Shown here piece by piece: positions 1 through 64,000 of a stretch of DNA of 64,000 nt. Each line of letters begins with the position of its first letter. The first letter of the stretch is position 1. The position numbers and the translations under genes are program-made. Where the stretch lies: positions 8,184,001-8,248,000 of the forward strand of contig NZ_CP108002.1 of NCBI RefSeq assembly GCF_041435055.1, read 5' to 3'. The notes below the pieces were generated by a model. The model had not been told where the DNA came from. It saw nothing but the letters and a program-made list of their open reading frames with translations, and searched no databases. Source of the stretch: Streptomyces sp. NBC_00341. Its GTDB lineage: Bacteria > Actinomycetota > Actinomycetes > Streptomycetales > Streptomycetaceae.

Positions 1-301
1 TGCCCATCACGCTGGCGGACGAGCCCTGGCCCTTCCCGTACGGGCTCCACGCCACGATGACCGGCACCCGCTCTGTGCCGGCGGGACGGAATACATCGAC
101 GTTGATCGTGACGCCGTCGCGCAGTGTGACCGGCACGTCCTTGTCGAGCACGATGTCGAGGGGGAGCGGCTTGAACGGCGGGGCGATCTGAAAGCCCGCC
201 TCCAGTGTTCGGGAACCGGGCTCGTAGCCGCTCAGTACTCCGTACCGGCCACCCGGCTCCAGTGGCTGAGAGGGCGTGAATACCTTCTGGACATCACTCA
301 T
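1..301 (-). CDS. CocE/NonD-type hydrolase, N-terminal part (cut by window edge)
   Basis: Only the first 100 residues lie in the window; the rest is off the left edge. My translation gives the beta-strand pattern DGVTINVDVFRPAG followed by PVIVAWSPYGKG, the usual N-terminal signature of the CocE/NonD (X-Pro dipeptidyl-peptidase S15-like) serine hydrolases that cleave esters or amides. The catalytic Ser, Asp and His would be outside the window. The ATG at 301 is preceded by GAGGAG at a good distance. It is transcribed divergently from the TetR-family gene at 420, and the shared 118-bp intergenic region holds a perfect 22-bp palindrome, so TetR control of this hydrolase is likely (inference). 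Confidence 0.75.
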   Translation of the reverse strand, partial: MSDVQKVFTPSQPLEPGGRYGVLSGYEPGSRTLEAGFQIAPPFKPLPLDIVLDKDVPVTLRDGVTINVDVFRPAGTERVPVIVAWSPYGKGQGSSASVMG

Positions 302-373
302 GGTGAACTCCTCGCATCTCTGCGTCCGTGGACCGGCTCTGTCCACGATGCGAGCGTACGTCCGTGATCGCAA

Positions 374-395
374 GATCTCAACAGCTGTTGAGATC
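374..395. promoter_or_regulatory. Perfect 22-bp palindrome, probable TetR operator
   Basis: The core ATCTCAACAGCTGTTGAGAT, extended by one G and one C, reads the same on both strands. It lies 24 bp before the TetR start at 420 and 72 bp from the divergent hydrolase start. Position and symmetry fit the operator of a homodimeric TetR repressor controlling itself and the hydrolase. The binding protein is inferred. Confidence 0.7.
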
Positions 396-419
396 ATGGT
401 CCGGGGGTAGTTTTGGCAC

Positions 420-1064
420 ATGACCGCGCACACGACTCCCACCGCGACCGGCCGTCTCGGACGACGGCCGGGAACGAACACGACGCGGCAGGCGATCCTC
501 GCCGCGGCCCGCGCCCGTTTCGCAGCCGACGGCTTCACAGCGACGACGATCCGGCGGGTCGCGGCCGACGCCGGCGTGGACGCGTCGCTGGTGATGCAGT
601 TCTTCCGGTCGAAGAACGAGCTGTTCGCCGCCGTCATGTCCGTGCCCGCTGACGCGTTGACACGCTTCAGTGCCGCGTTCGAGGGTGCGGACGACGGCCT
701 CGGAGAGCGTGTCGTCCGCGCCTTCCTCGAGGTGTGGGAGGAGGACGTACGGAGCTCGGAGCCGCTCATGGCGATGCTCCGGGGTGCCATCGCCAACGAT
801 CAGGCGAACGAGCAGCTGCGCGGCTTCCTCCAGGAACGACTGCTGGTCGACGCTCTCGCGTCGCGCTCCGTCGGCGACGACTTGACGCTCCGGGTGGGGA
901 TCGTGTCGTCGATGCTTGTCGGGCTCGTGGTGGGGCGAGGCGTCGTCGGTGTCCCCACGCTCACCGGGGTGGAGCGTGAGCAGCTGATCGCCCTTGTCGG
1001 GCCCGCCGTGCAGAGCGTGCTCGTGCCGATGCCATCGGCCGATGACAAGGCGGCGGACCGATGA
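420..1064 (+). CDS. TetR/AcrR-family transcriptional regulator
   Basis: The 214-aa protein has an N-terminal HTH at about residues 20-65, with the pattern TRQAILAAARARFAADGF...TTIRRVAADAGVDASLVMQFFRSKNELF, a classical TetR helix-turn-helix. The C-terminal all-alpha ligand/dimer domain (about 80-205) resembles the TetR_C_17-type domain of many Streptomyces regulators. It is divergent from the CocE-like hydrolase, with a perfect palindrome 24 bp upstream, so it probably represses both genes. Its stop overlaps the ATG of the next ORF (ATGA). The ligand cannot be predicted. Family assignment is firm; the regulon is inferred. Confidence 0.9.
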   Translation: MTAHTTPTATGRLGRRPGTNTTRQAILAAARARFAADGFTATTIRRVAADAGVDASLVMQFFRSKNELFAAVMSVPADALTRFSAAFEGADDGLGERVVRAFLEVWEEDVRSSEPLMAMLRGAIANDQANEQLRGFLQERLLVDALASRSVGDDLTLRVGIVSSMLVGLVVGRGVVGVPTLTGVEREQLIALVGPAVQSVLVPMPSADDKAADR

Positions 1065-1318
1065 CGGCGATCGACGGGCGCATCTACGTCGACGGGCGCC
1101 CCACCCCGTGCCCACCGGACCTGGAGGACGCCGCCGACGACCTGGAACGGTCGGGCGGTGTCGCCTGGATCGGGTTGATGGACCCGGGCGCGGACGAGCT
1201 GGAGGCGGCCGCGGCCCGGGTCGGGCTGCACCCCCTGGCCGTCGAGGACGCGCGTCCTCTGGAGCGTCTTCAAGTGGCGGCGCTGGCTCTGACTCGTCGC
1301 TCCGGAAGCACGTCGTAG
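1061..1318 (+). pseudogene. Truncated CorA-like metal transporter, N-terminal remnant
   Basis: The 85-aa reading frame begins with an ATG overlapping the TetR stop. Residues 1-66 match the cytoplasmic N-terminus of CorA-type Mg/Co transporters (VAWIGLMDPGADELEAAA, then GLHPLAVEDA). After ...VEDARPLE the similarity ends; the frame continues with unrelated residues and stops. The long alpha-helical funnel and the two C-terminal membrane helices with the GMN motif are missing, whereas intact CorA proteins exceed 300 aa. The break near 1260 followed by a terminator hairpin suggests a deletion joint. A functional transporter is excluded. Confidence 0.7.
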
Positions 1319-1320
1319 CG

Positions 1321-1357
1321 GCCGGGGGGCAGGCGGCACTGCCGCCTGCTCCCCGGC
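1321..1357. terminator. Bidirectional hairpin terminator
   Basis: A GC-rich inverted repeat pairs GCCGGGG and GCAGGCGGCA with TGCCGCCTGC and CCCCGGC around a tight loop. It sits between the CorA remnant and the convergent flavin-monooxygenase gene ending at 1435, so it can stop transcription from both sides. Confidence 0.6.
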
Positions 1358-1434
1358 CTGCATTGCCGCTGTGCCAGTCACGTGTTCCCTGGCAGTGCCC
1401 GGGACCGAGGGCCGGCCGCGTCCTCGCCGCGAAC

Positions 1435-2706
1435 TCAGCCGGCCTTGTTCGGAGCAACCGGCGCGAAGCGGTCCAGGGTGGTGATCCCCTCGAACCTGTG
1501 CGGCTGGGATCCCGCCATCAGCCTGCCGTAGTTCTCGGACAGGGCTTCGAGGTTGAGGGCTCCGTGCAACGTGATGACACGGGCGTCCCGCCAAGCCCGT
1601 TGAATGGGCTCACTTTCCATGATCGCGGTCGAGCCGGAGTTCCGCTGGAGCAGTTCGATCGCCTCCGCGCACCATTTGGCCGCGTAGGCCGTCTCGGCGA
1701 GGACGCGCGCACTGAACATCTGCATGTACTCGGGTTCGGCCGGCGTTCCGGCGGCGGCGAGTGCTCCGAGCCGGTCGGTCTCATCGGCGTTGGCGCGGGT
1801 CAGCAACGTCGCTGAGCGGATCTTCGAATGAACCTCTGTGAGCATCAAGTGTGTGAGCGGCGCTTCCAGCTGATTCCTGTACGTCGTGCCGCGCAGAGGC
1901 CGGCCGGCGGCGCGTTCGAGGAACCTGTCCAGTGCACCTTGGGCGAGGCCGATCGACATCCCCGCCATGAGGCTGAACGCCCAGCCGAGGGTCGGCGCCT
2001 TCCAGAGGGCACCCTTGAGGCCGTTGTCGAGAGAGCCGCCGACGACATGCCGGAAGTCGACGCCGCGATGTTCCGGAACGAAGAGCCGGTCCTCTGCGAG
2101 CGTGATGGACACACTGCCGGTGGCGCGCATGCCGGCGACCTGCCAGTCGTCGAGGAACCGGAGTTCGGCGCGAGGGACCTGAACGCCTACCAGGTAGGGG
2201 CCTTCGCCGTCGTCGGCGATGCAGCCGAGGTTGGTGAAGGGTGCCCAGAGCGAGTCGCTGCCGAACGTCCAGGGGCCGCCGGAGATGGTCCAGCCGCCCT
2301 CGACCCGCTGTGCGCGCCCCTTGGAGGCCGGGAAGTGGCTTGAGGCGGCGACCCGCGGTCCGACCCACGCGGGGCCGAAGACCTCCTCGACCACCTGAGC
2401 CCCCGAACCGGCGGGAATCCAGTTCGTCGAGGCCCCCACCCATACGGTCCATCCGCACGAGCCGTCCCACCTGGACACCTCGGAGACGACGTCCAACTGC
2501 TCCCGAACGGTCAGCTCGTAGCCGCCGAACTCCGCGGGACTGCCGATGTCGAACGCTCCGGTCGCGTCCAGATCGGCGATGGTCTCGTCGGGAAGCCGGC
2601 CCGCGCGTTCCGCAGACAGCGCGCGTTTCCTCAGGTCCGGCCCGAGCGCCCGGACCTTCTCCAGGACCGTCGTCAGCCTCTCGGACGTGGGGTGAGTCGC
2701 AACCAT
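1435..2706 (-). CDS. Acyl-CoA-dehydrogenase-fold flavin monooxygenase (group D-like)
   Basis: The 423-aa protein has the three-part acyl-CoA dehydrogenase fold: N-terminal helical domain with FGGYELTVREQLDVVSEVSRWDGSCGWTVWVG, beta domain with FLDDWQVAGMRATGSVSIT, and C-terminal helical bundle. There is no obvious catalytic Glu of true dehydrogenases. The start of the molecule and the DGSCGW segment resemble two-component hydroxylases such as HsaA and the indole/dibenzothiophene oxygenases, which use reduced flavin from a partner reductase. The ATG at 2706 follows AGGAG. The first flavin reductase I see is 30 kb away, so the partner is unknown. A promoter module at 3045-3079 points toward this gene. 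Substrate unknown. Confidence 0.8.
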   Translation of the reverse strand: MVATHPTSERLTTVLEKVRALGPDLRKRALSAERAGRLPDETIADLDATGAFDIGSPAEFGGYELTVREQLDVVSEVSRWDGSCGWTVWVGASTNWIPAGSGAQVVEEVFGPAWVGPRVAASSHFPASKGRAQRVEGGWTISGGPWTFGSDSLWAPFTNLGCIADDGEGPYLVGVQVPRAELRFLDDWQVAGMRATGSVSITLAEDRLFVPEHRGVDFRHVVGGSLDNGLKGALWKAPTLGWAFSLMAGMSIGLAQGALDRFLERAAGRPLRGTTYRNQLEAPLTHLMLTEVHSKIRSATLLTRANADETDRLGALAAAGTPAEPEYMQMFSARVLAETAYAAKWCAEAIELLQRNSGSTAIMESEPIQRAWRDARVITLHGALNLEALSENYGRLMAGSQPHRFEGITTLDRFAPVAPNKAG

Positions 2707-3044
2707 CGTCGATATCTCCTGTGGTCGATTCTTGCGGGTGAGGGTCCGACCGCGCTTTTGCCGGCTCGAACTCTCAGCCTTCGTGCAGTTGTGGCTCTGA
2801 CCTGCGGCATCCGGAGGCCGGATGTCTGTTCATGGGAATCGTCGTCCGAGGTGACCCCCGAGGCGGTCGCCCGGTCGCCGGGCAGCGGTCCGGTCCGGAG
2901 CAGGGCCACCGCGTGTGCCGCTGGTGTTGCGGTGGTGATGAACCCTGAAGGACAGGCGGTGGCGGGGCCGCAGCGAATAGTGATCGTTTGATGGCAGCTC
3001 CCGGCCACCCACCGCCCGGCGGGTAAAACGGTGCCCTCAATCGC

Positions 3045-3079
3045 ACCGTAGAAGGCGCACTTTAAAGTGTCAACATTTT
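3045..3079 (-). promoter_or_regulatory. Promoter/operator module, copy 1
   Basis: Read leftward, AAAATGTTGACACTTT contains TTGACA (3073-3068), a 17-bp spacer and TACGGT (3050-3045), a good housekeeping-sigma promoter. The bases around the -35 are shared with copies at 3284, 10943 and 11124. It points toward the flavin monooxygenase. Confidence 0.55.
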
Positions 3080-3283
3080 CGACATCCTTATTCTCGGCCA
3101 TGTGTCGTGCACCGATAGTGACCGGCGTGTCGACTCGTGCGTGATACAGCCCTGGGGTCGAGCTCCGGGCGTGGTGACGCCGCGTGTGGGTGCGTGAGGG
3201 GTTCAGGCCTCTGGTGCCTGCGTGTCGCCTGTCCTCCCGGTCGGTTCCGCGCGGGCGGTAGGGCGATGTAACTCGGAGGACAT

Positions 3284-3318
3284 GAAGTGTTGACAGTTTC
3301 TCCATGGCTCTCGATGAT
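3284..3318 (+). promoter_or_regulatory. Promoter/operator module, copy 2
   Basis: GAAGTGTTGACAGTTTC carries TTGACA at 3290-3295, then 17 bp and GATGAT at 3313-3318. It faces the SnoaL-like gene at 3650, giving a leader of roughly 320 bp. The -10 is weaker than in copies 1 and 4. Confidence 0.45.
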
Positions 3319-3649
3319 GGTGCCCACGTCCGCCACCCTTTCGTCGGCCTTGAGCCGTCGTCGGAAGTGACGGAAGGTAATTCGGATGCCGAACCGGCGG
3401 GGTCAACGGGCCGCTGAGTCGTCGCTCGGTGGTCGACTCGCGACCCGTACCGCACGCAGCCGCACGCATTGCGCTTCAGGGCGGACGGCCGGGACTGCAC
3501 CTCGCCGGCAAGGGGACGGAGTGCACTCCTCGGGCCGCGCTCCATGCTCCGGCGGCTGCCGAGTAACAGTCGGACCGCCACTGAGCGCGTGCTTCACAGC
3601 TGGCATCGGGAGTGCCCCACTGGCGACTTGAAGGATGAGGAGCGCAACA

Positions 3650-4171
3650 ATGGTTGAACACGACAAGGCCGCCATTATCGAAGTCCTGAATCTCTACGGC
3701 TTCGCGCTTGATGCCCACGAGTGGGACCTGTTCGACCGCGTTTTCGCGGAGGATGTGACCGCTGAATTTGGTCCTGCCGGAAACGCCTGGGAGGGGCTCG
3801 CCACTTTCAAGCGCTCGTTTGCCGAGTTCCATGCGGGGCTGGACGGACATCAGCACACGATGATGGGTCATCTCGTACATGTCGACGGTGACAAGGCGCA
3901 CGCCTTCAGTTATGGCAATTGGCTGCTTGTGCGCGAGGCGGCCGACGGCGGCCCGACGTGGCAGGGGACCGGCTGGTACGACGACGAACTGGTCCGGACC
4001 GAGCAGGGATGGCGGATCCGGCACCGTGTCTGCCGGCTGATGTCCTGGGCCGGCAACCCCTCGGTGCCCGAGCCGAACGCCGAACACCACCCCGACATGA
4101 AGACGAACGTCCTGCGCCAGCACATCGAGGAGGGCAGGGTCGCGTTCCACAAGGCTATCCAGGCCAAGTAG
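3650..4171 (+). CDS. SnoaL-like (NTF2-fold) protein
   Basis: The 173-aa protein has the SnoaL_4/NTF2-like pattern: an N-terminal helix (AAIIEVLNLYGFALDAHEWDLFDRVFAEDV), then a cone-shaped beta sheet with HTMMGHLVHVDGDKAHAFSYGNW and a final strand WRIRHRVCRLMSWAGN. This fold includes polyketide cyclases, isomerases and small hydrolases; many have a catalytic Asp/His pocket, and His and Asp residues are present here. The ATG at 3650 is preferred over 3635 because GAGGAG precedes it. A divergent promoter module pairs it with the flavin monooxygenase, suggesting a shared oxidative pathway (inference). Exact reaction unknown. Confidence 0.8.
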   Translation: MVEHDKAAIIEVLNLYGFALDAHEWDLFDRVFAEDVTAEFGPAGNAWEGLATFKRSFAEFHAGLDGHQHTMMGHLVHVDGDKAHAFSYGNWLLVREAADGGPTWQGTGWYDDELVRTEQGWRIRHRVCRLMSWAGNPSVPEPNAEHHPDMKTNVLRQHIEEGRVAFHKAIQAK

Positions 4172-4349
4172 GCCGCCGGGCGTGCGCGGCGTGGGGCCTT
4201 GAGGCTCTCGCCGCGCACCGCCTCCGATATGAGTCGACGTCAGGCCGGCTCCCTTGAACGTCGTGTTGGTCCTTCAGCGCGTCGTGTGCTTCGACGTGCT
4301 CCCGTTGCGAGCGATTGCTCGCACTCGTTTTACCGATGGAGCCTCAAGG

Positions 4350-4865
4350 ATGACTGAAAGCCAGATTTCGCCGCCCGCAGTCGTGACGCTCGCATGCGGT
4401 ACGACGGTGCTTGCGACGCGAGGCACCTCGGCCGGCGAGTTCGTGGCCTGGATGGACAAGGCCTTCGCTGACGAGAACGTGCTCCTGGACGCGCAGCCCG
4501 AGCATTACGTGATGGTCGGGCAGCCGGACGGAACGGTCCACATCGTCGAGAACGTCGGCCCCCACATCTGCTCCTTCTACCTGGGCAGTTGGTCTGCCGA
4601 GGCAATGGCATGGGCCGCAGACGCGGACGAGCGCCTCCCGGAAGCGGAGTTCCCGTACAAGAAGGCCACAAATCTCTACCTTGCCGACGGCACGGTCGTG
4701 GGGCGTGTGCTGATTCAGTTCGGTGACACCGCTGAAGGCTTCACGTCGAGTCTGACGGTCTACCTGCCCACCTCGTGCCCGGAGAGTGTTCTGGAGCATC
4801 ATCTCCGGCACTTCGCCGTCGAGTTCAGGAACTGGATCGTCGCCTCGGCAGCGGCCCGCGCCTGA
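4350..4865 (+). CDS. Conserved hypothetical protein, 171 aa
   Basis: I do not recognise the family. The protein is soluble, acidic, and mixed alpha/beta in appearance. Features include WMDKAFADENVLLDAQPEHYVMVGQPDGTVH written in pieces around residues 35-70, a GPHICSFYLGSW segment and a C-terminal amphipathic helix. The ATG at 4350 is chosen because GGAG lies 8 nt upstream; an earlier ATG at 4254 would add 32 residues rich in hydrophobics that look unrelated. It follows the SnoaL-like gene in the same direction with a 178-bp gap, so co-transcription from the upstream module is possible. No function is assigned. Confidence 0.6.
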   Translation: MTESQISPPAVVTLACGTTVLATRGTSAGEFVAWMDKAFADENVLLDAQPEHYVMVGQPDGTVHIVENVGPHICSFYLGSWSAEAMAWAADADERLPEAEFPYKKATNLYLADGTVVGRVLIQFGDTAEGFTSSLTVYLPTSCPESVLEHHLRHFAVEFRNWIVASAAARA

Positions 4866-5037
4866 GGAACGGCACGGCGGGCCAACGGACTCGCCGACGG
4901 CTGCAGGTCTGCGGGTGCCGCAGAGACTATTCGAGGGATGTTCGTAGCTGTCGGTGGAAACGGCCGGCGGCACGCAGACGCAGTACCGCATCGTTGGCCT
5001 GTGGTTCTCCGTTGGTGATCCGTAGACCGTCCTCGCC

Positions 5038-5720
5038 GTGGGGCCGTACGGTCACGCCGTCGACACGGCTCGAAGGTCAAGGTCACCTTCATCATGGGCC
5101 ACGACAGCCACGGCCACCCGCAGACCTCGGCCACCGGCTGCTCCGGCACCGTACAGACCATCGCCGACGGCGAGCACGACCCCAACGCCAACATCTTCGG
5201 TGTCTGGGATGCCGAGTACACCGACAAGGGCGCGAACGGACAGCCCGCCCTGACCACGCACGACGAACACATCAGCCAGCCCAGCCACCGCCAGGCCGAG
5301 CACTACGGAGGCTCCGCCGGGGTGTCGGTCGTCAACCGTGACGCGGCCCACGGCGGCAAGACCGTCGGGAGCATCGAGAACGGCGACTGGATCTCCTTCA
5401 CGCCCTACGCGCTGGACGATGCCACCAAGTTGACCGCCCGCGTCGCCTCCGCTGGGAGACGTTCCAGGACGTCTCCACGAACCTGAGCAACCGCCCGGCC
5501 GGCACCACCACCCTCCACGGCGGACGGGACCAAGGTCCAGCTCTACGGGTGCAATGGTTCCGGGGCGCAGAAGTGGACGCCGGGGGCCGATGGGACCTTG
5601 CGCAATCCGCAGTCCGGCAAGTGCCTCGACGCGGAGGGTGTGTCCTCCGCCGACCGGACCAGGTTGCACCTGTGGACCTGCGGCACCGGCGCCAACCAGA
5701 AATGGGTCCTGCCCAGCTGA
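5038..5720 (+). pseudogene. Decayed secreted ThuA/CBM6/ricin-lectin protein
   Basis: Three pieces of one family remain. At about 5080-5440 there is KVKVTFIMGHDSHGHPQ..GANGQPALTTHDEHISQP, followed by GGKTVGSIENGDWISFTPYALDD, as found in ThuA-domain, carbohydrate-binding secreted proteins. The text then jumps from ARVAS straight to WETFQDVSTNLSNRPAGTTTL in another frame, missing the usual intervening segment. A second jump leads to a ricin-type lectin repeat (VQLYGCNGSGAQKW, then GKCLDAEG and LHLWTCGTGANQKWVLPS) ending at TGA 5720. The N-terminal secretion signal is absent. At least two internal deletions make this non-functional. Confidence 0.75.
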
Positions 5721-5789
5721 GTGACCCGCTCGACACCGTCATCGGCGCGGGGGCGACGGTGGCGGGACCGGCCCCTCACACGGGTCGGT

Positions 5790-5830
5790 GACGGCGGCAG
5801 TGCGCGACGCCGAAGCGCCCTGCCGCCGTC
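5790..5830. terminator. Hairpin terminator
   Basis: GACGGCGGCAG at 5790-5800 pairs with CTGCCGCCGTC at 5820-5830. It lies just past the 3' end of the leftward symporter gene (5862) and after the ThuA/ricin remnant, so it likely serves the symporter operon. Confidence 0.55.
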
Positions 5831-5861
5831 TCTCACGCCCATCGGTGACGGCCGATCGAGG

Positions 5862-7496
5862 TCATTTCACTTGCTCGGAGGAGTTCGCGGACCCCGCCCC
5901 GGTCAGGGCTCGCTCCTCCAAGTCCTGGTACCGGGCACGGGCCGTCGATCCGGACGCCGTTACTCGGCTCGCGGCCCAGCCCATGAGGAAGCCCACCGGT
6001 ACGGACACGAGGCCGGTTGCCTCCAACGGGAACCAGGCGAAGTCGGCCCCGGGCAGGATGGAATTGGGCGAACCGGAGACGGCCGGACCGAACAGTTGCA
6101 GCACCACGCATGTGCCGAGCCCTCCGTAGACGCTCCAGAGCATGCCCGCCCGTGTGTAACCCGACCAGAAGAGTTCGAACACAACCGTGGGCAGGATGGC
6201 CGCTGCCGCGGCCGTGATGGCGAACTGGGCGAGGAAGGTGACTTCTCTTCCCTCCAGCGCGACCGCCAGCACCACTGCCAGCGCGCCGACAGCGACCGCG
6301 GACCAGCGCAGGAGACGCATCTCGGTCTTTGCCCGCCGGTCGCGCCCGGCGCCGGAGGTGAAGACGTCGTGCGCCAGAGAGGCCGCGGACGAGAGGGTCA
6401 GCGCAGCCACCACGGTGAGGCTGGTCAGGAAGAACATGGAAACCGTGAGGGCAATGGTCATGCCGCCGGCGGAGCCGTCGGCGGCCAGTCGTATGGCCAG
6501 AAGCGGAAGTGCCGCGAGACCCTCGGGATCGGCCGCGCGGATGGCATCGGCCCCTACGACCGCGGTCGCACCGAAGCCCAGGAGAACGGCCAGCCCGCAG
6601 AAGAGGGCGACTGGTCCGATCGCGTATTTCACCGTACGGCGCGCGGACTCACCCCGATCGGTGGCGTTGAGACGCATCAGCATGTGGGGTCCCACAGCGG
6701 CTCCGAGGATCATGGTGATCAGCATGGAGAGCCGGGACCAGGCATCGTTGGCACCGACGCCGTGGAGCGGGTTCGGTGCGTAGTAGTGCGCGGGGTCGGG
6801 GCTGTTGTGCGCTGCCGCGTCGAGCAGCCGGTTCACGTTCCAGCCGAATGCGTTCAGCACCTGGCAGGCCAGCACGGCCATGGCGACGAGCAGGACCACC
6901 GTCTTGATGGTCTGGAGGATGCTGTTGCCCCGCATTCCGCTGAGGGAAGCTGCGCAGATCATGACTGCTCCGATGAGGGCGGTGCAGACCTGTGCGGCCG
7001 CGCCGGTATCGGAGAGTCCCATCAGAAAGGTCACAGCGGCGCCGGCGACCACCAGCTGAACCACGATCAGCGGCAGACAGAAGCACAGGGTCGCCACGGT
7101 GCCCGCGATGCGCGCGGCGGAGCCTGGGAAGCGGGCCCCCAGGGTGTCGCCGAGGGTGAACCGACCTACGCTGCGCAGTGGCTGGGCGAGAATCAGGAGC
7201 ACTCCCAACGAGCCCACGATGCTCATCGCCAGGGCCATGCCGTCGTAGCCGGCGAGTGCCACCAGCCCCGTGGTGGTCATCAGGGTGATGAGGGAGATGT
7301 GATCGCCCGCCAGAGCGAGCCCGTTGGTCACCGGCCTGACGGACCGTCCGGCCACGTACACGTCCGCCGGTCCGTCGGAGTCCGCGCCGTACATCAGGTA
7401 CAGGAGGACGACGCAGCAGACCACCAGGAGAAACGCCACCAGTGGCACGGCGCTCGATGGTGCTGCGGCGAGGAAGTGATCGGTTCGGTCCGTCAT
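5862..7496 (-). CDS. Sodium:solute symporter (SSS family, ActP-like)
   Basis: The 544-aa polytopic membrane protein has about 13 hydrophobic segments. Near the N-terminus it has the hallmark VYVAGRSVRPVTNGLALAGDHIS, followed by LITLMTTTGLVALAGYDG; this is the SSS/ActP pattern in which the first helices form the sodium and substrate sites. It should import a monocarboxylate such as acetate or pyruvate using sodium (family knowledge; exact substrate inferred). The ATG at 7496 overlaps the stop of the upstream DUF485 gene by 4 nt, as in yjcH-actP operons. The C-terminus is a short charged cytoplasmic tail. Confidence 0.88.
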   Translation of the reverse strand: MTDRTDHFLAAAPSSAVPLVAFLLVVCCVVLLYLMYGADSDGPADVYVAGRSVRPVTNGLALAGDHISLITLMTTTGLVALAGYDGMALAMSIVGSLGVLLILAQPLRSVGRFTLGDTLGARFPGSAARIAGTVATLCFCLPLIVVQLVVAGAAVTFLMGLSDTGAAAQVCTALIGAVMICAASLSGMRGNSILQTIKTVVLLVAMAVLACQVLNAFGWNVNRLLDAAAHNSPDPAHYYAPNPLHGVGANDAWSRLSMLITMILGAAVGPHMLMRLNATDRGESARRTVKYAIGPVALFCGLAVLLGFGATAVVGADAIRAADPEGLAALPLLAIRLAADGSAGGMTIALTVSMFFLTSLTVVAALTLSSAASLAHDVFTSGAGRDRRAKTEMRLLRWSAVAVGALAVVLAVALEGREVTFLAQFAITAAAAAILPTVVFELFWSGYTRAGMLWSVYGGLGTCVVLQLFGPAVSGSPNSILPGADFAWFPLEATGLVSVPVGFLMGWAASRVTASGSTARARYQDLEERALTGAGSANSSEQVK

Positions 7497-7858
7497 CGTC
7501 TGCCCTCTCCGTTGGCGGAGTTCAGGGCGACTTTCCCGCCACTGTTCCATTCCCGGTATGCCTCTTGCTGGCTACGGTCGAAGTGGACCGCTGTCGTGAG
7601 CAGCAGGCAACCTTGCAGGGCGAACAGCACGGTCCCGGCGGTGAGTTCACCTGCCACGTGGGTTCCCACGGGTATCCCGGTGAGTACCGGAAGGCCCACG
7701 ATCGCTACCCAGCCGGCGGCGTTGGCGATGACGAAGCGCCTGCGTGAACGGGAAGCGGCCGAGCGCAGCGTGTGGAGGCCGTTCTCATCGCCTCCCGGTC
7801 TCGAGGCTTGTGTGCCGTGGCGCCTCGGTTCGAAGAACGAGTGCTGGGGTGACTCCAT
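7493..7858 (-). CDS. DUF485-like small membrane protein
   Basis: The 121-aa protein has a charged N-terminus with RSRRRFVIANAAGWVAIVG and two hydrophobic helices, the second in LTAGTVLFALQGCLLLTTAVHF. It ends in a basic/polar tail with SQQEAYREW. Two-helix DUF485 proteins are the standard partner encoded just ahead of ActP-like symporters, and this gene overlaps the symporter start by 4 nt. The N-terminal arm of about 35 residues is longer than in YjcH. The ATG at 7858 follows AGGAGACATC. Role: probably assembly or modulation of the symporter (inference from context). Confidence 0.8.
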   Translation of the reverse strand: MESPQHSFFEPRRHGTQASRPGGDENGLHTLRSAASRSRRRFVIANAAGWVAIVGLPVLTGIPVGTHVAGELTAGTVLFALQGCLLLTTAVHFDRSQQEAYREWNSGGKVALNSANGEGRR

Positions 7859-8134
7859 GATGTCTCCTGATCGGGCCAAATGATGCAGCCGGCCGACCGG
7901 GTGGCCCAGCCCGGGCAGTGGCAGAAGTGGGACGACCGGCGTCTTGGACGCAGCGATCGGAGTGCACGCGCGACCGAGGCTGGAGCCGACGATGGGCGAG
8001 GCGGTGGTGTACCGGCGTGACCCACGCCAGGGCAAGTCACACCCGGGCCTCGATCAGCGCCAACGCTGCGGTGGTGGGCAGTGCGGTCGGGAGGCCCGGG
8101 GCGTCAGGCGCTCGACCTGCCACTCCCGGCGCGC

Positions 8135-10465
8135 TCAGTCGGGCAACGCCAGCTCCGCCCAGATGGTTTTGCCCGACTGCCTGTACCTGCTGCCCCAGCG
8201 ACTGCTCAGCTGGGCGACGAGAAACAACCCGCGACCACCCTCATCAATCGAGGAAGCCCGGCGCAGTCTGGGTTGGGTGTTGCTGGGATCGCTGACCTCG
8301 CAGACGAGGACGTCGTCGTGAATGAGGCGAAGGCCGATCGGGCCACCCGCATACCGGACAGCGTTGGTGATCAGTTCGCTCACGATCAGCTCGACAACGA
8401 AGTCGAGATCCTTGAGCCCCCACTCGCTGACCTTGGCGGCGACGGCCGCCCTGGCGGCGGAGACCGCGACCGGATCGGCCGGAAACTCCCACTCGGCGAC
8501 AGCGTCGCGTTGCAGCGGACGGGCCATGGCGAGCAGCAGGGCCGTGTCATCGGCCGCGGGGTGGTCAGCCTGTTCCGCTGTCAGTATCTCGCCGGCTGTC
8601 TGTAGAGAGCACCGCTCACCATGCAAGTCGGCAATGCGGCCGGCGAGCCGGATTGCGGCAGCGTCGATGCCGTCGGCCGGCTGGCCGAGCAGCCCGTCGC
8701 TGTAGAGAGCCAGCCAGCTGCCCGGAGCGAGGCGCGTCGTGGTCGCCTCGAACGGCAGGCCGCCCACGCCCAGCGGTGGGCCGGGCCGGACAGGTAGAGG
8801 GTGAGCGGTGCCATCCGGTCCGGCCACGATGGGCGGCGGGTGTCCGGCGCTGGCCACCGTACACAGCTGCGTGACCGGGTCGTAGAGCGCGACCAAGCAT
8901 GTCGCACCCACGGTGTCGCGCTCAGCAGGGTCGGCTTCGGAAGCGATACGTGCGACCAACTCGTCCAGTCGGCTGAGGAGTTCGTCCGGAGTCAGTTCCA
9001 GGTCGGCCAGTGTCTGGACGGCGGTACGCAGACGACCCATGGTGGCCGCAGCGTGGAGCCCGTGCCCGATCACGTCGCCGACGACCAGGGCGACCCTCAG
9101 GGAGGGCAGCGGGATCACGTCGAACCAATCCCCTCCGATCTCCGCGCCGCCGGCAGCCGGCACGTACTTTCCCACGGCCTCCACCGCCGGAGTGAGCGTC
9201 GCGGCGGCCGGCAGCAGCCGTTGTTGCAGGGATACGGCGGCACGGTGCTCCCGGGTGTACCGACGCGCATTGTCGACACTGAGCGCCGCATGCGCGGCGA
9301 TCTCCGCGAACATGTCGGCGTCCTGCTGATCGAAGGGCTTGTCGTCATCGGTGCGCCAGGCGCCGATGAGCCCCAGAACCAGGCCACGGGCGAACAACGG
9401 GGCCATGGCCAGGGAGTGACCGTTGTCCGGGATGAGCAAGGGGATCAGGCGGCCATCGCCTATCGCCCGTTCGATCGAGTTCCGATCGAAGAGGACCGTA
9501 CGTCCTTCCTGGAGGTCGCGAATCGCGGGCCGGTCCGGCAGCCGGGGAAATCTGTCCTCCAGTTGCAGCAACCCCTCGGGCCATCCTTCGGCGGCTCGCA
9601 CCGCCACGCGGCGAAGATGGAGATCACCGCCGCCGAACGTCCTGGGTGGCTCGTCGCCCGCCAGAACCTTGTCGGCGAGATCGACCGACACCAGGTCCGC
9701 GAAGTCGGGCACGAGCACCTCGGCAATGTCCTGGGCGGTGCGGCGGACGTCCAGTGACCGGCCGATGCGGGCCGCGGCCTGGTGCCGCAGCTGCAGCCGC
9801 CGGTCGGCAAGCCACTGCTCAGTGGCATCGGTGACCAGCACGATGACGCCTGTGGGCCGGCCTTCGCGGTCTGTGGTGCGCACAGCGGTCACGGAGAACG
9901 AGTAGTCACGGACAGGTTCGGACCGGGAGCGGCCCCGGACTGCGTGGTCGACCAACGGCAGGCCTGTTGCCAGCACGGTACGCAGCTCCGCCTCGATGAT
10001 GGCGGCATGGGGAGGCTCCATCACGTCCGCCGGAGTGCTTCCCAAGGGCGGGGATGACAGGCCGGGCGTAGTGAAGTTGGTCTTTACGACAGCGAGATCG
10101 GCGTCTCGGACGATGACCCCGATCTGCTCCTGGGCGAGCAGGGCGCGCAAGAGTACGGCGCCCTGCTCGGATTCCTCCGCACGGTCGGCCGGAACGGCCA
10201 GCAGCAGCTGGTGCGCAGTTTGTTCGAGAGGCAGAAGGCGGCAGCGCACGTTCACCGAGTGCCCGCGAGAGTGGCGCAAGAGGGTGTCCTCGACGGGGGA
10301 GGGCCACATCGAAGGAACACAATCCGTACGCGTCGACTCGGTGAACAGCTCGGACACGTGCAGGCCGCACACCTCGTCGGCGGACCTGCCCAGCAATTCC
10401 AAGGCGCCCCGGGACCACTGCCTGACGGTGCCGTCGTCATCGTCCTGACCGATGCGGGAGTCCAT
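8135..10465 (-). CDS. PAS-GAF-SpoIIE phosphatase-HATPase regulatory protein
   Basis: The 776-aa multidomain regulator appears to contain, in order: a PAS domain (residues 1-100), a second PAS/PAC (about 105-225), a GAF domain (about 235-415), a PP2C-type SpoIIE phosphatase (about 420-620; EIGGDWFDVIPL, VGDVIGHGLHAA, LALYSDGLL) and a C-terminal RsbW-like HATPase (about 640-776; LIVSELITNAVRYAGG, then DEGGRGLFLVAQL). Such proteins dephosphorylate anti-anti-sigma factors and bind or phosphorylate partners in response to small ligands or light/redox. It stands alone, with no RsbV-like or sigma gene in the window. The upstream region is AT-rich and likely holds its promoter. Confidence 0.9.
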   Translation of the reverse strand: MDSRIGQDDDDGTVRQWSRGALELLGRSADEVCGLHVSELFTESTRTDCVPSMWPSPVEDTLLRHSRGHSVNVRCRLLPLEQTAHQLLLAVPADRAEESEQGAVLLRALLAQEQIGVIVRDADLAVVKTNFTTPGLSSPPLGSTPADVMEPPHAAIIEAELRTVLATGLPLVDHAVRGRSRSEPVRDYSFSVTAVRTTDREGRPTGVIVLVTDATEQWLADRRLQLRHQAAARIGRSLDVRRTAQDIAEVLVPDFADLVSVDLADKVLAGDEPPRTFGGGDLHLRRVAVRAAEGWPEGLLQLEDRFPRLPDRPAIRDLQEGRTVLFDRNSIERAIGDGRLIPLLIPDNGHSLAMAPLFARGLVLGLIGAWRTDDDKPFDQQDADMFAEIAAHAALSVDNARRYTREHRAAVSLQQRLLPAAATLTPAVEAVGKYVPAAGGAEIGGDWFDVIPLPSLRVALVVGDVIGHGLHAAATMGRLRTAVQTLADLELTPDELLSRLDELVARIASEADPAERDTVGATCLVALYDPVTQLCTVASAGHPPPIVAGPDGTAHPLPVRPGPPLGVGGLPFEATTTRLAPGSWLALYSDGLLGQPADGIDAAAIRLAGRIADLHGERCSLQTAGEILTAEQADHPAADDTALLLAMARPLQRDAVAEWEFPADPVAVSAARAAVAAKVSEWGLKDLDFVVELIVSELITNAVRYAGGPIGLRLIHDDVLVCEVSDPSNTQPRLRRASSIDEGGRGLFLVAQLSSRWGSRYRQSGKTIWAELALPD

Positions 10466-10924
10466 GCCAGCCTCACAAACATTGATGCCTTCTACATCCC
10501 AAGTATGAGTATTTGTGTGATCTCTACGATTTAGGCGATGCCTGACATACTACTCGATGTACGTAATATCCGAATATCAGCCAATTGGTGACCGGTTTCC
10601 CGGTCGGCCGAGGGGTGACACGCGTCCCGGGGTGTTGTCTGCTGCCTGGCTCCTTGGCCGGCGTCAACCGGCGGGCGCGGCGCTGAATCGGCCGCCGGTA
10701 TCCGGTGCGGGCAAGTTCGCCGAAGTGGGGGCCCGTTGATGAGTGTCCAGCGCGAGCCCGTAGGGATTCAGTGCCGCATTGATGGTCGCTTCGTCGCGTT
10801 CAACCATGGTGGCGCTCCTGGTTCATGACGTCCCCGAGGGGCAGCGCTCTGGCGTCGTCGGGTGCGTGAGCGGTCGTGTTGTTGTCGGGTCAACTCATGT
10901 ACGGGCGGGCCGACGTCGGCCCCA

Positions 10925-10957
10925 TCATTAGGAGCGATGGCAATAGTGTCAACACTT
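10925..10957 (-). promoter_or_regulatory. Promoter/operator module, copy 3
   Basis: Read leftward the site is AAAGTGTTGACACTAT, with TTGACA at 10952-10947, a 16-17 bp spacer and TAATGA or AATGAT near 10924-10930. The central AGTGTCAACACT is nearly palindromic, which suits a dimeric repressor overlapping the -35. Confidence 0.5.
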
Positions 10958-11123
10958 TGCGCCATGGCTGGCGCTAGTTTTCAGTTCTGAGTGCGCTCCG
11001 TCTCAAGCGGGCGCGTGTGGGGTGCTGCCTGGAGGGGGCGGTTCAAGGCCAGTCGGGTAATCGTTGGGAGTGGGAAGGGCGCTGCGGCCTCGTCGTGCAG
11101 GGATGTGTTAACGGCAGTACGAG

Positions 11124-11158
11124 AAAATGTTGACACTCCATGAAGGTCCTCTTACGGT
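11124..11158 (+). promoter_or_regulatory. Promoter/operator module, copy 4
   Basis: AAAATGTTGACACT is identical over 14 bases to copy 1. TTGACA at 11130-11135 is followed by 17 bp and TACGGT at 11153-11158, the same -10 as copy 1. It faces rightward, toward the distant MFS gene. Confidence 0.55.
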
Positions 11159-12033
11159 GTGCATCACCGCCACTGCTTTCGCCATCCCCGACGGCCCAGT
11201 GATGGCGACATGGGGCGGCATCGAGTCCCTCCCCGGCTCATGACCGCTACCGCGAACCTCTCGGTGCCGGCATGGTCCACTTCGGCCGACCGCCTTGGGC
11301 GCTGGGGAGCACGGCGTCACACGCCGACGTCCCGGTCGGCAGCCCCTGCCCGCAGGTGTCCGCGCTGCCACGAGTGCCGAGTTGTCGCCCAGCCAGAATC
11401 GAGTGCCACGATCATGCCAATAGATGTCCCCGAGCTCACTCAGGCTCCACGCTTCCAGCCCACTGGCCACCATGACGTCGGGCTCCCTGCCGTACGACCT
11501 GCCTGGCGGCCGGATCGTGATCCCCGCCGGCCCGGGCCGTCAGTGTGATCAAGGTCTAGAGGCCCAGCCGGGATGACGCCCGGCTTTGGAGGCTGCAGCT
11601 CGTACGTGTCGATAGCGGCAGCTAAGAGGTGACGCATTTCCTGTCCTTCAGCCGGCGCGCGGGGTTGATCACGGATGGGATCGGGGCTCCCCCAACACGT
11701 CGGGTGCGGAGCATTGGCCAGTCGGTGCGTACGCCGACGTGGGACTTTTGCCGTTTGAGCGGGATGAGACGGCAGTCATCGAAGCCGAGCCGCGTCTGAG
11801 CATCGCGATGACCCGCAAGGGGGTCAGCTCCGAGCTCACGTGCGACCCCACCCGCCTTCGGCGTGTCAGGGCGCCCCTATGGCGACAGCTGTCGCATGGG
11901 TGCGAGAAGCGCGGTCAGCACCGAGCTCGGTCGAACAAGTCACGTGCAGTTGCCGGTAGTTACACCGAACCGGATTCCCGAAGGGCCGGGCGCCCGTGGG
12001 GGAGCTGCGCAAGGGAATCAAGGAGGATTCCGC

Positions 12034-13281
12034 ATGACCACCATGGACAAACCCGCAAGGCTCATCAGGACAGGCGAAGACCCTTCCGGCACGGCCAGGG
12101 AGTCGACTGGGTGGCGTACCGCCATTGCGTCCACGCTTGGCCTCACCGTTGGCCCCAGCGTTCTCACCGTGATGTCGTTCGGGGCGTTCATCGCCCCGCT
12201 CCACCGGGAGTTCGGCTGGGGCGTTTCCGACATCGGCCTGGCTGCTTCTCTCCTCAGCGTCACCGTCATGATCATCTCGCCCCTGCAGGGCTATCTGGTC
12301 GACAGGTACGGCGGTCGCCGCCTCATCCTGTGGAGCTCACCGGTCTTTGGTCTCTCGCTGATGGCGATGTACTTCCTGCCCGGCGACCTGTCCGTGTTCT
12401 ACCTGGCCTGGGCCCTCATTCCTGTCTGCGGCCTGGGCCTGTGGCCGGTGTCCTATCTCCGGCTCACAGCAGGGTGGTTCGAGCGCAAACTCGGGTTCGC
12501 GCTGGGGATCGCCAACTCCGGAATCGGAGTCGGCACGGTACTCGTCCCCATTCTCACAGCTTGGCTGATCGGGGCGTTCGGCTGGCGGGCCGCTTTCGTC
12601 GGACTGGGGGCTGTCGCGCTCCTCGCGTTCCCGGTCGCATTCTTCTTCATCACAGAACCGAGCCCACGCAAGACCGATGTCCAGTCAGGCGGTGACACCC
12701 TGAAGATCTCCGCGAGGAGGAGGCCGTTCTGGCTCATCCTGGGCGCCTTCCTCCTGCTCGGGCTGGTCGGCTCCTCCATCACGGTCTACCAGATTCCCCT
12801 GCTCCTCGACGCCGGTGTCCCGGAAAGCATCGCCAACCTGGTGCCGGTCGCGCTAGGACTTGCGCTCATCGTGGCCAGAGTCGCCACCGGCTGGCTCCTG
12901 GACCGCTTCAGTGCATCCGTGGTCATGTCCTTCAACCTGGCCGGCGGCCTGGTCTCGGTGCTGTTGTTCGCGGCGGGCCCCAACGTAGTGACGGGACTCA
13001 TCGCTGCGGCCCTGGCCGGGTTGTTGATCGGCTCGGAGTTCGATGTCCTCAGCTACCTCGTCCCCCGGCATTTCGGACGTATGGCCTACGGCAAGATCTA
13101 CGGGATCGCGTTCTCGGCATTCCAGATCGGTGGGGCGATCGCCTCGTCCGCTGTGAGCGCGAGCCGGGACAGCTATGGCTCCTACACCCCGGCCATGCTC
13201 ACGCTGGCCGTCGTGTGCGTGATCTGCGCCGGCTTCTTCATGTGCCTCGGACCGTACCGGTACGACACGGTCCACGGGTGA
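12034..13281 (+). CDS. MFS transporter, monocarboxylate/oxalate-formate antiporter type
   Basis: The 415-aa protein has 12 predicted membrane segments. The loop between helices 2 and 3 has GYLVDRYGGRRLI (MFS motif A), and helix 1 starts LTVGPSVLTVMSFGAFIAPLHREFGW, the layout of the OFA/MCT-like carriers that move small organic acids. Helices 7-12 follow a central cytoplasmic loop at about 210-230. The ATG at 12034 has a perfect AAGGAGGATTCCGC leader; upstream in-frame codons lack a signal. Substrate and direction are unknown. It lies outside the enediyne core, and co-regulation with it is not evident. Confidence 0.85.
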   Translation: MTTMDKPARLIRTGEDPSGTARESTGWRTAIASTLGLTVGPSVLTVMSFGAFIAPLHREFGWGVSDIGLAASLLSVTVMIISPLQGYLVDRYGGRRLILWSSPVFGLSLMAMYFLPGDLSVFYLAWALIPVCGLGLWPVSYLRLTAGWFERKLGFALGIANSGIGVGTVLVPILTAWLIGAFGWRAAFVGLGAVALLAFPVAFFFITEPSPRKTDVQSGGDTLKISARRRPFWLILGAFLLLGLVGSSITVYQIPLLLDAGVPESIANLVPVALGLALIVARVATGWLLDRFSASVVMSFNLAGGLVSVLLFAAGPNVVTGLIAAALAGLLIGSEFDVLSYLVPRHFGRMAYGKIYGIAFSAFQIGGAIASSAVSASRDSYGSYTPAMLTLAVVCVICAGFFMCLGPYRYDTVHG

Positions 13282-13478
13282 GCTGGGTCGGAGGGCAGAA
13301 GGTGGGTACAACTCGTGCTTCGGTGCGGGAGCGTTGTCCTGAGCTCGTCAGTCCGTCACTTCCAGGGCGTCGAAGGCGGCGCGGAGAGCACGTGCGAAGA
13401 AGCGGCGGTCCGCCCGCGCCCGGAAGATGGACGCGGTTCGCCCGCTGCGTTCTTCGGCGCTTCGAAAGGACTGGCCAC

Positions 13479-14261
13479 GTGACCGCGATGCAGGACGTGT
13501 ACGCCGATCTGGCGGTGGAGGGCACCGAACTCGGTGATCTCGTGTCAGGACTGAGCCCCGAGGAATGGGCGGCGGAGACCCCCGCCGCCTCCTGGACGGT
13601 CCGTCACCAGGTGGCTCACCTGGCGTACGTCACCCGTATGGTCCGGCTCGCGGTGAGCGACGCGGAGGCATTCGAGGCCGAGACCGCGCCGGTCCGGGAT
13701 GACTTCCAGTCCGGGCTGGACGCCAGGCTCGCCGAGTACGTCGCGGAGCCGCTTCCCGGTCTGCTGCGTCGCTGGGCCGAGGAACGGGCCGCCGCCGAGA
13801 GGGGGCTGGCCGCACTGGAGCGGCGTGACCTGGTGCCGTGGCCGGCCGGGCCGCTGCCGGGCAGCGTGCTCGCCGCGGTCGCGTTGACAGAGCTGTTCGC
13901 GCACGGCCAGGACATCCGCGACGGCCTCGGGCGTCCGCGCGTGCTCACCGACCGGATCGGCCACATCGTCTTCCTCGGGACCCGCACCCGGGACCTGGCC
14001 TACCGTGCCCGCGGTCTGCGGCCTCCGGCCGAGCCGTTCCGTTTCGAGCTGACGGCCCCGTCCGGGGAGCTGTGGGCCTTCGGCCCGCCGGAGGCCGGGC
14101 AGCGGATCGCCGGCCCGGCCCAGGACTTCTGTCTGCTCGTCACCCGGCGCAGACACCGCGATGACCTCGCGCTGAGCGCTGTCGGGACGGAGGCCGACCA
14201 GTGGCTGGACATCGCACAGTCCTACGTCGGACCGCCCGGCACGGGCCGGGCACCGCAGTGA
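13479..14261 (+). CDS. TIGR03084-family DinB-like metal-binding protein
   Basis: The 260-aa protein begins QDVYADLAVEGTELGDLVSGL..WAAETPAASWTVRHQVAHLAYVTRMV, the typical N-terminus of the TIGR03084/maleylpyruvate-isomerase-like DinB four-helix bundle. His in QVAHLA and in ELFAHGQDIRDGLG are the expected metal ligands. Known members of the wider superfamily are thiol-dependent isomerases or S-transferases (mycothiol); the role of this branch is unknown. The GTG at 13479 follows AAAGGA; an ATG at 13488 is an alternative. It opens the left part of the polyketide region and is followed by the ABC1 kinase. Confidence 0.8.
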   Translation: MTAMQDVYADLAVEGTELGDLVSGLSPEEWAAETPAASWTVRHQVAHLAYVTRMVRLAVSDAEAFEAETAPVRDDFQSGLDARLAEYVAEPLPGLLRRWAEERAAAERGLAALERRDLVPWPAGPLPGSVLAAVALTELFAHGQDIRDGLGRPRVLTDRIGHIVFLGTRTRDLAYRARGLRPPAEPFRFELTAPSGELWAFGPPEAGQRIAGPAQDFCLLVTRRRHRDDLALSAVGTEADQWLDIAQSYVGPPGTGRAPQ

Positions 14262-14353
14262 GCAATATGGCGTATAGATCACCGGCCCGGCGGCTGCTTA
14301 CCTAGCGGGCGGGCCGTCTTCGGTCCACCCGACACGAGGGATCTGGGGTTGCC

Positions 14354-15664
14354 GTGCGAGAACAACGGACCAGCTGGTGGCTGCTGCCGAAGCGTGCCTG
14401 TGCCACCGCCTTGATCGTCACCGGACATCTGATCGCCGCCCTGCCGCACACGATGACCCGCGGCGGTCGGACCCGGCTGGCGCTCCGCGCTCCCCGGCTG
14501 CTGACCGCGCTGGGGCCGTTCTTCGTCAAGGCGGGGCAACTGCTCAGCACGCGCCGTGACCTGGTCCCCGAACACTGGTGCGACGCGCTGGGTGAACTCG
14601 CCGACGAGGTGCGGCAGCCGAGACGCGCGGCGGTGGCACGCACCCTCGCCGAGGCCGGATTCTCGGATGCCTTCGCCGAGTTCGACTGGGAGCCGGTGGC
14701 CTGCGGCAGTATCGCCAGTGTGCACCGCGCACGGCTCGCCGACGGCGCCGAGGTCGCCGTCAAGGTACAGCGGCACGGCATCCGCCCGGTGCTGGAGGCC
14801 GATCTGCGCCTCGCCCTGCTCGGCGCGCGGGCCGGTCGGCTGCTGCCGAGCATGCGGGACCTGCCCGCCGAGGAGATGATCGGACAACTCGGCGGCGCCG
14901 TCCTGCGCCAGCTCGACTTCACCGCCGAACACGATTCCCTGCTCGCGCTGCGGGGCAACCTCTCCGACCACACCGAACTGCGCATCCCCGCGCCCGTCGA
15001 GGGACTGTGCGGACCGACGGTGCTCACCATGGAGTTCGTCCCGGACATCGGCCGGTTCCGGCCCCACGGCATGTCGATGGCCCGCCGCCAGGAGGTGGTC
15101 CGCGACGTCCTCCGGGCGGTCTACCGGATGCTCTTCGTGGACGGCGTGGTGCACTGCGACCTGCATCCGGGCAACCTCTGCCTGGACGGTGAGGGACGGG
15201 TCGTGGTGCTGGACGCCGGCTTCGTGGTGCAGCTGCCCGACGCGGTGCGGCGCTCCTTCGCCGGCTTCTTCCTCAACATGGCCCAGGGCAACGGCCCGAA
15301 GTGTGCGGACATCGTGCTCGACAGCGCCGCGCGGCTCCCCGCGGACTTGGACCGGGAGGGCTTCCGCAGCGCGGTGACGGAGCTGGTGGACGAGGTGGCC
15401 GGGGCGCTGTCGAAGGACTTCGACCTCGGGGCGTTCGCGCCGCGGCTGTTCAAGCTCCAGAAGGATTTCGGCGTCTTCGCCGCGGCCGAGTTCGCCTTTC
15501 CGCTGCTGTCGCTGCTGGTGCTTGAAGGAATGATCAAGGAGTTCGACTCCGAGGTCGACTTCCAGGCCGAGGCGGTTCCCGTGCTCATGGCCTCCTTCGC
15601 CAAGGACGTCCAAGTGGACGCCGAGCGCCGTGAGAGCGGCCCCTCCGGCGGGTGGGCCGCCTGA
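14354..15664 (+). CDS. ABC1/UbiB-family atypical kinase-like protein
   Basis: The 436-aa protein carries the UbiB signatures: FFVKAGQLLSTR (KxGQ motif) near residues 57-68, CGSIASVHRARL in place of the P-loop, VAVKVQ lysine, VHCDLHPGNL catalytic loop and VVVLDAGFVVQL metal-binding segment. UbiB/COQ8 proteins are ATPases supporting ubiquinone or other prenyl-lipid pathways; several polyketide clusters contain them, with unclear roles. There are no clear C-terminal membrane helices apart from a hydrophobic FAFPLLSLLVLEGMI. The start is GTG at 14354; I see only a weak ribosome site. Its place in a secondary-metabolite locus is unusual. Confidence 0.85.
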   Translation: MREQRTSWWLLPKRACATALIVTGHLIAALPHTMTRGGRTRLALRAPRLLTALGPFFVKAGQLLSTRRDLVPEHWCDALGELADEVRQPRRAAVARTLAEAGFSDAFAEFDWEPVACGSIASVHRARLADGAEVAVKVQRHGIRPVLEADLRLALLGARAGRLLPSMRDLPAEEMIGQLGGAVLRQLDFTAEHDSLLALRGNLSDHTELRIPAPVEGLCGPTVLTMEFVPDIGRFRPHGMSMARRQEVVRDVLRAVYRMLFVDGVVHCDLHPGNLCLDGEGRVVVLDAGFVVQLPDAVRRSFAGFFLNMAQGNGPKCADIVLDSAARLPADLDREGFRSAVTELVDEVAGALSKDFDLGAFAPRLFKLQKDFGVFAAAEFAFPLLSLLVLEGMIKEFDSEVDFQAEAVPVLMASFAKDVQVDAERRESGPSGGWAA

Positions 15665-15866
15665 GAACCGTGCCGGCCCCGCCGAACCTCGCACGGTCTG
15701 CGGCCGCCCGTACCCGCCTTCGTGTGGCCCGGGCCGGACGGCACGAGCCGCCGCGTGGCGGACAACACCCCACAGCTCCTGCCGGACCGGCTGTGCACGC
15801 CTGCGGACCAGCCGCGTCGGCGGGCGAAGCGGCACGTCGAGCAGGGGACGGAAAAGGAGGAACGAC

Positions 15867-16901
15867 ATGTTGGTCTGTGTGACAGGAGGCACCGGCTTCC
15901 TCGGCTCGCACACGGTCGCCGCCCTCGCGGCCGGCGGAGCACGGATCCGGCTGCTGGTGCGCGACCCGCTACGGCTGGCGCCCGCGCTCGGCCCGCTCGG
16001 CATCGACCCGGACACGGTGGAGACCGTCACCGGCGACGTCGCCGACGAGGCAGCGGCGGCCCGCGCGGTCCGCGGCGCCGACGCCGTGATCCACCTCGGG
16101 TCGGTCTACTCCTTCGACCGCCGGCGCCGTGACGACATCACCCGCACCAATGTGGCGGGCACCGAAGCGGTCCTGAAGGCGGCGGTCCGGGCCGGGACCG
16201 GCACGGTGCTGTACGTCTCGACCGTTGGCGCGCTGATTCCCACCACCGAATCCGAGCTGCGCGCCGAAAGCCCGGTGGGGAACCCCGTTGAGCCCTACCT
16301 GGCGAGCAAGGCGGCCTGCGAGACGTTCGCCCGGCGGCACCAGGACGACGGGGCGCCGGTCCACATCGTCTACCCCCCGGCCCTGCTGGGCCCGGACGAC
16401 CCGAGGCTCGGTGACCAGACCGGCCGGCTGCGCGACGCGCTGCGCGGCCTGATGCCGCTGTGGCCCACCGGCGGCTTCCCGCTGGGCGACGTGCGTGACA
16501 CCGCCGCGGTACTCGGGGGACTGGCCCTCGGCCCGCCGCCGGACAAGCCGGTACGGGTCTTCGGGCCCAACCGGTACGTGACGACGGCCGACTACCTGAC
16601 GGAGCTCCGCGCGGCGACCGGCCGCAGGCTCACGACGCTAAGGCTGCCGGGGCGGGCCATGCTTCCCGCCGCCCGGGTCGCCGATGAGGTCCAGCGGTGG
16701 TGGCCGTGGCACATACCGGCTGAGTTCGGCGCCGCGTACACCTGCGTGCACGCGGTGCCGGTGGCCCGGTCCGCTACGGCCGACGTCCCCACGGCGCGGC
16801 CCGTCGCGACGACGATGGCCGACACCGCTCGCTGGCTCCACCGGGCCGGCCTGCTGACGCGGCGCCAGGCCGGTACCGCGGGCGAGCGGAGCGGGTCATG
16901 A
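15867..16901 (+). CDS. NAD(P)-dependent epimerase/dehydratase-like reductase (extended SDR)
   Basis: The 344-aa protein begins with the Rossmann motif VTGGTGFLGSHTVAAL at residue 5, typical of extended SDRs. The catalytic Ser/Thr region is VLYVSTVGAL, and the expected YxxxK is YLASK in EPYLASKAACETF. These enzymes use NAD(P)H on hydroxyls or ketones of sugars, flavonoid-like compounds or polyketides. The C-terminal part, with FGPNRYVTTADYL, is of the anthocyanidin-reductase-like type rather than a sugar epimerase. The ATG follows AAGGAGG. The gene overlaps the next by ATGA, so the two are translationally coupled. Confidence 0.82.
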   Translation: MLVCVTGGTGFLGSHTVAALAAGGARIRLLVRDPLRLAPALGPLGIDPDTVETVTGDVADEAAAARAVRGADAVIHLGSVYSFDRRRRDDITRTNVAGTEAVLKAAVRAGTGTVLYVSTVGALIPTTESELRAESPVGNPVEPYLASKAACETFARRHQDDGAPVHIVYPPALLGPDDPRLGDQTGRLRDALRGLMPLWPTGGFPLGDVRDTAAVLGGLALGPPPDKPVRVFGPNRYVTTADYLTELRAATGRRLTTLRLPGRAMLPAARVADEVQRWWPWHIPAEFGAAYTCVHAVPVARSATADVPTARPVATTMADTARWLHRAGLLTRRQAGTAGERSGS

Positions 16902-17599
16902 CGGCGGCGGGGACCGGACACGAGCCGGCCGAGCAGTACCACGCCTACCGGCGGACCAGGAAGAACATCACCGGCCTGGTCACCCGGACGCCGGACACGG
17001 CCGCCGCCGGCGTGCCCGCCTGCCCCGACTGGACCGTGCGCGACCTGATCGGACACCTGGTCCACATATGCGAGTCGTTCGTCGCCCTGGAGGACAACCA
17101 GATAGATCTGCGCCCGTCGGAGGGCGTTGACCTGACCGGTCTGCTGGACCGGTGGGACGCCCTGGACAGCGAGTTGCGCGAGGCACTGGACCGCACCCCC
17201 GAACTGCGGCGGCGCATCCTGTTGCTCGACGTGTTCTCGCACGAGATGGACCTGCGCGTCGGTCTGGGCGAGACGGTCGCGCCGTCCGGCCATCCGGCGT
17301 TCCCCGGCGCGCTGGACCTGGCCACCATGGGCTTCGGCCTCGCGTTGCACGGAGGGAATCTGCCGGCGCTGCGGATCGACACCCCGGAGCGGGACTGGGT
17401 GGTGGGAGAGGGGGCTCCCGTCGCCACGGTCCACGGCCCGGCCTTCGACGTGTTCCGGTCGCTGACCGGCCGCCGCACCCGGCACCAGATCGAGGACCTG
17501 CGCTGGTCCGGGGACCCGTCGGTGACCTGGATGCCGGCCTTCGCCTGGGGGCCGTTCGCGCCGCCCGCGAACGAGGTGGAGCCGGTCCGCGGGTTCTGA
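16898..17599 (+). CDS. Maleylpyruvate-isomerase-family DinB protein
   Basis: The 233-aa protein has the mycothiol-dependent isomerase/DinB N-terminal pattern: TPDTAAAGVPACPDWTVRDLIGHLVHICE, in which His of IGHLVH and a downstream His in DVFSHEMDLRVGLG are the metal ligands. A smaller alpha/beta C-terminal domain follows (about 150-233). Family members isomerise or transfer thiols; this one's substrate is unknown. It is coupled to the epimerase gene by a 4-nt overlap and is the last gene of the rightward set, ending before a very strong terminator. It is a distant relative of the TIGR03084 protein at 13479. Confidence 0.78.
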   Translation: MTAAGTGHEPAEQYHAYRRTRKNITGLVTRTPDTAAAGVPACPDWTVRDLIGHLVHICESFVALEDNQIDLRPSEGVDLTGLLDRWDALDSELREALDRTPELRRRILLLDVFSHEMDLRVGLGETVAPSGHPAFPGALDLATMGFGLALHGGNLPALRIDTPERDWVVGEGAPVATVHGPAFDVFRSLTGRRTRHQIEDLRWSGDPSVTWMPAFAWGPFAPPANEVEPVRGF

Positions 17600-17697
17600 C
17601 CCACCGGGCCCCGCGAGCGCCGCGGCAGGACGTCCGGGGCCGCACCGGCCGGGCCGGTGCCCAGGGCGGGGCCGGCGCACGGATGGGCCGCACCGCT

Positions 17698-17739
17698 GGA
17701 GAACGCCCGGCCCGTCGCACGACGGGCCGGGCGTTCTCC
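17698..17739. terminator. Strong bidirectional terminator, 20-bp perfect stem
   Basis: Left arm 17698-17717 starts GGAGAACGCCCGG; the right arm 17720-17739 is its exact complement; the loop is CA. It separates the rightward DinB gene from the convergent AraC gene ending at 17755. Confidence 0.85.
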
Positions 17740-17754
17740 TTCGCGCCTACGGTC

Positions 17755-18552
17755 TCAGGTGCCGGTGATGGCGGGCAGCGGGAAGGGAGCACCGCCGGCC
17801 TTCGGCAGACCCGAGAAGTCCAGCTCCGGCAGCGCCAGCAGGATCGGCAGGTCCAGGGGGGTCAGCGGACGCCCGGTCAGGTTGACCCGGGTGTCCTGGT
17901 CCCGCCGTACGTTCAGTACCTGGCTCGAAGCCACCAGCAGCGGGCGCCGCTGACCGAGCGGCGGGGGCGGGTCGTCCATGGCGAGCACGGCCGCCCGGAT
18001 GTACCAGGCGCCCTCCGGCAGGCGCAGCGAGAACGATCCGGGCCCGTCCAGGATCGCGCAGGCGGTCGGACGGCCCTGCACGATGGACTCACGGAACGCA
18101 CCGACGTAGATCCGTACCGGCTGTGCGGTGCCGGGGAGACGGATGGTGCCTTCGAGCTCACTGGCGGGCCGGCAACCGTCGAGGAGCTGTTGCGGCCCCG
18201 TGGCGGCCCCGCCGCTCGGCGCGAGCAGTCCGGCACGGGCCAGCGCCCGGTAGCGGGCCGGGGAGTGGCTCACACTGCGGGTGAAACGACTGGTGAAGGT
18301 GCCGAGACTGTTGTAACCGACCCGGTAGGAGATCTCGGTGACGCTGAGATTGGTCTCCAATAACAGGCTCTTCGCCTGGTGCAACCGGACCACGGAAAGG
18401 AATCGGCCCGGAGAGGTCCCGGTGAGATTGCGGAACACCCGGGAGAAGTAGAACTTGCTGAGAATCGCGGTGTTGGCGATCTCGTCGAGCGAGAGTGGTT
18501 CCTCGTATCGGTCCCACATCGTCGCTATCGCGCGCTCAACGGCGACCTGCAT
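17755..18552 (-). CDS. AraC-family regulator with N-terminal HTH (paralogue of 54130)
   Basis: The 265-aa protein has its AraC double HTH at the N-terminus (residues 1-105), ending in YRVGYNSLGTFTSRFTRSV, the family signature. Most AraC proteins carry it at the C-terminus. The remaining 160 residues form a domain that ends LDLPILLALPELD, shared only with the paralogue at 54130-55008. SgcR2 of the C-1027 enediyne cluster is also AraC-type, so cluster regulation is plausible. The ATG at 18552 follows GGAG; two 26-bp direct repeats lie just upstream. Effector and targets are unknown. Confidence 0.85.
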   Translation of the reverse strand: MQVAVERAIATMWDRYEEPLSLDEIANTAILSKFYFSRVFRNLTGTSPGRFLSVVRLHQAKSLLLETNLSVTEISYRVGYNSLGTFTSRFTRSVSHSPARYRALARAGLLAPSGGAATGPQQLLDGCRPASELEGTIRLPGTAQPVRIYVGAFRESIVQGRPTACAILDGPGSFSLRLPEGAWYIRAAVLAMDDPPPPLGQRRPLLVASSQVLNVRRDQDTRVNLTGRPLTPLDLPILLALPELDFSGLPKAGGAPFPLPAITGT

Positions 18553-18910
18553 GGCAATGCTCCAAGCTTGTCGATGAATCGAATGCGTCCTGACGGAAAT
18601 GGCCGAGCAACATCTCAGAACTGACGCTCTGTCGGTGCGATAATGTGTACCGCAAAGATTTGCACGGTGTTTCTCCGAGCGTGCCGATGAAGCGAGTACG
18701 TCCTGACTGGACGTGCAGGGCAGCGCCTGACGACCACAGGTCGGCGGGAAAGGGAACCCGCTTTCGGGCGACGACATGAAGTGTTGGATCCCGCTGCGCT
18801 GCATCGGGTATCAACACCTGGAGAATTCAGGGCGCACGGACCCTATATCGGAGCACCACCGCAAGGCGGTGGGCGGAACAACAGCTGCCGACCCGAGGGG
18901 AGCTGGGTAT
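18553..18910. other. Regulatory gap upstream of the AraC gene with direct repeats
   Basis: These 358 bp hold no supported gene. They contain two copies of a 26-bp sequence (18569-18594 and 18682-18707) starting, on the minus strand, GTCAGGACGYAYTCGMTTCA. The copies match at 22 of 26 positions and sit before the AraC start, as expected for regulator sites or duplicated promoters. Confidence 0.5.
18569..18707 (-). repeat. 26-bp direct repeat pair
   Basis: Copies at 18569-18594 and 18682-18707 are 113 bp apart in the same orientation and differ at four positions. The proximal copy ends 17 bp before the AraC initiation codon. Confidence 0.6.
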
Positions 18911-19963
18911 TCAGTTGTCGCGGAGCAGTTGTCCGCTGCGCCGCCGGGCCGCCCGCTGGGCGGCCCACGACGTGACCGCGAGGATCTCCCGGTCGCCCCC
19001 GCCGTTCTGCCGGAAGGCCGCGATGACCTTGTCGTCCACCCGGTAGGAAGCCAGGGCGGTGAGCAGTGCGAGGTTGCCCGCCGGTCGGTCGGCCGGCGGC
19101 AGTTCCCGCAGCGGTGCGTCCAGCCAGGCCCGGCCGAGGCCGGGGTCGCCGCCGTCCCAGCGGGCCAGCTCGGCGGCCACCAGGTCCCGGACCGGCTCCG
19201 GCACCAGTTCGGCCGCTGTCAGCTCGACGGCCGCCGCGCTGCGGGCCAGCGCCGCGGCGATCCGCGGATCGGCCGCCGCCCAGCCCAGGTCCTTCGGCAG
19301 CGGTGCGTCGGGCAGTAGCGACAGCGACGTACCCGTTCGGGGCCTGGCCCGGACGGAGCTGCGCATCAGGCCGGTCAGCACCCGCAGCACGGGCCCCACC
19401 GCCCGGTCCGGGGCGTGCGGCGGCAGCGGTTGCGCGCCCAGGAAGACGTTGACCATCCGGTTGAGGTACTGGAGGCATAGCGCGGTCCCGGCCAGCTCCG
19501 GCATCAGTTCGGGTGCGAACGGCGGCCTGCCCGCCGAGCCGATCCACGCCGTCAACTGGTCCGGCGCCGTCCCGCCGCCGTCCGGTGCCGCCTTCGTGCC
19601 CCGCCCGGACGAAGTGGGCCGGGCAGTCAGGGAGTTGTGCATCGTGGAGTGCATGGTGGTGCAGAACGGGCACTGGTTGCCCCGGGACACGGCGGCGGCC
19701 ACCGCTTCCTTTGCGGCCCGCGGTACCAGCCCGTCGACCAGCATGGTCTCGCGCAGCGTCATCCAGGAGGCAGCGAGCAGTTCCGGCACCGGGGCGTGCA
19801 GGGCGATGGGCGGGGCCAGCACCCCGAAGTCCCGTTCGAGCTCCCGGTAGACCCGGGCGGTGACGCCGGCCGCCTCACCGAACTGCACGGTCGCGATGTG
19901 CCGGACCTGGAGCAGGGACAGCCGCCTGAGCGGCGACTGGACGAGCAGTCTCGGGTCCTTCAT
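18911..19963 (-). CDS. AhpD/carboxymuconolactone-decarboxylase-like protein
   Basis: The 350-aa protein carries a CMD/AhpD-like core with a redox CxxC plus His: NQCPFCTTMH near residue 100. Such cores in AhpD act as peroxidases or disulfide reductases. The protein is about twice the usual length, and the C-terminal half has no recognisable motif and may be a second degenerate CMD lobe. The ATG at 19963 follows GGAGCGGACAC. It is the last gene of the leftward operon with the SDR, another AhpD-like gene and the GMC oxidoreductase. A role in handling peroxides or reactive intermediates of the polyketide is only a guess. Confidence 0.7.
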   Translation of the reverse strand: MKDPRLLVQSPLRRLSLLQVRHIATVQFGEAAGVTARVYRELERDFGVLAPPIALHAPVPELLAASWMTLRETMLVDGLVPRAAKEAVAAAVSRGNQCPFCTTMHSTMHNSLTARPTSSGRGTKAAPDGGGTAPDQLTAWIGSAGRPPFAPELMPELAGTALCLQYLNRMVNVFLGAQPLPPHAPDRAVGPVLRVLTGLMRSSVRARPRTGTSLSLLPDAPLPKDLGWAAADPRIAAALARSAAAVELTAAELVPEPVRDLVAAELARWDGGDPGLGRAWLDAPLRELPPADRPAGNLALLTALASYRVDDKVIAAFRQNGGGDREILAVTSWAAQRAARRRSGQLLRDN

Positions 19964-20196
19964 GTGTCCGCTCCGGGATCCGGACCGGTGACGTCGCGCC
20001 GCGGTGGCTCCGCGTGGCCTTCAAACATCGGTGGCACTTCCCTCAGCTCCTCAGCGGATGTCCTTCGGTGCGCCAGTCAATCGTCACACCGATGCGGGGT
20101 TCCTCCTTCTTCATTCTTGCGGTCTGACGGCCGGTACCAAACGAGTTAGAGGCGCGGTCTGCCATCGGGTTCCGCCTCCGTGCGGCCGCACCACCG

Positions 20197-20223
20197 GGCC
20201 CCGCCGACGTTCCGGGCGGGGCC
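20197..20223. terminator. Hairpin downstream of the SDR gene
   Basis: GGCCCCGCC at 20197-20205 pairs with GGCGGGGCC at 20215-20223. It sits between the SDR stop (20240) and the start of the next leftward gene (19963), so it may attenuate rather than end transcription. Confidence 0.5.
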
Positions 20224-20239
20224 ACGGTGACGGCACGCC

Positions 20240-21118
20240 CTAAGGAATGGGGAAGAACGCCCGGACAAAGCGTTCGAACATCCTGTCCCCGATGGTCCAC
20301 CGCATCCGCGGCAGCAACCGGGACGGCATGCCGATCCGGTACCTGATCTTCGGGTTTTCGCTGGTCACCGCCTTCTCGATGACCTTCGCCACGGTCTCCG
20401 CGCGCACCGCCATCCGGCCGCGGCCGCTCGGCTTCTCCGTCTCCCGGTAGGCGCCGTGCCAGTCGACGAAGTACCGCCAGAAGTCGTCGTACACACCGCC
20501 CCGCTCCTGCCCGGACATCCCGAGGTCGGCGACCGACATCGGTACGAACCCGCCGAGCACCGGCGACGGTTCGACCAGCACCACCTTGATGCCGAACGTG
20601 TCCACCTCCAGGCGCAGCGAATCGCTGATGGCCTCCAGGGCGTGCTTGGTGGCCTGGTAGTAGCCGCGGCCCGGGGTGGCGAACTGACCGAAGATGGACG
20701 ACATCATGACCACCCGGCCACTGCCCTGGGCCCGCATGCCGGGCAGCACGAGCTGAGTGAGCCGGCACAGTCCGAAGATGTTCGTTTCGAACTGGCGGCG
20801 CACCTCGTCCATCGGGGTCTCGCCGATGGTGCCGTTGAGGCTGTAGGCGGCGTTGTTGATCAGAGTGCCGACCGAGCCGTGCTCGGCGGTGATCTTGTCG
20901 ACGACGGCCGTCATCGAATCCTCGTCGTTGACATCCAGTTGGAGGACCCGGATGCCCTCGGCCTCCAGCTCGGCCAGCGCCTCGGGCTGCCGCGCGGTCG
21001 CGTAGACCGGCCAGCCGGCCCGGTGCAGCCGCAGTGCCACGGCCTTTCCGGTGCCGGAGGATCTGCCGGTGCTCGACGACGCCCCGGTCAACAGGATCGC
21101 GCGCGAGGGGCTGTTCAC
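20240..21118 (-). CDS. Short-chain dehydrogenase/reductase with an insertion in the cofactor loop
   Basis: The 292-aa classical SDR has DVNDED cofactor-acid region, NNAAY, the catalytic Ser in VVMMSSIFG and YYQATK as YxxxK. The glycine-rich loop is TGASSSTGRSSGTGKA instead of the usual TGASSGIGKA: six extra residues, apparently a small tandem duplication. It may alter NAD(P) binding. The start is GTG at 21118, overlapping the upstream AhpD-like gene stop by 4 nt, so the pair is translationally coupled. It probably oxidises or reduces a hydroxyl/keto group in the pathway; substrate unknown. Confidence 0.82.
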   Translation of the reverse strand: MNSPSRAILLTGASSSTGRSSGTGKAVALRLHRAGWPVYATARQPEALAELEAEGIRVLQLDVNDEDSMTAVVDKITAEHGSVGTLINNAAYSLNGTIGETPMDEVRRQFETNIFGLCRLTQLVLPGMRAQGSGRVVMMSSIFGQFATPGRGYYQATKHALEAISDSLRLEVDTFGIKVVLVEPSPVLGGFVPMSVADLGMSGQERGGVYDDFWRYFVDWHGAYRETEKPSGRGRMAVRAETVAKVIEKAVTSENPKIRYRIGMPSRLLPRMRWTIGDRMFERFVRAFFPIP

Positions 21119-21750
21119 CGGGGTTCTGCCAGCCGCTGCTCGGACACCGTGGCGTCCTCCGGCTGCGAGGCGATCCGGCTGCGGGCCACCGAGTCGCCGA
21201 GGCCCAGGCCGTCCACCAGGCGGTTGATGAAGGCGAACAGTGAAGCGGTGAACACCGCTTCCAGCATCTCCGCGTTGGTCCAGCCCGCGGCCTCGGTCCT
21301 GGCCCAGTCCTCGTCGGTGACCCGGAACGCACCCGTGCAGATCTGGGTGACCAGGCGCATGAGTTCCTTGGTGCGCTCGTCGATCGGCAGGTCCTCCACC
21401 GAGGCGGAGTCGGCGATCGCGTCGGTGAGTTTCTGGTCGCCGCCGAACTGGGCCAGGAACCAGTTGTGGGTGCCCACGCAGTACGGGCAGCCGTTGACCT
21501 TGGAGCTCCAGGCGGAGATCATCTCGCGGGTCGCACGCGGCAGCACGCCGTCGTTGAACACGCCGCCGTAGCCGGCGATCACGACCTCAAGCAGGTCGGG
21601 CCGGCTGGACACCAGGCGGAACATGTCCGGCACGAAGGGAATGCCCATCCGGGACTTGATCGCCTCGTACAGCTCCGCGGTCCTGCCCTGGGCTTCGTCC
21701 TCCCCCACCAGGGGGACGCGGACCGTGCTCAGCACATTCGGATCGGTCAT
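21115..21750 (-). CDS. Peroxidase-related AhpD-like protein
   Basis: The 211-aa protein shows the full CMD/AhpD core. Around residue 90 it has WSSKVNGCPYCVGTHNWFL with the redox CxxC and following His, as in the peroxidase-related (uncharacterised) subfamily; length is typical. The N-terminus (VPLVGEDEAQGRTAELYEAIKSR, given in part) also fits. It overlaps the downstream SDR start and lies between SDR and GMC oxidoreductase, forming a redox operon next to the enediyne genes. Likely acts as a thiol-dependent peroxidase or disulfide protein (family knowledge); substrate not predictable. Confidence 0.82.
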   Translation of the reverse strand: MTDPNVLSTVRVPLVGEDEAQGRTAELYEAIKSRMGIPFVPDMFRLVSSRPDLLEVVIAGYGGVFNDGVLPRATREMISAWSSKVNGCPYCVGTHNWFLAQFGGDQKLTDAIADSASVEDLPIDERTKELMRLVTQICTGAFRVTDEDWARTEAAGWTNAEMLEAVFTASLFAFINRLVDGLGLGDSVARSRIASQPEDATVSEQRLAEPR

Positions 21751-21945
21751 GGATGATCACCTTTTCTTCCGATTGTGGGAGCCGCCCCGCGAACCAATTC
21801 AGAAAAACGGGAATATATCCGGGTCTGCTATCCGGCGGGTAATTGCGGCGTTGTTATCTCTCATGGTGGCAGGAATGGTGGCGGCGTCTCGCCTTTCAAA
21901 TTGCCCTGCGTACGCCCGCCGGCGGGTCCTGGACCTGGACATACG

Positions 21946-21984
21946 GACGGCCGTTCCGGCGCGGCAGGCGCCGGAACGGCCGTC
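21946..21984. terminator. 17-bp stem hairpin terminator
   Basis: GACGGCCGTTCCGGCGC at 21946-21962 and its complement at 21968-21984 flank a 5-nt loop. It follows the leftward GMC gene (ends 22008) and separates it from the AhpD-like gene. Confidence 0.75.
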
Positions 21985-22007
21985 GGGGGAGGCCGGGCGG
22001 GTTCAGT

Positions 22008-23555
22008 TCACTCGGCGCGCAGCCAGTCCGCCAGCCGCTCACCGATCATGATCGAGGTGAGGTTGGTGTTGCAGTTGACGATGCTCGGCATCACCGAGGC
22101 GTCGGCCACGTACAGGCCCTCCACCCCGTGCACCCGCAGCTGTTCGTCCACCACTGCGCCCGCGTCGTCAGCGGTCCCCATGCGGGCCGTGCCCACCGGG
22201 TGGTAGCCGCTGTCCAGGCTCACCTTCACGTACTGCTCGACCATCGCGTCCTTCTCGATGAGCTTGTCGCTCAGCACGATGAAGCCGTCGCCCCGCGACG
22301 CGATCCCCGGGTGGTTGGCCAGCTCCCAGCAGGTCCGGACGCCCTGGACCATCTTCTCCAGGTCCCGTTCGGTGGAGAGGAAGTCGAGCTGGATGTCCGG
22401 CCCCGCCGCCGGGTCGGCCGAGGCCAGCCGCAGCCGGCCGACCGACTCCGGCTGCTGGTCCACCACCATCACACCGAAGATCATCGAAGCGCCGGCCAGC
22501 ATCTGAAGCTCGGGGAAGAGCTCCAGGTCGAAGTGGTTGACCATGTAGTACTGCATGTCGTTGAAGTCGGTGGACCCCTTGGACGTGGTCCGCACCATGG
22601 ACTGCAGGAACGGCACGTTCTCGTCCAGGGCCCCCTCCTTGGGCCGCATGAACACGCCGGTCCGCGGGTGGTCCATCAGGTGGGCGCCGACCCCGGGCCG
22701 GTCCAGCCGGACGTCGATCCCGAGCCTGGTCAGATCGTCGGCCGGGCCGATTCCCGAGCGCATCAGCAGCGTCGGGGTGTTGACCGCGCCGGCCGACAGA
22801 ACGACCTTGTGCGCCCGAAGTTCCTCCGGCTGGCCGGCACCGGCCGAGACCAGGACGCCGACCGCGCGGTCGCCCTCGAAGAGCACTTCGTGCACCAGCG
22901 TCCCGCTGCGGATGGCCAGGTTCTCCCGTGCCCGTACCTCGCCCGTCAGGTACGCCATCGCCGTCGAGACCCGGAAGCGGGGGTCGCGCCGGTTGGACGG
23001 GATCGGGCCGATACCGGTCGCCTCGGGGTGGTTGTGGTCGGAGACCTCGGGGAATCCGGTCGCCAGGCTCGCTTCGGTGAAGGCGCGCTGCATGGTGGTC
23101 ATCTCGTCCGGCTGGAACCTGCGGATCGGCACCGGGCCGCCCTTGCCGTGGTAGCGGCCCTCGAAGTTCAGGTCGTCCTCCAGCCGGCGGAAGTACGGCA
23201 GCACCTGCTCGTACGCCCACGCCGGGTTGCCCGCCGCCGCCCACTTGTCGTAGTTCTCGGGCACACCCCGCAGCGCGATGGTGGCCCCGACCGCGGACGA
23301 GCCGCCGGTGATCTTTCCTCGGGGGAAGAGGATGCGCCGGCCGTCCATGATCTCCGCGCGGTAGTGCCAGTCGTGCTTGCTCATCGACATGGCGTTGCCG
23401 TTGGTGATGTCGTGCGGGATGTCGGCCGGATCGGGAAAGTCCGGGCCCGCTTCGACGAGGAGCACCGAACGGGCCGGGTCCTCGCTCAGCCGGGCTGCGA
23501 GCGCCGCACCCGCGGAGCCCGATCCGACGATGATCGCGTCATACGTGTGCGTCAT
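22008..23555 (-). CDS. GMC-family flavoprotein oxidoreductase
   Basis: The 515-aa protein opens with the FAD-binding motif DAIIVGSGSAGAALAARLSEDP, followed by GGSSAVGATIALRG and a C-terminal GYHPVGTARMG and NTNLTSIMIGERLA, the standard choline-dehydrogenase/GMC signatures. The conserved C-terminal His of HPVGTARMG is present. GMC enzymes oxidise alcohols to aldehydes or ketones. The ATG at 23555 faces away from the UNBV operon across a 282-bp divergent promoter region. I recall SgcE9 and relatives in nine-membered enediyne clusters being oxidoreductases of this general kind, but the equivalence is not established here. Confidence 0.88.
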   Translation of the reverse strand: MTHTYDAIIVGSGSAGAALAARLSEDPARSVLLVEAGPDFPDPADIPHDITNGNAMSMSKHDWHYRAEIMDGRRILFPRGKITGGSSAVGATIALRGVPENYDKWAAAGNPAWAYEQVLPYFRRLEDDLNFEGRYHGKGGPVPIRRFQPDEMTTMQRAFTEASLATGFPEVSDHNHPEATGIGPIPSNRRDPRFRVSTAMAYLTGEVRARENLAIRSGTLVHEVLFEGDRAVGVLVSAGAGQPEELRAHKVVLSAGAVNTPTLLMRSGIGPADDLTRLGIDVRLDRPGVGAHLMDHPRTGVFMRPKEGALDENVPFLQSMVRTTSKGSTDFNDMQYYMVNHFDLELFPELQMLAGASMIFGVMVVDQQPESVGRLRLASADPAAGPDIQLDFLSTERDLEKMVQGVRTCWELANHPGIASRGDGFIVLSDKLIEKDAMVEQYVKVSLDSGYHPVGTARMGTADDAGAVVDEQLRVHGVEGLYVADASVMPSIVNCNTNLTSIMIGERLADWLRAE

Positions 23556-23767
23556 GGATGTAAACCTCGCCAGAGTGTGATTCGACAGGGTCCGATCTCA
23601 CCCGAGTTTTACAGGTCGCCCGCATCCGGTCTTCTCCAAGACTGCTCAATGACCAGGGCCGTGGATATTCCCCGTACTGAAGGCGAGTGCTCCCTTCGAA
23701 CCGTGGCAACGTCAGAGAAGCAGCCCTTGACGGGGTGGTAGATCCTCAAGTGCCAGGTACTGCGACA

Positions 23768-23783
23768 GTAATTTCGGAATTAC
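23768..23783. promoter_or_regulatory. Small palindrome upstream of the enediyne operon
   Basis: GTAATTTCGGAATTAC has 6-bp complementary arms around TCGG, 54 bp before the UNBV start, in an unusually AT-rich spot between the divergent GMC gene and the core operon. It may be an operator or promoter element. Confidence 0.35.
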
Positions 23784-23837
23784 ATTCGCGATGGCCTCGG
23801 CCAGCCGTTCATTTCTCGTTCACGGGAGGGAATTGGG

Positions 23838-25817
23838 ATGTCGTACCGACAGCGATTCCGCAGGCTCATACCAGGGGTGGTCACGATATTGGTGGCGACC
23901 TCGCTGTTCTTCGTCGTCCGTACATCGGTGTCCGCCGCGGGCGGTGAAGAGGCTGCTGCGGCGTACAAGTTCAAGGAAATGCCGATCGCGATGCCACCCG
24001 GATACGACTCGCAGCCGAAGAAGACGATCCGTGAGGTGAACCCTGCCTACGAGAAGATCCGCGCCTGGATCTCCTCGGTCGGCGCCAGCATCGCGGTCAA
24101 CGATGTCACCGGCCACGGACTCGCCAACGGCATGTGCATCGTCGACACCCGTACCGACTCGGTCGTGGTCACCCACACCCCGACCGCTCCTACCGCCGAC
24201 CGGTTCACCCCGTTCGTGCTGGACGGCAAGCCGCTGCCGATGGACGACGCCATGGCACCCACCGGCTGCACCCCCGGCGACTTCAACGGCGACGGCCGCA
24301 ACGACTTCCTGGTCACCTACTGGGGACGCACTCCGGTGCTGTTCCTGGCGAAGTCCGACGCCAAGACCCCGTCCGCGTCCGCGTACGTCCCGCGCGAGGT
24401 CGTCGCCTCGCAGAGTCTCGACGGCAAGTACCACGGGCCGCGGTGGAACACCGACGCTGTCTACGTCGCCGACCTCGACGGCAGCGGCCACCCGTCGATG
24501 ATCGTCGGGAACTACTTCCCGGACTCCGACGTGCTCGACCCGAACGGCCTCAACAACGTCGAGATGAACGACTCGCTGTCCAGCGCGAAGAACGCAGGCG
24601 GTGACCACGTGCTGCGCTGGTACAAGGGATCGGCCGGCACCAACCCGGACGTCTCCTTCGTCGAGGAGAAGGACGCCATCCCGTACGCCAACTCCACCGG
24701 CTGGACGCTGGCCATCTCCGGCGCCGACCTGACCGGCTCCGGGCTGCCCGACGTCTACATCGCCAACGACTTCGGCCACGGGCACCTGCTGCACAACCGT
24801 TCCACCCCCGGCAACATCCGCTTCACGGAGGCCAAGGGCGAGCGCACCCCGACGACGCCGAAGTCGTTCGTGCTCGGCAACGGCTCCTTCAAGGGCATGG
24901 GGGTCGACTTCGGTGACGTCGACAGCAACGGCAGCTTCGACATGATGGTCAGCAACATCACCGTCGCCTGGGGCCTGGAGGAGAGCAACTTCCTCTGGGT
25001 CAACCAGGCCGACAGCCCGGCCGCCGCGAAGGCCGAACTGCAGGACGGCATCGCCCCGTTCAAGCAGGAGGCGCAGAAGAACGGCGTCGCCTGGACCGGC
25101 TGGGGCTGGGACGCCAAGATGGGCGACTTCCTCAACAACGGCCAGCAGAACATCCTGCAGGCCGACGGCTTCGTCAAGGGCGACATCGACCGCTGGCCGT
25201 GGCTCCAGGAATTGGCCATGACCAACGACAACCTGCTCTCCAACCCCGCGATGTGGCCGCACGTCGGCCCCGGTGACGACCTGGCCGGCGACGAGGTGAT
25301 GGCGTTCTATGCCCGGACCAGCAGCGGCAAGTACGCGAACGTGAGCAAGGAGCTCGGCCTCGACGTCCCGATCCCGACCCGTGCGATCGCCACCGCCGAC
25401 ACCACCGGCAGCGGCGCGCTGGACTTCGCGATAGCCCGCCAGTGGGGCCCTCCGGCGTTCTACGCCAACCAGGCCCCGAAGCTGGGCAAGGACCTGACAC
25501 TGCGGCTGTACCGGCCCGCGCCGGACTCCACCGCTGGAGAGGGGCTGGCCGCGACCGGCTCGCCCGCGTACGGCACCACGGTGAGCATCACCACGCCGCA
25601 GGGGCGGCAGATTGCCCAGCTCGACGGCGGCGGCGGGCACGGAGGCTTCCGTAGCTTCGACGTGCGCTTCGGCCTCGACACCTACACCGGCCCGGTGAAA
25701 GCGCACTTCACGTGGCGCGACAGCGGGGGCGGCCTGCACACCAGGACCCAGCAGCTCTCCGCGGGCAGCCACACCCTCATGCTGACCGACGACATCCAGG
25801 AGGTGACGAGCCGATGA
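23838..25817 (+). CDS. unbV: Enediyne protein UNBV (E4-type; exported, FG-GAP/ASPIC repeats)
   Basis: The 659-aa protein has an N-terminal signal or anchor (RRLIPGVVTILVATSLFFVV) ending in an Ala-rich processing region. A beta-propeller-like body follows with calcium-type FG-GAP loops: DFNGDGRND, ADLDGSGHP, DVDSNGSFD, ADTTGSGALD. The last part matches the ASPIC/UnbV domain (TTPQGRQIAQLDGGGGHGG..). UNBV is one of the five conserved proteins of the minimal enediyne cassette; its biochemical role is not settled. It starts the core operon and overlaps UNBU by 4 nt (ATGA). Confidence 0.92.
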   Translation: MSYRQRFRRLIPGVVTILVATSLFFVVRTSVSAAGGEEAAAAYKFKEMPIAMPPGYDSQPKKTIREVNPAYEKIRAWISSVGASIAVNDVTGHGLANGMCIVDTRTDSVVVTHTPTAPTADRFTPFVLDGKPLPMDDAMAPTGCTPGDFNGDGRNDFLVTYWGRTPVLFLAKSDAKTPSASAYVPREVVASQSLDGKYHGPRWNTDAVYVADLDGSGHPSMIVGNYFPDSDVLDPNGLNNVEMNDSLSSAKNAGGDHVLRWYKGSAGTNPDVSFVEEKDAIPYANSTGWTLAISGADLTGSGLPDVYIANDFGHGHLLHNRSTPGNIRFTEAKGERTPTTPKSFVLGNGSFKGMGVDFGDVDSNGSFDMMVSNITVAWGLEESNFLWVNQADSPAAAKAELQDGIAPFKQEAQKNGVAWTGWGWDAKMGDFLNNGQQNILQADGFVKGDIDRWPWLQELAMTNDNLLSNPAMWPHVGPGDDLAGDEVMAFYARTSSGKYANVSKELGLDVPIPTRAIATADTTGSGALDFAIARQWGPPAFYANQAPKLGKDLTLRLYRPAPDSTAGEGLAATGSPAYGTTVSITTPQGRQIAQLDGGGGHGGFRSFDVRFGLDTYTGPVKAHFTWRDSGGGLHTRTQQLSAGSHTLMLTDDIQEVTSR

Positions 25818-26833
25818 CCGACAACCGTTCCCGGACTGTCGAGGCGGCTCCGCACGCCGCCCAGCCCCACACCGAGAAGAAGAAACCCAACCGGGATCCC
25901 CGCTACCTGGCACTGCGCAACTTCGCCATCTCCATGAGCGTGTTCAACATCCTGGGCTACACCCTGCTCGGCTTCGAGCAGCCCTGGCTGTGGCCGATCA
26001 TCTGCGCGCCGTTCGCCTACGCGGTCGAGATGATGCTGGAGATGATCAGCGCCTGGGCCCAGAAGCGCCGGCCCCGCTTCCTGGGCGGCGGCTTCCGCAG
26101 GGTGTACGAGTTCCTGCTGCCCGCCCACATCACCGCGCTCGCGGTGAACATGCTGCTCTACGCCAACGACCTGCTGCTGCCCATCCTGCTCGGTGTCTTC
26201 ATCGGCGTGGCCGGCAAACACGTCCTCCAGGCACCGATCAACGGCCGCATGCGGCACTACATGAACCCGTCCAACTTCGGTATCACCGTCTCGCTGCTCA
26301 TGTTCGGCTCCTGGATCAGCATCGCCCCGCCGTACGAGTTCACCGAGAACGCGAACACGTTCTTCCGGGTCGGCATCCCGCTGGTCATCGCCACCGCGGG
26401 CACGGTCATCAACGCCATGCTCACCAAGCGGGTGCCGCTGATCGTCGGCTGGCTCGGCGGCTTCGTCATCCAGGCGGTGCTGCGCCACTTCATATGGGAC
26501 GTGGCGATCTGGTCCGCGCTCGGGCCGATGAGCGGTGTCGCCTTCGTGCTCTTCACCAACTACATGATCACCGACCCCGGAACCACCCCCTCGAAGGGCC
26601 GCAACCAGTTCATGTTCGGCTCCTCTGTCGCCATGGTCTACGGGCTGCTGATGGTCTTCAACGTCGTGTACACCCTCTTCTTCGCCACCACGATCGTGTG
26701 TGCCGTCCGCGGTATCGGCTGGTGGGTCGCCCACGGTCTGCAACGGCGCCGGGGCAACGACGCGACGAGCGGCACGGTGGCGCAGCCCACCGATCCACAG
26801 CGCCTGGCCGGCAACGAGGTGGTGGCAGCATGA
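25814..26833 (+). CDS. unbU: Enediyne protein UNBU (E5-type integral membrane protein)
   Basis: The 339-aa protein has a hydrophilic basic N-terminus, then about eight membrane segments. Family-typical stretches include NFAISMSVFNILGYTLLGFEQ, HYMNPSNFGI and FVLFTNYMITDPGTTPSKGRNQ in parts; the NPSNFG and TDPGTTP loops resemble the RnfD/NqrB fold, to which UNBU is distantly related. It is part of the minimal enediyne set; whether it transports, anchors or carries electrons is unknown. Its start overlaps the UNBV stop, and its TGA overlaps the PKSE ATG, so translation of the three is coupled. Confidence 0.92.
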   Translation: MTDNRSRTVEAAPHAAQPHTEKKKPNRDPRYLALRNFAISMSVFNILGYTLLGFEQPWLWPIICAPFAYAVEMMLEMISAWAQKRRPRFLGGGFRRVYEFLLPAHITALAVNMLLYANDLLLPILLGVFIGVAGKHVLQAPINGRMRHYMNPSNFGITVSLLMFGSWISIAPPYEFTENANTFFRVGIPLVIATAGTVINAMLTKRVPLIVGWLGGFVIQAVLRHFIWDVAIWSALGPMSGVAFVLFTNYMITDPGTTPSKGRNQFMFGSSVAMVYGLLMVFNVVYTLFFATTIVCAVRGIGWWVAHGLQRRRGNDATSGTVAQPTDPQRLAGNEVVAA

Positions 26834-29800
26834 CCGTAAGCGAACCGAGGCCCGTGACCACGGCCGAGAACGACGAGCGGGCACCCTCGGGCCGCATCGC
26901 GGTGGTCGGCATCGCCTGCCGCTACCCCGACGCCGAGAACCCCGAACAGCTCTGGCAGAACGTACTGGCGGGCCGCCGTGCCTTCCGTAAACTGCCTGAC
27001 CAGCGGATGCGCGCCGAGGACTACTACTCACCCGACCCCACCGCGCCCGACCGCTTCTACAGCGCCAAGGCCGCGGTGATCGAGGGCTTCGAGTTCGACC
27101 GGGTCCGCTACCGGGTGGCGGGCAGCACCTTCCGCTCCACCGACATGACCCACTGGCTCGCCCTTGACACCGCGGCCCGCGCCCTGGAGGACGCCGGCTT
27201 CCCGTACGGCGAGGGGCTGACGGGCGTCAACACCGGCGTCATCATCGGCAACACCCTCACCGGGGAGTTCAGCCGGGCCAACCTGATGCGGCTGCGCTGG
27301 CCGTACGTCCGCCGCACCGTCGGCGCCGCGCTGCGCGAGCAGGACTGGGACGACGAGGCACTCACCGTGTTCCTCGACAGCCTCGAACAGCGCTACAAGA
27401 GTGCCTTCCCGCCCATCGGCGAGGACACCCTGGCCGGCGGCCTGGCCAACACCATCGCAGGCCGCATCTGCAACCACTTCGACTTCAAGGGCGGCGGTTT
27501 CACCGTCGACGGCGCCTGCTCGTCCTCGCTGCTGTCGGTCTCCACCGCGTGCGACGCGCTGGCCCGCGGCACTATGGACGTTGCCGTGGCCGGCGGCGTG
27601 GACCTGAGCATCGATCCCTTCGAGGTGATCGGCTTCGCCAAGACCGGCGCGCTCGCCACCGGCGAGATGCGGGTCTACGACAAGGGCGCCAACGGCTTCT
27701 GGCCCGGCGAGGGCTGCGGCATGCTGGTCCTGATGCGGGACGAGGACGCCCGCGCGCAGGGCCGGTTCCGCTACGCCACCGTCGCCGGCTGGGGCTACTC
27801 CTCCGACGGGAAGGGCGGCATAACCCGGCCCGAGGCCAGCGGTCACCGGCTCGCCATGCGACGCGCCTACCGCACGGCCGGCTTCGGCATCGAGACCATC
27901 GGCTACTTCGAGGGCCACGGCACCGGAACGGCCGTCGGTGACGCCACCGAACTGCGCGCCTTCTCCGAGGCCCGCCGCGCCGCCGGGGCCCCCGCCCCGG
28001 CCGCCCTGAGCACAGTCAAGGGCAACTTCGGCCACACCAAGGCGGCGGCCGGCGTCGCTGGGCTCCTCAAGGCGATCCTCGCGGTCCGCCACCAGGTGAT
28101 CCCGCCCGCCACCAGCCATGTCGACCCGCATCCCGAACTCCTCGGCCCCGAGCCCGCGCTGCGGGTCCCCGACCGTGCCGAGCTGTGGCCCGAGGGCACG
28201 CCCATCCGGGCCGGGGTCTCCTCCATGGGCTTCGGCGGCATCAACGCCCACGTCGTGGTTGAGCACGCCGACGGCCTGCGGCGCAGCGCCGTGCCGAGCG
28301 TCACCCGCAAACTGGTCGCCTCCCGACAGGACGCCGAGCTGTTCCTGCTGGACGGCGCCGACCCGGAGGAACTGCGGGAGAAGGCGACCCACCTCGCGGA
28401 GTTCTGCGCCCAGCTGTCGTACGCCGAACTCGGCGACCTGGCAGCCACGCTCCAGGGCGAGCTGGACGGCCGGCCATTGCGCGCCGCAGTGCTCGTCGCC
28501 TCGCCCGAACAGGCCACCGAGCGGCTCACCGAGCTGGCCGGACAACTGGCCGCCGGAGTCCGCTCGCTGCTGGACACCCCGGGGGGTGTCTTCCTGGGCA
28601 GCGCCGGATCGGCCCCCCGGATCGGCTTCCTCTTCCCCGGCCAGGGCGCCGGAAAACGGGGCGACGGAGGCGCGCTGCGCCGCCGGTTCGCCGCCGTGGA
28701 CGAGCTGTACGACCGGCTCTCGCTGCCCACCGACGGCGACCTGGTCGCCACCGACGTCGCCCAGCCCAGGATCGTGGCCGCCTCGGTCGCGGGCCTGCGC
28801 ATCCTGGACATCCTCGGCATCGAGGCGGTCCGGGCCACCGGGCACAGCCTCGGGGAACTGACCGCCCTGCACTGGGCGGGCGCCATGGACGAGCCGACCG
28901 TGCTGAGCACGGCCGGCGCCCGCGGCCGGATCATGGCCACGGCCAGCGACGGCGACGGCACGATGGCGGCACTCGCGACCACCCCCGCACTCGCCGAGGC
29001 ACTGACCGTCGGCGAGCCGGTGGTGATCGCCGGCTACAACAGCCCGCAGCAGACCGTGGTGTCCGGCCCTGTCGCGGCGGTCGAACGGGTCTGCGCACGG
29101 GCGGCGGGCCAGGGCGTCGGCGTGGCGAGGATCAATGTCTCGCACGCCTTCCACTCACCGGCCGTCGCCCCGGCCGCGGCCGGACTCGCCGAGCATCTGG
29201 CAACCGAGCAGTTCGGCCGGATCGGCGGGGGCCTGGTCTCCACCGTCACCGGCGGACTGCTGCCCGTCGAAACCGACGTCGTGGACCTGCTCACCCGGCA
29301 GGTTCTGCAACCGGTCCGGTTCACCGAGGCGCTCCAGGAGATGGACGGCGAGGTGGACCTGCTGATCGAGGTCGGACCGGGACACGTACTGAAGTCGCTG
29401 GCCGCCGACATCCTGCCGGATGTGCCCGCGGTCGCCACCGAGGCGGACGCCCTGTCACTGACCGGGCTGCTCGGCACGGTCGCCGCCGCCTGGACGATGG
29501 GCGCGCCGGTCCGGCACAGCCGGCTCTTCGCCGGGCGTTTCACCCGGCCCCTGCCGCTGGACAAGGAGTTCCTGTTCTTCGCCAGCCCCTGCGAGTCCAA
29601 CGGCGAGGACTTCGTGCTGGAGCAGTCGGTATCGGCCGCGCTGCCCGAGCTCACCGTTCTCGCGCCCACCGCCGACACCACGGCAGCCGGCGGGGAGGAT
29701 GCCTCCAGCCTGGAGGTACTGCTCCGGCTGGCCGCCGAGCGGGCCGAACTCCCGGTCGAAACGGTCGATCCGGCGGCCAACCCACTCGATGAACTGCACC

Positions 29801-32715
29801 TGAGCTCCATCACCGTCGGCCAGATCATGAATCAGGCCGCCCAGGAGCTGGGCATCTCCGCCCCCATGGTCACCACCGCGTTCGCCACCTCCACGCTGGG
29901 GCAACTCGCCGAACTCCTCGACGAGCTGGCCGAGCAGACGCCCGACGACCACCAGCCGTCCGCCGCCCCCGGCGTCGCGAGCTGGGTACGCCCGTTCGTG
30001 GTCGATCTGACACCGGCCGAGCTGCCCGGCGGCCCCGCCGCCGGGCCCGGTGGCGACTGGGAGGTCTTCGCCTCCGACCGGCACCCGCTGGCCGGCCCGC
30101 TGGCCGAGAAGCTGCGCGCGACCGGGCCCGGCGCGGGCGTCCTGCTCGCCCTGCCCCGCGACTGCGGCCAGGAGCACATCGGGCTGATGCTCGACGCCGC
30201 CCGAGCCGCACTCGACCCGGATCGGCGTGCCGCCGGCACCCGGCTGGTCGCCGTCGGCGACCGCAGGGGAGCGGCGGGCCTGGCCAAGACGCTGCACCTG
30301 GAAGCACCGGACATCCCGGTCACCGTCGTCACCCTGCCGTTGCCCGAGGGCATGACGGCTGATGCGGCCGAGCGGATCAGCGTCCGGATCGCCGCTGACG
30401 CGGTGGCCACCGCCGGGTTCAGCGAGGTGCACTACGACGCCGATGGCGTGCGGCGGGAGCCGGTGCTGCGGGCGGTGGAGCTCGCGACGGACTCCACCCA
30501 CCAGGCGCTGGACGAGGGCGACGTCCTGCTGATCACCGGCGGCGGCAAGGGCATCACCGCCGAGTGCGCCATCTCGCTGGCCGGGCCGAGCGGTGCGGCG
30601 ATCGGGCTGATGGGCCGCTCCGACCCCGCCGAGGACGCCGAGCTCGCGGACAACCTGGCCCGGATGGAAGCGGCGGGTGTCCGGGTGTACTACGCGCGGG
30701 CCGACGTCACCGACGTCGACCAGGTCAAGGCCGCGGTCGGCGAGATCACCAAGGCGCTCGGCCCGGTCACCGGGCTGCTGCACGGTGCGGGCCGCAACCA
30801 GCCGCAGGCACTCGCCAACCTGGACGAGGACTCGTTCCGCCGCACACTGGCCACCAAGATCGACGGTGTGGAGGCCGTGCTGGCCGCGATCGACCCGGCG
30901 GCGCTGCGGCTCTTCGTGACCTTCGGCAGCATCATCGGCCGGGCGGGACTGCGCGGCGAGGCGGACTACGCCACCGCCAACGACTGGCTCACCGAGCTGA
31001 CCGTCCAGTTTCAGCAGGACTACCCCGACTGCCGCTGCCTGGCACTGGAGTGGTCGGTCTGGTCCGGTGCCGGCATGGGGGAGCGGCTGGGCGTCCTGGA
31101 GGGGCTGGTCCGCGAAGGCATCGAGCCGATCCCCGCCGACCAGGGCGTGGAACTGCTCGGCCGGCTGCTGGCCGACACCGGTGTCCCGCCGGCCCTGGTG
31201 GTGATGGGCCGGGCCGGCGGCCTGCCGACGCTCACCCTGGAGCAGCGCGAACCGCCGCTGCTGCGGTTCCTGGAACGCGTCCAGGTCCACTACCCCGGCA
31301 TCGAACTGGTCGCGGACGCCGAACTCGGCGGCGGCAGCGATCTCTACCTGCCCGACCACCTGCTGGACGGCGACCTGCTCTTCCCCGCCGTCCTCGGCAT
31401 GGAGGCCATGGCCCAGGTGGCCACCGCGTTGACCGGCCACCAGGACACGCCGGTGCTGGAGGACATGCGGTTCCTGCGGCCCATCGTGGTCCCGGTGAAC
31501 GGCACGACGACTCTGCGCGTCGCCGCCCTGGTCACCGGACCCGGCACGGTCGAGGCGGTGGTGCGCAGCAGTGAGACCGGCTTCCAGGCCGACCACTTCA
31601 GGGCCACCCTGCGCTTCGGCGGGCCGGAGCCGGCCGGCGACCAGGCGCCGGTCACCGACCAGGTGCCGCGGGTGCCGCTGGAACCCCGTGAGCTGTACGG
31701 GCCGGTGCTCTTCCAGGGCGAACGCTTCCAGCGGCTGCTCGGCTACCGGGACCTGGCCGCCAAGCACTGCCTGGCCGAGATCGACGACACTCCCCGGGCC
31801 GACTGGTTCGCCGCCTACCACCCGGGCGAACTGGTACTGGCCGACCCGGGTACCCGTGACGCGCTCATGCACTCCATCCAGGCGTGCGTGCCCGACGCCA
31901 CCCTGCTGCCGGTGAGCGTGGCACGGCTGCATCTCGCGGCCCGGCCGGCGCGACACACCGGCCGACTGCTGTTCCTCGACGCCCGCGAGCGGTCCCGGGA
32001 CGGCGACAGCTACCTCTACGACCTGGACGTCCGCGACGAGGAGGGCAGGCTGGTCGAGCGCTGGGAGGGCCTGCTGCTGCGGGCGGTGCGCAAGCAGGAC
32101 GGAGCCGGCCCCTGGCTGCCGGCCCTGCTCGGCCCCTTCCTGGAACGGCGCGCCGAAGCGGCGCTCGGCCACCCGCTACGGTGCGTCGTGCTGCCCGGAG
32201 GCTCGGTGGACGGGTCCTCGGTGGACGAGCGCCGGCAGCGCACCGCCCAGGCTGTGAGCTGGGCGCTGGGGCGTACCACCGAGGTGCACCACCGGCCCGA
32301 CGGACGGCCCGAACTGGCCGACAGGCGACGGGTGTCCTCCTCGCACGCGGCGGGCGTCACCTTCGCCGTGGTCGCCGACCAGGCCGTCACCTGCGACATC
32401 GAGGTGGCAGCCGATCGGCCGGCCGACGAATGGGCCGCGCTGCTCGGCCCCGACGGCCTGGCGCTGGCACGGCTGCTCGCCGAGGGGCGGGGCGAGGCGC
32501 TGAGCCTGGCCGCCACCCGGGTGTGGGGCGCGGTGGAGACACTGCGCAAGGCGGGCCACGCGGTGGCCGCGCTGAGCCTGGACGGCGACGCGGGACTGCC
32601 GTCCGGCTGGGTGGCCTTCCGGGGCGGCGCACACCGCATCACGTCCTTCGCGACCGCCCTGGAGGGCGTCGCCGATCCGGTGTCGTTCACCGTGCTGACC
32701 GAGGGGACCCGATGA
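26830..32715 (+). CDS. pksE: Iterative enediyne polyketide synthase (PKSE)
   Basis: The 1961-aa synthase has the enediyne domain order. KS: active Cys230 in GACSSSLLS, His363 in EGHGTGT, His402 in NFGHTKAAAG. AT: Ser673 in GHSLGEL. ACP: Ser992/993 in LHLSSITVGQ (the serine before Ile is the expected phosphopantetheine site). KR: ITGGGKGIT near 1235. DH: His1510 in PDHLLDGDLLFP. A C-terminal self-acting phosphopantetheinyl transferase covers about 1790-1961. It iteratively builds a C15/C16 polyene from malonyl units, released by the thioesterase encoded next, as the precursor of enediyne cores or as 1,3,5,7,9,11,13-pentadecaheptaene. Length is normal for the family and all key residues are present. 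Confidence 0.97.
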   Translation: MTVSEPRPVTTAENDERAPSGRIAVVGIACRYPDAENPEQLWQNVLAGRRAFRKLPDQRMRAEDYYSPDPTAPDRFYSAKAAVIEGFEFDRVRYRVAGSTFRSTDMTHWLALDTAARALEDAGFPYGEGLTGVNTGVIIGNTLTGEFSRANLMRLRWPYVRRTVGAALREQDWDDEALTVFLDSLEQRYKSAFPPIGEDTLAGGLANTIAGRICNHFDFKGGGFTVDGACSSSLLSVSTACDALARGTMDVAVAGGVDLSIDPFEVIGFAKTGALATGEMRVYDKGANGFWPGEGCGMLVLMRDEDARAQGRFRYATVAGWGYSSDGKGGITRPEASGHRLAMRRAYRTAGFGIETIGYFEGHGTGTAVGDATELRAFSEARRAAGAPAPAALSTVKGNFGHTKAAAGVAGLLKAILAVRHQVIPPATSHVDPHPELLGPEPALRVPDRAELWPEGTPIRAGVSSMGFGGINAHVVVEHADGLRRSAVPSVTRKLVASRQDAELFLLDGADPEELREKATHLAEFCAQLSYAELGDLAATLQGELDGRPLRAAVLVASPEQATERLTELAGQLAAGVRSLLDTPGGVFLGSAGSAPRIGFLFPGQGAGKRGDGGALRRRFAAVDELYDRLSLPTDGDLVATDVAQPRIVAASVAGLRILDILGIEAVRATGHSLGELTALHWAGAMDEPTVLSTAGARGRIMATASDGDGTMAALATTPALAEALTVGEPVVIAGYNSPQQTVVSGPVAAVERVCARAAGQGVGVARINVSHAFHSPAVAPAAAGLAEHLATEQFGRIGGGLVSTVTGGLLPVETDVVDLLTRQVLQPVRFTEALQEMDGEVDLLIEVGPGHVLKSLAADILPDVPAVATEADALSLTGLLGTVAAAWTMGAPVRHSRLFAGRFTRPLPLDKEFLFFASPCESNGEDFVLEQSVSAALPELTVLAPTADTTAAGGEDASSLEVLLRLAAERAELPVETVDPAANPLDELHLSSITVGQIMNQAAQELGISAPMVTTAFATSTLGQLAELLDELAEQTPDDHQPSAAPGVASWVRPFVVDLTPAELPGGPAAGPGGDWEVFASDRHPLAGPLAEKLRATGPGAGVLLALPRDCGQEHIGLMLDAARAALDPDRRAAGTRLVAVGDRRGAAGLAKTLHLEAPDIPVTVVTLPLPEGMTADAAERISVRIAADAVATAGFSEVHYDADGVRREPVLRAVELATDSTHQALDEGDVLLITGGGKGITAECAISLAGPSGAAIGLMGRSDPAEDAELADNLARMEAAGVRVYYARADVTDVDQVKAAVGEITKALGPVTGLLHGAGRNQPQALANLDEDSFRRTLATKIDGVEAVLAAIDPAALRLFVTFGSIIGRAGLRGEADYATANDWLTELTVQFQQDYPDCRCLALEWSVWSGAGMGERLGVLEGLVREGIEPIPADQGVELLGRLLADTGVPPALVVMGRAGGLPTLTLEQREPPLLRFLERVQVHYPGIELVADAELGGGSDLYLPDHLLDGDLLFPAVLGMEAMAQVATALTGHQDTPVLEDMRFLRPIVVPVNGTTTLRVAALVTGPGTVEAVVRSSETGFQADHFRATLRFGGPEPAGDQAPVTDQVPRVPLEPRELYGPVLFQGERFQRLLGYRDLAAKHCLAEIDDTPRADWFAAYHPGELVLADPGTRDALMHSIQACVPDATLLPVSVARLHLAARPARHTGRLLFLDARERSRDGDSYLYDLDVRDEEGRLVERWEGLLLRAVRKQDGAGPWLPALLGPFLERRAEAALGHPLRCVVLPGGSVDGSSVDERRQRTAQAVSWALGRTTEVHHRPDGRPELADRRRVSSSHAAGVTFAVVADQAVTCDIEVAADRPADEWAALLGPDGLALARLLAEGRGEALSLAATRVWGAVETLRKAGHAVAALSLDGDAGLPSGWVAFRGGAHRITSFATALEGVADPVSFTVLTEGTR

Positions 32716-33188
32716 CGCAACCGGCCTACTACGAGTACCGCCACCTGGTGGGCTTCGAGGAGACCAACCTCGTCGGCAACGTCTACTACGTCAACTACCT
32801 CCGCTGGCAGGGCCGCTGTCGGGAGATGTTCCTGCGCGACCGGGCTCCCGAGGTGCTCGCCGACATCCGTGCCGACCTCAAGCTGTTCACCCTGAAGGTG
32901 GACTGCGAGTTCTTCGCCGAGATCACCGCCTTCGACGAACTGTCCATCCGGATGCGGCTGCTGGACCTCACACAGACCCAGATCGCCTTCACCTTCGACT
33001 ACGTGCGGCTCGGTCCCGACGGAAGCGAAACCCTGGTCGCGCGCGGGCAGCAGAGGATCGCCTGCATGCGCGGTCCCAACACCGACACCCGTCCGACCAG
33101 GGTCCCCGAGCCGCTGCGGCTCGCCCTGGTCCCGTACAGCGTCTCCGGTACGGCGTCCTCCCGGACGCTCACCACTACTGCGGGGTGA
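32712..33188 (+). CDS. tebC: Enediyne hot-dog thioesterase TEBC (E10-type)
   Basis: The 158-aa protein is a single hot-dog domain. The characteristic segment is GFEETNLVGNVYYVNYLRWQ, followed by GRCREMFL, as in CalE7/SgcE10/DynE7; the usual catalytic Asp/Glu of hydroxybenzoyl-CoA thioesterases is replaced by Asn, as is normal for this subfamily. It hydrolyses the polyene beta-keto thioester from the PKSE ACP, leading after decarboxylation to the heptaene. It overlaps the PKSE stop by 4 nt and the flavin reductase start by 4 nt. Confidence 0.95.
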   Translation: MTQPAYYEYRHLVGFEETNLVGNVYYVNYLRWQGRCREMFLRDRAPEVLADIRADLKLFTLKVDCEFFAEITAFDELSIRMRLLDLTQTQIAFTFDYVRLGPDGSETLVARGQQRIACMRGPNTDTRPTRVPEPLRLALVPYSVSGTASSRTLTTTAG

Positions 33189-33763
33189 TCCACATGTCCA
33201 TCGTCCCATCCGCCTCTGTTCCGCTGCCCGGTCCGCTCGACCTGCCGCCGCTTCCCGCGGAGGCGCCCGAGGCGGACATCCACGACCGTCGCGCACTGCG
33301 CGGGGTGCTGGGGCGTTTCGCCACCGGGGTGACCGTACTGACCGCGGGACGCGACGCGCCGCGCGGCATGACCGCCAACTCCTTCACCTCCGTCTCCCTC
33401 GAACCGGCCCAGGTGCTGGTGTGCGTAGTGAAGTCGGCGTCCATCCACCAACTCGTGATGGCCGAGCAGGCTTTCGCGGTCTCGGTGCTCAGCCGGGACC
33501 AGGAATGGGTGGCCCGCCACTTCGCCGACCACTCACGCCCGCGCGGTGCGGCGGAGTTCGCCGGCATCGACCACGAACCCGGCCGGCACACCGGAGCCCC
33601 CGTGCTGGGCCACGTCCAGGCATGGCTGGAGTGCCGGCTCAGCGCCATCCACGACGGGGGTGACCACACCATCTTCGTGGGCTCGGTACTGGGCGCGGGC
33701 AACGCGTCGGGCGAGGACCCGCTGCTCTTCCTGGGCGGGGCCTTCCGCCGCGTCGCCGCCTGA
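33185..33763 (+). CDS. Flavin reductase (E6-like, HpaC-type)
   Basis: The 192-aa protein has the flavin reductase/FMN-binding split-barrel pattern: LRGVLGRFATGVTVLTAGRD, GMTANSFTSVSLEPAQVLVCV and VGSVLGAG, then a C-terminal LLFLGGAFRRV. These enzymes supply FADH2 or FMNH2 to monooxygenases; SgcE6 plays this role in C-1027 biosynthesis. The GTG at 33185 overlaps the thioesterase stop (GTGA) and is my choice; an ATG at 33194 is possible. It could serve the group D flavin monooxygenases seen elsewhere in the window (inference). The operon ends with two strong hairpins. Confidence 0.9.
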   Translation: MIHMSIVPSASVPLPGPLDLPPLPAEAPEADIHDRRALRGVLGRFATGVTVLTAGRDAPRGMTANSFTSVSLEPAQVLVCVVKSASIHQLVMAEQAFAVSVLSRDQEWVARHFADHSRPRGAAEFAGIDHEPGRHTGAPVLGHVQAWLECRLSAIHDGGDHTIFVGSVLGAGNASGEDPLLFLGGAFRRVAA

Positions 33764-33776
33764 CCCCGGTTCGAAC

Positions 33777-33810
33777 GGGAAGCCCGGCCGCTGCCCCGGC
33801 CGGGCTTCCC
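33777..33810. terminator. 14-bp stem terminator ending the core operon
   Basis: GGGAAGCCCGGCCG at 33777-33790 and its complement at 33797-33810 enclose a 6-nt loop, starting 14 bp after the flavin reductase stop. Confidence 0.8.
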
Positions 33811-33849
33811 GCGTTGTCCGCCGCACCCCGCGGCGGACTCCGGAACGCG

Positions 33850-33888
33850 AACGGCCGCCCCGGGCTACTGCTGCCCGGGGCGGCCGTT
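33850..33888. terminator. Second tandem hairpin terminator (P450 side)
   Basis: AACGGCCGCCCCGGGC and its exact complement flank a 7-nt loop. It lies just beyond the 3' end of the leftward P450 gene (33921), so each convergent operon has its own terminator. Confidence 0.8.
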
Positions 33889-33920
33889 GGCGTGACCGGT
33901 CCGTCCTCGCCGGCGCACCG

Positions 33921-35312
33921 TCAGTTCCGCGCCTCAACGGTCATCGGCAGGCCGCCCTTGACCCGCAGGGTCAGCATCGGCTCGGCCCGCACCTTGTGGC
34001 CCGGGGGGACCGAGAGCCGCAGCCGGCGCAGCAGGACGGCGAGTACTACCGTGGCCTCCATCATCCCCAGGCTGCTGCCGACACAGACCCGCGGTCCCGC
34101 ACCGAACGGTACGTAGCTGTACCGGTGCCGGTCCGCGGAGCGGCCCTTGGCGAACCGTTCCGGGTCGAACCGGTCCGGGTCCTCCCAGAAGTCCGGGTGC
34201 CGGTGCAGTGTGTAGGGGCACAGCACCACATCGGCGCCGGCCGGAACCCGGTAGCCGCCGATCTCGTCCGCCGCCAGCGCCCTGCGCGGCAGCAGCCACA
34301 CCGCCGGGTACAGCCGCATCACCTCCTGGAGCACCATTGACGTGTACGTGAGCCGGTGGAAGTCCTCGATGGCCGGCAGCCGGTCGCCCAGTACCTCGTC
34401 GATCTCGGCGCGTACCCGGTCGCCCGCCTCGGGGTGCCGGTCCAGCAGATACAGCGTCCAGTTGAGGGTGCTGGCGGTGGTGTCGTGCCCGGCGAGCAGC
34501 AGGGTGATCAGCTCGTCGCGCATCCGGTTCTGCCGGACCGTCGGATCCCGCTCGTCGGCCGTCGCGTCGATGAGGCGCGAGAGCACGTCGTCGCGAGTGC
34601 CGTCGGAAGCCGGTTGCTGTTCCCGCTCCTGGGCGAGCGCGGCCACGATGCGGTTCAGTTCGGCCCGCGCCTTGCGGAACCTCAGCTGCAGGGGCAGCGG
34701 TACCCAGGTGGGCACCGAACTCAGGCTCATCATCTCGAAGACGGCCTGGTCCTGGACGATTTCGAAGGCCTCGCCGATGGACTCGTACGCGCCCAGGTCC
34801 GCGTCCAGCAGCGAGCGGCCGAGCACCCCGAGGGTGAGCCCGGTCATCTCCTGCCGGATGTCCACCGCTCCCACGCCCGCCGACCGCCTCAGCCGGCCGG
34901 CCAGCAGCAGCGCCTCCTCGCCGATGGCCCCGATCTGCCGGTTGATCCGGCGCGGCTGGAACGCCGGCTGGATCACCTTGCGCTGGGCACGCCACAGCGG
35001 GCCCTCACTGGTCAGCAGGCCGTTGCCGAGCGCGCGGCGGGCGTGCACCAGACCGATGCCCTTGTGGTAGTTGGCGCTGTTGTCGGTCAGTACCCGGCGG
35101 ATGTGGTCGGGGTGGTTGAAGAAGTACAGGGTCTTGGGGCCGAGCGGCAGCCGTACCGCGTCGCCGTAGGTGGCCGCTGCCTCGGTCATCACTGCCAGCC
35201 GATCGGAGGCCATCCGGGCCAGGAGCAGCGGGGTGCCGGCCCGCGACGGCCCCGGTGGCCGACGCGGCCGGCCGCCGCCCGGCGGGGCCGGTACCGGGCC
35301 CACGCCGGTCAT
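33921..35312 (-). CDS. Cytochrome P450 monooxygenase
   Basis: The 463-aa protein contains the I-helix AGHDTTAS, the K-helix ExxR in EVMRLYP, and the haem loop FGAGPRVCVGSSLGMMEA with the Cys ligand. The layout (LLLPRRALAADEIGGYRVPAG, DPERFAKGRSADRHRYSYVPFG in parts) is closer to CYP102-like/fatty-acid-type class enzymes than to typical Streptomyces CYP105/107; the SgcE7-type P450s of enediyne clusters may be comparable. It starts at an ATG overlapping the UNBL stop by 4 nt, so it forms a coupled UNBL-P450 operon. Likely hydroxylates or epoxidises the polyene-derived intermediate (inference). Confidence 0.9.
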   Translation of the reverse strand: MTGVGPVPAPPGGGRPRRPPGPSRAGTPLLLARMASDRLAVMTEAAATYGDAVRLPLGPKTLYFFNHPDHIRRVLTDNSANYHKGIGLVHARRALGNGLLTSEGPLWRAQRKVIQPAFQPRRINRQIGAIGEEALLLAGRLRRSAGVGAVDIRQEMTGLTLGVLGRSLLDADLGAYESIGEAFEIVQDQAVFEMMSLSSVPTWVPLPLQLRFRKARAELNRIVAALAQEREQQPASDGTRDDVLSRLIDATADERDPTVRQNRMRDELITLLLAGHDTTASTLNWTLYLLDRHPEAGDRVRAEIDEVLGDRLPAIEDFHRLTYTSMVLQEVMRLYPAVWLLPRRALAADEIGGYRVPAGADVVLCPYTLHRHPDFWEDPDRFDPERFAKGRSADRHRYSYVPFGAGPRVCVGSSLGMMEATVVLAVLLRRLRLSVPPGHKVRAEPMLTLRVKGGLPMTVEARN

Positions 35313-36292
35313 GCCCGCGCCTCGGGGGCGTCGCTGGAGACCCGCTCGGCTATCTCCCGGCGCCATACCTCGTACGCCGTCAGCCGGCCGTCCACGACGG
35401 GATCGGGCCGGGCCCGCGAGCAGACCTCGGTGACCTGCTGCGGGCTCATGCCGCAGAGCAGTTGCGCGGCCATTTCGGTGTGCGGTGTCAGCAGCCCGGC
35501 CTCCACCCGGGTGGTCGAGGCGAAGGCCACGCCCTGAGCGAGTTGCGGCCGGTAGTGGCCGGCCCGTTCGAGCAGGTACAGCAGCTCGGCCTCGCCGGCA
35601 CCGCCGGCGTAGCAGGCGGCCAGGCCGACCCCGCTGTAGAGATCGGCCCGCCGGTTCGCCGCGAAGCTGTCCACCAGGTCCGCGACCACGGCCGGGTCGG
35701 TGCCGCCGATGAACCAGAGCGCCCGCCCGATGCCCTGGTCGACGGCGTGCCCGGCGTACCGCCGAGTCTCGTCGCCGGGCCACGGGAAGGACGGGTCCCG
35801 GTACTGCTCGCGCACATAGCGCTGGGTACGGAAGTAGGCCTGGTGGAACCCGTATCCGTCCAGGGCCAGCCAGCGCAGCAGTGGGTCGGCGGGTGCGATG
35901 GACGCCCACCGGAAGCGGGGCAGCCGGGCCATCGCCCAGCCGACCCCGACGTGCACCATGTAGCCGTGCGGGGCGCCGTGGCCCGCCAGGAAGGCCGGTA
36001 TCCGGCCGTTGCCGGGTATCGGAAGTCCGTCCAGCATGGCCAGTCCCATCGCCGCGCCCTCGTAGGCGAAGCCGCGGAACCGCACCGGAATCCGTTCCAG
36101 CCGCTGGTGCGCCTCGTCCTGGTCGCGTGCCTCGACGGCGAACGCGTACCCGTCGAGGAAGGTCGCCCCGACCGTTTCGAGCGTCTCCCGCGCCTCGGGG
36201 CTCTTCTCGTGGAAGCCCCGGGTGGACAGCTTGGTCTCGTTGTGGCTCGGTGTCATCAGACGGCGCCTGACCGCTCGCCAGCTCGCGCTCAT
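35309..36292 (-). CDS. unbL: Enediyne protein UNBL (E3-type, DUF1702)
   Basis: The 327-aa protein shows the DUF1702 pattern: basic start SASWRAVRRRLMTPSHNET, then TRGFHEKSPEARETLETVG, AYEGAAMGLAMLDG (FAYEGAAMG), FLAGHGAPHGYMVHVGVGWA and LDGYGFHQAYF. UNBL is the fifth member of the minimal enediyne cassette; role unknown. I choose ATG 36292 because GGAGGG precedes it and the added RRR segment fits the family, over ATG 36256. In described cassettes UNBL sits directly upstream of UNBV on the same strand; here it is about 9.5 kb away from the UNBV end, inverted, and coupled to a P450. Confidence 0.9.
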   Translation of the reverse strand: MSASWRAVRRRLMTPSHNETKLSTRGFHEKSPEARETLETVGATFLDGYAFAVEARDQDEAHQRLERIPVRFRGFAYEGAAMGLAMLDGLPIPGNGRIPAFLAGHGAPHGYMVHVGVGWAMARLPRFRWASIAPADPLLRWLALDGYGFHQAYFRTQRYVREQYRDPSFPWPGDETRRYAGHAVDQGIGRALWFIGGTDPAVVADLVDSFAANRRADLYSGVGLAACYAGGAGEAELLYLLERAGHYRPQLAQGVAFASTTRVEAGLLTPHTEMAAQLLCGMSPQQVTEVCSRARPDPVVDGRLTAYEVWRREIAERVSSDAPEARA

Positions 36293-36559
36293 CGTTGCCC
36301 TCCAGCCCGCCGCGCGCCCCAACGGCCGCAGCTCTCCGGTTACATGCTCCGGTTCCGCGGCCCGCCGTACTACTTCTGCCGTGCCGGTACCGGGCAATTC
36401 AGGAGTAGGCACGGAACGGGTCGGGTCCCGACAATCAGTCGCGTCGCCCGCACGCCCCCACATCCGAGGTCTCGCATGCGGCCGTCCCGAACGGGAGCGG
36501 CCGGGATCGCGGACCTCGTGCACCGGTTCCGGCACCGCCCACCCCAGAGGAGACCTCAC

Positions 36560-37519
36560 GTGACCGATACCACCTCCGTTCCGGCCCCGCCGCACGCCAC
36601 GTCGCTCTTCGTCAACGGCCTGTTCCCGCGCCGCCGGGTCCTGCTCCTCGTGCTCAGTCTGCTCGGCGGCCTACTGATCGCCTACGCATGGTCCTCGAAG
36701 CTGGCGGACGACGAGATCGGCTTCCGTACCGCCAGCCAACTGCTCGGTCATGACGCCAAGGACACGCCGCTGTCCGGCATCGCCTCCGGGGTGCTCTTCG
36801 CCCTGGTGTCCGGGCTGGCAGGCTCCTTCACGGCCTGCAACGTGGCCGTGTTCGGAGCGGTGGGACCGCTGGTCGGGCAGATCAGCCTGACCCGCCGTCA
36901 GCGGCTGACACACGCGCTGCGGCCGCTGGGCTGGATGGCGGCCGGCATGCTGCCGGTCTCGGCCGCCTACGGGGTGCTGGTCGGTCTCGTCGGCACCCAC
37001 ATGCCGCAGTTCTCGATGGCGCAGACGCAGGGCATCTCACCCCGAATCGCCCAGGCCATGATCGTGTACGGGGTGCTCGGCCTGTTCATGCTGGCGCTCG
37101 GGCTGGCCGCGGCCGGTCTGATCCCCGACCCGCTGGCGGCAGTCTCGCGCCGGCACCCGAACGCTCCGCTGGTGTTGATCGGCGTCATGGTCGGCGCCTT
37201 CCTGATCGGCCGCCCCTACCCGCTGTTCCGTAACCTGTTCCGGCAGGCGGCCGAGGAACACAACCCGCTCTATGGAGCAGTCGCCTTCTCGCTCCAGTCC
37301 ATCGGCAACTTCGTGGTGATGGCGGTGCTCTTCCTGCTCCTGTCCTACACCCTCAGCCGGCCCGTCCAGCGCTGGCTGGCCACCAAGCCCGGCCGGGTGG
37401 CGACGCTGACCGCGTCCGCGTTCCTGGTGGCCGGCGCGTTCACGGTCATCTACTGGGACATCCGGATGCTGGGCAGGCTCGACTACATATGGTTCCCGAC
37501 GGCTCCCTGGAATGCGTAG
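36560..37519 (+). CDS. Polytopic membrane protein of unknown function
   Basis: The 319-aa protein has about seven to eight hydrophobic helices. The segment SGLAGSFTACNVAVFGAVGPLVG, placed early, resembles the first helix of CcdA/DsbD- and TauE-like proteins, but it has only one Cys there, so thiol transport is not demonstrated. The central part has HMPQFSMAQTQGISPRIAQAMIVYG in pieces, then LLLSYTLSRPVQRWLA. I do not recognise a named family. The GTG at 36560 follows AGAGGAGA. It is divergent from UNBL with a 267-bp shared promoter region, so it may act in export, self-protection or redox supply for the pathway (inference). Confidence 0.65.
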   Translation: MTDTTSVPAPPHATSLFVNGLFPRRRVLLLVLSLLGGLLIAYAWSSKLADDEIGFRTASQLLGHDAKDTPLSGIASGVLFALVSGLAGSFTACNVAVFGAVGPLVGQISLTRRQRLTHALRPLGWMAAGMLPVSAAYGVLVGLVGTHMPQFSMAQTQGISPRIAQAMIVYGVLGLFMLALGLAAAGLIPDPLAAVSRRHPNAPLVLIGVMVGAFLIGRPYPLFRNLFRQAAEEHNPLYGAVAFSLQSIGNFVVMAVLFLLLSYTLSRPVQRWLATKPGRVATLTASAFLVAGAFTVIYWDIRMLGRLDYIWFPTAPWNA

Positions 37520-37549
37520 CGGGTTTCTCTCCACCCCGGCGGAACCACC

Positions 37550-37589
37550 AACGGCGGCTCCGGGCCCTACTGGGTCCGGAGCCGCCGTT
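37550..37589. terminator. Terminator between membrane-protein and TetR genes
   Basis: AACGGCGGCTCCGG and its complement CCGGAGCCGCCGTT form a 14-bp stem at 37550-37589. It lies just past the membrane protein stop and covers the last codons of the convergent TetR gene. Confidence 0.75.
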
Positions 37590-38217
37590 GTGCGGCCCCG
37601 GCCAAGGACTCCTGGGCCCGCTGCGGATCGTCCCCCGCGCCCAGGATCATTCCGCTCACCTGCGCCTCGAAGCAGACGTCCGCGGTGTTGGGCTCGACCA
37701 GGTAGCCGCCGAGATCCAGGGTGACCAGGCCGTGCAGGGCGATCCACAGTTGATGGGCGACCAGTTCGGGGTCGAGGGGACGGAAGCGGCCGGTCGCGGC
37801 GCAGCGCTTGACCGCTCCGACGAGGATGTCCAGGGTGTAGCGGCCGTGCTGCCGGTCGGCGTCGGTGAGGGAGAAACCGCTGAGACCCGAGCCGCCGAAC
37901 ATCACGTTGTACAGGTGCCAGTGCTCCCGGGCGTTGTCCCGGTACGCCCAGCCGAGCGCGAGCACGTCGGCGACCGGGTCGTCGCTCTCCTCGACCGCCC
38001 CCATCCTGTCGCCGAGCAGCCTGAACCCCTCGTGGACCATCGCGCGCACCAGGTCGTCCATTCCGCCGAAGTACGTGTAGACGGCCGTGGTCGAGGTGCC
38101 CACCATGGCTGCCAGCTTGCGGGTGGACAGTGCGGCCGGCCCCTCCTCGCCGAGCAGCTTCGCCGCGGCGTCGATGAGTTGGGGACGGAGATTCGGGTCA
38201 ACGGGTCGTGGGCTCAC
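37567..38217 (-). CDS. TetR-family regulator (WHG-type C-terminal domain)
   Basis: The 216-aa protein has an N-terminal HTH (PQLIDAAAKLLGEEG, STRKLAAMVGTSTTAVYTYFGGMDDLV) and a C-terminal domain with WAYRDNAREHWHLYNVMFGG, typical of the WHG/TetR_C_33 group often found beside P450s and carotenoid oxygenases. The start is GTG at 38217. The divergent gene is the carotenoid oxygenase; the 80-bp gap contains the palindrome CGTTACGTAACG, the probable operator. It likely represses the oxygenase and itself; the ligand is unknown. Confidence 0.88.
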   Translation of the reverse strand: MSPRPVDPNLRPQLIDAAAKLLGEEGPAALSTRKLAAMVGTSTTAVYTYFGGMDDLVRAMVHEGFRLLGDRMGAVEESDDPVADVLALGWAYRDNAREHWHLYNVMFGGSGLSGFSLTDADRQHGRYTLDILVGAVKRCAATGRFRPLDPELVAHQLWIALHGLVTLDLGGYLVEPNTADVCFEAQVSGMILGAGDDPQRAQESLAGAAQRRLRTQ

Positions 38218-38260
38218 CCTTGACAGTATGGCGGGCGGCTGTGACGCTCTTACGTGACAG

Positions 38261-38272
38261 CGTTACGTAACG
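38261..38272. promoter_or_regulatory. Perfect 12-bp palindrome, probable TetR operator
   Basis: CGTTACGTAACG is its own complement. A second TTACGT half lies at 38250-38255, in CTTACGTGAC. Both are between the divergent TetR and carotenoid oxygenase starts, 44 bp and 26 bp from the two coding ends. Confidence 0.6.
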
Positions 38273-38297
38273 GCGATACTCAACGGAGGAGGCGGCC

Positions 38298-39683
38298 ATG
38301 CCTCGCACCACCGACCCTGCCCGCGGCACACTCCCGCACAGCACGGTGCACCTTCTCGGTCATGGCTACCAGCCGGTGCCGGCCGAGACCGACCACACCG
38401 GACTGACGGTGCGCGGCACGCTGCCGCCGCAGCTCGACGGAACCTTCCTGCGGATCGGGCCCAATACCCGGGGCACTCACGACCCCGCCGTCGACCACGC
38501 CCTGGGGGGCGACGGCATGGTGCACGCGATCCGGCTGGCCGGCGGCCGCGCGCTGTCGTACCGCAACCGCTGGCTGCGGACCGACGCGATCAGCGGCGCG
38601 CTCAACGAACTGCCCACTCCCGGGCCCCGTAACGGACCGGACGACAACGTCAACGCGAACCTGGTCCGGCACGCCGGCCGCACCCTGGCCGTGGCCGCCG
38701 CCACCGCCCTGCCGCTCGTCCTCGACTCAGGCCTCGCCACCCGCGCCCGCACCGACTTCGACGGCACCCTCCCCCGCGGCTTCTGCGCGCACCCCCTCAC
38801 CGACCCGGTCACCGGCGAACTCCTCGCGGTCGCGACCGACCACGCGAGGGACGAGGCGGTTCTGCTCACCCTCGACGTCGCGGGCCGGGTCCGCGAAGCA
38901 CTGCCGATCCCGGTCAAGGGCCGCCCCTGGATGCACTCCTTCTCCCTCACCGAACGCCACGCCGTCCTCTTCGACCTGCCGGTGACCCACGACCCCGCCG
39001 AGGCGCGGGCCGGCTCGCCCGTGCCCTACTCCTGGCAGCACGACCACGGTGCCCGGATCGGGATCGTGCCCCGCGGCGGCACGGACGCGGCCGCACTCTG
39101 GCTCGATGTCGCACCCTGCTTCGTCTTCCACCCGGTCAACGCCTTCGAGGAGGGCGACGGCCGGATCACCGTGGACGTGATCCGCCACGAGCGTGCCTTC
39201 GACCGTGACCGGCTGCACGCCAGCGAGTCGGCGCCCACCCTGTGGCGCTGGACCCTCGATCCGCGTGAGAACGCCGTGACGGAACGGCAACTGGACAGCC
39301 GGGTGCAGGAGTTCCCGCTGATCGACGAGCGGTACACGGGGCTGCCGTATCGGTACGCCTTCACCGTCGAACTCGACGCGGGCCAGGGCGCCGCGCTCTG
39401 CGGCCCGGCACTGCTGCGGCATGACCTCGCCACCGGCCGCTCGGAACGTCATGTCTTCGCCGGCGGACGGCTGACCGGCGAACCCGTCTTCCTGCCGCGC
39501 GAGGCGCGAGCCGCGGAGGCCGACGGCTGGCTGCTGACCCTGGTGTACGACCCCGCCACCGACCGCAGTGAACTGGTGGTCCTGGACACCGCCGAATTCA
39601 CCGGGCCGCCCGTCGCTGTGGTTCCGCTGCCGGTGCGGGTGCCGCACGGCTTCCACTCGCAGTGGGCGCCGGGGGAGCGGTGA
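38298..39683 (+). CDS. Carotenoid cleavage oxygenase family protein
   Basis: The 461-aa protein is a seven-bladed propeller of the RPE65/carotenoid oxygenase family. The four iron-binding His residues are visible in FCAHPL, WMHSFS, VFHPVNAFEEGDG and HGFHSQW. Other family segments are LDGTFLRIGPNTRG, GGDGMVHAIRL and DNVNANLV. These non-haem iron enzymes split conjugated double bonds with O2. No carotenoid (crt) genes are visible, but the neighbouring PKSE makes a conjugated heptaene, so a polyketide polyene is a conceivable substrate (inference). The ATG lies after GGAGGAGG. Control by the divergent TetR is likely. Confidence 0.9.
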   Translation: MPRTTDPARGTLPHSTVHLLGHGYQPVPAETDHTGLTVRGTLPPQLDGTFLRIGPNTRGTHDPAVDHALGGDGMVHAIRLAGGRALSYRNRWLRTDAISGALNELPTPGPRNGPDDNVNANLVRHAGRTLAVAAATALPLVLDSGLATRARTDFDGTLPRGFCAHPLTDPVTGELLAVATDHARDEAVLLTLDVAGRVREALPIPVKGRPWMHSFSLTERHAVLFDLPVTHDPAEARAGSPVPYSWQHDHGARIGIVPRGGTDAAALWLDVAPCFVFHPVNAFEEGDGRITVDVIRHERAFDRDRLHASESAPTLWRWTLDPRENAVTERQLDSRVQEFPLIDERYTGLPYRYAFTVELDAGQGAALCGPALLRHDLATGRSERHVFAGGRLTGEPVFLPREARAAEADGWLLTLVYDPATDRSELVVLDTAEFTGPPVAVVPLPVRVPHGFHSQWAPGER

Positions 39684-39777
39684 GCGGCGCGGAGGCCCAC
39701 GAAGACCCCGCCAGGGACGGCCACCGGGCAATCACCCGGGCCCACCGGCATGAACTCGGCGGATCCGGCCCGAAACA

Positions 39778-39813
39778 CCACGGAGTCGCACTCGGCCGAG
39801 TGCGACTCCGTGG
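39778..39813. terminator. Long perfect hairpin terminator
   Basis: Two 17-18 bp arms, starting CCACGGAGTCGCACTCGG, meet at the centre with almost no loop. The site is between the convergent carotenoid oxygenase (ends 39683) and the MFS pump (ends 39823). Confidence 0.8.
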
Positions 39814-39822
39814 GGCCAGGTG

Positions 39823-41259
39823 TCAGTCCAGCGGACGGGCCAACGCCTCGTCGGCCTTCCCCGGCAGCGGCACGACTCCCGCCGGAGCGTCGGCGCCGCG
39901 GGCACGCAACCCCAACCAGACCAGGACCACGCTCGCCAGGGTCACCACGACGTTCACGATGAGCGCGAGGTGGAGGCCGTCCAGTTCCATCGTCTGGGTC
40001 GCGGCGACCGCGCTCAGGATCGGGATGCCGACCGTGATGGCCACCTGCTGGGTCATCGCGGTCATGCCCGTGGCCAATCCCTGCTCCTCGTTGGGCAGGC
40101 CCGAGGTTCCGGTCACGGTGTAGGCCACGATGGAGGTCACATGCCCGAAGAACGCGATGAACAGCGCGGGGATCACGATCGCGAGCGCCACCCGGTCCGT
40201 ACCGAGGAAGATCAGCGGAACGATCGCCAGGCCCTGCACGGACATGCCCGCGGCCAGCACCTTCCGGCTGCCGTGGCGTCCGATGGAGCGCCCGGCGATG
40301 ACCCCGGCGACCATGGCCGCCAGGCCCGGGACGCCGAAGACCAAGCCGGTGATCAGCGGGGAGTAGTGCAGGACGTTCTGAAGGTAGAGGGTCATCAGGA
40401 AGATCATGGAGGTCCCCATGGAGAAGGTCACGAGACCCCCGTAGTTGCCCCACTTCACCGTCGGCCGCTTGAGGATGCGCACCGGGGCGAGCGGCGCGGG
40501 TGAACGCAGCTCGATCACCCAGAACGAGGCCAGCAGAACCACGCCGATGATGGCCGAGTAGATGTTCGTCTCGATGATCGCGTAGATGACGGCCAGCAGA
40601 CCGCCGGCCGCGGTCACCGCCCCGGGCACGTCCAGCTTCACCCGGTCGGGGACGCTGCTCTCCCTGATCAGTGATGGGGTGAACGCCAGGATGACCACCG
40701 CCACCGGGACGTTGATGAAGAACGCGGCTCGCCAACTGAGCAGGCTGACCAGGACTCCGCCGACCAGCGCGCCGACCGTGAAGCCGCCGGAGAGCAGCGC
40801 ACCGTTGAGGCCGAGGACCCGGTCTCGCTGCGCGCCTTCCGCGAAGGTGCTGGTGAGCAGGGACAGTGACGCGGGGATCGCCATCGCGGTGGCGAAGCCC
40901 TGCAGTGCGCGGGCGGTCAGAAGTACCTCGGCGTTCTGGGCGAATCCGCCGAGCAGTGAGGCTGCGCCGAGCAGCGCCAGCCCCGCTATGAAGAGCCGGC
41001 GGCGGCCGAACAGGTCGCCCATCCGTCCGAAGAGGAGGGCGAAGCCCGCCGCGGGGAGGGCATAGGCCGAGGTGACCCAGGGCAGCCCGGACAGCCCCAG
41101 CCCGACGCCCGCGCCGACCTCGGGCAGCGCGACGTTGAGGATCGAGAAGTCGACGGACAGCATGAATCCGGACCCGAGCAGGAGGAACAGGATCATCCGT
41201 TCCCTGCCGGTGAAACGTGGAACTGAGCTCGCTTCGCTCTTGCCTGCGTCGGTCGTCAT
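39823..41259 (-). CDS. MFS efflux transporter, DHA2 (EmrB/QacA-type)
   Basis: The 478-aa protein has about 14 membrane segments. Helix 1 reads FLLLGSGFMLSVDFSILNVALPEVG with the DHA2 motif D1; loop 2-3 contains FGRMGDLFGRRRLF (motif A) and helix 5 ends with the antiporter motif C region ALLSGGFTVGALVGG. DHA2 pumps expel drugs and antibiotics with protons, so self-resistance or product export is plausible. The ATG at 41259 is preceded by GAGGGA. The next gene on the same strand (ArsR) ends 231 bp upstream. Whether it belongs to the enediyne locus or to the ArsR group is unclear. Confidence 0.88.
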   Translation of the reverse strand: MTTDAGKSEASSVPRFTGRERMILFLLLGSGFMLSVDFSILNVALPEVGAGVGLGLSGLPWVTSAYALPAAGFALLFGRMGDLFGRRRLFIAGLALLGAASLLGGFAQNAEVLLTARALQGFATAMAIPASLSLLTSTFAEGAQRDRVLGLNGALLSGGFTVGALVGGVLVSLLSWRAAFFINVPVAVVILAFTPSLIRESSVPDRVKLDVPGAVTAAGGLLAVIYAIIETNIYSAIIGVVLLASFWVIELRSPAPLAPVRILKRPTVKWGNYGGLVTFSMGTSMIFLMTLYLQNVLHYSPLITGLVFGVPGLAAMVAGVIAGRSIGRHGSRKVLAAGMSVQGLAIVPLIFLGTDRVALAIVIPALFIAFFGHVTSIVAYTVTGTSGLPNEEQGLATGMTAMTQQVAITVGIPILSAVAATQTMELDGLHLALIVNVVVTLASVVLVWLGLRARGADAPAGVVPLPGKADEALARPLD

Positions 41260-41490
41260 GAGATGGTTCCCTCGATCGAGAGTCCGATTTCGTGAACGGT
41301 CACCGCGTCGGCCGACCGTGCCGCCCGGCGGCACGCGTCACCGAGCGCCGGGCCGATGCCCGACGGGCCGTCAGTCCGGCGCCCCTGCCGGGGTGACCCG
41401 GAGCTGGGGGAGTGCTGGGAACTGCCGCCCCATTCCCGTCGTTCGCCCGGAGGGCAGGCCGTGCGACGGACGGGAACAGGGCGACAGGGT

Positions 41491-41847
41491 CTAAGGGGTG
41501 TCTTGCCGTTCCGCTGCTTCGGCGATGTGCTTGATCTTCGCCAGACGCCGATCCCAGTCGGCGGCGAGCATGGTCATCCACCGCGCCGTCGCGTCGAGGG
41601 CTGCCGGCTCCACCGCGTACCGCACCTCGCGTCCGACCCGGCTGCCGGAGACCAGTCCGGCGGCGTCCAGGACGGCGAGGTGTTTGGCCACCGCCTGTCG
41701 TGATATCGGAAGACTCTCGGCAAGCGTCGTCGCCGTGGCCTCGCCCTGTGCGGCGAGCAGTTGCAACAGCTCGCGTCGCGTGTTGTCGGCCAGCGCGACC
41801 AGCACGCTGTCCACCACCCCGACGGAGCCCTGGCGTTCGTCCGTCAC
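41491..41847 (-). CDS. ArsR-family winged-helix regulator
   Basis: The 118-aa protein is a short winged HTH: LADNTRRELLQLLAAQGEATATTLAES, then ISRQAVAKHLAVLDAAGLV as recognition helix, and a beta wing with REVRYAVEP. No clear metal-binding Cys pair is present, so it belongs to the non-metal branch often paired with an SRPBCC protein. The GTG start overlaps the SRPBCC stop by 4 nt. The likely targets are the repeated GCAA-N8-TTGC palindromes upstream of the operon. Confidence 0.9.
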   Translation of the reverse strand: MTDERQGSVGVVDSVLVALADNTRRELLQLLAAQGEATATTLAESLPISRQAVAKHLAVLDAAGLVSGSRVGREVRYAVEPAALDATARWMTMLAADWDRRLAKIKHIAEAAERQDTP

Positions 41848-42290
41848 ACGGACGACGCCTCGACGCGCGTCTTGACCGCGTCGAGCACCTGGGGCCAGCC
41901 GTCGGAGTTGTCGCTGTGCGTCTTGGCACGCAGATCCTCGGACCCGGCCAGCGCCGCGAACCCGCTCTCGACGACGCGCAGCCGCGTCTTGTCACCCTCG
42001 GCGGTCAGAGTGAACTCCACCAGGGTGCTGTTGTTCTCGCTCAGCTCCTCACCGGGGAACGCGCTGGCCCAGCGGTACGCGACGTAGGTCTGCGGCTGCA
42101 CCTTCTCCACCCGCACGGGGAAGTTGCCGTGCTCGGGGTTCTTGGCCACCGTCGATTCGCCCTCGACGGCCACGGTGCCGGACGCACTGGCCGGGTCGGC
42201 GACCCAGAACCCCGGCTCGGTCACCAGTGACCACACCCGGTCCACGGTAGCTGCGATCAGGGTTTCGCGTTCGATCAGCCGTTCGCTCAT
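41844..42290 (-). CDS. SRPBCC/AHSA1-family protein
   Basis: The 148-aa protein has the START-like pattern IERETLIAATVDRVWSLVTEPG..WVAD, a central beta sheet with YVAYRWASAFPG and a C-terminal long helix SDGWPQVLDAVKTRV. AHSA1-like proteins bind hydrophobic ligands; many are encoded before an ArsR regulator, as here, and their job is unknown. The ATG at 42290 follows AAGGAG. Two GCAA-N8-TTGC sites lie 30-78 bp upstream, so it is probably auto-repressed with arsR (inference). Confidence 0.88.
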   Translation of the reverse strand: MSERLIERETLIAATVDRVWSLVTEPGFWVADPASASGTVAVEGESTVAKNPEHGNFPVRVEKVQPQTYVAYRWASAFPGEELSENNSTLVEFTLTAEGDKTRLRVVESGFAALAGSEDLRAKTHSDNSDGWPQVLDAVKTRVEASSV

Positions 42291-42319
42291 GAGGGACTCC
42301 TTCATTGGTGCTCGTGCCA

Positions 42320-42514
42320 GCAACCCGATGGTTGCACATCGGGTCGTCAGGCGCAATCCAAAGGTTGCGTTCAGCGGGAGGGGCGCGGTACTGCCGAGGA
42401 GGGAGGTGTTGCGTCAGGTCCGGGCACGCGCGCTGCCGTGCTTTCGGAGGCGTTGGCGTGTCGCGCAAGAGTTGGGTTGCGTAGGGGTTGAGCCACGTGC
42501 AACACTTTGGTTGC
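42320..42514. promoter_or_regulatory. Four GCAA-N8-TTGC palindromes, probable ArsR operators
   Basis: The 16-bp sites are GCAACCCGATGGTTGC (42320-42335), GCAATCCAAAGGTTGC (42353-42368), GCAAGAGTTGGGTTGC (42465-42480) and GCAACACTTTGGTTGC (42499-42514). Start-to-start spacings are 33, 112 and 34 bp, so they form two pairs about three helical turns apart. They lie between the divergent SRPBCC-ArsR operon and the VOC gene. An overlapping 8-bp inverted repeat occurs at 42323-42344. Confidence 0.7.
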
Positions 42515-42758
42515 GGAATCCGATGGATCAGCCGCCGGGCAGGTCGGCTGGTCCTCGGCAACCGGGTCGGGCGCGCGGTGAGGCAACCTGCGGCTTCCCG
42601 GCCGGACGGCACGGTGGAGGTCTCCGCGGCCGGCCGGTGCCATCGGGCGGTCGTCGTCGAGCGCGCCGCCGAGGCGGACGACTTCACACAGCACCGAGAG
42701 GCGTGGCGTGGCGACAGCCGCTGCCGCGACCTCGGATCACACATCAAGGAGATTCGAC
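42515..42758. other. Gene-free spacer before the VOC gene
   Basis: No supported gene is visible. Together with the operator zone, the gene-free stretch from 42291 is 468 bp. AAGGAG near 42747 is the ribosome site of the VOC gene. Confidence 0.4.
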
Positions 42759-43100
42759 ATGGCGACACTGAAGCCCGGAAGCATGCTGGTCGGCTCGACT
42801 CGTCCCGAGGAACTGCGGGCCTGGTACATCAAGGCGCTGGCTCCGGGGTTCACCGGCGACGGCCCGATCGACCTGGGCGGCTTCCACCTGGTCGTCTGCG
42901 AGCGCGACGACATCGACGCGAAGAACAACCAGCCGGGTCGCTCCATCGTCAACTTCCATGTCGACGACTTCGACGCGGTGGAGGCCCAGCTGAGCGCGGC
43001 CGGCGCGGAGTGGATCTCGATCGACGACCGGGAGCCGGGCAAGTTCGGTACGTTCTCCGACCCCGACGGGAACTACCTCCAGATCATCCAGTGGAAGTAG
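42759..43100 (+). CDS. VOC-superfamily (glyoxalase/bleomycin-resistance-like) protein
   Basis: The 113-aa protein has the single-module VOC pattern: PEELRAWYIKALAPGF, GFHLVVCERDD, SIVNFHVDDFDAVEAQL and a last strand FSDPDGNYLQIIQ. The metal-ligand Glu usually found near the end (DPDGNxxE) is Gln here, so it may bind ligand rather than perform metal catalysis. Such proteins can sequester antibiotics, which would fit self-protection, but that is a guess. The ATG at 42759 follows AAGGAGATTCGAC. Two of the ArsR-type palindromes lie about 245-295 bp upstream. Confidence 0.82.
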   Translation: MATLKPGSMLVGSTRPEELRAWYIKALAPGFTGDGPIDLGGFHLVVCERDDIDAKNNQPGRSIVNFHVDDFDAVEAQLSAAGAEWISIDDREPGKFGTFSDPDGNYLQIIQWK

Positions 43101-43123
43101 GACGCCAGAGGCCGGGTGTTCTC

Positions 43124-43166
43124 GCAGCCCCTCTTCCGGTCCGATGCGGACCGGAAGAGGGGCTGC
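43124..43166. terminator. 20-bp stem terminator after the VOC gene
   Basis: GCAGCCCCTCTTCCGGTCCG and its exact complement surround ATG. It follows the VOC stop by 24 bp. Confidence 0.85.
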
Positions 43167-43289
43167 TCCTTGTGCGCCGCCCCCCACCCCGCGTCCGTGC
43201 GAAGGCGGCGGCGCTTCCCCCGGAGCCGTGCGACGCCGTTCGTGCCGACGGCGGTGGAGACCGCCGGGGGCGTTCGGTTCCGGCCGGCC

Positions 43290-43793
43290 TCAGTCCTGCT
43301 CCGCGCCGTAGGCGTGGGCGTAGTCCACGGTCCGCGGTGGCGGGAAGCGGGTGACGAAGTCGCACACGACGACATGAGTGGGGACGATGGTGATCACGGC
43401 CATCTCGCTGGTGCTCTCCCGTTTCACCCGCATCCACTCCTCCATCTGCGCCTCGTCGCCGATGTTCCGGCGGGACGCGTCGATGTGCTCCTGGGGGACC
43501 CCCTGCCGGATCTCGACCGAGGCTGTTCCGCGTACGTTCATGATCAGCGGTGTGTAGGTGGTGGTGTCGACCGTGAAGGCGACCTGCGGGTGCGCCATGA
43601 GAGCCTTGACCTTGTACGCTCCGGTCGGGGTGGCGAAGACGAAGGCCTTGCCGTTCCAGAGGTAGGAGACCGGCACCGCCCGTGGGTGGCCGTCCAGCCC
43701 CACGTATCCGAGCCGCATCGGGATCGGTGCCTCGATCAGCGTCCGGATCACCGGGTCAGTTCCCATCAGGTGCAGGATCTCGGCGTAGTTCAT
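43290..43793 (-). CDS. Pyridoxamine-5'-phosphate-oxidase-like (FMN/F420-binding split-barrel) protein
   Basis: The 167-aa protein has the split beta-barrel pattern: IPMRLGYVGLDGHPRAVPVSYLWNG, FVFATPTGAYKVKALMAHPQVAFTVD and RGTASVEIRQG. Such proteins bind FMN or F420 and reduce or oxidise small molecules; many have no known substrate. A 60-residue C-terminal helix region (ASRRNIGDEAQMEEWMRVKRE) extends the core. It lies upstream, on the same strand, of nothing closer than the VOC terminator and is probably its own unit. The F420-reductase-like gene nearby makes an F420 link possible, but unproven. Confidence 0.82.
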   Translation of the reverse strand: MNYAEILHLMGTDPVIRTLIEAPIPMRLGYVGLDGHPRAVPVSYLWNGKAFVFATPTGAYKVKALMAHPQVAFTVDTTTYTPLIMNVRGTASVEIRQGVPQEHIDASRRNIGDEAQMEEWMRVKRESTSEMAVITIVPTHVVVCDFVTRFPPPRTVDYAHAYGAEQD

Positions 43794-43877
43794 GGATACC
43801 GCTCCTTCTCGCCGGGCGGAACTCTCGGTCCAGTCTCTTGGGCGTCGTGGACGCCCGTTCTTCTCATCGTGCCTGGC

Positions 43878-43916
43878 CCCTGGGGTCTGTCGTCAGTTTG
43901 ACGACAGACCCCAGGG
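43878..43916. terminator. 18-bp stem terminator
   Basis: CCCTGGGGTCTGTCGTCA and its complement enclose GTT. It lies downstream of the GFA gene (ends 43930). Confidence 0.85.
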
Positions 43917-43929
43917 GGGCCGGCGGCGG

Positions 43930-44337
43930 TCACACGGCGGCCGTGGGCTCCGGTACCTGCGGGAGCCAGGACACGGCATCGTCGCGGAAGTGCTGGTTCC
44001 GCGGAACGAACACACTGTCGTCGTCCAGGCTCATGACGGTCACGAAGACGGCGTCCGAGCCGTCGTCGAGCGCGCACACCCGGGAGCCGCAGTCGCCGCA
44101 GAACCCACGCCCGGCGCCCGGCGAGGTCGCGTACCACGTGGGCTCGCCGCCCGGACCGTCCCAGGCGAAGCCGGACAGAGGGAGGCCCACAAAGGCCATC
44201 ATCGGGCCGCCGGAGAGCTTCCTGCAATGCGGGCAGCTGCACACATGGGGGTAGAACGGCCGGCTGTTCGCGCTGTACCGGATCCTCCCGCACAGGCAGC
44301 CGCCGGTACGGGTCTGCTGCTGGTCGATCTCGCTCAT
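43930..44337 (-). CDS. GFA (CENP-V/S-glutathione-adduct-like) zinc protein
   Basis: The 135-aa protein has the GFA motif with Cys ligands: GGCLCGRIRYSA, CSCPHCRKLSGGP and GFCGDCGSRVCA. These two zinc sites occur in glutathione-dependent formaldehyde-activating-like enzymes and relatives that act on thiol adducts. In actinomycetes, mycothiol adducts are the likely counterpart. It is flanked on both sides by strong hairpins, suggesting a single-gene unit. Substrate unknown. Confidence 0.88.
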   Translation of the reverse strand: MSEIDQQQTRTGGCLCGRIRYSANSRPFYPHVCSCPHCRKLSGGPMMAFVGLPLSGFAWDGPGGEPTWYATSPGAGRGFCGDCGSRVCALDDGSDAVFVTVMSLDDDSVFVPRNQHFRDDAVSWLPQVPEPTAAV

Positions 44338-44376
44338 CGTGGTGTCCCCAGGCTCTCGGTCCGTCGGTTGTGCTTC

Positions 44377-44406
44377 GGGAAGCCCGCCGTCGTCGGCGGG
44401 CTTCCC
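44377..44406. terminator. Hairpin between GFA and F420-reductase-like genes
   Basis: GGGAAGCCCGCCG and its complement enclose TCGT. It is just beyond the 3' end of the leftward gene stopping at 44433. Confidence 0.8.
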
Positions 44407-44432
44407 TGTTTTCTCCGGGCGTCGGGCAGGGG

Positions 44433-45149
44433 TCAGAAGGTGCGCTCCGCCACCCGGACCCTCTCGACGTTCTCCAGTGCCGCTCGCAGCGCGGCGGCCG
44501 GCAGGGGAGCCCCGAGGGCTTCGGTCCGGTCCTCGAAGGCGGTGTTCTTGTCGGCCATGTAGAGCCAGGTGTACGCGGAGGTCTCCGGCTCGATGCGCCA
44601 GCTGTCCGCCAGCGAGCCCACGTCGACGGTGTCGAAGCCGATCGTGTGGATCAGCGCCGATGCCCCGGTCTTCGCGGAGGCGTCGTTGCCGGCGATGGCC
44701 ACGGCGCTGCGCTCCGGATGGCCCGAGGGACGGGCGAGCTGGGTGATGTGGTGGGCCAGAATGCCGCTGAACGCCTTGACCAGGTGGACCCCGTCGAAGT
44801 GCTGCTGGATCAGCTCGCTGGTGGTCAGCTTCTCCGAGTCCAGCTCCTCGATGCGGCCGTCGCGGATCGGGTAGTAGTTGCTGGTGTCCAGCAGGGTCCG
44901 ACCCCGCAGCGGCGCCGCCGGGACGGACCGGTAGTCGGTGACCGGCAGGGCCATCACGACGAAGTCACCTGCTCGTGAGGCCTGTTCGACCGTACCGGCC
45001 GTGGCCAGCGGGCCCAGGTCCGCGACGAGGCCGGCCAGGCTCTCGGGGCCACGGGAGTTGGACATCACGACCGGAACGCCGTTCCCGACGGCGAGCCGGG
45101 CGATCACTGTGCCCATGACTCCGCTGCCGATGATTCCAAGGGTGGACAT
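44433..45149 (-). CDS. NADPH-dependent F420 reductase-like protein
   Basis: The 238-aa protein begins with a Rossmann fold, LGIIGSGVMGTVIARLAV, and shows VVMALPVTDYRSVPAAPLRG, TLLDTSNYYP and VKAFSGILAHHI, the pattern of NAD(P)H:F420 oxidoreductase (Fno)-type proteins. The SNS sequence after VVM fits the NADP phosphate-binding spot. Many family members are general NADP-linked reductases. It lies 59 bp downstream of the acyl-CoA-dehydrogenase-like gene on the same strand, so a shared operon is likely. Confidence 0.82.
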   Translation of the reverse strand: MSTLGIIGSGVMGTVIARLAVGNGVPVVMSNSRGPESLAGLVADLGPLATAGTVEQASRAGDFVVMALPVTDYRSVPAAPLRGRTLLDTSNYYPIRDGRIEELDSEKLTTSELIQQHFDGVHLVKAFSGILAHHITQLARPSGHPERSAVAIAGNDASAKTGASALIHTIGFDTVDVGSLADSWRIEPETSAYTWLYMADKNTAFEDRTEALGAPLPAAALRAALENVERVRVAERTF

Positions 45150-45208
45150 GACGACTCCTCAGGATTTTTGGTGGACTCTCTTGTGCCGGGGGGACGGCTC
45201 GGCACCGG

Positions 45209-46393
45209 TCAGATGTAGTAGGTGTTGGGCTCCAGGCCGCAGAGGATCCGGCCGTAGGTCTCGGCGTTGACATCCGGATTCATCATCGCGTGCAGGCCGA
45301 AGGTCTGGAGGTCGTTGGCTATCTGCTGCACCGGCACCTTGGTGTAGGCGGCGGAGCCGCCGCTGGACGAGGCGAGGATCTCCACCGCTTCCCGGGTCAG
45401 CCGCACGGCTGAGCCCTCGTCCGCGCGGCTGCGGCCGCGTTCCGCCATCTCCCAGGGCTCGGCCGAGGCGCACTTGGCGTCCAGCTGGGCGGCCAGCCGG
45501 GTCGCGTGGAACTCCGCCTCGTCGAGCTTCATCACCGCTTCGGCGACCCGCAGATGGGTCACCGGGGCCTCGCTCTGGCTCGGGTACTCGGTGTAGGTGA
45601 TCTTGCGGCCGGGGAGCCGCTCGAAGAAGAGGTCCCGCACCGCCTTGCCCATGCCGACGGCGACCCCGACCGTGGACGCCGCGCCCACCATGATCAGCGG
45701 AGCCCGGTACATCGGCGAGTCGGCGTTCAGCTTGGAGACCGACTGGCCACCGAGCACCATGGGCGCCGGCAGGATGCGTTCCTGCGGGATGAACAGGTCC
45801 TTCGCGGTCGTGGTGACGCTCCCGGTTCCGCGCAGGCCGCCGGTGTGCCAGTCGTCGACGATCTCCAGCTCCGACAACCGGACCGGGCCCATCACCGGGT
45901 ACGGCTGCCCGTCCGGGTCCAGGAATATCGCCGCGACCTGCTGCCAGGTGCTGCTGAGGGCGCCGCTGATGAATGGCCACGAGCCGTTGACCAGGACGCC
46001 GCCGGGAACGGGGACGGCCGTCGCGGTCCCGGGCCCGATGGTGGCGCAGAGCCCTGTGCCGGACTCCGCGAACACCTCGTCCTGGACCTCGTCCGGGTAC
46101 AGGCCCATGCTCCAGCCGGCGACCCAGGAGCTGGCCACCACCCATGCGGCGGACCCGTCGGCCTTGGCTATCTCCTGGGCCACCGCCACCATGGTCTGCG
46201 CGTCGCTCTCGTACCCGCCGTAGCGCAGCGGGATACGCATCCGGAAGACACCCGCGTCGCGCAGGGCCTCTACCGAGTCAGAGTGCAGTCGGCGGTTCTC
46301 CGTCGACCACGCGGTGTTGGCCCGAAGCACGGGCGCGATCTCGGACACCTGCCGCACCAGCTGTTCCCGGGTCGGGATGACGGATGTTGACAT
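45209..46393 (-). CDS. Acyl-CoA-dehydrogenase-fold flavin monooxygenase (group D-like)
   Basis: The 394-aa protein belongs to the same broad family as the gene at 1435: N-terminal PLRYGGYESDAQTMVAVAQEIAKADGSAAWVV, beta-domain segment IVDDWHTGGLRGTGSVTTTAKDLFIP, then a helical C-terminus with AVEILASSSGGSAAYTKVPVQQ. The lack of a catalytic Glu and the DGSAAW segment suggest a two-component hydroxylase needing reduced flavin, rather than a dehydrogenase. The ATG at 46393 follows a GAGGAG-like site. It is in a leftward run with an F420-reductase-like protein and an alpha/beta hydrolase. Substrate unknown. Confidence 0.82.
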   Translation of the reverse strand: MSTSVIPTREQLVRQVSEIAPVLRANTAWSTENRRLHSDSVEALRDAGVFRMRIPLRYGGYESDAQTMVAVAQEIAKADGSAAWVVASSWVAGWSMGLYPDEVQDEVFAESGTGLCATIGPGTATAVPVPGGVLVNGSWPFISGALSSTWQQVAAIFLDPDGQPYPVMGPVRLSELEIVDDWHTGGLRGTGSVTTTAKDLFIPQERILPAPMVLGGQSVSKLNADSPMYRAPLIMVGAASTVGVAVGMGKAVRDLFFERLPGRKITYTEYPSQSEAPVTHLRVAEAVMKLDEAEFHATRLAAQLDAKCASAEPWEMAERGRSRADEGSAVRLTREAVEILASSSGGSAAYTKVPVQQIANDLQTFGLHAMMNPDVNAETYGRILCGLEPNTYYI

Positions 46394-46426
46394 GACTTCT
46401 CCTCAACGGACTTGTGGGATCAGAGG

Positions 46427-47374
46427 TCAGACGAAGAACGCGTTGAACGCGTCGATGACGGCCTGCGGCGCTTCCTCGACGAAGTAGTGGCCCGCGTCCG
46501 GCACCAGCACGACCCGCACGTCGCTCCCCTGGGTGGGCAGCGTCGCCTCCATCTGCTTGGCGAACATGCCGTCGGCGAGGTTGGAGACCAGACCGAGCAT
46601 GGGCGCGGTCACCTGCCCGTAGGTGCCGAGGTCGGCGATGTCCTGGCCGAACGTCTGGTACCAGCCGTTGCCGCCCCGGATCCCGTCCGCCGTGTCGTAG
46701 GCCCGGGTGTAGACGGCCCGGTCCGCCGGGGTCACCGCGCCCTGGTCCAGCAGGAAGTTGTCGAAGACCCAGGCGATGAGGAAGTGGGCGCGTCCGGCCA
46801 GCAGTTGTTCGGGCAGGCCGACGACCTGGTTGAAGGCGAACCACCACGGGAAGAAGGGCATGCCCGGGGCAGGCAGCACGGGGATCTGGTACATCGACGC
46901 GTCCGGGTGGAGCACATCGAGCAGGGCGACCCTGCGGGTGGCCTCCGGGTGGTTGACCGCGAAGCTGAAGGCGACCTGTGCGCCGACGTCGTGGCCCGCG
47001 ATGTCCACCTGGTCGTAGCCGAGGGCGCGGACGAATCCATGGACGACCCCGGCCATCGTCTTCTTGTCGTATCCGGTGGTGGGCTTGTCCGAGCCGCCCA
47101 TGCCGGGGAGGTCGAGCACGATGACCCTGCGGCCGGCCGCGGCGAGGGCGGGCATCACCTTGCGGAATTCCCACCAGGTCTCCGGCCAGCCGGGCAGCAG
47201 GACCAGCGGAGTGCCCTCGCCGCCGGTGACGTAGTGGAGGCGGAGACCGTTCACGGTGGCGTACTCGCTGCTGAAGTCGCCGTCCAGGGAGCTCGCGAGT
47301 TCGGCATCGGTCGGGACGCCCGGGGCTTCCCCGCCGGTGTCCGGCGTGCTCGTACTGCTGCTGTTCGTCGTCAC
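46427..47374 (-). CDS. Alpha/beta hydrolase, epoxide-hydrolase-like
   Basis: The 315-aa protein has the epoxide hydrolase/dehalogenase core: HYVTGGEGTPLVLLPGWPETWWEFRKVMPAL (oxyanion-hole segment PGWPETWW), nucleophile elbow AGHDVGAQVAF with Asp, and the late His in PDAGHYFVEEAPQ. HGxP is PGWP here, as is common. The N-terminus is Ser/Thr-rich and probably unstructured. The GTG at 47374 follows GAGGAG and is preferred to an upstream start at 47428. It probably opens epoxides or cleaves esters within the oxidative pathway. Confidence 0.88.
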   Translation of the reverse strand: MTTNSSSTSTPDTGGEAPGVPTDAELASSLDGDFSSEYATVNGLRLHYVTGGEGTPLVLLPGWPETWWEFRKVMPALAAAGRRVIVLDLPGMGGSDKPTTGYDKKTMAGVVHGFVRALGYDQVDIAGHDVGAQVAFSFAVNHPEATRRVALLDVLHPDASMYQIPVLPAPGMPFFPWWFAFNQVVGLPEQLLAGRAHFLIAWVFDNFLLDQGAVTPADRAVYTRAYDTADGIRGGNGWYQTFGQDIADLGTYGQVTAPMLGLVSNLADGMFAKQMEATLPTQGSDVRVVLVPDAGHYFVEEAPQAVIDAFNAFFV

Positions 47375-47541
47375 TGTTCCCACTCCTCGTCGTCGTGGCC
47401 GAAACAGGTATGCGAAGGACCGGCCCACGGGCTCGGTGTTGCTCAGCCATCATCGAAGATGGGAATCCCCCCGGCCTCTTCCTACGTGCCCTCCCTCGTT
47501 CCCGGGTGGGGCGGACGTCGGGTTCGGGGCATGCGTGCTCA

Positions 47542-47580
47542 ACGGCTCGGCAGGTCTGTTCTCTCCGCCTGCCGAGCCGT
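47542..47580. terminator. Hairpin terminator
   Basis: ACGGCTCGGCAGG at 47542-47554 pairs with CCTGCCGAGCCGT at 47568-47580. Confidence 0.65.
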
Positions 47581-47600
47581 ATCCGGGAGTCGCAACGACG

Positions 47601-47635
47601 TACGGGGCAGGGCCGAACAGCGGCCCTGCCCCGTA
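47601..47635. terminator. Hairpin terminator past the SDR gene
   Basis: TACGGGGCAGGGCCG and its complement enclose AACAG, 20 bp beyond the stop of the leftward SDR gene. Confidence 0.8.
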
Positions 47636-47654
47636 CCCATGACGTGGAACCGAG

Positions 47655-48401
47655 TCAGGGCAGCTTCTTCAGGCCGGCCCCGGTCAGGAGGTAGCCGGGC
47701 GCGACCGCGGTCGCCTCAGTCCGGACCAGCTCGACCATCGCTGAGCCGGCGATCTCCGGGGTGAGCAGCGGCCCCATCTGCTTCAGGTACTCCTCCTCTG
47801 ACCGGCCGTCGCGAGCCGCGTACGCGCGGGCCGCAGACCTGCCCAGCTCGGTCACCGGGGTGATCCGGGGAAGCACCGCGGAGAACGTGATGTCCAGTCC
47901 GGCGCGCTTCGCCTCGTCCTGGGCGTATCCGGTGATGAAGCGCTGGGTGGCCTTGGCGCCGGCGTAGCCCCCGGAGAGCGGCGAACCCGCCATCGCTGCA
48001 CCGCTGCTGACCACGATCACCCTGCTGCCGGGACGCAGCGGAGTGAGCAGGGCCTCGCGCAGCCAGTGGAACGCGATCCTGACATCGGTCTGCCAGTTGA
48101 CCGAGAAGGTTTCCCAGGTCTGGTGTTGCAGCGGACGCATGTGCGGGCTCGCGCCGGCCGCCAGGACGACGACCTCGGGCCGGTATCGGTCGAGGAGGCT
48201 GCCCGCCACTGTGGGGTCGCCCGCGTCGGCGAGTTCGGGCACGGTGCTGCCGACGGCGCCGGCCGGATCGGCGAACGGCGCCGCGGTGCGCGAGACGGCG
48301 ACCACTCGGGAACCGGCCTCGGCGAAGGCCGAGGCGATCCCGTGGCCCAGGCCCCGGCTCGCGCCGACGACGATGGTGGTCTTGCCGGACAGGTCGCTCA
48401 T
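47655..48401 (-). CDS. Short-chain dehydrogenase/reductase
   Basis: The 248-aa SDR has GASRGLGHGIASAFAEAG as cofactor loop, LAAGASPH in place of NNAG, the catalytic VIVVSSGAAMAGSP and YAGAKA as YxxxK. The arginine in the loop suggests NADP(H). The missing Asn of NNAG makes it somewhat divergent, as in many dehydrogenase-like reductases. It lies 141 bp downstream of the DUF899 gene on the same strand; operon membership is possible. Its substrate is unknown. Confidence 0.85.
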   Translation of the reverse strand: MSDLSGKTTIVVGASRGLGHGIASAFAEAGSRVVAVSRTAAPFADPAGAVGSTVPELADAGDPTVAGSLLDRYRPEVVVLAAGASPHMRPLQHQTWETFSVNWQTDVRIAFHWLREALLTPLRPGSRVIVVSSGAAMAGSPLSGGYAGAKATQRFITGYAQDEAKRAGLDITFSAVLPRITPVTELGRSAARAYAARDGRSEEEYLKQMGPLLTPEIAGSAMVELVRTEATAVAPGYLLTGAGLKKLP

Positions 48402-48502
48402 GATGTCCTCCAGGTGATGGGCGTGTCCGGTCGCGGACGGTCGAGAACTCCGGACCCGGGACCTGTCGCGGGGAGGCAGCAGGTCCCGGAGCCGGAGTCA
48501 CG

Positions 48503-48529
48503 GGCCCTCCCGGCTGTCGCCGGAGGGCG
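48503..48529. terminator. Imperfect hairpin after the DUF899 gene
   Basis: GGCCCTCCCGGC and GCCGGAGGGC pair with one bulged base. The position, 13 bp beyond the DUF899 stop, supports a terminator. Confidence 0.45.
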
Positions 48530-48541
48530 GGAATCGACGCG

Positions 48542-49240
48542 CTACGACTTGAAGCGTGTCCCATTCCACCAGTTGTTGCCGGGCCCGGCTGCGTCCTTGC
48601 TGTCGTAGCTGTCCTTGTAGCGCCACCAGTCCCAGGGGTGCTCGAGCTCGTCCTCCTGCCGCCCCAGGGCGGTGATGTCCAGGTAGTTGTAGAAGTTCTT
48701 GAAGATGTCCCCGCCCCGGTCGAAGACCGAGTAGGTGTGGAAGACGTCGTCGCCGTCACGGATGAACGCGCTCACCCCGGGCGACTCGCCCATCTCGGTG
48801 GCGGCCTCGTAGTCGTAGTTGAAGTCGCTGCCGAACGACGAGTACCAGGGGTACTTCCAGCCCATCCGGGCCTTGAAGGGTTCGAACTTTGCCAGCGGCG
48901 CCCGGGAGACCAGGGCGAAGCTGGTGTCCCGGGCCCACATGTGGGCGAGCTCGCCGACGCTGTCCGTCTGCATGGAGCAGCCGATGCAGCCCTCGTCGTC
49001 GTCCGGGCCGAACATGAAGTGCCGGACGATGAGCTGGCGGCGGCCCTCGAACAGGTCGAGCAGCGTCGCTGTGCCGTCCGGTCCTTCGAAGAGGTACTCC
49101 TTCTCCGCCTTGACCATCGGCAGCTTCCGGCGCTCCGCGGCGATCATGTCGCGGGCGTTGGTGACCTCCTTCTCCTTCTCCAGGAGCGCCCTGCGGGCCT
49201 CCAGCCACTCCGGTCGGGAAACTATCTTCGGAAGGTTCAT
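48542..49240 (-). CDS. DUF899-family thioredoxin-like protein
   Basis: The 232-aa protein has the DUF899 pattern: RRALLEKEKEVTNARDMIAAERRKLP, FEGPDGTATLLDLFEGRRQLIVRHFMFGP (in parts), GCIGCSMQTD as the thioredoxin-like site, and LDITALGRQEDE near the end. Its usual role in Streptomyces is unknown, often in regions with dioxygenase or CoA enzymes. The ATG at 49240 follows GGGAGAA. It sits 35 bp downstream of the CoA ligase, so it is likely in the same operon. Confidence 0.9.
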   Translation of the reverse strand: MNLPKIVSRPEWLEARRALLEKEKEVTNARDMIAAERRKLPMVKAEKEYLFEGPDGTATLLDLFEGRRQLIVRHFMFGPDDDEGCIGCSMQTDSVGELAHMWARDTSFALVSRAPLAKFEPFKARMGWKYPWYSSFGSDFNYDYEAATEMGESPGVSAFIRDGDDVFHTYSVFDRGGDIFKNFYNYLDITALGRQEDELEHPWDWWRYKDSYDSKDAAGPGNNWWNGTRFKS

Positions 49241-49275
49241 CGGTTCTCCCTGGGTGGTCTGCTTCAGAGTTGCGA

Positions 49276-50826
49276 TTACCGGCCGGTCCGCTCGCGGGCC
49301 AGAAGACTGCGGCGCTCGATCTTGCCGACCGGTGTGCGGGGGATCTGATCGATGAACTCGATCCGCCGGATCTTCTTGTAGGGGGCGACCCGTTCGGCGA
49401 CGAAGGCCATGATTTCCTTCGGCGTGACCGGCGCGCCGGTCACCACGAATCCCTTGGGGATCTCGCTGGCCTCCTCGTCGGGTACGCCGATCACCGCCGC
49501 GTCCGTGACCTTCGGGTGCGACATCAGGACCGCTTCGAGCTCGACCGGGGACACCTGCTGGCCCTTGTACTTGATGAGTTCCTTGATGCGGTCGACGAGG
49601 AAGAGCTCTCCGTTCTCGTCCACATGGCCGAGGTCGCCGGTGTGCAGGAAACCGTCCGGTTCGAGCACCTTGGCGGTGGCCTCCGGGGCGTTGAGGTAGC
49701 CCTTCATCACATGCGGGCCGCGGATGAGGACCTCGCCGTCCTGGTTGTGCCCGAGTTCGTCGCCGGTGGTGATGTCGACGATCTTGCACTCGATGTTGGG
49801 GGAGTTGGGGCCGACCGACCCAGGAACCACCGGGTCGGCGAGCTGCATGAACGAGACGAGTGCCTCGGTGAGGCCGTATCCCTGGCCGATGCTCACCCCC
49901 AGGCGCCGCCGGCAGAGCTCGGCCGTCCCGGGGTCGAGCGCGGCGCCGCCGGAGACGATCGAGCGGAGCGAGGAGAGGTCGTACCGGTCCACCAGCGGGC
50001 TCTTCGCGAGGAGGACGGCGATGGTCGGCACGACGTAGAGGCGCGTGACGCGGTGGTCCTGGATCGCTTTGAGGTAGGCCTCGGGGTCGAAGCGCGGCAT
50101 CGTCACGAGTGTCGCGCCCTGGAGCAGACTGGCGTTCATCGTCATGATCAGGCCGAACGCGTGGTGGAAGGGCGGGACGGCGAGCACCGTCTCGTGCTCA
50201 TCGAGGGGCGCGACCAGACTGGTCTGGAGCACGTTGGCGATCATGTTCCGATGGGTCAGCAGCACCCCCTTGGGATAGCCGGTGCTGCCGCTGGAGTGGA
50301 GCACGGCCACCACGTCGTGCGCCGGGTCGACGGCCGGCTCGGGCGGCACACCGTCGGTGAGCAGCGCGGAGAACGCCGTGGCGCCCTCCGCCTCACCGAA
50401 CACGAAGATCTCTTCGACCTTCGTTCGCGCGGTCACTGCCGTGGCCTTGACCACCTCGGACGGCGTGGTCACCAGCAGGCGCGCTCCGGTCTCGTTCAGG
50501 TGGGCGGTGAGATCGTCCGCCGTGTCGAGGGGATTGAGCACCACCACCGTGCCGCCCGCCAGTGCGGCGGCGTGGAACGCGATCGGGTACGCGGGCACGT
50601 TCGGCGCGAGGAGGGCCAACACGTCGCCCTTGCCGAAGCCGCGAGCATGAAGCCCGGTGGCTGCGCGGCGCACCGCCGATGCGAGCCGGCCGTAGGTGTG
50701 ACCGTTCTCCCCGTCGACGTCGACCGTCGCCAGGCGGTCAGGGTACTGCTCCGCCTGGCGCAGTATGAAGGCGGTGAACGTGGTCTCGGGGACGTGGACG
50801 CGTGGACGTGGGCCGGTGAAAATCAT
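49276..50826 (-). CDS. 4-coumarate/feruloyl-CoA ligase-like acyl-CoA synthetase
   Basis: The 516-aa ANL enzyme has the A3 P-loop HSSGSTGYPKGVLLTHRNM, A5 GQGYGLTEA, A7 LHTGDLGHVDENGE and A10 PRTPVGKIERR with the catalytic Lys. The substrate pocket style (VPPFHHAFGL, SGGAALDPG) is of the 4-coumarate-CoA ligase group. It would activate hydroxycinnamic acids with ATP and CoA. The ATG at 50826 overlaps the stop of the hydratase gene by 4 nt (ATGA), which strengthens the pairing of the two as an Fcs-Ech-like unit. Confidence 0.88.
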   Translation of the reverse strand: MIFTGPRPRVHVPETTFTAFILRQAEQYPDRLATVDVDGENGHTYGRLASAVRRAATGLHARGFGKGDVLALLAPNVPAYPIAFHAAALAGGTVVVLNPLDTADDLTAHLNETGARLLVTTPSEVVKATAVTARTKVEEIFVFGEAEGATAFSALLTDGVPPEPAVDPAHDVVAVLHSSGSTGYPKGVLLTHRNMIANVLQTSLVAPLDEHETVLAVPPFHHAFGLIMTMNASLLQGATLVTMPRFDPEAYLKAIQDHRVTRLYVVPTIAVLLAKSPLVDRYDLSSLRSIVSGGAALDPGTAELCRRRLGVSIGQGYGLTEALVSFMQLADPVVPGSVGPNSPNIECKIVDITTGDELGHNQDGEVLIRGPHVMKGYLNAPEATAKVLEPDGFLHTGDLGHVDENGELFLVDRIKELIKYKGQQVSPVELEAVLMSHPKVTDAAVIGVPDEEASEIPKGFVVTGAPVTPKEIMAFVAERVAPYKKIRRIEFIDQIPRTPVGKIERRSLLARERTGR

Positions 50827-51647
50827 GACGCGGCTTCCACCCGGCTGTACGTGCTGAGGCCGGGCTGGTAGTCGCGCTTTTCGAACTGCTTGAGCGCCAC
50901 GTTGATCCACTCGTTGCCGCTGAGACGGGAGAGCTCCCAGAGCTTCGCCTGGTCGTAGTCGATCGACGTCGGAAGGTCCATGGTCGTGGTGCGCTCATAG
51001 ACCTGCTTCGCCAGTTCCAGGGTGATCGGGTTCTTGTTGATGATCCGTCCGACGATTCGGTCGGTCTCGGCGTCCAGTTGATCGCCCGGTACGGCCTTGT
51101 TCACCAGCCCGTACGTCTCCGCCTGCCGCCCGGTGAGAGTGTCCCCGGTGAGGATGTAGTACAGCGCCTGCTTGCGCGGCAGGTTGTGGGTGGCCGCCCA
51201 GGTGGCTCCACCCGCCGGGAAGATGCCGAAGTTGATTTCGGAGAGTCCGAACTTCGCGGTCTCCGACGTGATGGCCAGGTCGCAGATCCCCGCGACCAGG
51301 AACCCGCCGCCGAAGGCGTACCCGTTCACCTTGGCGATGGTCACCGCGGGAAAGGCCTTCAGCCGCTTGAACCAGTTGAGCGCCACCAGATTGGTCCGGT
51401 AGAACAACTGCGGGTCATCGAAAGGCTGCAGGAAGCACTCTTCGAGGTCCATCCCGGAGCTGAAACTGTCACCGCTGCCGGTCACGACGACCGCCTTTAC
51501 GGTTCCGGCTGCCTCGATCGCGTCCAGGGCCTCATTCATATCCAGGTGCATCTGCGGATTCATCGCGTTCTTCTTGCCCGGCCGGTTCAGGTAGATCGTG
51601 GCCTTCGGTCCGTCGATCTCGACGTTCACCGTGTCCAGCGTGATCAT
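50823..51647 (-). CDS. Hydroxycinnamoyl-CoA hydratase-lyase-like (crotonase family)
   Basis: The 274-aa crotonase-fold protein matches the hydroxycinnamoyl-CoA hydratase-lyase (Ech/vanillin synthase) pattern: SSGMDLEECF, VNGYAFGGGFLVAGICDLAI, GLSEINFGIFPAG with the catalytic Glu of SEIN, and QALYYILTGDTLTG. Together with the CoA ligase it would convert p-coumarate or ferulate to an aromatic aldehyde and acetyl-CoA. No vanillin dehydrogenase is adjacent. The ATG at 51647 follows GAGG. It begins the leftward operon down to DUF899. Confidence 0.88.
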   Translation of the reverse strand: MITLDTVNVEIDGPKATIYLNRPGKKNAMNPQMHLDMNEALDAIEAAGTVKAVVVTGSGDSFSSGMDLEECFLQPFDDPQLFYRTNLVALNWFKRLKAFPAVTIAKVNGYAFGGGFLVAGICDLAITSETAKFGLSEINFGIFPAGGATWAATHNLPRKQALYYILTGDTLTGRQAETYGLVNKAVPGDQLDAETDRIVGRIINKNPITLELAKQVYERTTTMDLPTSIDYDQAKLWELSRLSGNEWINVALKQFEKRDYQPGLSTYSRVEAAS

Positions 51648-52142
51648 TTTTTTGGCCTCTTCTCCAGACGAAGTGCGTACGCGCACAGCAATTCACCAAT
51701 CCACCGTCCGTGGCTCCGGCCACGGATATGAGCATCACATTTTCTGTATCGGGTCGACTTCTCCCAATGTGCTTTGCGTGAATCGGTGCGGAGCGCTCCG
51801 AGGCGGTGCCGGCGGCCGAGGCACCTGTCCGGGGTCACACGCGGGCGGAGGGCCTTGCCACCGGCGAGATCCGGGCGCGCCCTGCCGAGACCCCAAGAGA
51901 GCAATTGGGAAGAGGTGAACCCGGCGGACTGGGGGCAGTCTGTTATGTGGGAGGCACGTAGGCAGGCCAGTTCGCAATCGTGAGCAGCGGGAGGGTGCTG
52001 TTCTGCTCGTGCCGGGGGAACCCAGGACGTGCTTTCTCGCTGGTCTCGGATTTCGGTCACTGCCTCAGGGTGCTGCCGAACGCCGACAGCTGTTTCTGTG
52101 ATCTTTCCGCACAGTTGAGAGACAATCAGGGAGGAACTTCGT
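51648..52142. other. Gene-free divergent promoter region
   Basis: I see no supported gene in these 495 bp. They separate the divergent Ech-like gene and the membrane protein gene at 52143 and must hold both promoters; no clear repeated operator was found. Confidence 0.4.
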
Positions 52143-52916
52143 ATGGATCACTCCGGCATGCCTGGGATGGCACCCACCGTTTCGACGGTGGACACCGTCG
52201 GCGCTGTTCTCTTCATCGGCTGGGCCGTCGCGATGTGGGCCGCCGTCGCCGTGCTCGCGGTCGGGAACCGGAGGGCGGTGAAGCCGTGGCTGTACAGACT
52301 CGGCGTAGGGCTCGTGGGCGTTGGCGTGGTGGGCCAGGTCGGCCACTTCCAGGAACATGTCACGCAGGCGGGCTACTGGATCGCCCATCCCTACTCCCCG
52401 GCGTGGATGACTCCGTGGGCTGACAGCTTTGCCCGTGGGATGGGTCAGGTCGACGCCGGCAAGCCCGCCCTCGGGATGGAGATCCTGCACCTGGTCGGCA
52501 ACTTCATCTTCCTTGCCGGCCTGGTCGGCATCGTGCAGATCACGCACCGGGTCGCCGGGCAGCTGAAGGCGCGCAAGTGGGCCAGGATGGGCGTCTGGAT
52601 GCAGGGCATCCACGGCATCGAGCACATCGTGCTGACGGCTTCCGTGGCGCTGGGCGCGAGCCGGGCCATCGGCCTGTCCACCTGGTTCGGTGCCATCGAA
52701 CCGGGCCCGGCACTGGTGACGTACCGGGTCTGGTGGCACTTTGTGGCCAACGCGGTGGGCACAGTCATCCTCGGCATCGCCGTCTACCACCTCTGGAAGG
52801 AGAAGCGGGCGGTCAAGGAGAGTTTCGGTCTCCTGGGGGACGTGGAAACCGCGGCTGCCCCGGCCGGCTCCGAGGAGGGTTCCGCGAGCGCACTGGAACC
52901 TCTGGGGCGCCGCTGA
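52143..52916 (+). CDS. Uncharacterised membrane protein (DUF6008-like)
   Basis: The 257-aa protein has a His/Met-rich N-terminus (MDHSGMPGM), then about five membrane segments. His residues recur at helix ends, in QVGHFQEHVTQAGYWIAHP, EILHLVGNF, QGIHGIEHIVLT and VWWHFVANAVG. The pattern suggests haem or metal coordination in the membrane, but this is inference. From memory it resembles the Streptomyces DUF6008 family. The C-terminal 30 residues are polar and disordered. It is divergent from the Ech operon and followed by non-coding sequence. Function unknown. Confidence 0.7.
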   Translation: MDHSGMPGMAPTVSTVDTVGAVLFIGWAVAMWAAVAVLAVGNRRAVKPWLYRLGVGLVGVGVVGQVGHFQEHVTQAGYWIAHPYSPAWMTPWADSFARGMGQVDAGKPALGMEILHLVGNFIFLAGLVGIVQITHRVAGQLKARKWARMGVWMQGIHGIEHIVLTASVALGASRAIGLSTWFGAIEPGPALVTYRVWWHFVANAVGTVILGIAVYHLWKEKRAVKESFGLLGDVETAAAPAGSEEGSASALEPLGRR

Positions 52917-53239
52917 GGGGCGGTGGCTCCCGGGCCCGGTCATCGCGCGGAGCGTGTGACCGGGCCCGTTCAATGCCGAGCCCTTCGCGGCGCGCTGCGG
53001 CCCGGCCCGGGTAGCCGGGCTCCTCGATGGGGATGCGCCCCCGCGAGTCGAGTGCGTGCTTCGGGAACCCTTGCACCCGCGGTGGTGGCCCTCGTGGAGG
53101 GCGATGAGCATGACGGGGTGCCAATAGGGCGCCCGTGCTGCCGAGTTGAGACCTCGAATGTCTCCTCGACGCACGGGCGCCTCGTGCGTTGCGCCTTCGG
53201 CGCCGTCACCTCATCGGTGGCCACTGCGAATTGCTCTCT
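52917..53239. other. Gene-poor stretch downstream of the membrane protein
   Basis: No supported gene. The part next to 53240 may be the tail of the decayed group II intron, but no domain V hairpin could be identified. Confidence 0.35.
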
Positions 53240-53568
53240 CATGGGCGCGATCCGGGTCCTGGCCCGTGAAAGCCGCAGCCCTGGTGGGTCGAGCACTTCA
53301 GCGATTTCGTGCCGCACATTCTCGGCGTCGTCGCGAGAGCCGTGCACAAGCACCACGAAGCCATGCTCGATGAGCGTGGGCAGGGGGCCGTGGAAGTACG
53401 GCGGGGCCATGGGAACCGCCGGCCGACGCGTGCGGCGTCGGGCAGAGCGCCGACGTGGCCGTGTCGAACAGCGGCGGAGACAGGCCACGGCACCGTGACG
53501 TCTCGGTGCCGGTAGGAGCTCCGGTCCTTGAGTTCGGTAAGAACCCCAGACTTGAGGAACCACCTCAT
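53240..53568 (-). pseudogene. Group II intron reverse transcriptase/maturase remnant
   Basis: Two pieces in different frames match group II intron RT. The first, at about 53568-53512, reads MRWFLKSGVLTELKDRSS, the helix just before the usual GTPQGG segment. The second, at about 53359-53242, reads HGFVVLVHGSRDDAENVRHE and then EIAEVLDPPGLRLSRARTRI. In intact enzymes the catalytic YADD precedes FVVLVHG; here that spot is LIEHG, so the active site is lost. GTPQGG and the maturase and endonuclease domains are missing. This is a dead element fragment with at least one frameshift. Confidence 0.7.
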
Positions 53569-54129
53569 CACGGCCACGACGACGAGGTGGCGCTCGGAGC
53601 CGGGGGCGCGTAGACGCGTCCCGGTTCTGCCGGGCCGCTCGAACACCCGCGACCGGCCCTCGGCTCCACCAGCAGGTGAAGCCGGCGAAACCCGTTCGGG
53701 GTCGGAGATTCAATCCGAATCGCGCTGAACACCGTGAACGGAAGCGGTACCGTAAACGCAATTTTCGGCCATCTTTTCTCAACATCCATCTCAAACCGCA
53801 ATTTTGAAGATGCGAACGGTTTCGAACGGTTAAACGATATTCCTCGGCCAGACTCGGCCGCCACGGCATCGGCCGGGTTCGACACGTTCGGGAAGGTGTA
53901 CCGCCATATGAGGGAGCCGCCGCGCGACCGGTACAGAACGATCAGGCAACCCAAGACGAACCCGCCAACCCGCAAGGCAACTCGTTGTAATGAACGCGCC
54001 GGTGGGCCGGGACGCGCTGCGACCGCTCACCGGAACAATTCCGATCGGGATTCCGAGAGTCCCGACAGGCAATTGGTACTTCCGTGCACATGCAAATGCA
54101 TTCTCAGCATCCAAAGCCGGGAGATACGA
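53569..54129. other. AT-richer leader upstream of the second AraC gene
   Basis: No supported gene. The segment 53750-53860 is unusually AT-rich for this genome and contains a tandem 10-bp repeat (CGAACGGTTT then CGAACGGTTA, 53813-53832) and two CGCAATTTT copies, about 40 bp apart. It probably holds the AraC gene promoter or regulatory sites. Confidence 0.4.
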
Positions 54130-55008
54130 ATGGCCACAGAGGCAGCGATCGAGCGCAGTATAAAAGCTATGTGGAATCACCACGCCGACCCGCTCTCCCT
54201 GGGGCAACTGGCGGAAACCGCCTTTTACAGCAAGTTCCACTATTCGCGGATGTTCAACGAGCTGACCGGGACGTCGCCGGGCCGGTTCCTCGCCGCGATC
54301 AGACTGTTCATGGCCAAGCGGCACCTGCTGGAGACCGCGGCCAGCGTCTCGGACATCACCTACCGGGTGGGCTACAACAGCCTGGGCACGTTCACCAGCC
54401 GCTTCACCCGCAGCGTCGGCATCGCGCCGACCAGGTACCGGTTCCTGGCCCGCTGCGGCATGCCACCGCTCACCCTGCCGGCCGCCCAGGCACGCCACGG
54501 GTTGTCCACTGTGGCCGGACGACTGCACTTCCCGGCAGGCGTCGGCCCGGTCCGGGTCTATGTGGGTGCGTTCAGCACCCCGATCATGGAGGGACTGCCG
54601 CGCTCCTGCGACATTCTGGACGAGTGCCGCCCGTTCCGCCTGAACGTCCCCGACGGGCTGTGGTTCATCCGAGCGGCGGCCGTGATGCTGCACGACGGCG
54701 CGCCTGGCCCGCAGGTCCGCCTGCCGAGGCTGATCGGCTCGGGGTGGGCGGTCCGCGCCCGCGGAGGATGCATGTACAACGCCGATGTGCAATTGCGGGC
54801 GGCCACCCAGCTCGACCTGCCGATCCTGCTGGCTCTGCCGGAACTGGACGGCCCGTACCACCGGCCGCTGCACGCCGCCCCGTCCGGTGAGGCCGAGGTC
54901 GCCGACAGCGGGTTCGGGCGGGCTCCCTGTGCGGGCGACTGGCAGGCTGATCCGTGGGGCCGGGCCGGAGCGCACCGGCTGAGGGCCGTGCAGGAGGGCT
55001 CACCATAG
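54130..55008 (+). CDS. AraC-family regulator with N-terminal HTH (paralogue of 17755)
   Basis: The 292-aa protein closely matches the regulator at 17755-18552 in the N-terminal HTH (residues 1-105): both share TGTSPGRF and YRVGYNSLGTFTSRFTRSV, and both end their C-terminal domain with LDLPILLALPELD. About 45 extra C-terminal residues are low in structure. Sequence similarity and placement on the far side of the locus suggest duplicated cluster regulators. The ATG at 54130 is chosen because homology with the paralogue starts there; a GGGAGATACGA site precedes it. Effector unknown. Confidence 0.85.
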   Translation: MATEAAIERSIKAMWNHHADPLSLGQLAETAFYSKFHYSRMFNELTGTSPGRFLAAIRLFMAKRHLLETAASVSDITYRVGYNSLGTFTSRFTRSVGIAPTRYRFLARCGMPPLTLPAAQARHGLSTVAGRLHFPAGVGPVRVYVGAFSTPIMEGLPRSCDILDECRPFRLNVPDGLWFIRAAAVMLHDGAPGPQVRLPRLIGSGWAVRARGGCMYNADVQLRAATQLDLPILLALPELDGPYHRPLHAAPSGEAEVADSGFGRAPCAGDWQADPWGRAGAHRLRAVQEGSP

Positions 55009-55144
55009 GCGGAACCTGCGCCAGGCCCCTGGGAAACGGGCACAACGGATGCGAGCCGGCCGGGCGGCCCGGGGCCCGGCCGAGCGGTCCGGCGAGGAAG
55101 CGACGGCCTCGCCGGACGAGTTGCCGCCGCACGGACCCCGCCGT

Positions 55145-55181
55145 CCGCACAGCCGGCTCCCGGTGGGGTCCGGCTGTGCGG
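55145..55181. terminator. Hairpin between convergent AraC and PEP-synthase-like genes
   Basis: CCGCACAGCCGG at 55145-55156 pairs with CCGGCTGTGCGG at 55170-55181. Confidence 0.7.
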
Positions 55182-55214
55182 CCACCGCCGTACCGGGCGC
55201 TCGCCCTGCCAGAG

Positions 55215-56432
55215 TTACGACCGGAGGATCACCTGCTGGAGTTCGGCTGTGCACATCATGTAGCCGTCCGGGGTCGGCAGCTGCTCCAGGTAGTGGCCGA
55301 GGTCCGCCCCCAGCGCGAACACCCTCACCCTGGTGCCCGTGGCGCGCGCCGACTCCACCACCCTCCTCATGCCGTCGATGACGGCCGGGTGCCGGGTCTG
55401 ATAGGACCCGGCCACCAGGTGGTTGCCCCGGTCCGCCGCGAGGTAGAACTGCACCAGGTCCTTCGTGCCGACGAACAGCTCGCTGGCCCCCGAGGCACAG
55501 ATCGCCGCGGTGGCGTGCACCGCCGCGGGCGTCTCGATGAACGCGGACACCGGCACGTCGGCCGGCAGCTCCAGGTGCCGGCTCAGCGTGGCGAACTCCT
55601 CCGCGTCGTTGACGAAGGGAACCGAGAGGTGCACCCGGCCCACCTCGTCACCGAGCCGCTTGCCCAGGGATCCGAGGACCGCGTGCAGCGCGTCCCGGTA
55701 CGCGTTCGACCCCAGCAGCCAGCGGGCGCCGTGCAGGCCCAGCTCGGGGTTCGGTTCGACCGCGACCTGGGCCGGCTCGGTCACCCGGGCAGCGTGGTCC
55801 GAGCGGAGGTCGAGCAACCGCAGGACGAGCCGCTGCTCGGGCAGGAGAGCCTCGACGAACCCGCACAGCCGGTCCGCGACGGCCTGCCCGTACGCCGTGA
55901 TGTCGGCCGGGCTGCCGCCCATCGAGTCGAGTGGACGCAGGCCCGCCGCCAGGCAGAGGAACTCCTCCCGGATGAAGAAGGAGTCGACCCGCTTCGCGTC
56001 CGGACCGCACGCGTTGATCGTGGCGATGTCCTGCAGGTCCGCGATGACCGCGCAGGCCGAGCCCAGGTCGTCCAGTGACGGCTCCCCCGCTTCCGGGCTC
56101 GCGGCCCGGGAGGCCGTGTCGGACTCGACGATGATCGACTGGCTCTCCAGATGCAGTGTCACCTCGCCGGTGACGCCCGCCAGATCGCTCTCGTCGACAC
56201 GGAGCACGGGTATACCCCTGCCGCGGCAGATGGACTGCATGTGCCCGGTCAGCCCGCCCGCGCCGCAGACGACCGCACGTGAGGCCACCATCGCGTCGTA
56301 AAGGCCCGCTTCGAGGGAACCGGCGACGAGGATGGACCCCTGAAGCGGGTTCCTTGTGCGGTTACAAGTGCCTCGCAACACCTTCTCTGTTCCGCCGCTC
56401 AACAGGAACCCTTGAATTCGTCGCCCGCTCAA
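55215..56432 (-). CDS. PEP-synthase-like protein without ATP-grasp domain
   Basis: The 405-aa protein has a swivelling phosphohistidine-type domain (residues 30-110) with GAGGLTGHMQSICRGRGIPV, in which the His of TGH is retained, followed by a PEP/pyruvate TIM-barrel-like domain: FFIREEFLCLAAG, LSVPFVNDAEEF and GTKDLVQFYLAADRGN. The N-terminal ATP-grasp domain of PEP synthases is absent, and the C-terminal Cys motif (SLCGQAPSD-like) is replaced by RVFALGADLGHYLEQL. It therefore cannot be a normal PEP synthase. The TTG at 56432 has a perfect GGAGGACCAG leader. It lies 15 bp downstream of the FAD gene, in one operon. Confidence 0.75.
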   Translation of the reverse strand: MSGRRIQGFLLSGGTEKVLRGTCNRTRNPLQGSILVAGSLEAGLYDAMVASRAVVCGAGGLTGHMQSICRGRGIPVLRVDESDLAGVTGEVTLHLESQSIIVESDTASRAASPEAGEPSLDDLGSACAVIADLQDIATINACGPDAKRVDSFFIREEFLCLAAGLRPLDSMGGSPADITAYGQAVADRLCGFVEALLPEQRLVLRLLDLRSDHAARVTEPAQVAVEPNPELGLHGARWLLGSNAYRDALHAVLGSLGKRLGDEVGRVHLSVPFVNDAEEFATLSRHLELPADVPVSAFIETPAAVHATAAICASGASELFVGTKDLVQFYLAADRGNHLVAGSYQTRHPAVIDGMRRVVESARATGTRVRVFALGADLGHYLEQLPTPDGYMMCTAELQQVILRS

Positions 56433-56447
56433 CTGGTCCTCCGCGTC

Positions 56448-58301
56448 CTAGGAGTTCGCTAGCCCGAGTTGTCTGCGCAGTTGCTTCGGCGTAACTGAGA
56501 TGTCGGTGAGCCGTTCAACGGCTGCCCGGTTGACGACAGCCCTCATCAGACGGTCGCGCCGGGACGCGTCCATCGAAAGGTTCGGAAGTTCTCCCGCGGC
56601 CCGAATGCAGGAATCCAAACGGGAATCTCTGATTTCCCGCTCACTTCGGGTACGTGTAGCCAGCCTCCTCACTTCCAGAGTTACAGCCTCCTCGAATTCG
56701 ACCCGCTCCACTTCCTTGATATTGCTGGAACGGGCATAGTATTCGGCCAAGCTCTCGGCCAAAACGTCTCCGCCCGGTTCCAGCGTCTCGATGACATGCG
56801 CGGCAACCGCGATCGAGTGGTTCTTGATGGCCGCGAGGTTGAAGGTGAACGCGCCGGTCCGGCCGTTCCGGACGATCTCGTCGCCTTCTCTCAGCACACC
56901 GACCGCGAAGAGGGGGCCGACCGCCTCCCCGCCGGTGCCGAGCAGAGCCCCCCGTCCGTCGACCTCCAGACCGCGCCCGGTGCGCCCGTGAGGGACCGCC
57001 ATGCCCCGGCGCAGGAGGTTCTTCCACAGCGGCTGTCCGACCCTGCCGTAGTCCGACTCCCTGCTGAAGTTGGAAATCACCAGGTCGGTCTCGATGGACC
57101 GCGTCCCGTTGCTGGTGTCGACGGAGACGGTCAGCCGCCCGGACTCCGTCGGCTTGATCCCGGCCACCTTGCCGACCACCAGTTGCGCTGTCCCGTCCGC
57201 CGGGTGCATAGCGCGCTCGATCACCTCCATCGTGTACTCCACCGCACCCACCCGGAAGGCGGCGATCGCGGTACCGAACTCGTCGAGCAGCCCCCGCAGT
57301 TCCGCGGAGGGAATCAGCTCGATGGCCTTCGGCAGATGCGGCTCCCACGCCTTGGCCACCCGCTCCGCGACCACGGTCGGATGGATGCCGGGGTACTCGC
57401 GGACGACGGTCGAGCACGCGGCCTCCCACGCGCTTCGGACCCGGGCCAGGAACTCCTGACGATCGAGGTACGGCTCCAGCAGTGTCTTCGGGCAGGGCAG
57501 CCGCACCACCTCGTGTTCATGGCCGGCGGGGTACGTACGGAACACCGTCCCGGTCCTGGAGACCAAATGGATCTTCCCCGTGTGGCCCTGGCGCAACAGC
57601 AGGCCCGCCGAGTCGTACGCGCTCAGCACGGATCCGACGATCGCGACGGTCGCCCCGGGCGGGAGCGTCGTCAGTTTCCGGACGCCGGCTTCGGAGTACG
57701 GGTTGCGCACGAAGGACTCGTGATCGAGCACTTCCGCGGCGTACGGCGGCTCCCTGAGTTCCAGGCCGGTCGCGAGGATGACGCGGTCCGCGAAGAGCAC
57801 CGTCGCCTCCCGGCCCTGCCCGCCTCGGGAACCCTTTTCCGTACTGTTCAGGGAGAAGTGCCGTACAGTCACATCGACGCCGCTCGAACGGACTTCCATG
57901 TCGACGGCCTCGCCGTCCGCCTCGACGAGCACGACGCCGGGATAGGCTTCCCGCCCGGCCTCGGCCAGCCGGTCGATCAGATAGTCCTGGAAGATCCGCC
58001 GGGGCGCCGGTCCCCCCTCGGTGAACGTCGTCCCGGCCCAGGGGGCAGGCCAGTCCCCGCGGTCCGCCTCGGAGTTGGCCCAGCGGATGAAGTCGTGGAC
58101 GTCCTCACGGAAGGCCGACATCCGACCCGCCTGGATGTTGAACGCATGACCCCAGGGGTTGCCGTCGCGGTGGTAGGCGACACCTGCGCACCGGTAGTCG
58201 GAACGCCGCTCGAGCAGAACGATTTCCAGGGGGCTGCGCGCGAAACGGAGCAACCGCATAGCGGTGGCGGCGCCGGCCAGGCCCGATCCGACAATGAGCA
58301 C
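56448..58301 (-). CDS. FAD/NAD(P)-binding protein (PF13454-like)
   Basis: The protein of about 617 aa starts its Rossmann fold at VLIVGSGLAGAATAMRLLRF, followed by GVAYHRDGNPWGHAFNIQAG and RMSAFREDVHDFIRWAN, the layout of FAD-NAD(P)-binding proteins with the PF13454 domain, often involved in hydroxylation or oxidation in natural-product clusters. A C-terminal domain includes AAIKNHSIAVAAHVIETLEPGG. The start is uncertain: GTG 58301 lies right at the Rossmann motif but lacks a clear ribosome site; an in-frame TTG at 58448 would add 49 unrelated residues. It is in an operon with the PEP-synthase-like gene. Confidence 0.75.
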   Translation of the reverse strand: MLIVGSGLAGAATAMRLLRFARSPLEIVLLERRSDYRCAGVAYHRDGNPWGHAFNIQAGRMSAFREDVHDFIRWANSEADRGDWPAPWAGTTFTEGGPAPRRIFQDYLIDRLAEAGREAYPGVVLVEADGEAVDMEVRSSGVDVTVRHFSLNSTEKGSRGGQGREATVLFADRVILATGLELREPPYAAEVLDHESFVRNPYSEAGVRKLTTLPPGATVAIVGSVLSAYDSAGLLLRQGHTGKIHLVSRTGTVFRTYPAGHEHEVVRLPCPKTLLEPYLDRQEFLARVRSAWEAACSTVVREYPGIHPTVVAERVAKAWEPHLPKAIELIPSAELRGLLDEFGTAIAAFRVGAVEYTMEVIERAMHPADGTAQLVVGKVAGIKPTESGRLTVSVDTSNGTRSIETDLVISNFSRESDYGRVGQPLWKNLLRRGMAVPHGRTGRGLEVDGRGALLGTGGEAVGPLFAVGVLREGDEIVRNGRTGAFTFNLAAIKNHSIAVAAHVIETLEPGGDVLAESLAEYYARSSNIKEVERVEFEEAVTLEVRRLATRTRSEREIRDSRLDSCIRAAGELPNLSMDASRRDRLMRAVVNRAAVERLTDISVTPKQLRRQLGLANS

Positions 58302-59274
58302 TCTTGGGTATAGACCTGTTCGAAGTATGGTAGAACCTCCCCGAAGAGGATGGGACTGCGGCTCTGCCGACTCACACCAGCCTCGGGTTTTCACGAAGCG
58401 GGCTGTCCGGCAGTCGGGCAGTAGAGAAGAAAGTGCCTTGACCAGCAAGAACGAGACTTGTCGAGGTCCTTGTTCCTGCCATGGCGCGAGGGCGCTTTCC
58501 GGGTGAAGTACTCTATCGGGCCCACCCGCCTTTCGTATGAGACGTTTACCGGTTTAGCGCCGGGTCCGAGGGTGCTGGGCCGGTCCGTGTCAACTCCGCG
58601 TTGGCTCAAGCGCAGCGGGGATGTCCGCCGCTGCCCCGTCCCGTCCGTCCCGACCCGCCCCGCCCCGCCCCGCCCCGCAGTTCAGCGTCGAGAACCGTGG
58701 GCTCCTGCCGGCAGCCGCCTGCCCGGCCCTCGGTGTCACGGTCCAGCCGGTCAGAGGCGCCCCTTCGACCGTTCGCACGAGGAGGTCGAACAGGCCCGCG
58801 CGGACTGGACGGACGGTGATCGGTTCGGCGCAGTGCATGGCTGCGACGGTGCACCGCTCCCTGCTCCGGCGTTGCCCCCGGGGCCCTTGAAGCCCCTGGG
58901 GCGTGCGAGCTGAGCTGCGGTTTCTTGGCTGGTTGGGGGCGCCCGATCGTGCCCGCGTCGCACTGAGGGCGGGGGAGACCCGGAAGCGGCTGAGAGCGCC
59001 TCACGAGAAGGTCTTCCCCTGGACCGGCGTTCCCGTCTGTGCCCGCGTCTGACGACTCGTCCAGCACTCCGAAAGCCTCATCACCTGGGCCGTGATCACT
59101 CTCATGACGTGGCGCCTGGCCAAGAGAGGCGCCCCCCGGGTGAAGGAACCAACGCGGACCAACGGCTGACCCACCCCGCACGCCTCAGGATCGGCTGCTG
59201 TCAGCGCGTCCACGTCACTCCACAGGGCCCTGCAGTCCGCACATCACGTGTGGATATGGATCCGCAACTGGCAC
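58302..59274. other. Gene-free region with a CCCCG tandem repeat
   Basis: About 970 bp without a gene I can support. A short (CCCCG)n tract lies at 58654-58678. Frames in the region have no motifs and show mixed codon bias, so decayed genes are possible. Confidence 0.35.
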
Positions 59275-60513
59275 TCAGGCAGTGGGGGCGTGGTCCGGGA
59301 AGGGGACGGCGTACCGCGGGTCGCGATTCGCGGTGATGCGGGCGTGGCGCAGGAGCTCACGGACGATGCCCGCGTTGCCCATGGCCCAGCCGGTGGCGGG
59401 GGCGAGGTCACTGGGCGTCTCCCGGTGTTCGAAATTGGACCAACAGATGCCATCGGTGTCGGTCGTCGCGCGGGCCGCGAGGTCGGCGACGAGGACGTCG
59501 GCGAAGTCATGGCCGTCGCCGCGTTCAACCTGACGGTCGCAGGCGAAGGCGAGGACGCCGGCGGTGCCACAGCAGCGGCCGTTGTTGTCCCAGAAGCCGG
59601 GGCGGATCCGGCGTGGGATGCCGGAGTTGATGACTGTGTGCCAGCAGCGGTCGGCGAGGGCGGGCCAGGCGGGATCGTCGGGCAGGACGTGGGTCAGAAG
59701 GCGGAACGCCTGGGCATCGCCGGCTGAGCCGTGGCACCAGCCGTAGTTGTGGCGTTCGATCTTCTCGTGCTGCTGTTGCGGGTCGGAGTGCGCGACGAGG
59801 AAGCCGTCCGGGCCGGCTTCGTTGCGCGAGACGACGTCGGCGGCTCCGGCCACTGCGAGGTCGACGAGGTCGGGGCGGTCGGCGGCCCGGCCGACGGCAG
59901 CGAGCGCGTAGACGATGCCGAGGGTGCCGTGCGACATGTGGTGCAGGCGCGGGACCGCGCCGACCCGGGTCTCCCACTGAACGCCGGCCGTGGTGGGCTC
60001 GGCAGCGCCCGCGTAGCGGTCGACGGCCAGCTGGGCGAGGCTGAGATCGCCGCACTCCAGCGCGGCAAGCGCTATGCCGGCGTTGCCGACGATCAGTTCG
60101 AAGCGGTTGTTCCACCCTGTGCCGTCGTAGCGGGACCGCAGGACGTCCAGAGCACGGTCGGCAGACGCCCCTGCCGCGGCGTCACCGAGCACACGGTGCA
60201 CGCCCCGCAGGGCGACAGCCATGCCGGCCACTCCCGTGTAGAGGCCGCTGTCCTCCCAGTCTTCGACCGCGTCGGCGACGCTTCGGGCACCGCGCAAGGC
60301 CGCGTCCGCGTACCGGTCGTCGGCGAAGTATTGCCATGCATCGAGGAGGGCTGGCAGCACCCCCGAACTTCCGCTGTACAGCTCTGGCGTGACCTGGTCG
60401 TCGGCGAGAGTGTTTGGCCAGACCACACCGTCGTCGGTGTCCCGTGCAGCCTTCATCAGCCACTCAAGGGCTCCAACGGCGAGCGACTCCGCATCCGGTG
60501 CACTAGCGATCAT
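59275..60513 (-). CDS. LanC-like (lanthionine synthetase C-like) protein
   Basis: The 412-aa protein has the LanC alpha/alpha-barrel pattern: GSSGVLPALLDAW, SGLYTGVAGMAVAL, MSHGTLGIVYALAAVG, HNYGWCHGSAGD and GRCCGTAGVLAFACD, then MGNAGIVRELL. Zinc ligands would be the Cys of WCHG and the first Cys of CCG; the third ligand, usually His in CHG, is Cys here. No lanthipeptide precursor or LanB/LanM-like dehydratase is nearby. The start at 60513 is a plausible ATG. It may be a stand-alone LanC-like enzyme that makes thioethers on other molecules (inference). Confidence 0.82.
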   Translation of the reverse strand: MIASAPDAESLAVGALEWLMKAARDTDDGVVWPNTLADDQVTPELYSGSSGVLPALLDAWQYFADDRYADAALRGARSVADAVEDWEDSGLYTGVAGMAVALRGVHRVLGDAAAGASADRALDVLRSRYDGTGWNNRFELIVGNAGIALAALECGDLSLAQLAVDRYAGAAEPTTAGVQWETRVGAVPRLHHMSHGTLGIVYALAAVGRAADRPDLVDLAVAGAADVVSRNEAGPDGFLVAHSDPQQQHEKIERHNYGWCHGSAGDAQAFRLLTHVLPDDPAWPALADRCWHTVINSGIPRRIRPGFWDNNGRCCGTAGVLAFACDRQVERGDGHDFADVLVADLAARATTDTDGICWSNFEHRETPSDLAPATGWAMGNAGIVRELLRHARITANRDPRYAVPFPDHAPTA

Positions 60514-60644
60514 CGGCCTAGCGTTCCACGAAGTGTGGCCGCACCACCACCCACATCAAGCGGTCTCCGGTTCAGAAACAGTTACTCACGTTGCCGTTTA
60601 ACGTCCGACGGCCAGTATCAGCAGCCTGAGGCTCCGTGTAATCG

Positions 60645-60944
60645 TCACGGTCGCTCGTCAGCGAGCGCCAAGTCATTGACCGTGAAGTGGAGTTGTACGC
60701 CGTCCACCGACTCCGCCCACAGTCCCTCGGCGTCGAGCACGGATGCGGCGACCATCCGGGCCTCAGCGACGAGTTCGGGGTCAGACTTGAAGCCCGGCCA
60801 TGGAAGGACGGGGTAGTCGTTCTCCTCACCATACTGCCGCACCCTCTCCATGCCGCCCAGGGCGGTGTCCGGTATTGATTCGTTCGCCCAGGACCACAGC
60901 CAGGTCTGCTGGGCCTGGAGTTCCTCATGCTCGACCAGTCCCAC
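60645..60944 (-). pseudogene. DUF6882-like fragment (C-terminal part)
   Basis: The 99-aa frame reads TWLWSWANESIPD, then MERVRQYGEENDYPVLPWPG and ARMVAASVLDAEGLW, which recall the C-terminal half of DUF6882 proteins (about 200 aa). The N-terminal half is missing: upstream codons show no family resemblance and a stop precedes the GTG. The GTG at 60944 lacks a clear ribosome site. It is probably a truncated relic, though a short functional gene cannot be excluded. Confidence 0.45.
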
Positions 60945-61172
60945 GATCCCGGCCTCCGTGCTGCGTTGCCGCTCAGCACAGGTGTGACTGTGCGCGGCAC
61001 CTGGCCCGAAAGGACAACTGCGACGCTCAGAACCGACCCAACGACAACGTCGAGCGCAAGCTCGCCCGCCTGTTCGTGTCGAGCCGTGCGACCCGTGCCT
61101 CGACCGTGGGTCTGTCCCCGGCGTGAACGGACGGTCGATGACCGGGTAGAAATGGCCTTCCAGTGCTGGGTA

Positions 61173-62039
61173 TCAGCTGCTGAGGTCGAACACGCCCCAC
61201 GTGGTGAACGGCTCGGCCTGGACGTAGATCCTGCTTCCTCGGCCGACAACCCTCCGACGGCCGGGGGCAGAGCCATCAGACAAGGTGAGTAGGCCGACGT
61301 CCGTTGGCGTGACGGATGTTTCGGCGAGCTCTCCGAGGGCGAGTCGCTCCTGCTCCTCGCGGTAACCGCCGTAGAAGGCCACCAGATCACCATGGACGGC
61401 CACCGCCTTGGCCCCCCGTACCCGGTTCGCCCACACCCTCACGGGCCGCTCGGGACGGTCGGGGCGGATCTCGACGAGCGGGAAGTCCGTGTATGGGCAC
61501 GCCCAGGCGGCCGTGCCCGACACGTTCAGGGCGTAGCAGTCGAAGAGACCGGGAATGTGGGCGTCGTCCGACGTCCAGGTGAGCTGGCCCGTGGCGCTCC
61601 AGCGGCGGATCCCGGCCGGATTCTCGTCGAAGTGCCCGACCCAGATATGGCCGGCCTCGTCCACGAGTAGGTGCTCGATGGCGTCCCCCACGGAGAAGGA
61701 CGAGGTCTCACGGCCAAGCGCATCGAAAACCTGGACCTGGTTCGCGTCCTCGTACCGGCGGGTGCGAGACGCGGCGACGACGAACTCGCCGTCGGGCAGG
61801 CGGTCCAGATGCGGCCAGCGGGCCCGCACGGCGCTCAGCTCGGTGAGTTCGACGTTGCCGCCCGGATCGACGGAAACAACCAGTGCGTCAAAGGGCAGGA
61901 CATCGCCGCCAGGCTGCGGAGCGCGTTCGGCAAGCAGCCAGTGGGCGGCGCCGAAAACGTCGACGGTACTGGTCAGAACGTGGCGGTCGTGGTGCGCTTG
62001 GGGGAGTCGGGCGTAGGGGACGAGGACGGTCTTCTGCAC
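61173..62039 (-). CDS. Hypothetical beta-propeller-like protein
   Basis: The 288-aa protein is beta-rich. It contains repeated short strand-turn units such as VVSVDPGGNVELTELSAVRARWPHLDRLPDGEFVV, IEHLLVDEAGHIWVGHFDEN and YALNVSGTAAWACPYTDFPLVEI (shown in part), suggesting a six- or seven-bladed propeller. No catalytic motif was recognised and there is no signal peptide. The GTG at 62039 has GGAGGGCCCGCC upstream; longer upstream frames lack such a site. Downstream is a short non-coding gap before the DUF6882 fragment. Function unknown. Confidence 0.7.
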   Translation of the reverse strand: MQKTVLVPYARLPQAHHDRHVLTSTVDVFGAAHWLLAERAPQPGGDVLPFDALVVSVDPGGNVELTELSAVRARWPHLDRLPDGEFVVAASRTRRYEDANQVQVFDALGRETSSFSVGDAIEHLLVDEAGHIWVGHFDENPAGIRRWSATGQLTWTSDDAHIPGLFDCYALNVSGTAAWACPYTDFPLVEIRPDRPERPVRVWANRVRGAKAVAVHGDLVAFYGGYREEQERLALGELAETSVTPTDVGLLTLSDGSAPGRRRVVGRGSRIYVQAEPFTTWGVFDLSS

Positions 62040-62195
62040 GGGCGGGCCCTCCTGAGTGGGCGGTCGGTCACGGCCATCGGGCGCTGCGGTGAGCGGCGGT
62101 CGGCGGCGCGCGAGCGGTGGAGAGCGGAGCGGGGTGCGGTGTTCTGTCCACGGAGGTTGGTGACAGGTTTCACGGTGGGGTGATCTTGAACGAGT

Positions 62196-62255
62196 GAGGG
62201 CCTTCCGGGTTCGGTGTGGATTGCGACATCTACACGGAACGATCAGAAGGCCCTC
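62196..62255. repeat. Hairpin abutting the transposase start codon
   Basis: GAGGGCCTTC at 62196-62205 and its exact complement GAAGGCCCTC at 62246-62255 bracket about 40 bases; inner parts (GTTCGGTGT and ACACGGAAC) pair at 8 of 9 positions. The transposase ATG starts at the next base, 62256, so the ribosome site would lie in the stem. It may be the IS left end and limit translation. Confidence 0.6.
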
Positions 62256-62942
62256 ATGCCCCACCGTAATGCACCCCTGACCGAGACCGGACGTCTGCGT
62301 CTGGCCCGCTGCGTCGTCGAGGACGGCTGGCCCCTGCGACGGGCCGCCGAACGCTTCCAGGTCTCACCCACTACGGCTCAGCGGTGGGCCCGCCGCTACC
62401 GCGAACTGGGCGAGGCAGGCATGACTGACCGGTCCTCGCGCCCGCACCACAGCCCACGCCGGACACCGGCCCGCACCGAGCGGCGGATCATCAAGGTCCG
62501 TGTACTGCGCCGATGGGGACCGGCCCGCATCGCCTACCTCCTCGGTCTGAACCCCGCCACCGTCCACCGCGTCCTGACCCGTTACCGCCTCGCCCGCCTG
62601 GCCCATCTGGACCGTGCCACCGGCCGTGTCATACGCCGCTGCGAGCGCGAGAAGCCCGGCGAGCTGGTGCACGTGGACATCAAGAAGCTCGGCAACATCC
62701 CCGACGGCGGCGGCCACAAGACCCTTGGACGCCTGGCCGGCCGCAAGACCCGCTCCGGCGTTGGCTACAGCTACCTCCACAACGCCATCGACGACCATTC
62801 CCGCCTCGCCTACAGCGAGATCCTCACCGATGAGAAGAAGGCTCGCGGGTACAGGCGTAGTCGTGGCCGCGTTGCAGGGTTTGGTATCCGGCCCGTGATC
62901 GCCGGGGAGGGCACCGACGGGCCCGGTGCTCCCGGAGGATGA
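62256..62942 (+). pseudogene. Truncated IS481-family transposase
   Basis: Residues 1-194 match IS481-type transposases. They comprise an N-terminal HTH (TETGRLRLARCVVEDGWPLR, then FQVSPTTAQRWARRYRELG), a second HTH segment with TERRIIKVRVLRRWGPARIAYLLGL in parts, and the start of the DDE domain with LVHVDIKKLGNIP (first Asp) and YLHNAIDDHSRLAYSEILTDEKKA (second Asp, given in part). Right after EKKA, near 62840, the similarity stops and unrelated sequence follows to the stop. The third catalytic acidic residue and the right end of the IS are missing. The element cannot move on its own. Confidence 0.85.
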
Positions 62943-62965
62943 GGATCCGGGGCGCGCGCTCATCG

Positions 62966-64000
62966 TCACCAGCCCAGTTCCGTGTAGGGGCTGCCGACGG
63001 AGATCCCTTCGATGGCCGCGCGGGTGTAGTCGACGAGCTGCTTCGGCAAGTTCGTAGGCTCCCACCACTGCCATGACAGGCACTTGTCCGGCTCGAGCAG
63101 CTCGGGATCGCCCTTCCAGCGATGAGCCCGAAATACCAGCTGCATCAGTGGCGGTCCGCCGGGGGCGTCAACGACGTGCACGACATGCGCGAGTCTTACG
63201 TCTGCCGGGTCAATGACCAGCCCGGCTTCCTCTCGGGCCTCTCGAATCAGGCAGGTGAGAGCCGACTCCTGTTCGCACTTCCCCGATAGGTAATGCCAGG
63301 TGTTGCCCGCGAAAGCAGAGTCGGGGTGGCGCAGGCCGAGGAGAATCCGGCCCTCATCGTCCTGGAGGTGGAGGTGGACGCCGACTCCGTTCAGCACTGT
63401 CCGGCTACCCCCGTCGCGCACCGGCCGGGCGGCGACCGGTCGGGCGAGGGCCTGTTCGGCGGCGTGGCGGCGGATCAGATCGGGGAGTCCGGGGCTCAGC
63501 CGCAGCCTGTCCAGCTGGTCGGGGGTGAACCAGCGCAGCAGCACCCCCTCCCTGAGCTGGAGCCGGTCAGGGTCCCCGTTCCATCGGCCGCTGAAGACGC
63601 GGATGGGTACGTGGAGCCCATCGACGCTGATGGCCTCCTCCACGGCGTACGGCTTCAGATCTTCGAGGTGCAGACCGGGGACCTCCTCGGACAGCTCACG
63701 CGTCAGGGTGTCGGCAAGGTTCCGGTCGCCCCGCTCGCGTCCGCCGCCGAGCAGCGAGAGTGTCCATGGCTCCCAGATCCAGGGCCGGTCATCTCGAAGA
63801 TGGAGAAGATAGGACCCGGCTCCGTCATGGACCAGAGCGGATGCGTTCACCGGCTCCGGCCGGCCGTCCAGCCCCGCGTCGCGGATCTTGGCGCGCAGGG
63901 TCGGAGAAGTGACGTCGCAGAGCGGGAGCCACCGGGCGGCGGACACCTCCTGCTCCTGCAAGGCGATCTCCGGCGGCAGCTCATCCACGAGGTAGAACAC
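62966..64000 (-). CDS. Multi-Nudix hydrolase, C-terminal part (cut by window edge)
   Basis: The visible 344 residues continue beyond the right edge. Three Nudix-like units are suggested: the tail of one (ALQEQEVSAARWLPL), a second with LLGGGRERGDRNLADTLTRELSEE, and a third with YLSGKCEQESALTCLIREAREEAGL. The second lacks the usual Glu of the GX5E part, and the third is one residue shorter than the consensus, so only the REAREEAG part is well kept there. Such proteins hydrolyse nucleoside diphosphate derivatives. No start codon is in the window. Confidence 0.75.
   Translation of the reverse strand: MFYLVDELPPEIALQEQEVSAARWLPLCDVTSPTLRAKIRDAGLDGRPEPVNASALVHDGAGSYLLHLRDDRPWIWEPWTLSLLGGGRERGDRNLADTLTRELSEEVPGLHLEDLKPYAVEEAISVDGLHVPIRVFSGRWNGDPDRLQLREGVLLRWFTPDQLDRLRLSPGLPDLIRRHAAEQALARPVAARPVRDGGSRTVLNGVGVHLHLQDDEGRILLGLRHPDSAFAGNTWHYLSGKCEQESALTCLIREAREEAGLVIDPADVRLAHVVHVVDAPGGPPLMQLVFRAHRWKGDPELLEPDKCLSWQWWEPTNLPKQLVDYTRAAIEGISVGSPYTELGW

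Follow-up and report, generated by a model that had tools for sequence, protein, structure and literature searches.

Genes of the locus and extent of the cluster

We analyzed a 64,000-nucleotide stretch of the genome of Streptomyces sp. NBC_00341 (the window), in which a forward-strand block, UNBV-UNBU-PKSE-TEBC-flavin reductase, occupied positions 23838–33763 and a P450-UNBL pair lay opposite on the reverse strand at 33921–36292 (Table 1). The coordinates and the junction, where the stop and start codons of UNBL and the P450 gene share an ATGA overlap, agree with the earlier note, which had placed UNBL on the opposite strand past the flavin reductase, coupled by 4 nt to a P450.

Table 1. Genes of the cluster, and of its likely right edge, in the window.
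Feature	Position	Strand	Basis and relatives
MDMPI/DinB-fold protein	13479..14261	+	PF11716; relatives beside cassettes in L007, L053, G711
ABC1/AarF kinase-like protein, R2/R3 type	14411..15664	+	PF03109
NAD-dependent epimerase/dehydratase	15879..16901	+	PF01370; 51-73% relatives in L141, L150, L155, L007, L011, L053
MDMPI/DinB-fold protein	16898..17599	+	PF11716; relatives in L150-L156, L007, L011
AraC-family regulator	17755..18552	-	PF12833
Carboxymuconolactone-decarboxylase (CMD)-like protein	18911..19963	-	PF02627; also beside E2-bearing cassettes
SDR (trio)	20240..21118	-	PF00106; 68-88% relatives in L007, L011, L041, L053, L150, L155
AhpD-like peroxidase-related protein (trio), family marker	21115..21750	-	TIGR01926 above cut-off
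GMC oxidoreductase (trio)	22008..23555	-	PF00732/PF05199
UNBV (E4)	23838..25817	+	PF13517 (FG-GAP) and PF07593 (UnbV_ASPIC)
UNBU (E5)	25814..26833	+	No Pfam family; homologues adjoin UNBV across compared loci
PKSE (E)	26854..32715	+	KS-AT-ACP-KR-DH, PPTase-like C-terminus; active-site residues, trees
TEBC (E10), hot-dog 4HBT thioesterase	32712..33188	+	253 bits to 4i4j, 223 to CalE7 2w3x
Flavin reductase	33185..33763	+	PF01613; best solved relatives 4r82/4hx6 (presumably SgcE6)
Cytochrome P450, 463 aa	33921..35312	-	PF00067; heme motif FGAGPRVCVG; ATGA-coupled to UNBL
UNBL (DUF1702), E3 type, 327 aa	35309..36292	-	PF08012, 431 bits; sole DUF1702 gene found in genome
TM320, predicted membrane protein	36560..37519	+	No family above cut-off; relatives in E2-less and E2-bearing clusters
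TetR-family regulator	37567..38217	-	Profile match
RPE65/carotenoid-cleavage-dioxygenase family protein	38376..39683	+	PF03055; 52-80% relatives in family
MFS transporter	39823..41196	-	Profile match
AHSA1/SRPBCC protein, beside ArsR regulator (41491-41847)	41844..42305	-	PF08327; 69-78% relatives in G893, G711, G801
Two-component flavin monooxygenase (HsaA/XiaF-like)	45209..46393	-	5lvu, 1e-50
Alpha/beta hydrolase, SDR, DUF899, AMP-ligase, p-hydroxycinnamoyl-CoA hydratase/lyase	46427..51647	-	
Likely right edge: AraC regulator, PEP-utilizers_C protein, FAD/NAD protein	54169..58301	+, -, -	Relatives linked in L007, L041

The window contains the components of an enediyne PKS cassette: E3 (DUF1702), E4 (UNBV), and E5 (UNBU), the last of which we take to be an integral membrane protein; a TEBC thioesterase of the SgcE10/CalE7 type; and a PKSE with KS-AT-ACP-KR-DH domains, intact active sites, and a PPTase-type C-terminus recognized by motif. 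The best solved relative of TEBC was the ACP-polyene thioesterase 4i4j, presumably SgcE10 of C-1027. In an alignment of 56 PKSEs, each of the KS residues Cys222, His355, and His394, AT Ser665, and ACP Ser985 was conserved with at most one exception; 45–47 rows kept the PPTase-like residues 1848/1850/1899, a region in which 7 rows had gaps. The dN value was lower than dS for every core gene compared, and UNBV, UNBU, and UNBL were under purifying selection. The five cassette proteins all look intact from their sequences; Pfam families, homology, and the active-site alignment agree with the earlier claim that all five are there with key motifs intact. The structure prediction for UNBL was confident and all-helical. 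The PDB relatives of the P450 include plant carotenoid hydroxylases, which may hint at its substrate.

The cluster would span about 45 kb, roughly 13.5–58.3 kb of the window, with edges drawn from gene conservation only, rather than 12.5 kb; its gene set was common across the families of the relatives. The p-hydroxycinnamoyl-CoA hydratase/lyase scored 338 bits against model NF006588 (cut-off, 276), and the SDR, DUF899, ligase, and lyase genes at 46427–51647 occurred together in L041, L053, L155, and G711. Two proteins considered for self-resistance of the CalC or TnmS kind drew little support: the AHSA1 protein gave no PDB matches, and a glyoxalase-family protein matched only RV0577, weakly.

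Gene order among relatives

The full gene order of the window was present in 25 genomes of Streptomycetaceae and Micromonosporaceae (the window's own, L002-L011, L150-L156, G893, G711, G717, G747, G801, G814, and G653, with G747 counted although the sequence read stops inside its UNBL); 3 other genomes showed part of it. Its recurrence in this many assemblies, drawn from two families or more, refutes an assembly error or a chance rearrangement in one strain, the probability of which is negligible. The layout is thus conserved across the 25 genomes seen in full and is neither peculiar to one strain nor artefactual.

Most of the loci scored were laid out differently: UNBV, on the same strand, was the next detected gene after E3 in 73 of the 122 scored loci, a non-random sample mostly found by DUF1702 (130 loci less 8 duplicates, second pieces, and cassette-less loci). 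The P450-UNBL pair of the window is away from UNBV, and UNBL does not lie just upstream of it, as the earlier note had stated. In calicheamicin-type L140 and sporolide-type L141, the characterized types compared, UNBV immediately follows E3, and the UNBL-P450 inversion is absent. Among the matches listed from open-licence papers, neither this gene order nor E2-less clusters of such a kind were found described. E3-P450 adjacency, however, occurred under other layouts, as E2-E3-P450 in L020, L022, L024, L033, L046, L048, L052, L059, and L118, the last of which (G080) has FRED-E2-E3-P450 all on one strand, and PMC5181780 already describes cassettes in which E5 or E10 is separated from E. For both reasons, gene order by itself does little to establish a new class. 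The suggestion that the order may define a new subtype holds in that the order is real and goes with a distinct subtype; the subtype is defined by gene content (loss of E2 and the AhpD/SDR/GMC trio) and not by order alone. E2-E3-P450 operons occur in sister clusters, and the layout of the window probably goes back to such an operon, in which E2 was lost and E3-P450 inverted.

Loss of E2, the AhpD/SDR/GMC trio, and the ring-size markers

The earlier note had taken UNBL to be a single gene, but two DUF1702 genes, E2 and E3, are present in most of the genomes compared; that of the window is E3, and E2 is missing. The genome of the window gave a single DUF1702 match, on the E3 side of the DUF1702 tree. 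In that tree, 79 loci contributed exactly one copy to each of the two sides, and two E3-side copies were seen at no locus. One DUF1702 gene was found in all 25 full-order genomes (the window, 10/10 of L002-L011, 7/7 Micromonosporaceae, where 7 of the 9 candidates of G590 were scored, and 7/7 further genomes). At least two were found in 37 of 50 genomes of relatives and in 22 of 28 Streptomyces genomes with DUF1702, a set that includes the genome of the window. A hidden E2 in the window was ruled out by tblastn with four E2 proteins, which gave the E3 gene as the only significant match and no E2 remnant.

Among the window's kin, 21 of 22 genomes without E2 had the AhpD orthologue, versus 1 of 58 others, and AhpD was found in 18 of 394 Streptomycetaceae genomes; the genome-wide search covered AhpD, and the SDR and GMC genes were read within fetched stretches. 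As a fresh test, the 11 of these 18 that were new to the comparison, picked by AhpD alone, were scored: 10 had one DUF1702 match and 1 had two adjacent pieces of one gene. The calicheamicin-type genomes G564, G516, and G509 lack E2 and the AhpD orthologue alike, which makes AhpD a marker of this family rather than of E2 absence as such. G326 (L045) lacks E2 and also AhpD, the P450, and the flavin reductase near its cassette, and G321 has a 48% AhpD relative despite two tandem DUF1702 genes. Judged by gene content, the subtype is defined by the loss of E2 and the AhpD/SDR/GMC trio, plus the R2/R3-type kinase in part of the group, and the family includes Streptomyces clavifer JCM 5059 and Kitasatospora cheerisanensis KCTC 2395. 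That the trio stands in for E2 is our guess.

In a quick KS-AT tree, the clade of the window also held E2-bearing L052, L059, and L118; its sister was the E2-bearing group L048/L024/L033/L038/L046/L017/L050, and it lay outside the main E2-bearing group with L141 and L018 and apart from the CAL-type (calicheamicin) group. In this unrooted tree, it shared a side with R2/R3-bearing L136-L138 (support 91). L052, L059, and L118 fell within or beside the E2-less clusters in the trees, and a single loss of E2 was not rejected (p-AU 0.178 and 0.233; 0.061 without L045), the groups having been named after the trees were seen.

In regards to ring size, the part of PMC5181780 consulted predicts it from two marker genes, E2 for 9-membered and R3 for 10-membered enediynes. 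TnmR3 is an AarF/ABC1/UbiB kinase-family protein and TnmR2 belongs to the same family (PMC9464397, in part); we infer that the R3 of PMC5181780 is of the TnmR3 family and treat R2 and R3 together. SgcR3 of C-1027 is TylR-like in the part of PMC2657911 consulted; R3-type gene names are therefore not comparable between clusters, and we relied on the protein family. The ABC1 kinase of the window was 39–52% identical to kinases of other enediyne-type genomes versus 27–37% to generic ABC1 proteins, and a careful tree separated it from four generic ones (support 100/100) and placed it in one clade with the kinase of the calicheamicin-type cluster. By these markers, the window lacks the 9-membered marker E2 and carries the 10-membered one as an R2/R3-type kinase. 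Such a kinase was present in the 11 Streptomyces/Kitasatospora members tested, and both it and E2 were absent from the Micromonosporaceae members (7/7). With E2 lost, the kinase found in one branch but not in another, and a PKSE related to those of E2-bearing clusters, the E2-less family, as judged from its genes, does not fit the published E2/R3 rule.

Comparison with known systems and the probable product

The 9-membered clusters, sporolide-type L141 (which we take to be from S. tropica) and Phytohabitans flavus L018, share PKSE, UNBV, UNBU, E3, TEBC, flavin reductase, P450, AraC, and CMD-like relatives with the window, but each has E2 as another DUF1702 gene, and E3 immediately precedes UNBV in both; at 1e-20, G522 and G311 gave no relative of AhpD. 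The PKSE of L018 is placed with 9-membered PKSEs in the part of PMC7692728 consulted. The 10-membered, calicheamicin-type L140, so named because its thioesterase is 97% identical to CalE7, resembles the window in its single E3, its lack of E2, and its R2/R3-type ABC1 kinase, but differs in its canonical cassette order, its PKSE group, the lack of an AhpD orthologue, and the P450, none being found beside its cassette. Streptomyces sp. CB02056 (L048), TSRI0107 (L059), and S. ficellus (L052) are the closest PKSE kin outside the family, with E3 then P450 and UNBV-UNBU at 68–80% identity; they keep E2, as E2-E3-P450, and their genomes lack the AhpD orthologue. RerA/RerB of Rhodococcus erythropolis PR4, likened here by description, comprise an iterative PKS with an enediyne-like KS and a polyene product, and differ in tandem ACPs and a separate PPTase-TE protein, according to the part of PMC11563203 consulted.

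The gene content, order, conservation, and active sites observed suggest that the locus is probably an intact enediyne-type cluster, about 45 kb long, of a conserved family that lost E2. PKSE would form a long conjugated polyene released by TEBC; a heptaene from a PKSE and a thioesterase is described in the part of PMC8725005 consulted. UNBV, UNBU, and the single UNBL (E3) would turn the polyene into an enediyne-type core, which may be oxidized by the P450 translated with UNBL and by flavin-reductase-dependent oxidases. The GMC, SDR, and AhpD enzymes may act at or around the step that otherwise involves E2, and the AMP-ligase, p-hydroxycinnamoyl-CoA hydratase/lyase, and HsaA-type monooxygenase may supply an aromatic side group.

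It is quite conceivable, if tentative, that the core is 9-membered, with E2 dispensable and its role taken by other enzymes. The KS-AT clade and its sister group hold E2-bearing clusters, such clusters (e.g., L141) often have a P450 close to E3 or after the flavin reductase, and 4i4j is the best solved relative of TEBC; the absence of E2, the kinase of the 11 members tested, and the position of the clade outside the main E2-bearing group (L141 and L018) argue against it. A third core type would have arisen if the DUF1702 duplication (E2/E3), associated elsewhere with formation of a 9-membered ring, was undone and the AhpD/SDR/GMC set recruited instead of E2; the resulting enediyne-type core would satisfy the marker rule neither for 9-membered nor for 10-membered enediynes. 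We consider this somewhat unlikely. A 10-membered core, as the published E2/R3 rule would have it, is unlikely: the missing E2, the grouping of the kinase with its calicheamicin-type counterpart, and the shared side of the unrooted tree with L136-L138 are consistent with it, but the nearest PKSE relatives bear E2, the Micromonosporaceae members have no such kinase, and a P450 of >30% identity was found in none of the 10 R2/R3-labelled loci of the KS-AT tree within the 20 kb read around the cassette.

We consider it improbable that the enediyne is no longer made and that the product is a polyene or an oxidized polyene, e.g., one cleaved by the RPE65-family dioxygenase. The loss of E2, the carotenoid-cleavage-family dioxygenase together with a P450 with carotenoid-hydroxylase relatives, and the free polyenes of the Rhodococcus PKS with an enediyne-like KS would suit such a product. 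UNBV, UNBU, and UNBL are, however, under purifying selection, E2-bearing L052 and L118 have RPE65-family genes too, and the Rhodococcus polyenes came from RerA and RerB alone (PMC11563203, in part). The probable enediyne-type cluster described above remains our preferred reading. Pentaene polyols from an enediyne cluster are reportedly the subject of one paper.

Clusters of this kind could be misclassified by genome mining that relies on finding E2 or R3, or E3 beside UNBV. What directs a pathway to a 9- or a 10-membered enediyne core is not known to have been explained. Present in at least two actinomycete families and associated with a defined gene set, the E2-less family amounts to a natural E2-removal experiment; together with the named strains, it makes the role of E2 testable. 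If the family does represent a third core type, its natural loss of E2 would isolate what E2 does.

Gene order of the cassette and its distribution

The window, with a G+C content of 69%, covers positions 8,184,001–8,248,000 of contig 1 in a genome of 9.06 Mb and three contigs. The earlier note had described a UNBL-P450 pair inverted to face UNBV-UNBU-PKSE-TEBC, and this observation stands: the coordinates, the strands and the ATGA junction, in which the UNBL stop overlaps the P450 start, all agree. An ATGA or GTGA overlap of the same kind, with the frame opened in each case running for 450 codons or more, was found in 14 of the 21 relatives examined and was absent from loci L020, L022, L024, L033, L048, L072, and L118. 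The active-site residues of KS, AT, and ACP were conserved in an alignment of 56 PKSEs, and the proteins nearest to TEBC were 4i4j (annotated as an ACP-polyene thioesterase) and CalE7. By a rough estimate with our own Nei-Gojobori script, dN was lower than dS when the core genes were set against those available from L005, L010, and L007.

Features in the window discussed in the text
Feature	Position	Strand	Remarks
ABC1 protein	14411–15664		R2/R3 type by tree and identity
AhpD-like protein, SDR, GMC oxidoreductase	20240–23555		flanking genes
UNBV, UNBU, PKSE, TEBC, flavin reductase	23838–33763	+	head to tail
P450	35312 to 33921	-	pointing toward the + strand cassette
UNBL (DUF1702, E3 type)	36292 to 35309	-	pointing toward the + strand cassette
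Protein of no known family	36560–37519		
LanC-like protein	59275–60456		PF05147; outside the cluster edge

Relatives were scanned with UNBL, using one genome per species, and the best 80 of 395 were kept; the nearest among these were Streptomyces. The exact core order of the window occurred in 10 of the 80 (L002–L011, from Streptomyces and Kitasatospora). A separate search with DUF1702 and the thioesterase gave the identical order in seven Micromonosporaceae loci (L150–L156), which were chosen for fetching since both genes pointed at each other and whose number is uninformative on frequency. The full order was also present in seven further Streptomycetaceae genomes, one of which (genome G747) has a UNBL truncated at the edge of the stretch; it was partly visible in G753, G799, and G710, where the fetched stretch ends, and the cassette of G677 lies outside the stretch read. 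In an order score covering only genes homologous to those of the window, at loci picked mostly by DUF1702 and not representing population frequencies, the gene detected next after E3 was UNBV in 73 of 122 loci, P450 in 26, PKSE in 5, and another gene in 2. UNBV was missing from the stretch at 12 of these loci, and four had no DUF1702 copy of at least 48% identity, three of them having a more distant copy before UNBV.

Cassettes with E5 (UNBU) or E10 (TEBC) apart from E (PKSE) are already described in section 6 of PMC5181780. The proposal that the order marks a new subtype was correct insofar as a real subtype accompanies it; the order itself is not unique, since it occurs in full in 25 genomes including that of the window. 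The gene order of the window is a conserved layout.

Several other arrangements were observed. Four divergent-type DUF1702 genes lie beside a distant PKS (approximately 30% to PKSE) at three Streptomyces loci (L134, L135, and L139, in G187, G252, and G009), where UNBV, UNBU, and TEBC were not detected in the stretch. In Actinosynnema pretiosum DSM 44132 (L041, L168, and L169), the L041 cassette contains only a short PKSE-like stretch (41%), and the organism has a long PKSE with TEBC approximately 33 kb off and a second UNBV-UNBU pair. The protein at 36560–37519, which belongs to no known family, has counterparts close to cassettes with and without E2 alike and may be a component of the pathway that has yet to be described.

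Absence of E2 and origin of the layout

Section 8 of PMC5181780 treats E2 and E3 as distinct subfamilies and predicts 9- or 10-membered products according to which of E2 and R3 is exclusively present; DUF1702 genes were therefore counted across whole genomes. The genome of the window has one. Of 295 Streptomyces genomes, 28 (that of the window among them) carried DUF1702, and 22 of these had two or more copies. Among 50 relatives' genomes, 13 had exactly one, including all ten of L002–L011, and 37 had two or more, some of the extra copies belonging to a distant subfamily (as in G339). A FastTree phylogeny of 215 DUF1702 proteins placed the copy of the window on the E3 side with the calicheamicin-type and sporolide-type copies; 79 loci had one copy on the E3 side and one outside, and no locus had two on the E3 side. 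Four E2 proteins used as queries revealed neither a second DUF1702 copy nor an E2 remnant in the window.

A KS-AT tree of 55 loci, built by a quick method, placed the window in a clade of 14 with ten other E2-less and three E2-bearing loci (L052, L059, and L118), and the sister group comprised seven E2-bearing loci. The neighbours were unchanged in a seven-gene tree of 20 loci, in which L118 fell in an unresolved fork. Because a constraint grouping the E2-less rows was not rejected (p-AU 0.233; 0.061 without L045; 0.178 on KS-AT; groups named after the trees were seen), a single loss of E2 is possible. L118 carries FRED-E2-E3-P450 on one strand and L052 carries P450-E3-E2 opposite to UNBV, and these arrangements suggest an ancestral E2-E3-P450 unit.

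Genes linked to the cassette

Conservation of linked genes spans approximately 13.5 to 58.3 kb of the window. The AhpD/SDR/GMC trio was also found in E2-less clusters of Kitasatospora (L007 and L011), Actinosynnema (L041), Actinacidiphila (L053), and Micromonosporaceae (L150 and L155); at the sister clusters L052 and L118 and the sporolide-type locus it was not found, the only matches being weak ones to SDR (25–36%). Across 80 genomes searched, an AhpD orthologue was present in 21 of the 22 E2-less kin (the window, L002–L011, L041, L045, L053, L072, and seven Micromonosporaceae), the miss being L045, and in one of the 58 others (G321, 48% identity, on another contig). Since these 58 are a mixture of E2-bearing genomes and E2-lacking genomes of the calicheamicin type, AhpD marks the family of the window rather than the absence of E2 as such. 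In a fresh test with AhpD alone as the query, 18 of 394 Streptomycetaceae were positive at 1e-40; of the 11 newly met genomes, ten had a single DUF1702 match and G677 had two adjacent pieces of one. A sample of 396 genomes taken from the phylum gave one positive, the genome of the window. The E2-less L045 (Streptomyces sp. HPF1205) is a sparse variant with UNBV-UNBU-PKSE-TEBC facing UNBL; the trio, P450, and flavin reductase were absent from the stretch read, and its genome has no AhpD orthologue.

The ABC1 protein of the window was 50–61% identical to its counterparts in the more remote members of the window's family (L011, L041, L045, G717, and G814), compared with 39–52% for kinases of other enediyne-type genomes and 27–37% for generic ABC1 proteins. 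In a careful tree it grouped with the enediyne-type kinases, apart from four generic ones (100/100), and a kinase 18 kb from a calicheamicin-type thioesterase fell in the same clade. PMC9464397 assigns TnmR3 and also TnmR2 to the ABC1 kinase family; R2 and R3 are therefore indistinguishable here. An R2/R3-type kinase was present in the genome of the window and in 10/10 of L002–L011, and was not found at 1e-30 in any of the seven Micromonosporaceae members. Thirty non-calicheamicin-type genomes carrying at least two DUF1702 genes were tested, and seven of them had a kinase match of at least 40% (G522, G331, G334, G335, G329, G317, and G321). Judged by the listed coordinates, none of these kinases came closer than 100 kb to the tandem E2-E3 pair: the nearest was 128 kb off (G317), and in the other six it lay on other contigs or far from the pair. 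Several of the seven kinases adjoin another DUF1702 or thioesterase gene. In G344 and in two fragmented genomes, G516 and G509, the cassette and the kinase are on different contigs. The sporolide-type genome G522 has a second TEBC-like gene (C1, near 679161–683900; 44% to CalE7) approximately 3 kb from an R2/R3-type ABC1 kinase.

Further products encoded by the cluster are a p-hydroxycinnamoyl-CoA hydratase/lyase (bit score 338; cut-off 276), an AMP-ligase, an HsaA/XiaF-like flavin monooxygenase, a dioxygenase of the RPE65 family, and an MFS transporter. PKSE and TEBC would make a polyene, in line with the precedent of polyene formation by a PKSE expressed together with a thioesterase (PMC8725005). 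E3, E4 (UNBV), and E5 with the P450 may then convert the polyene to the core, and hydroxycinnamate would supply an aromatic side group. The loss of E2 together with the linked gene set, along with the conflict of the ring-size markers with the PKSE kinship in the family of the window, is a stronger and more useful fact than the gene order.
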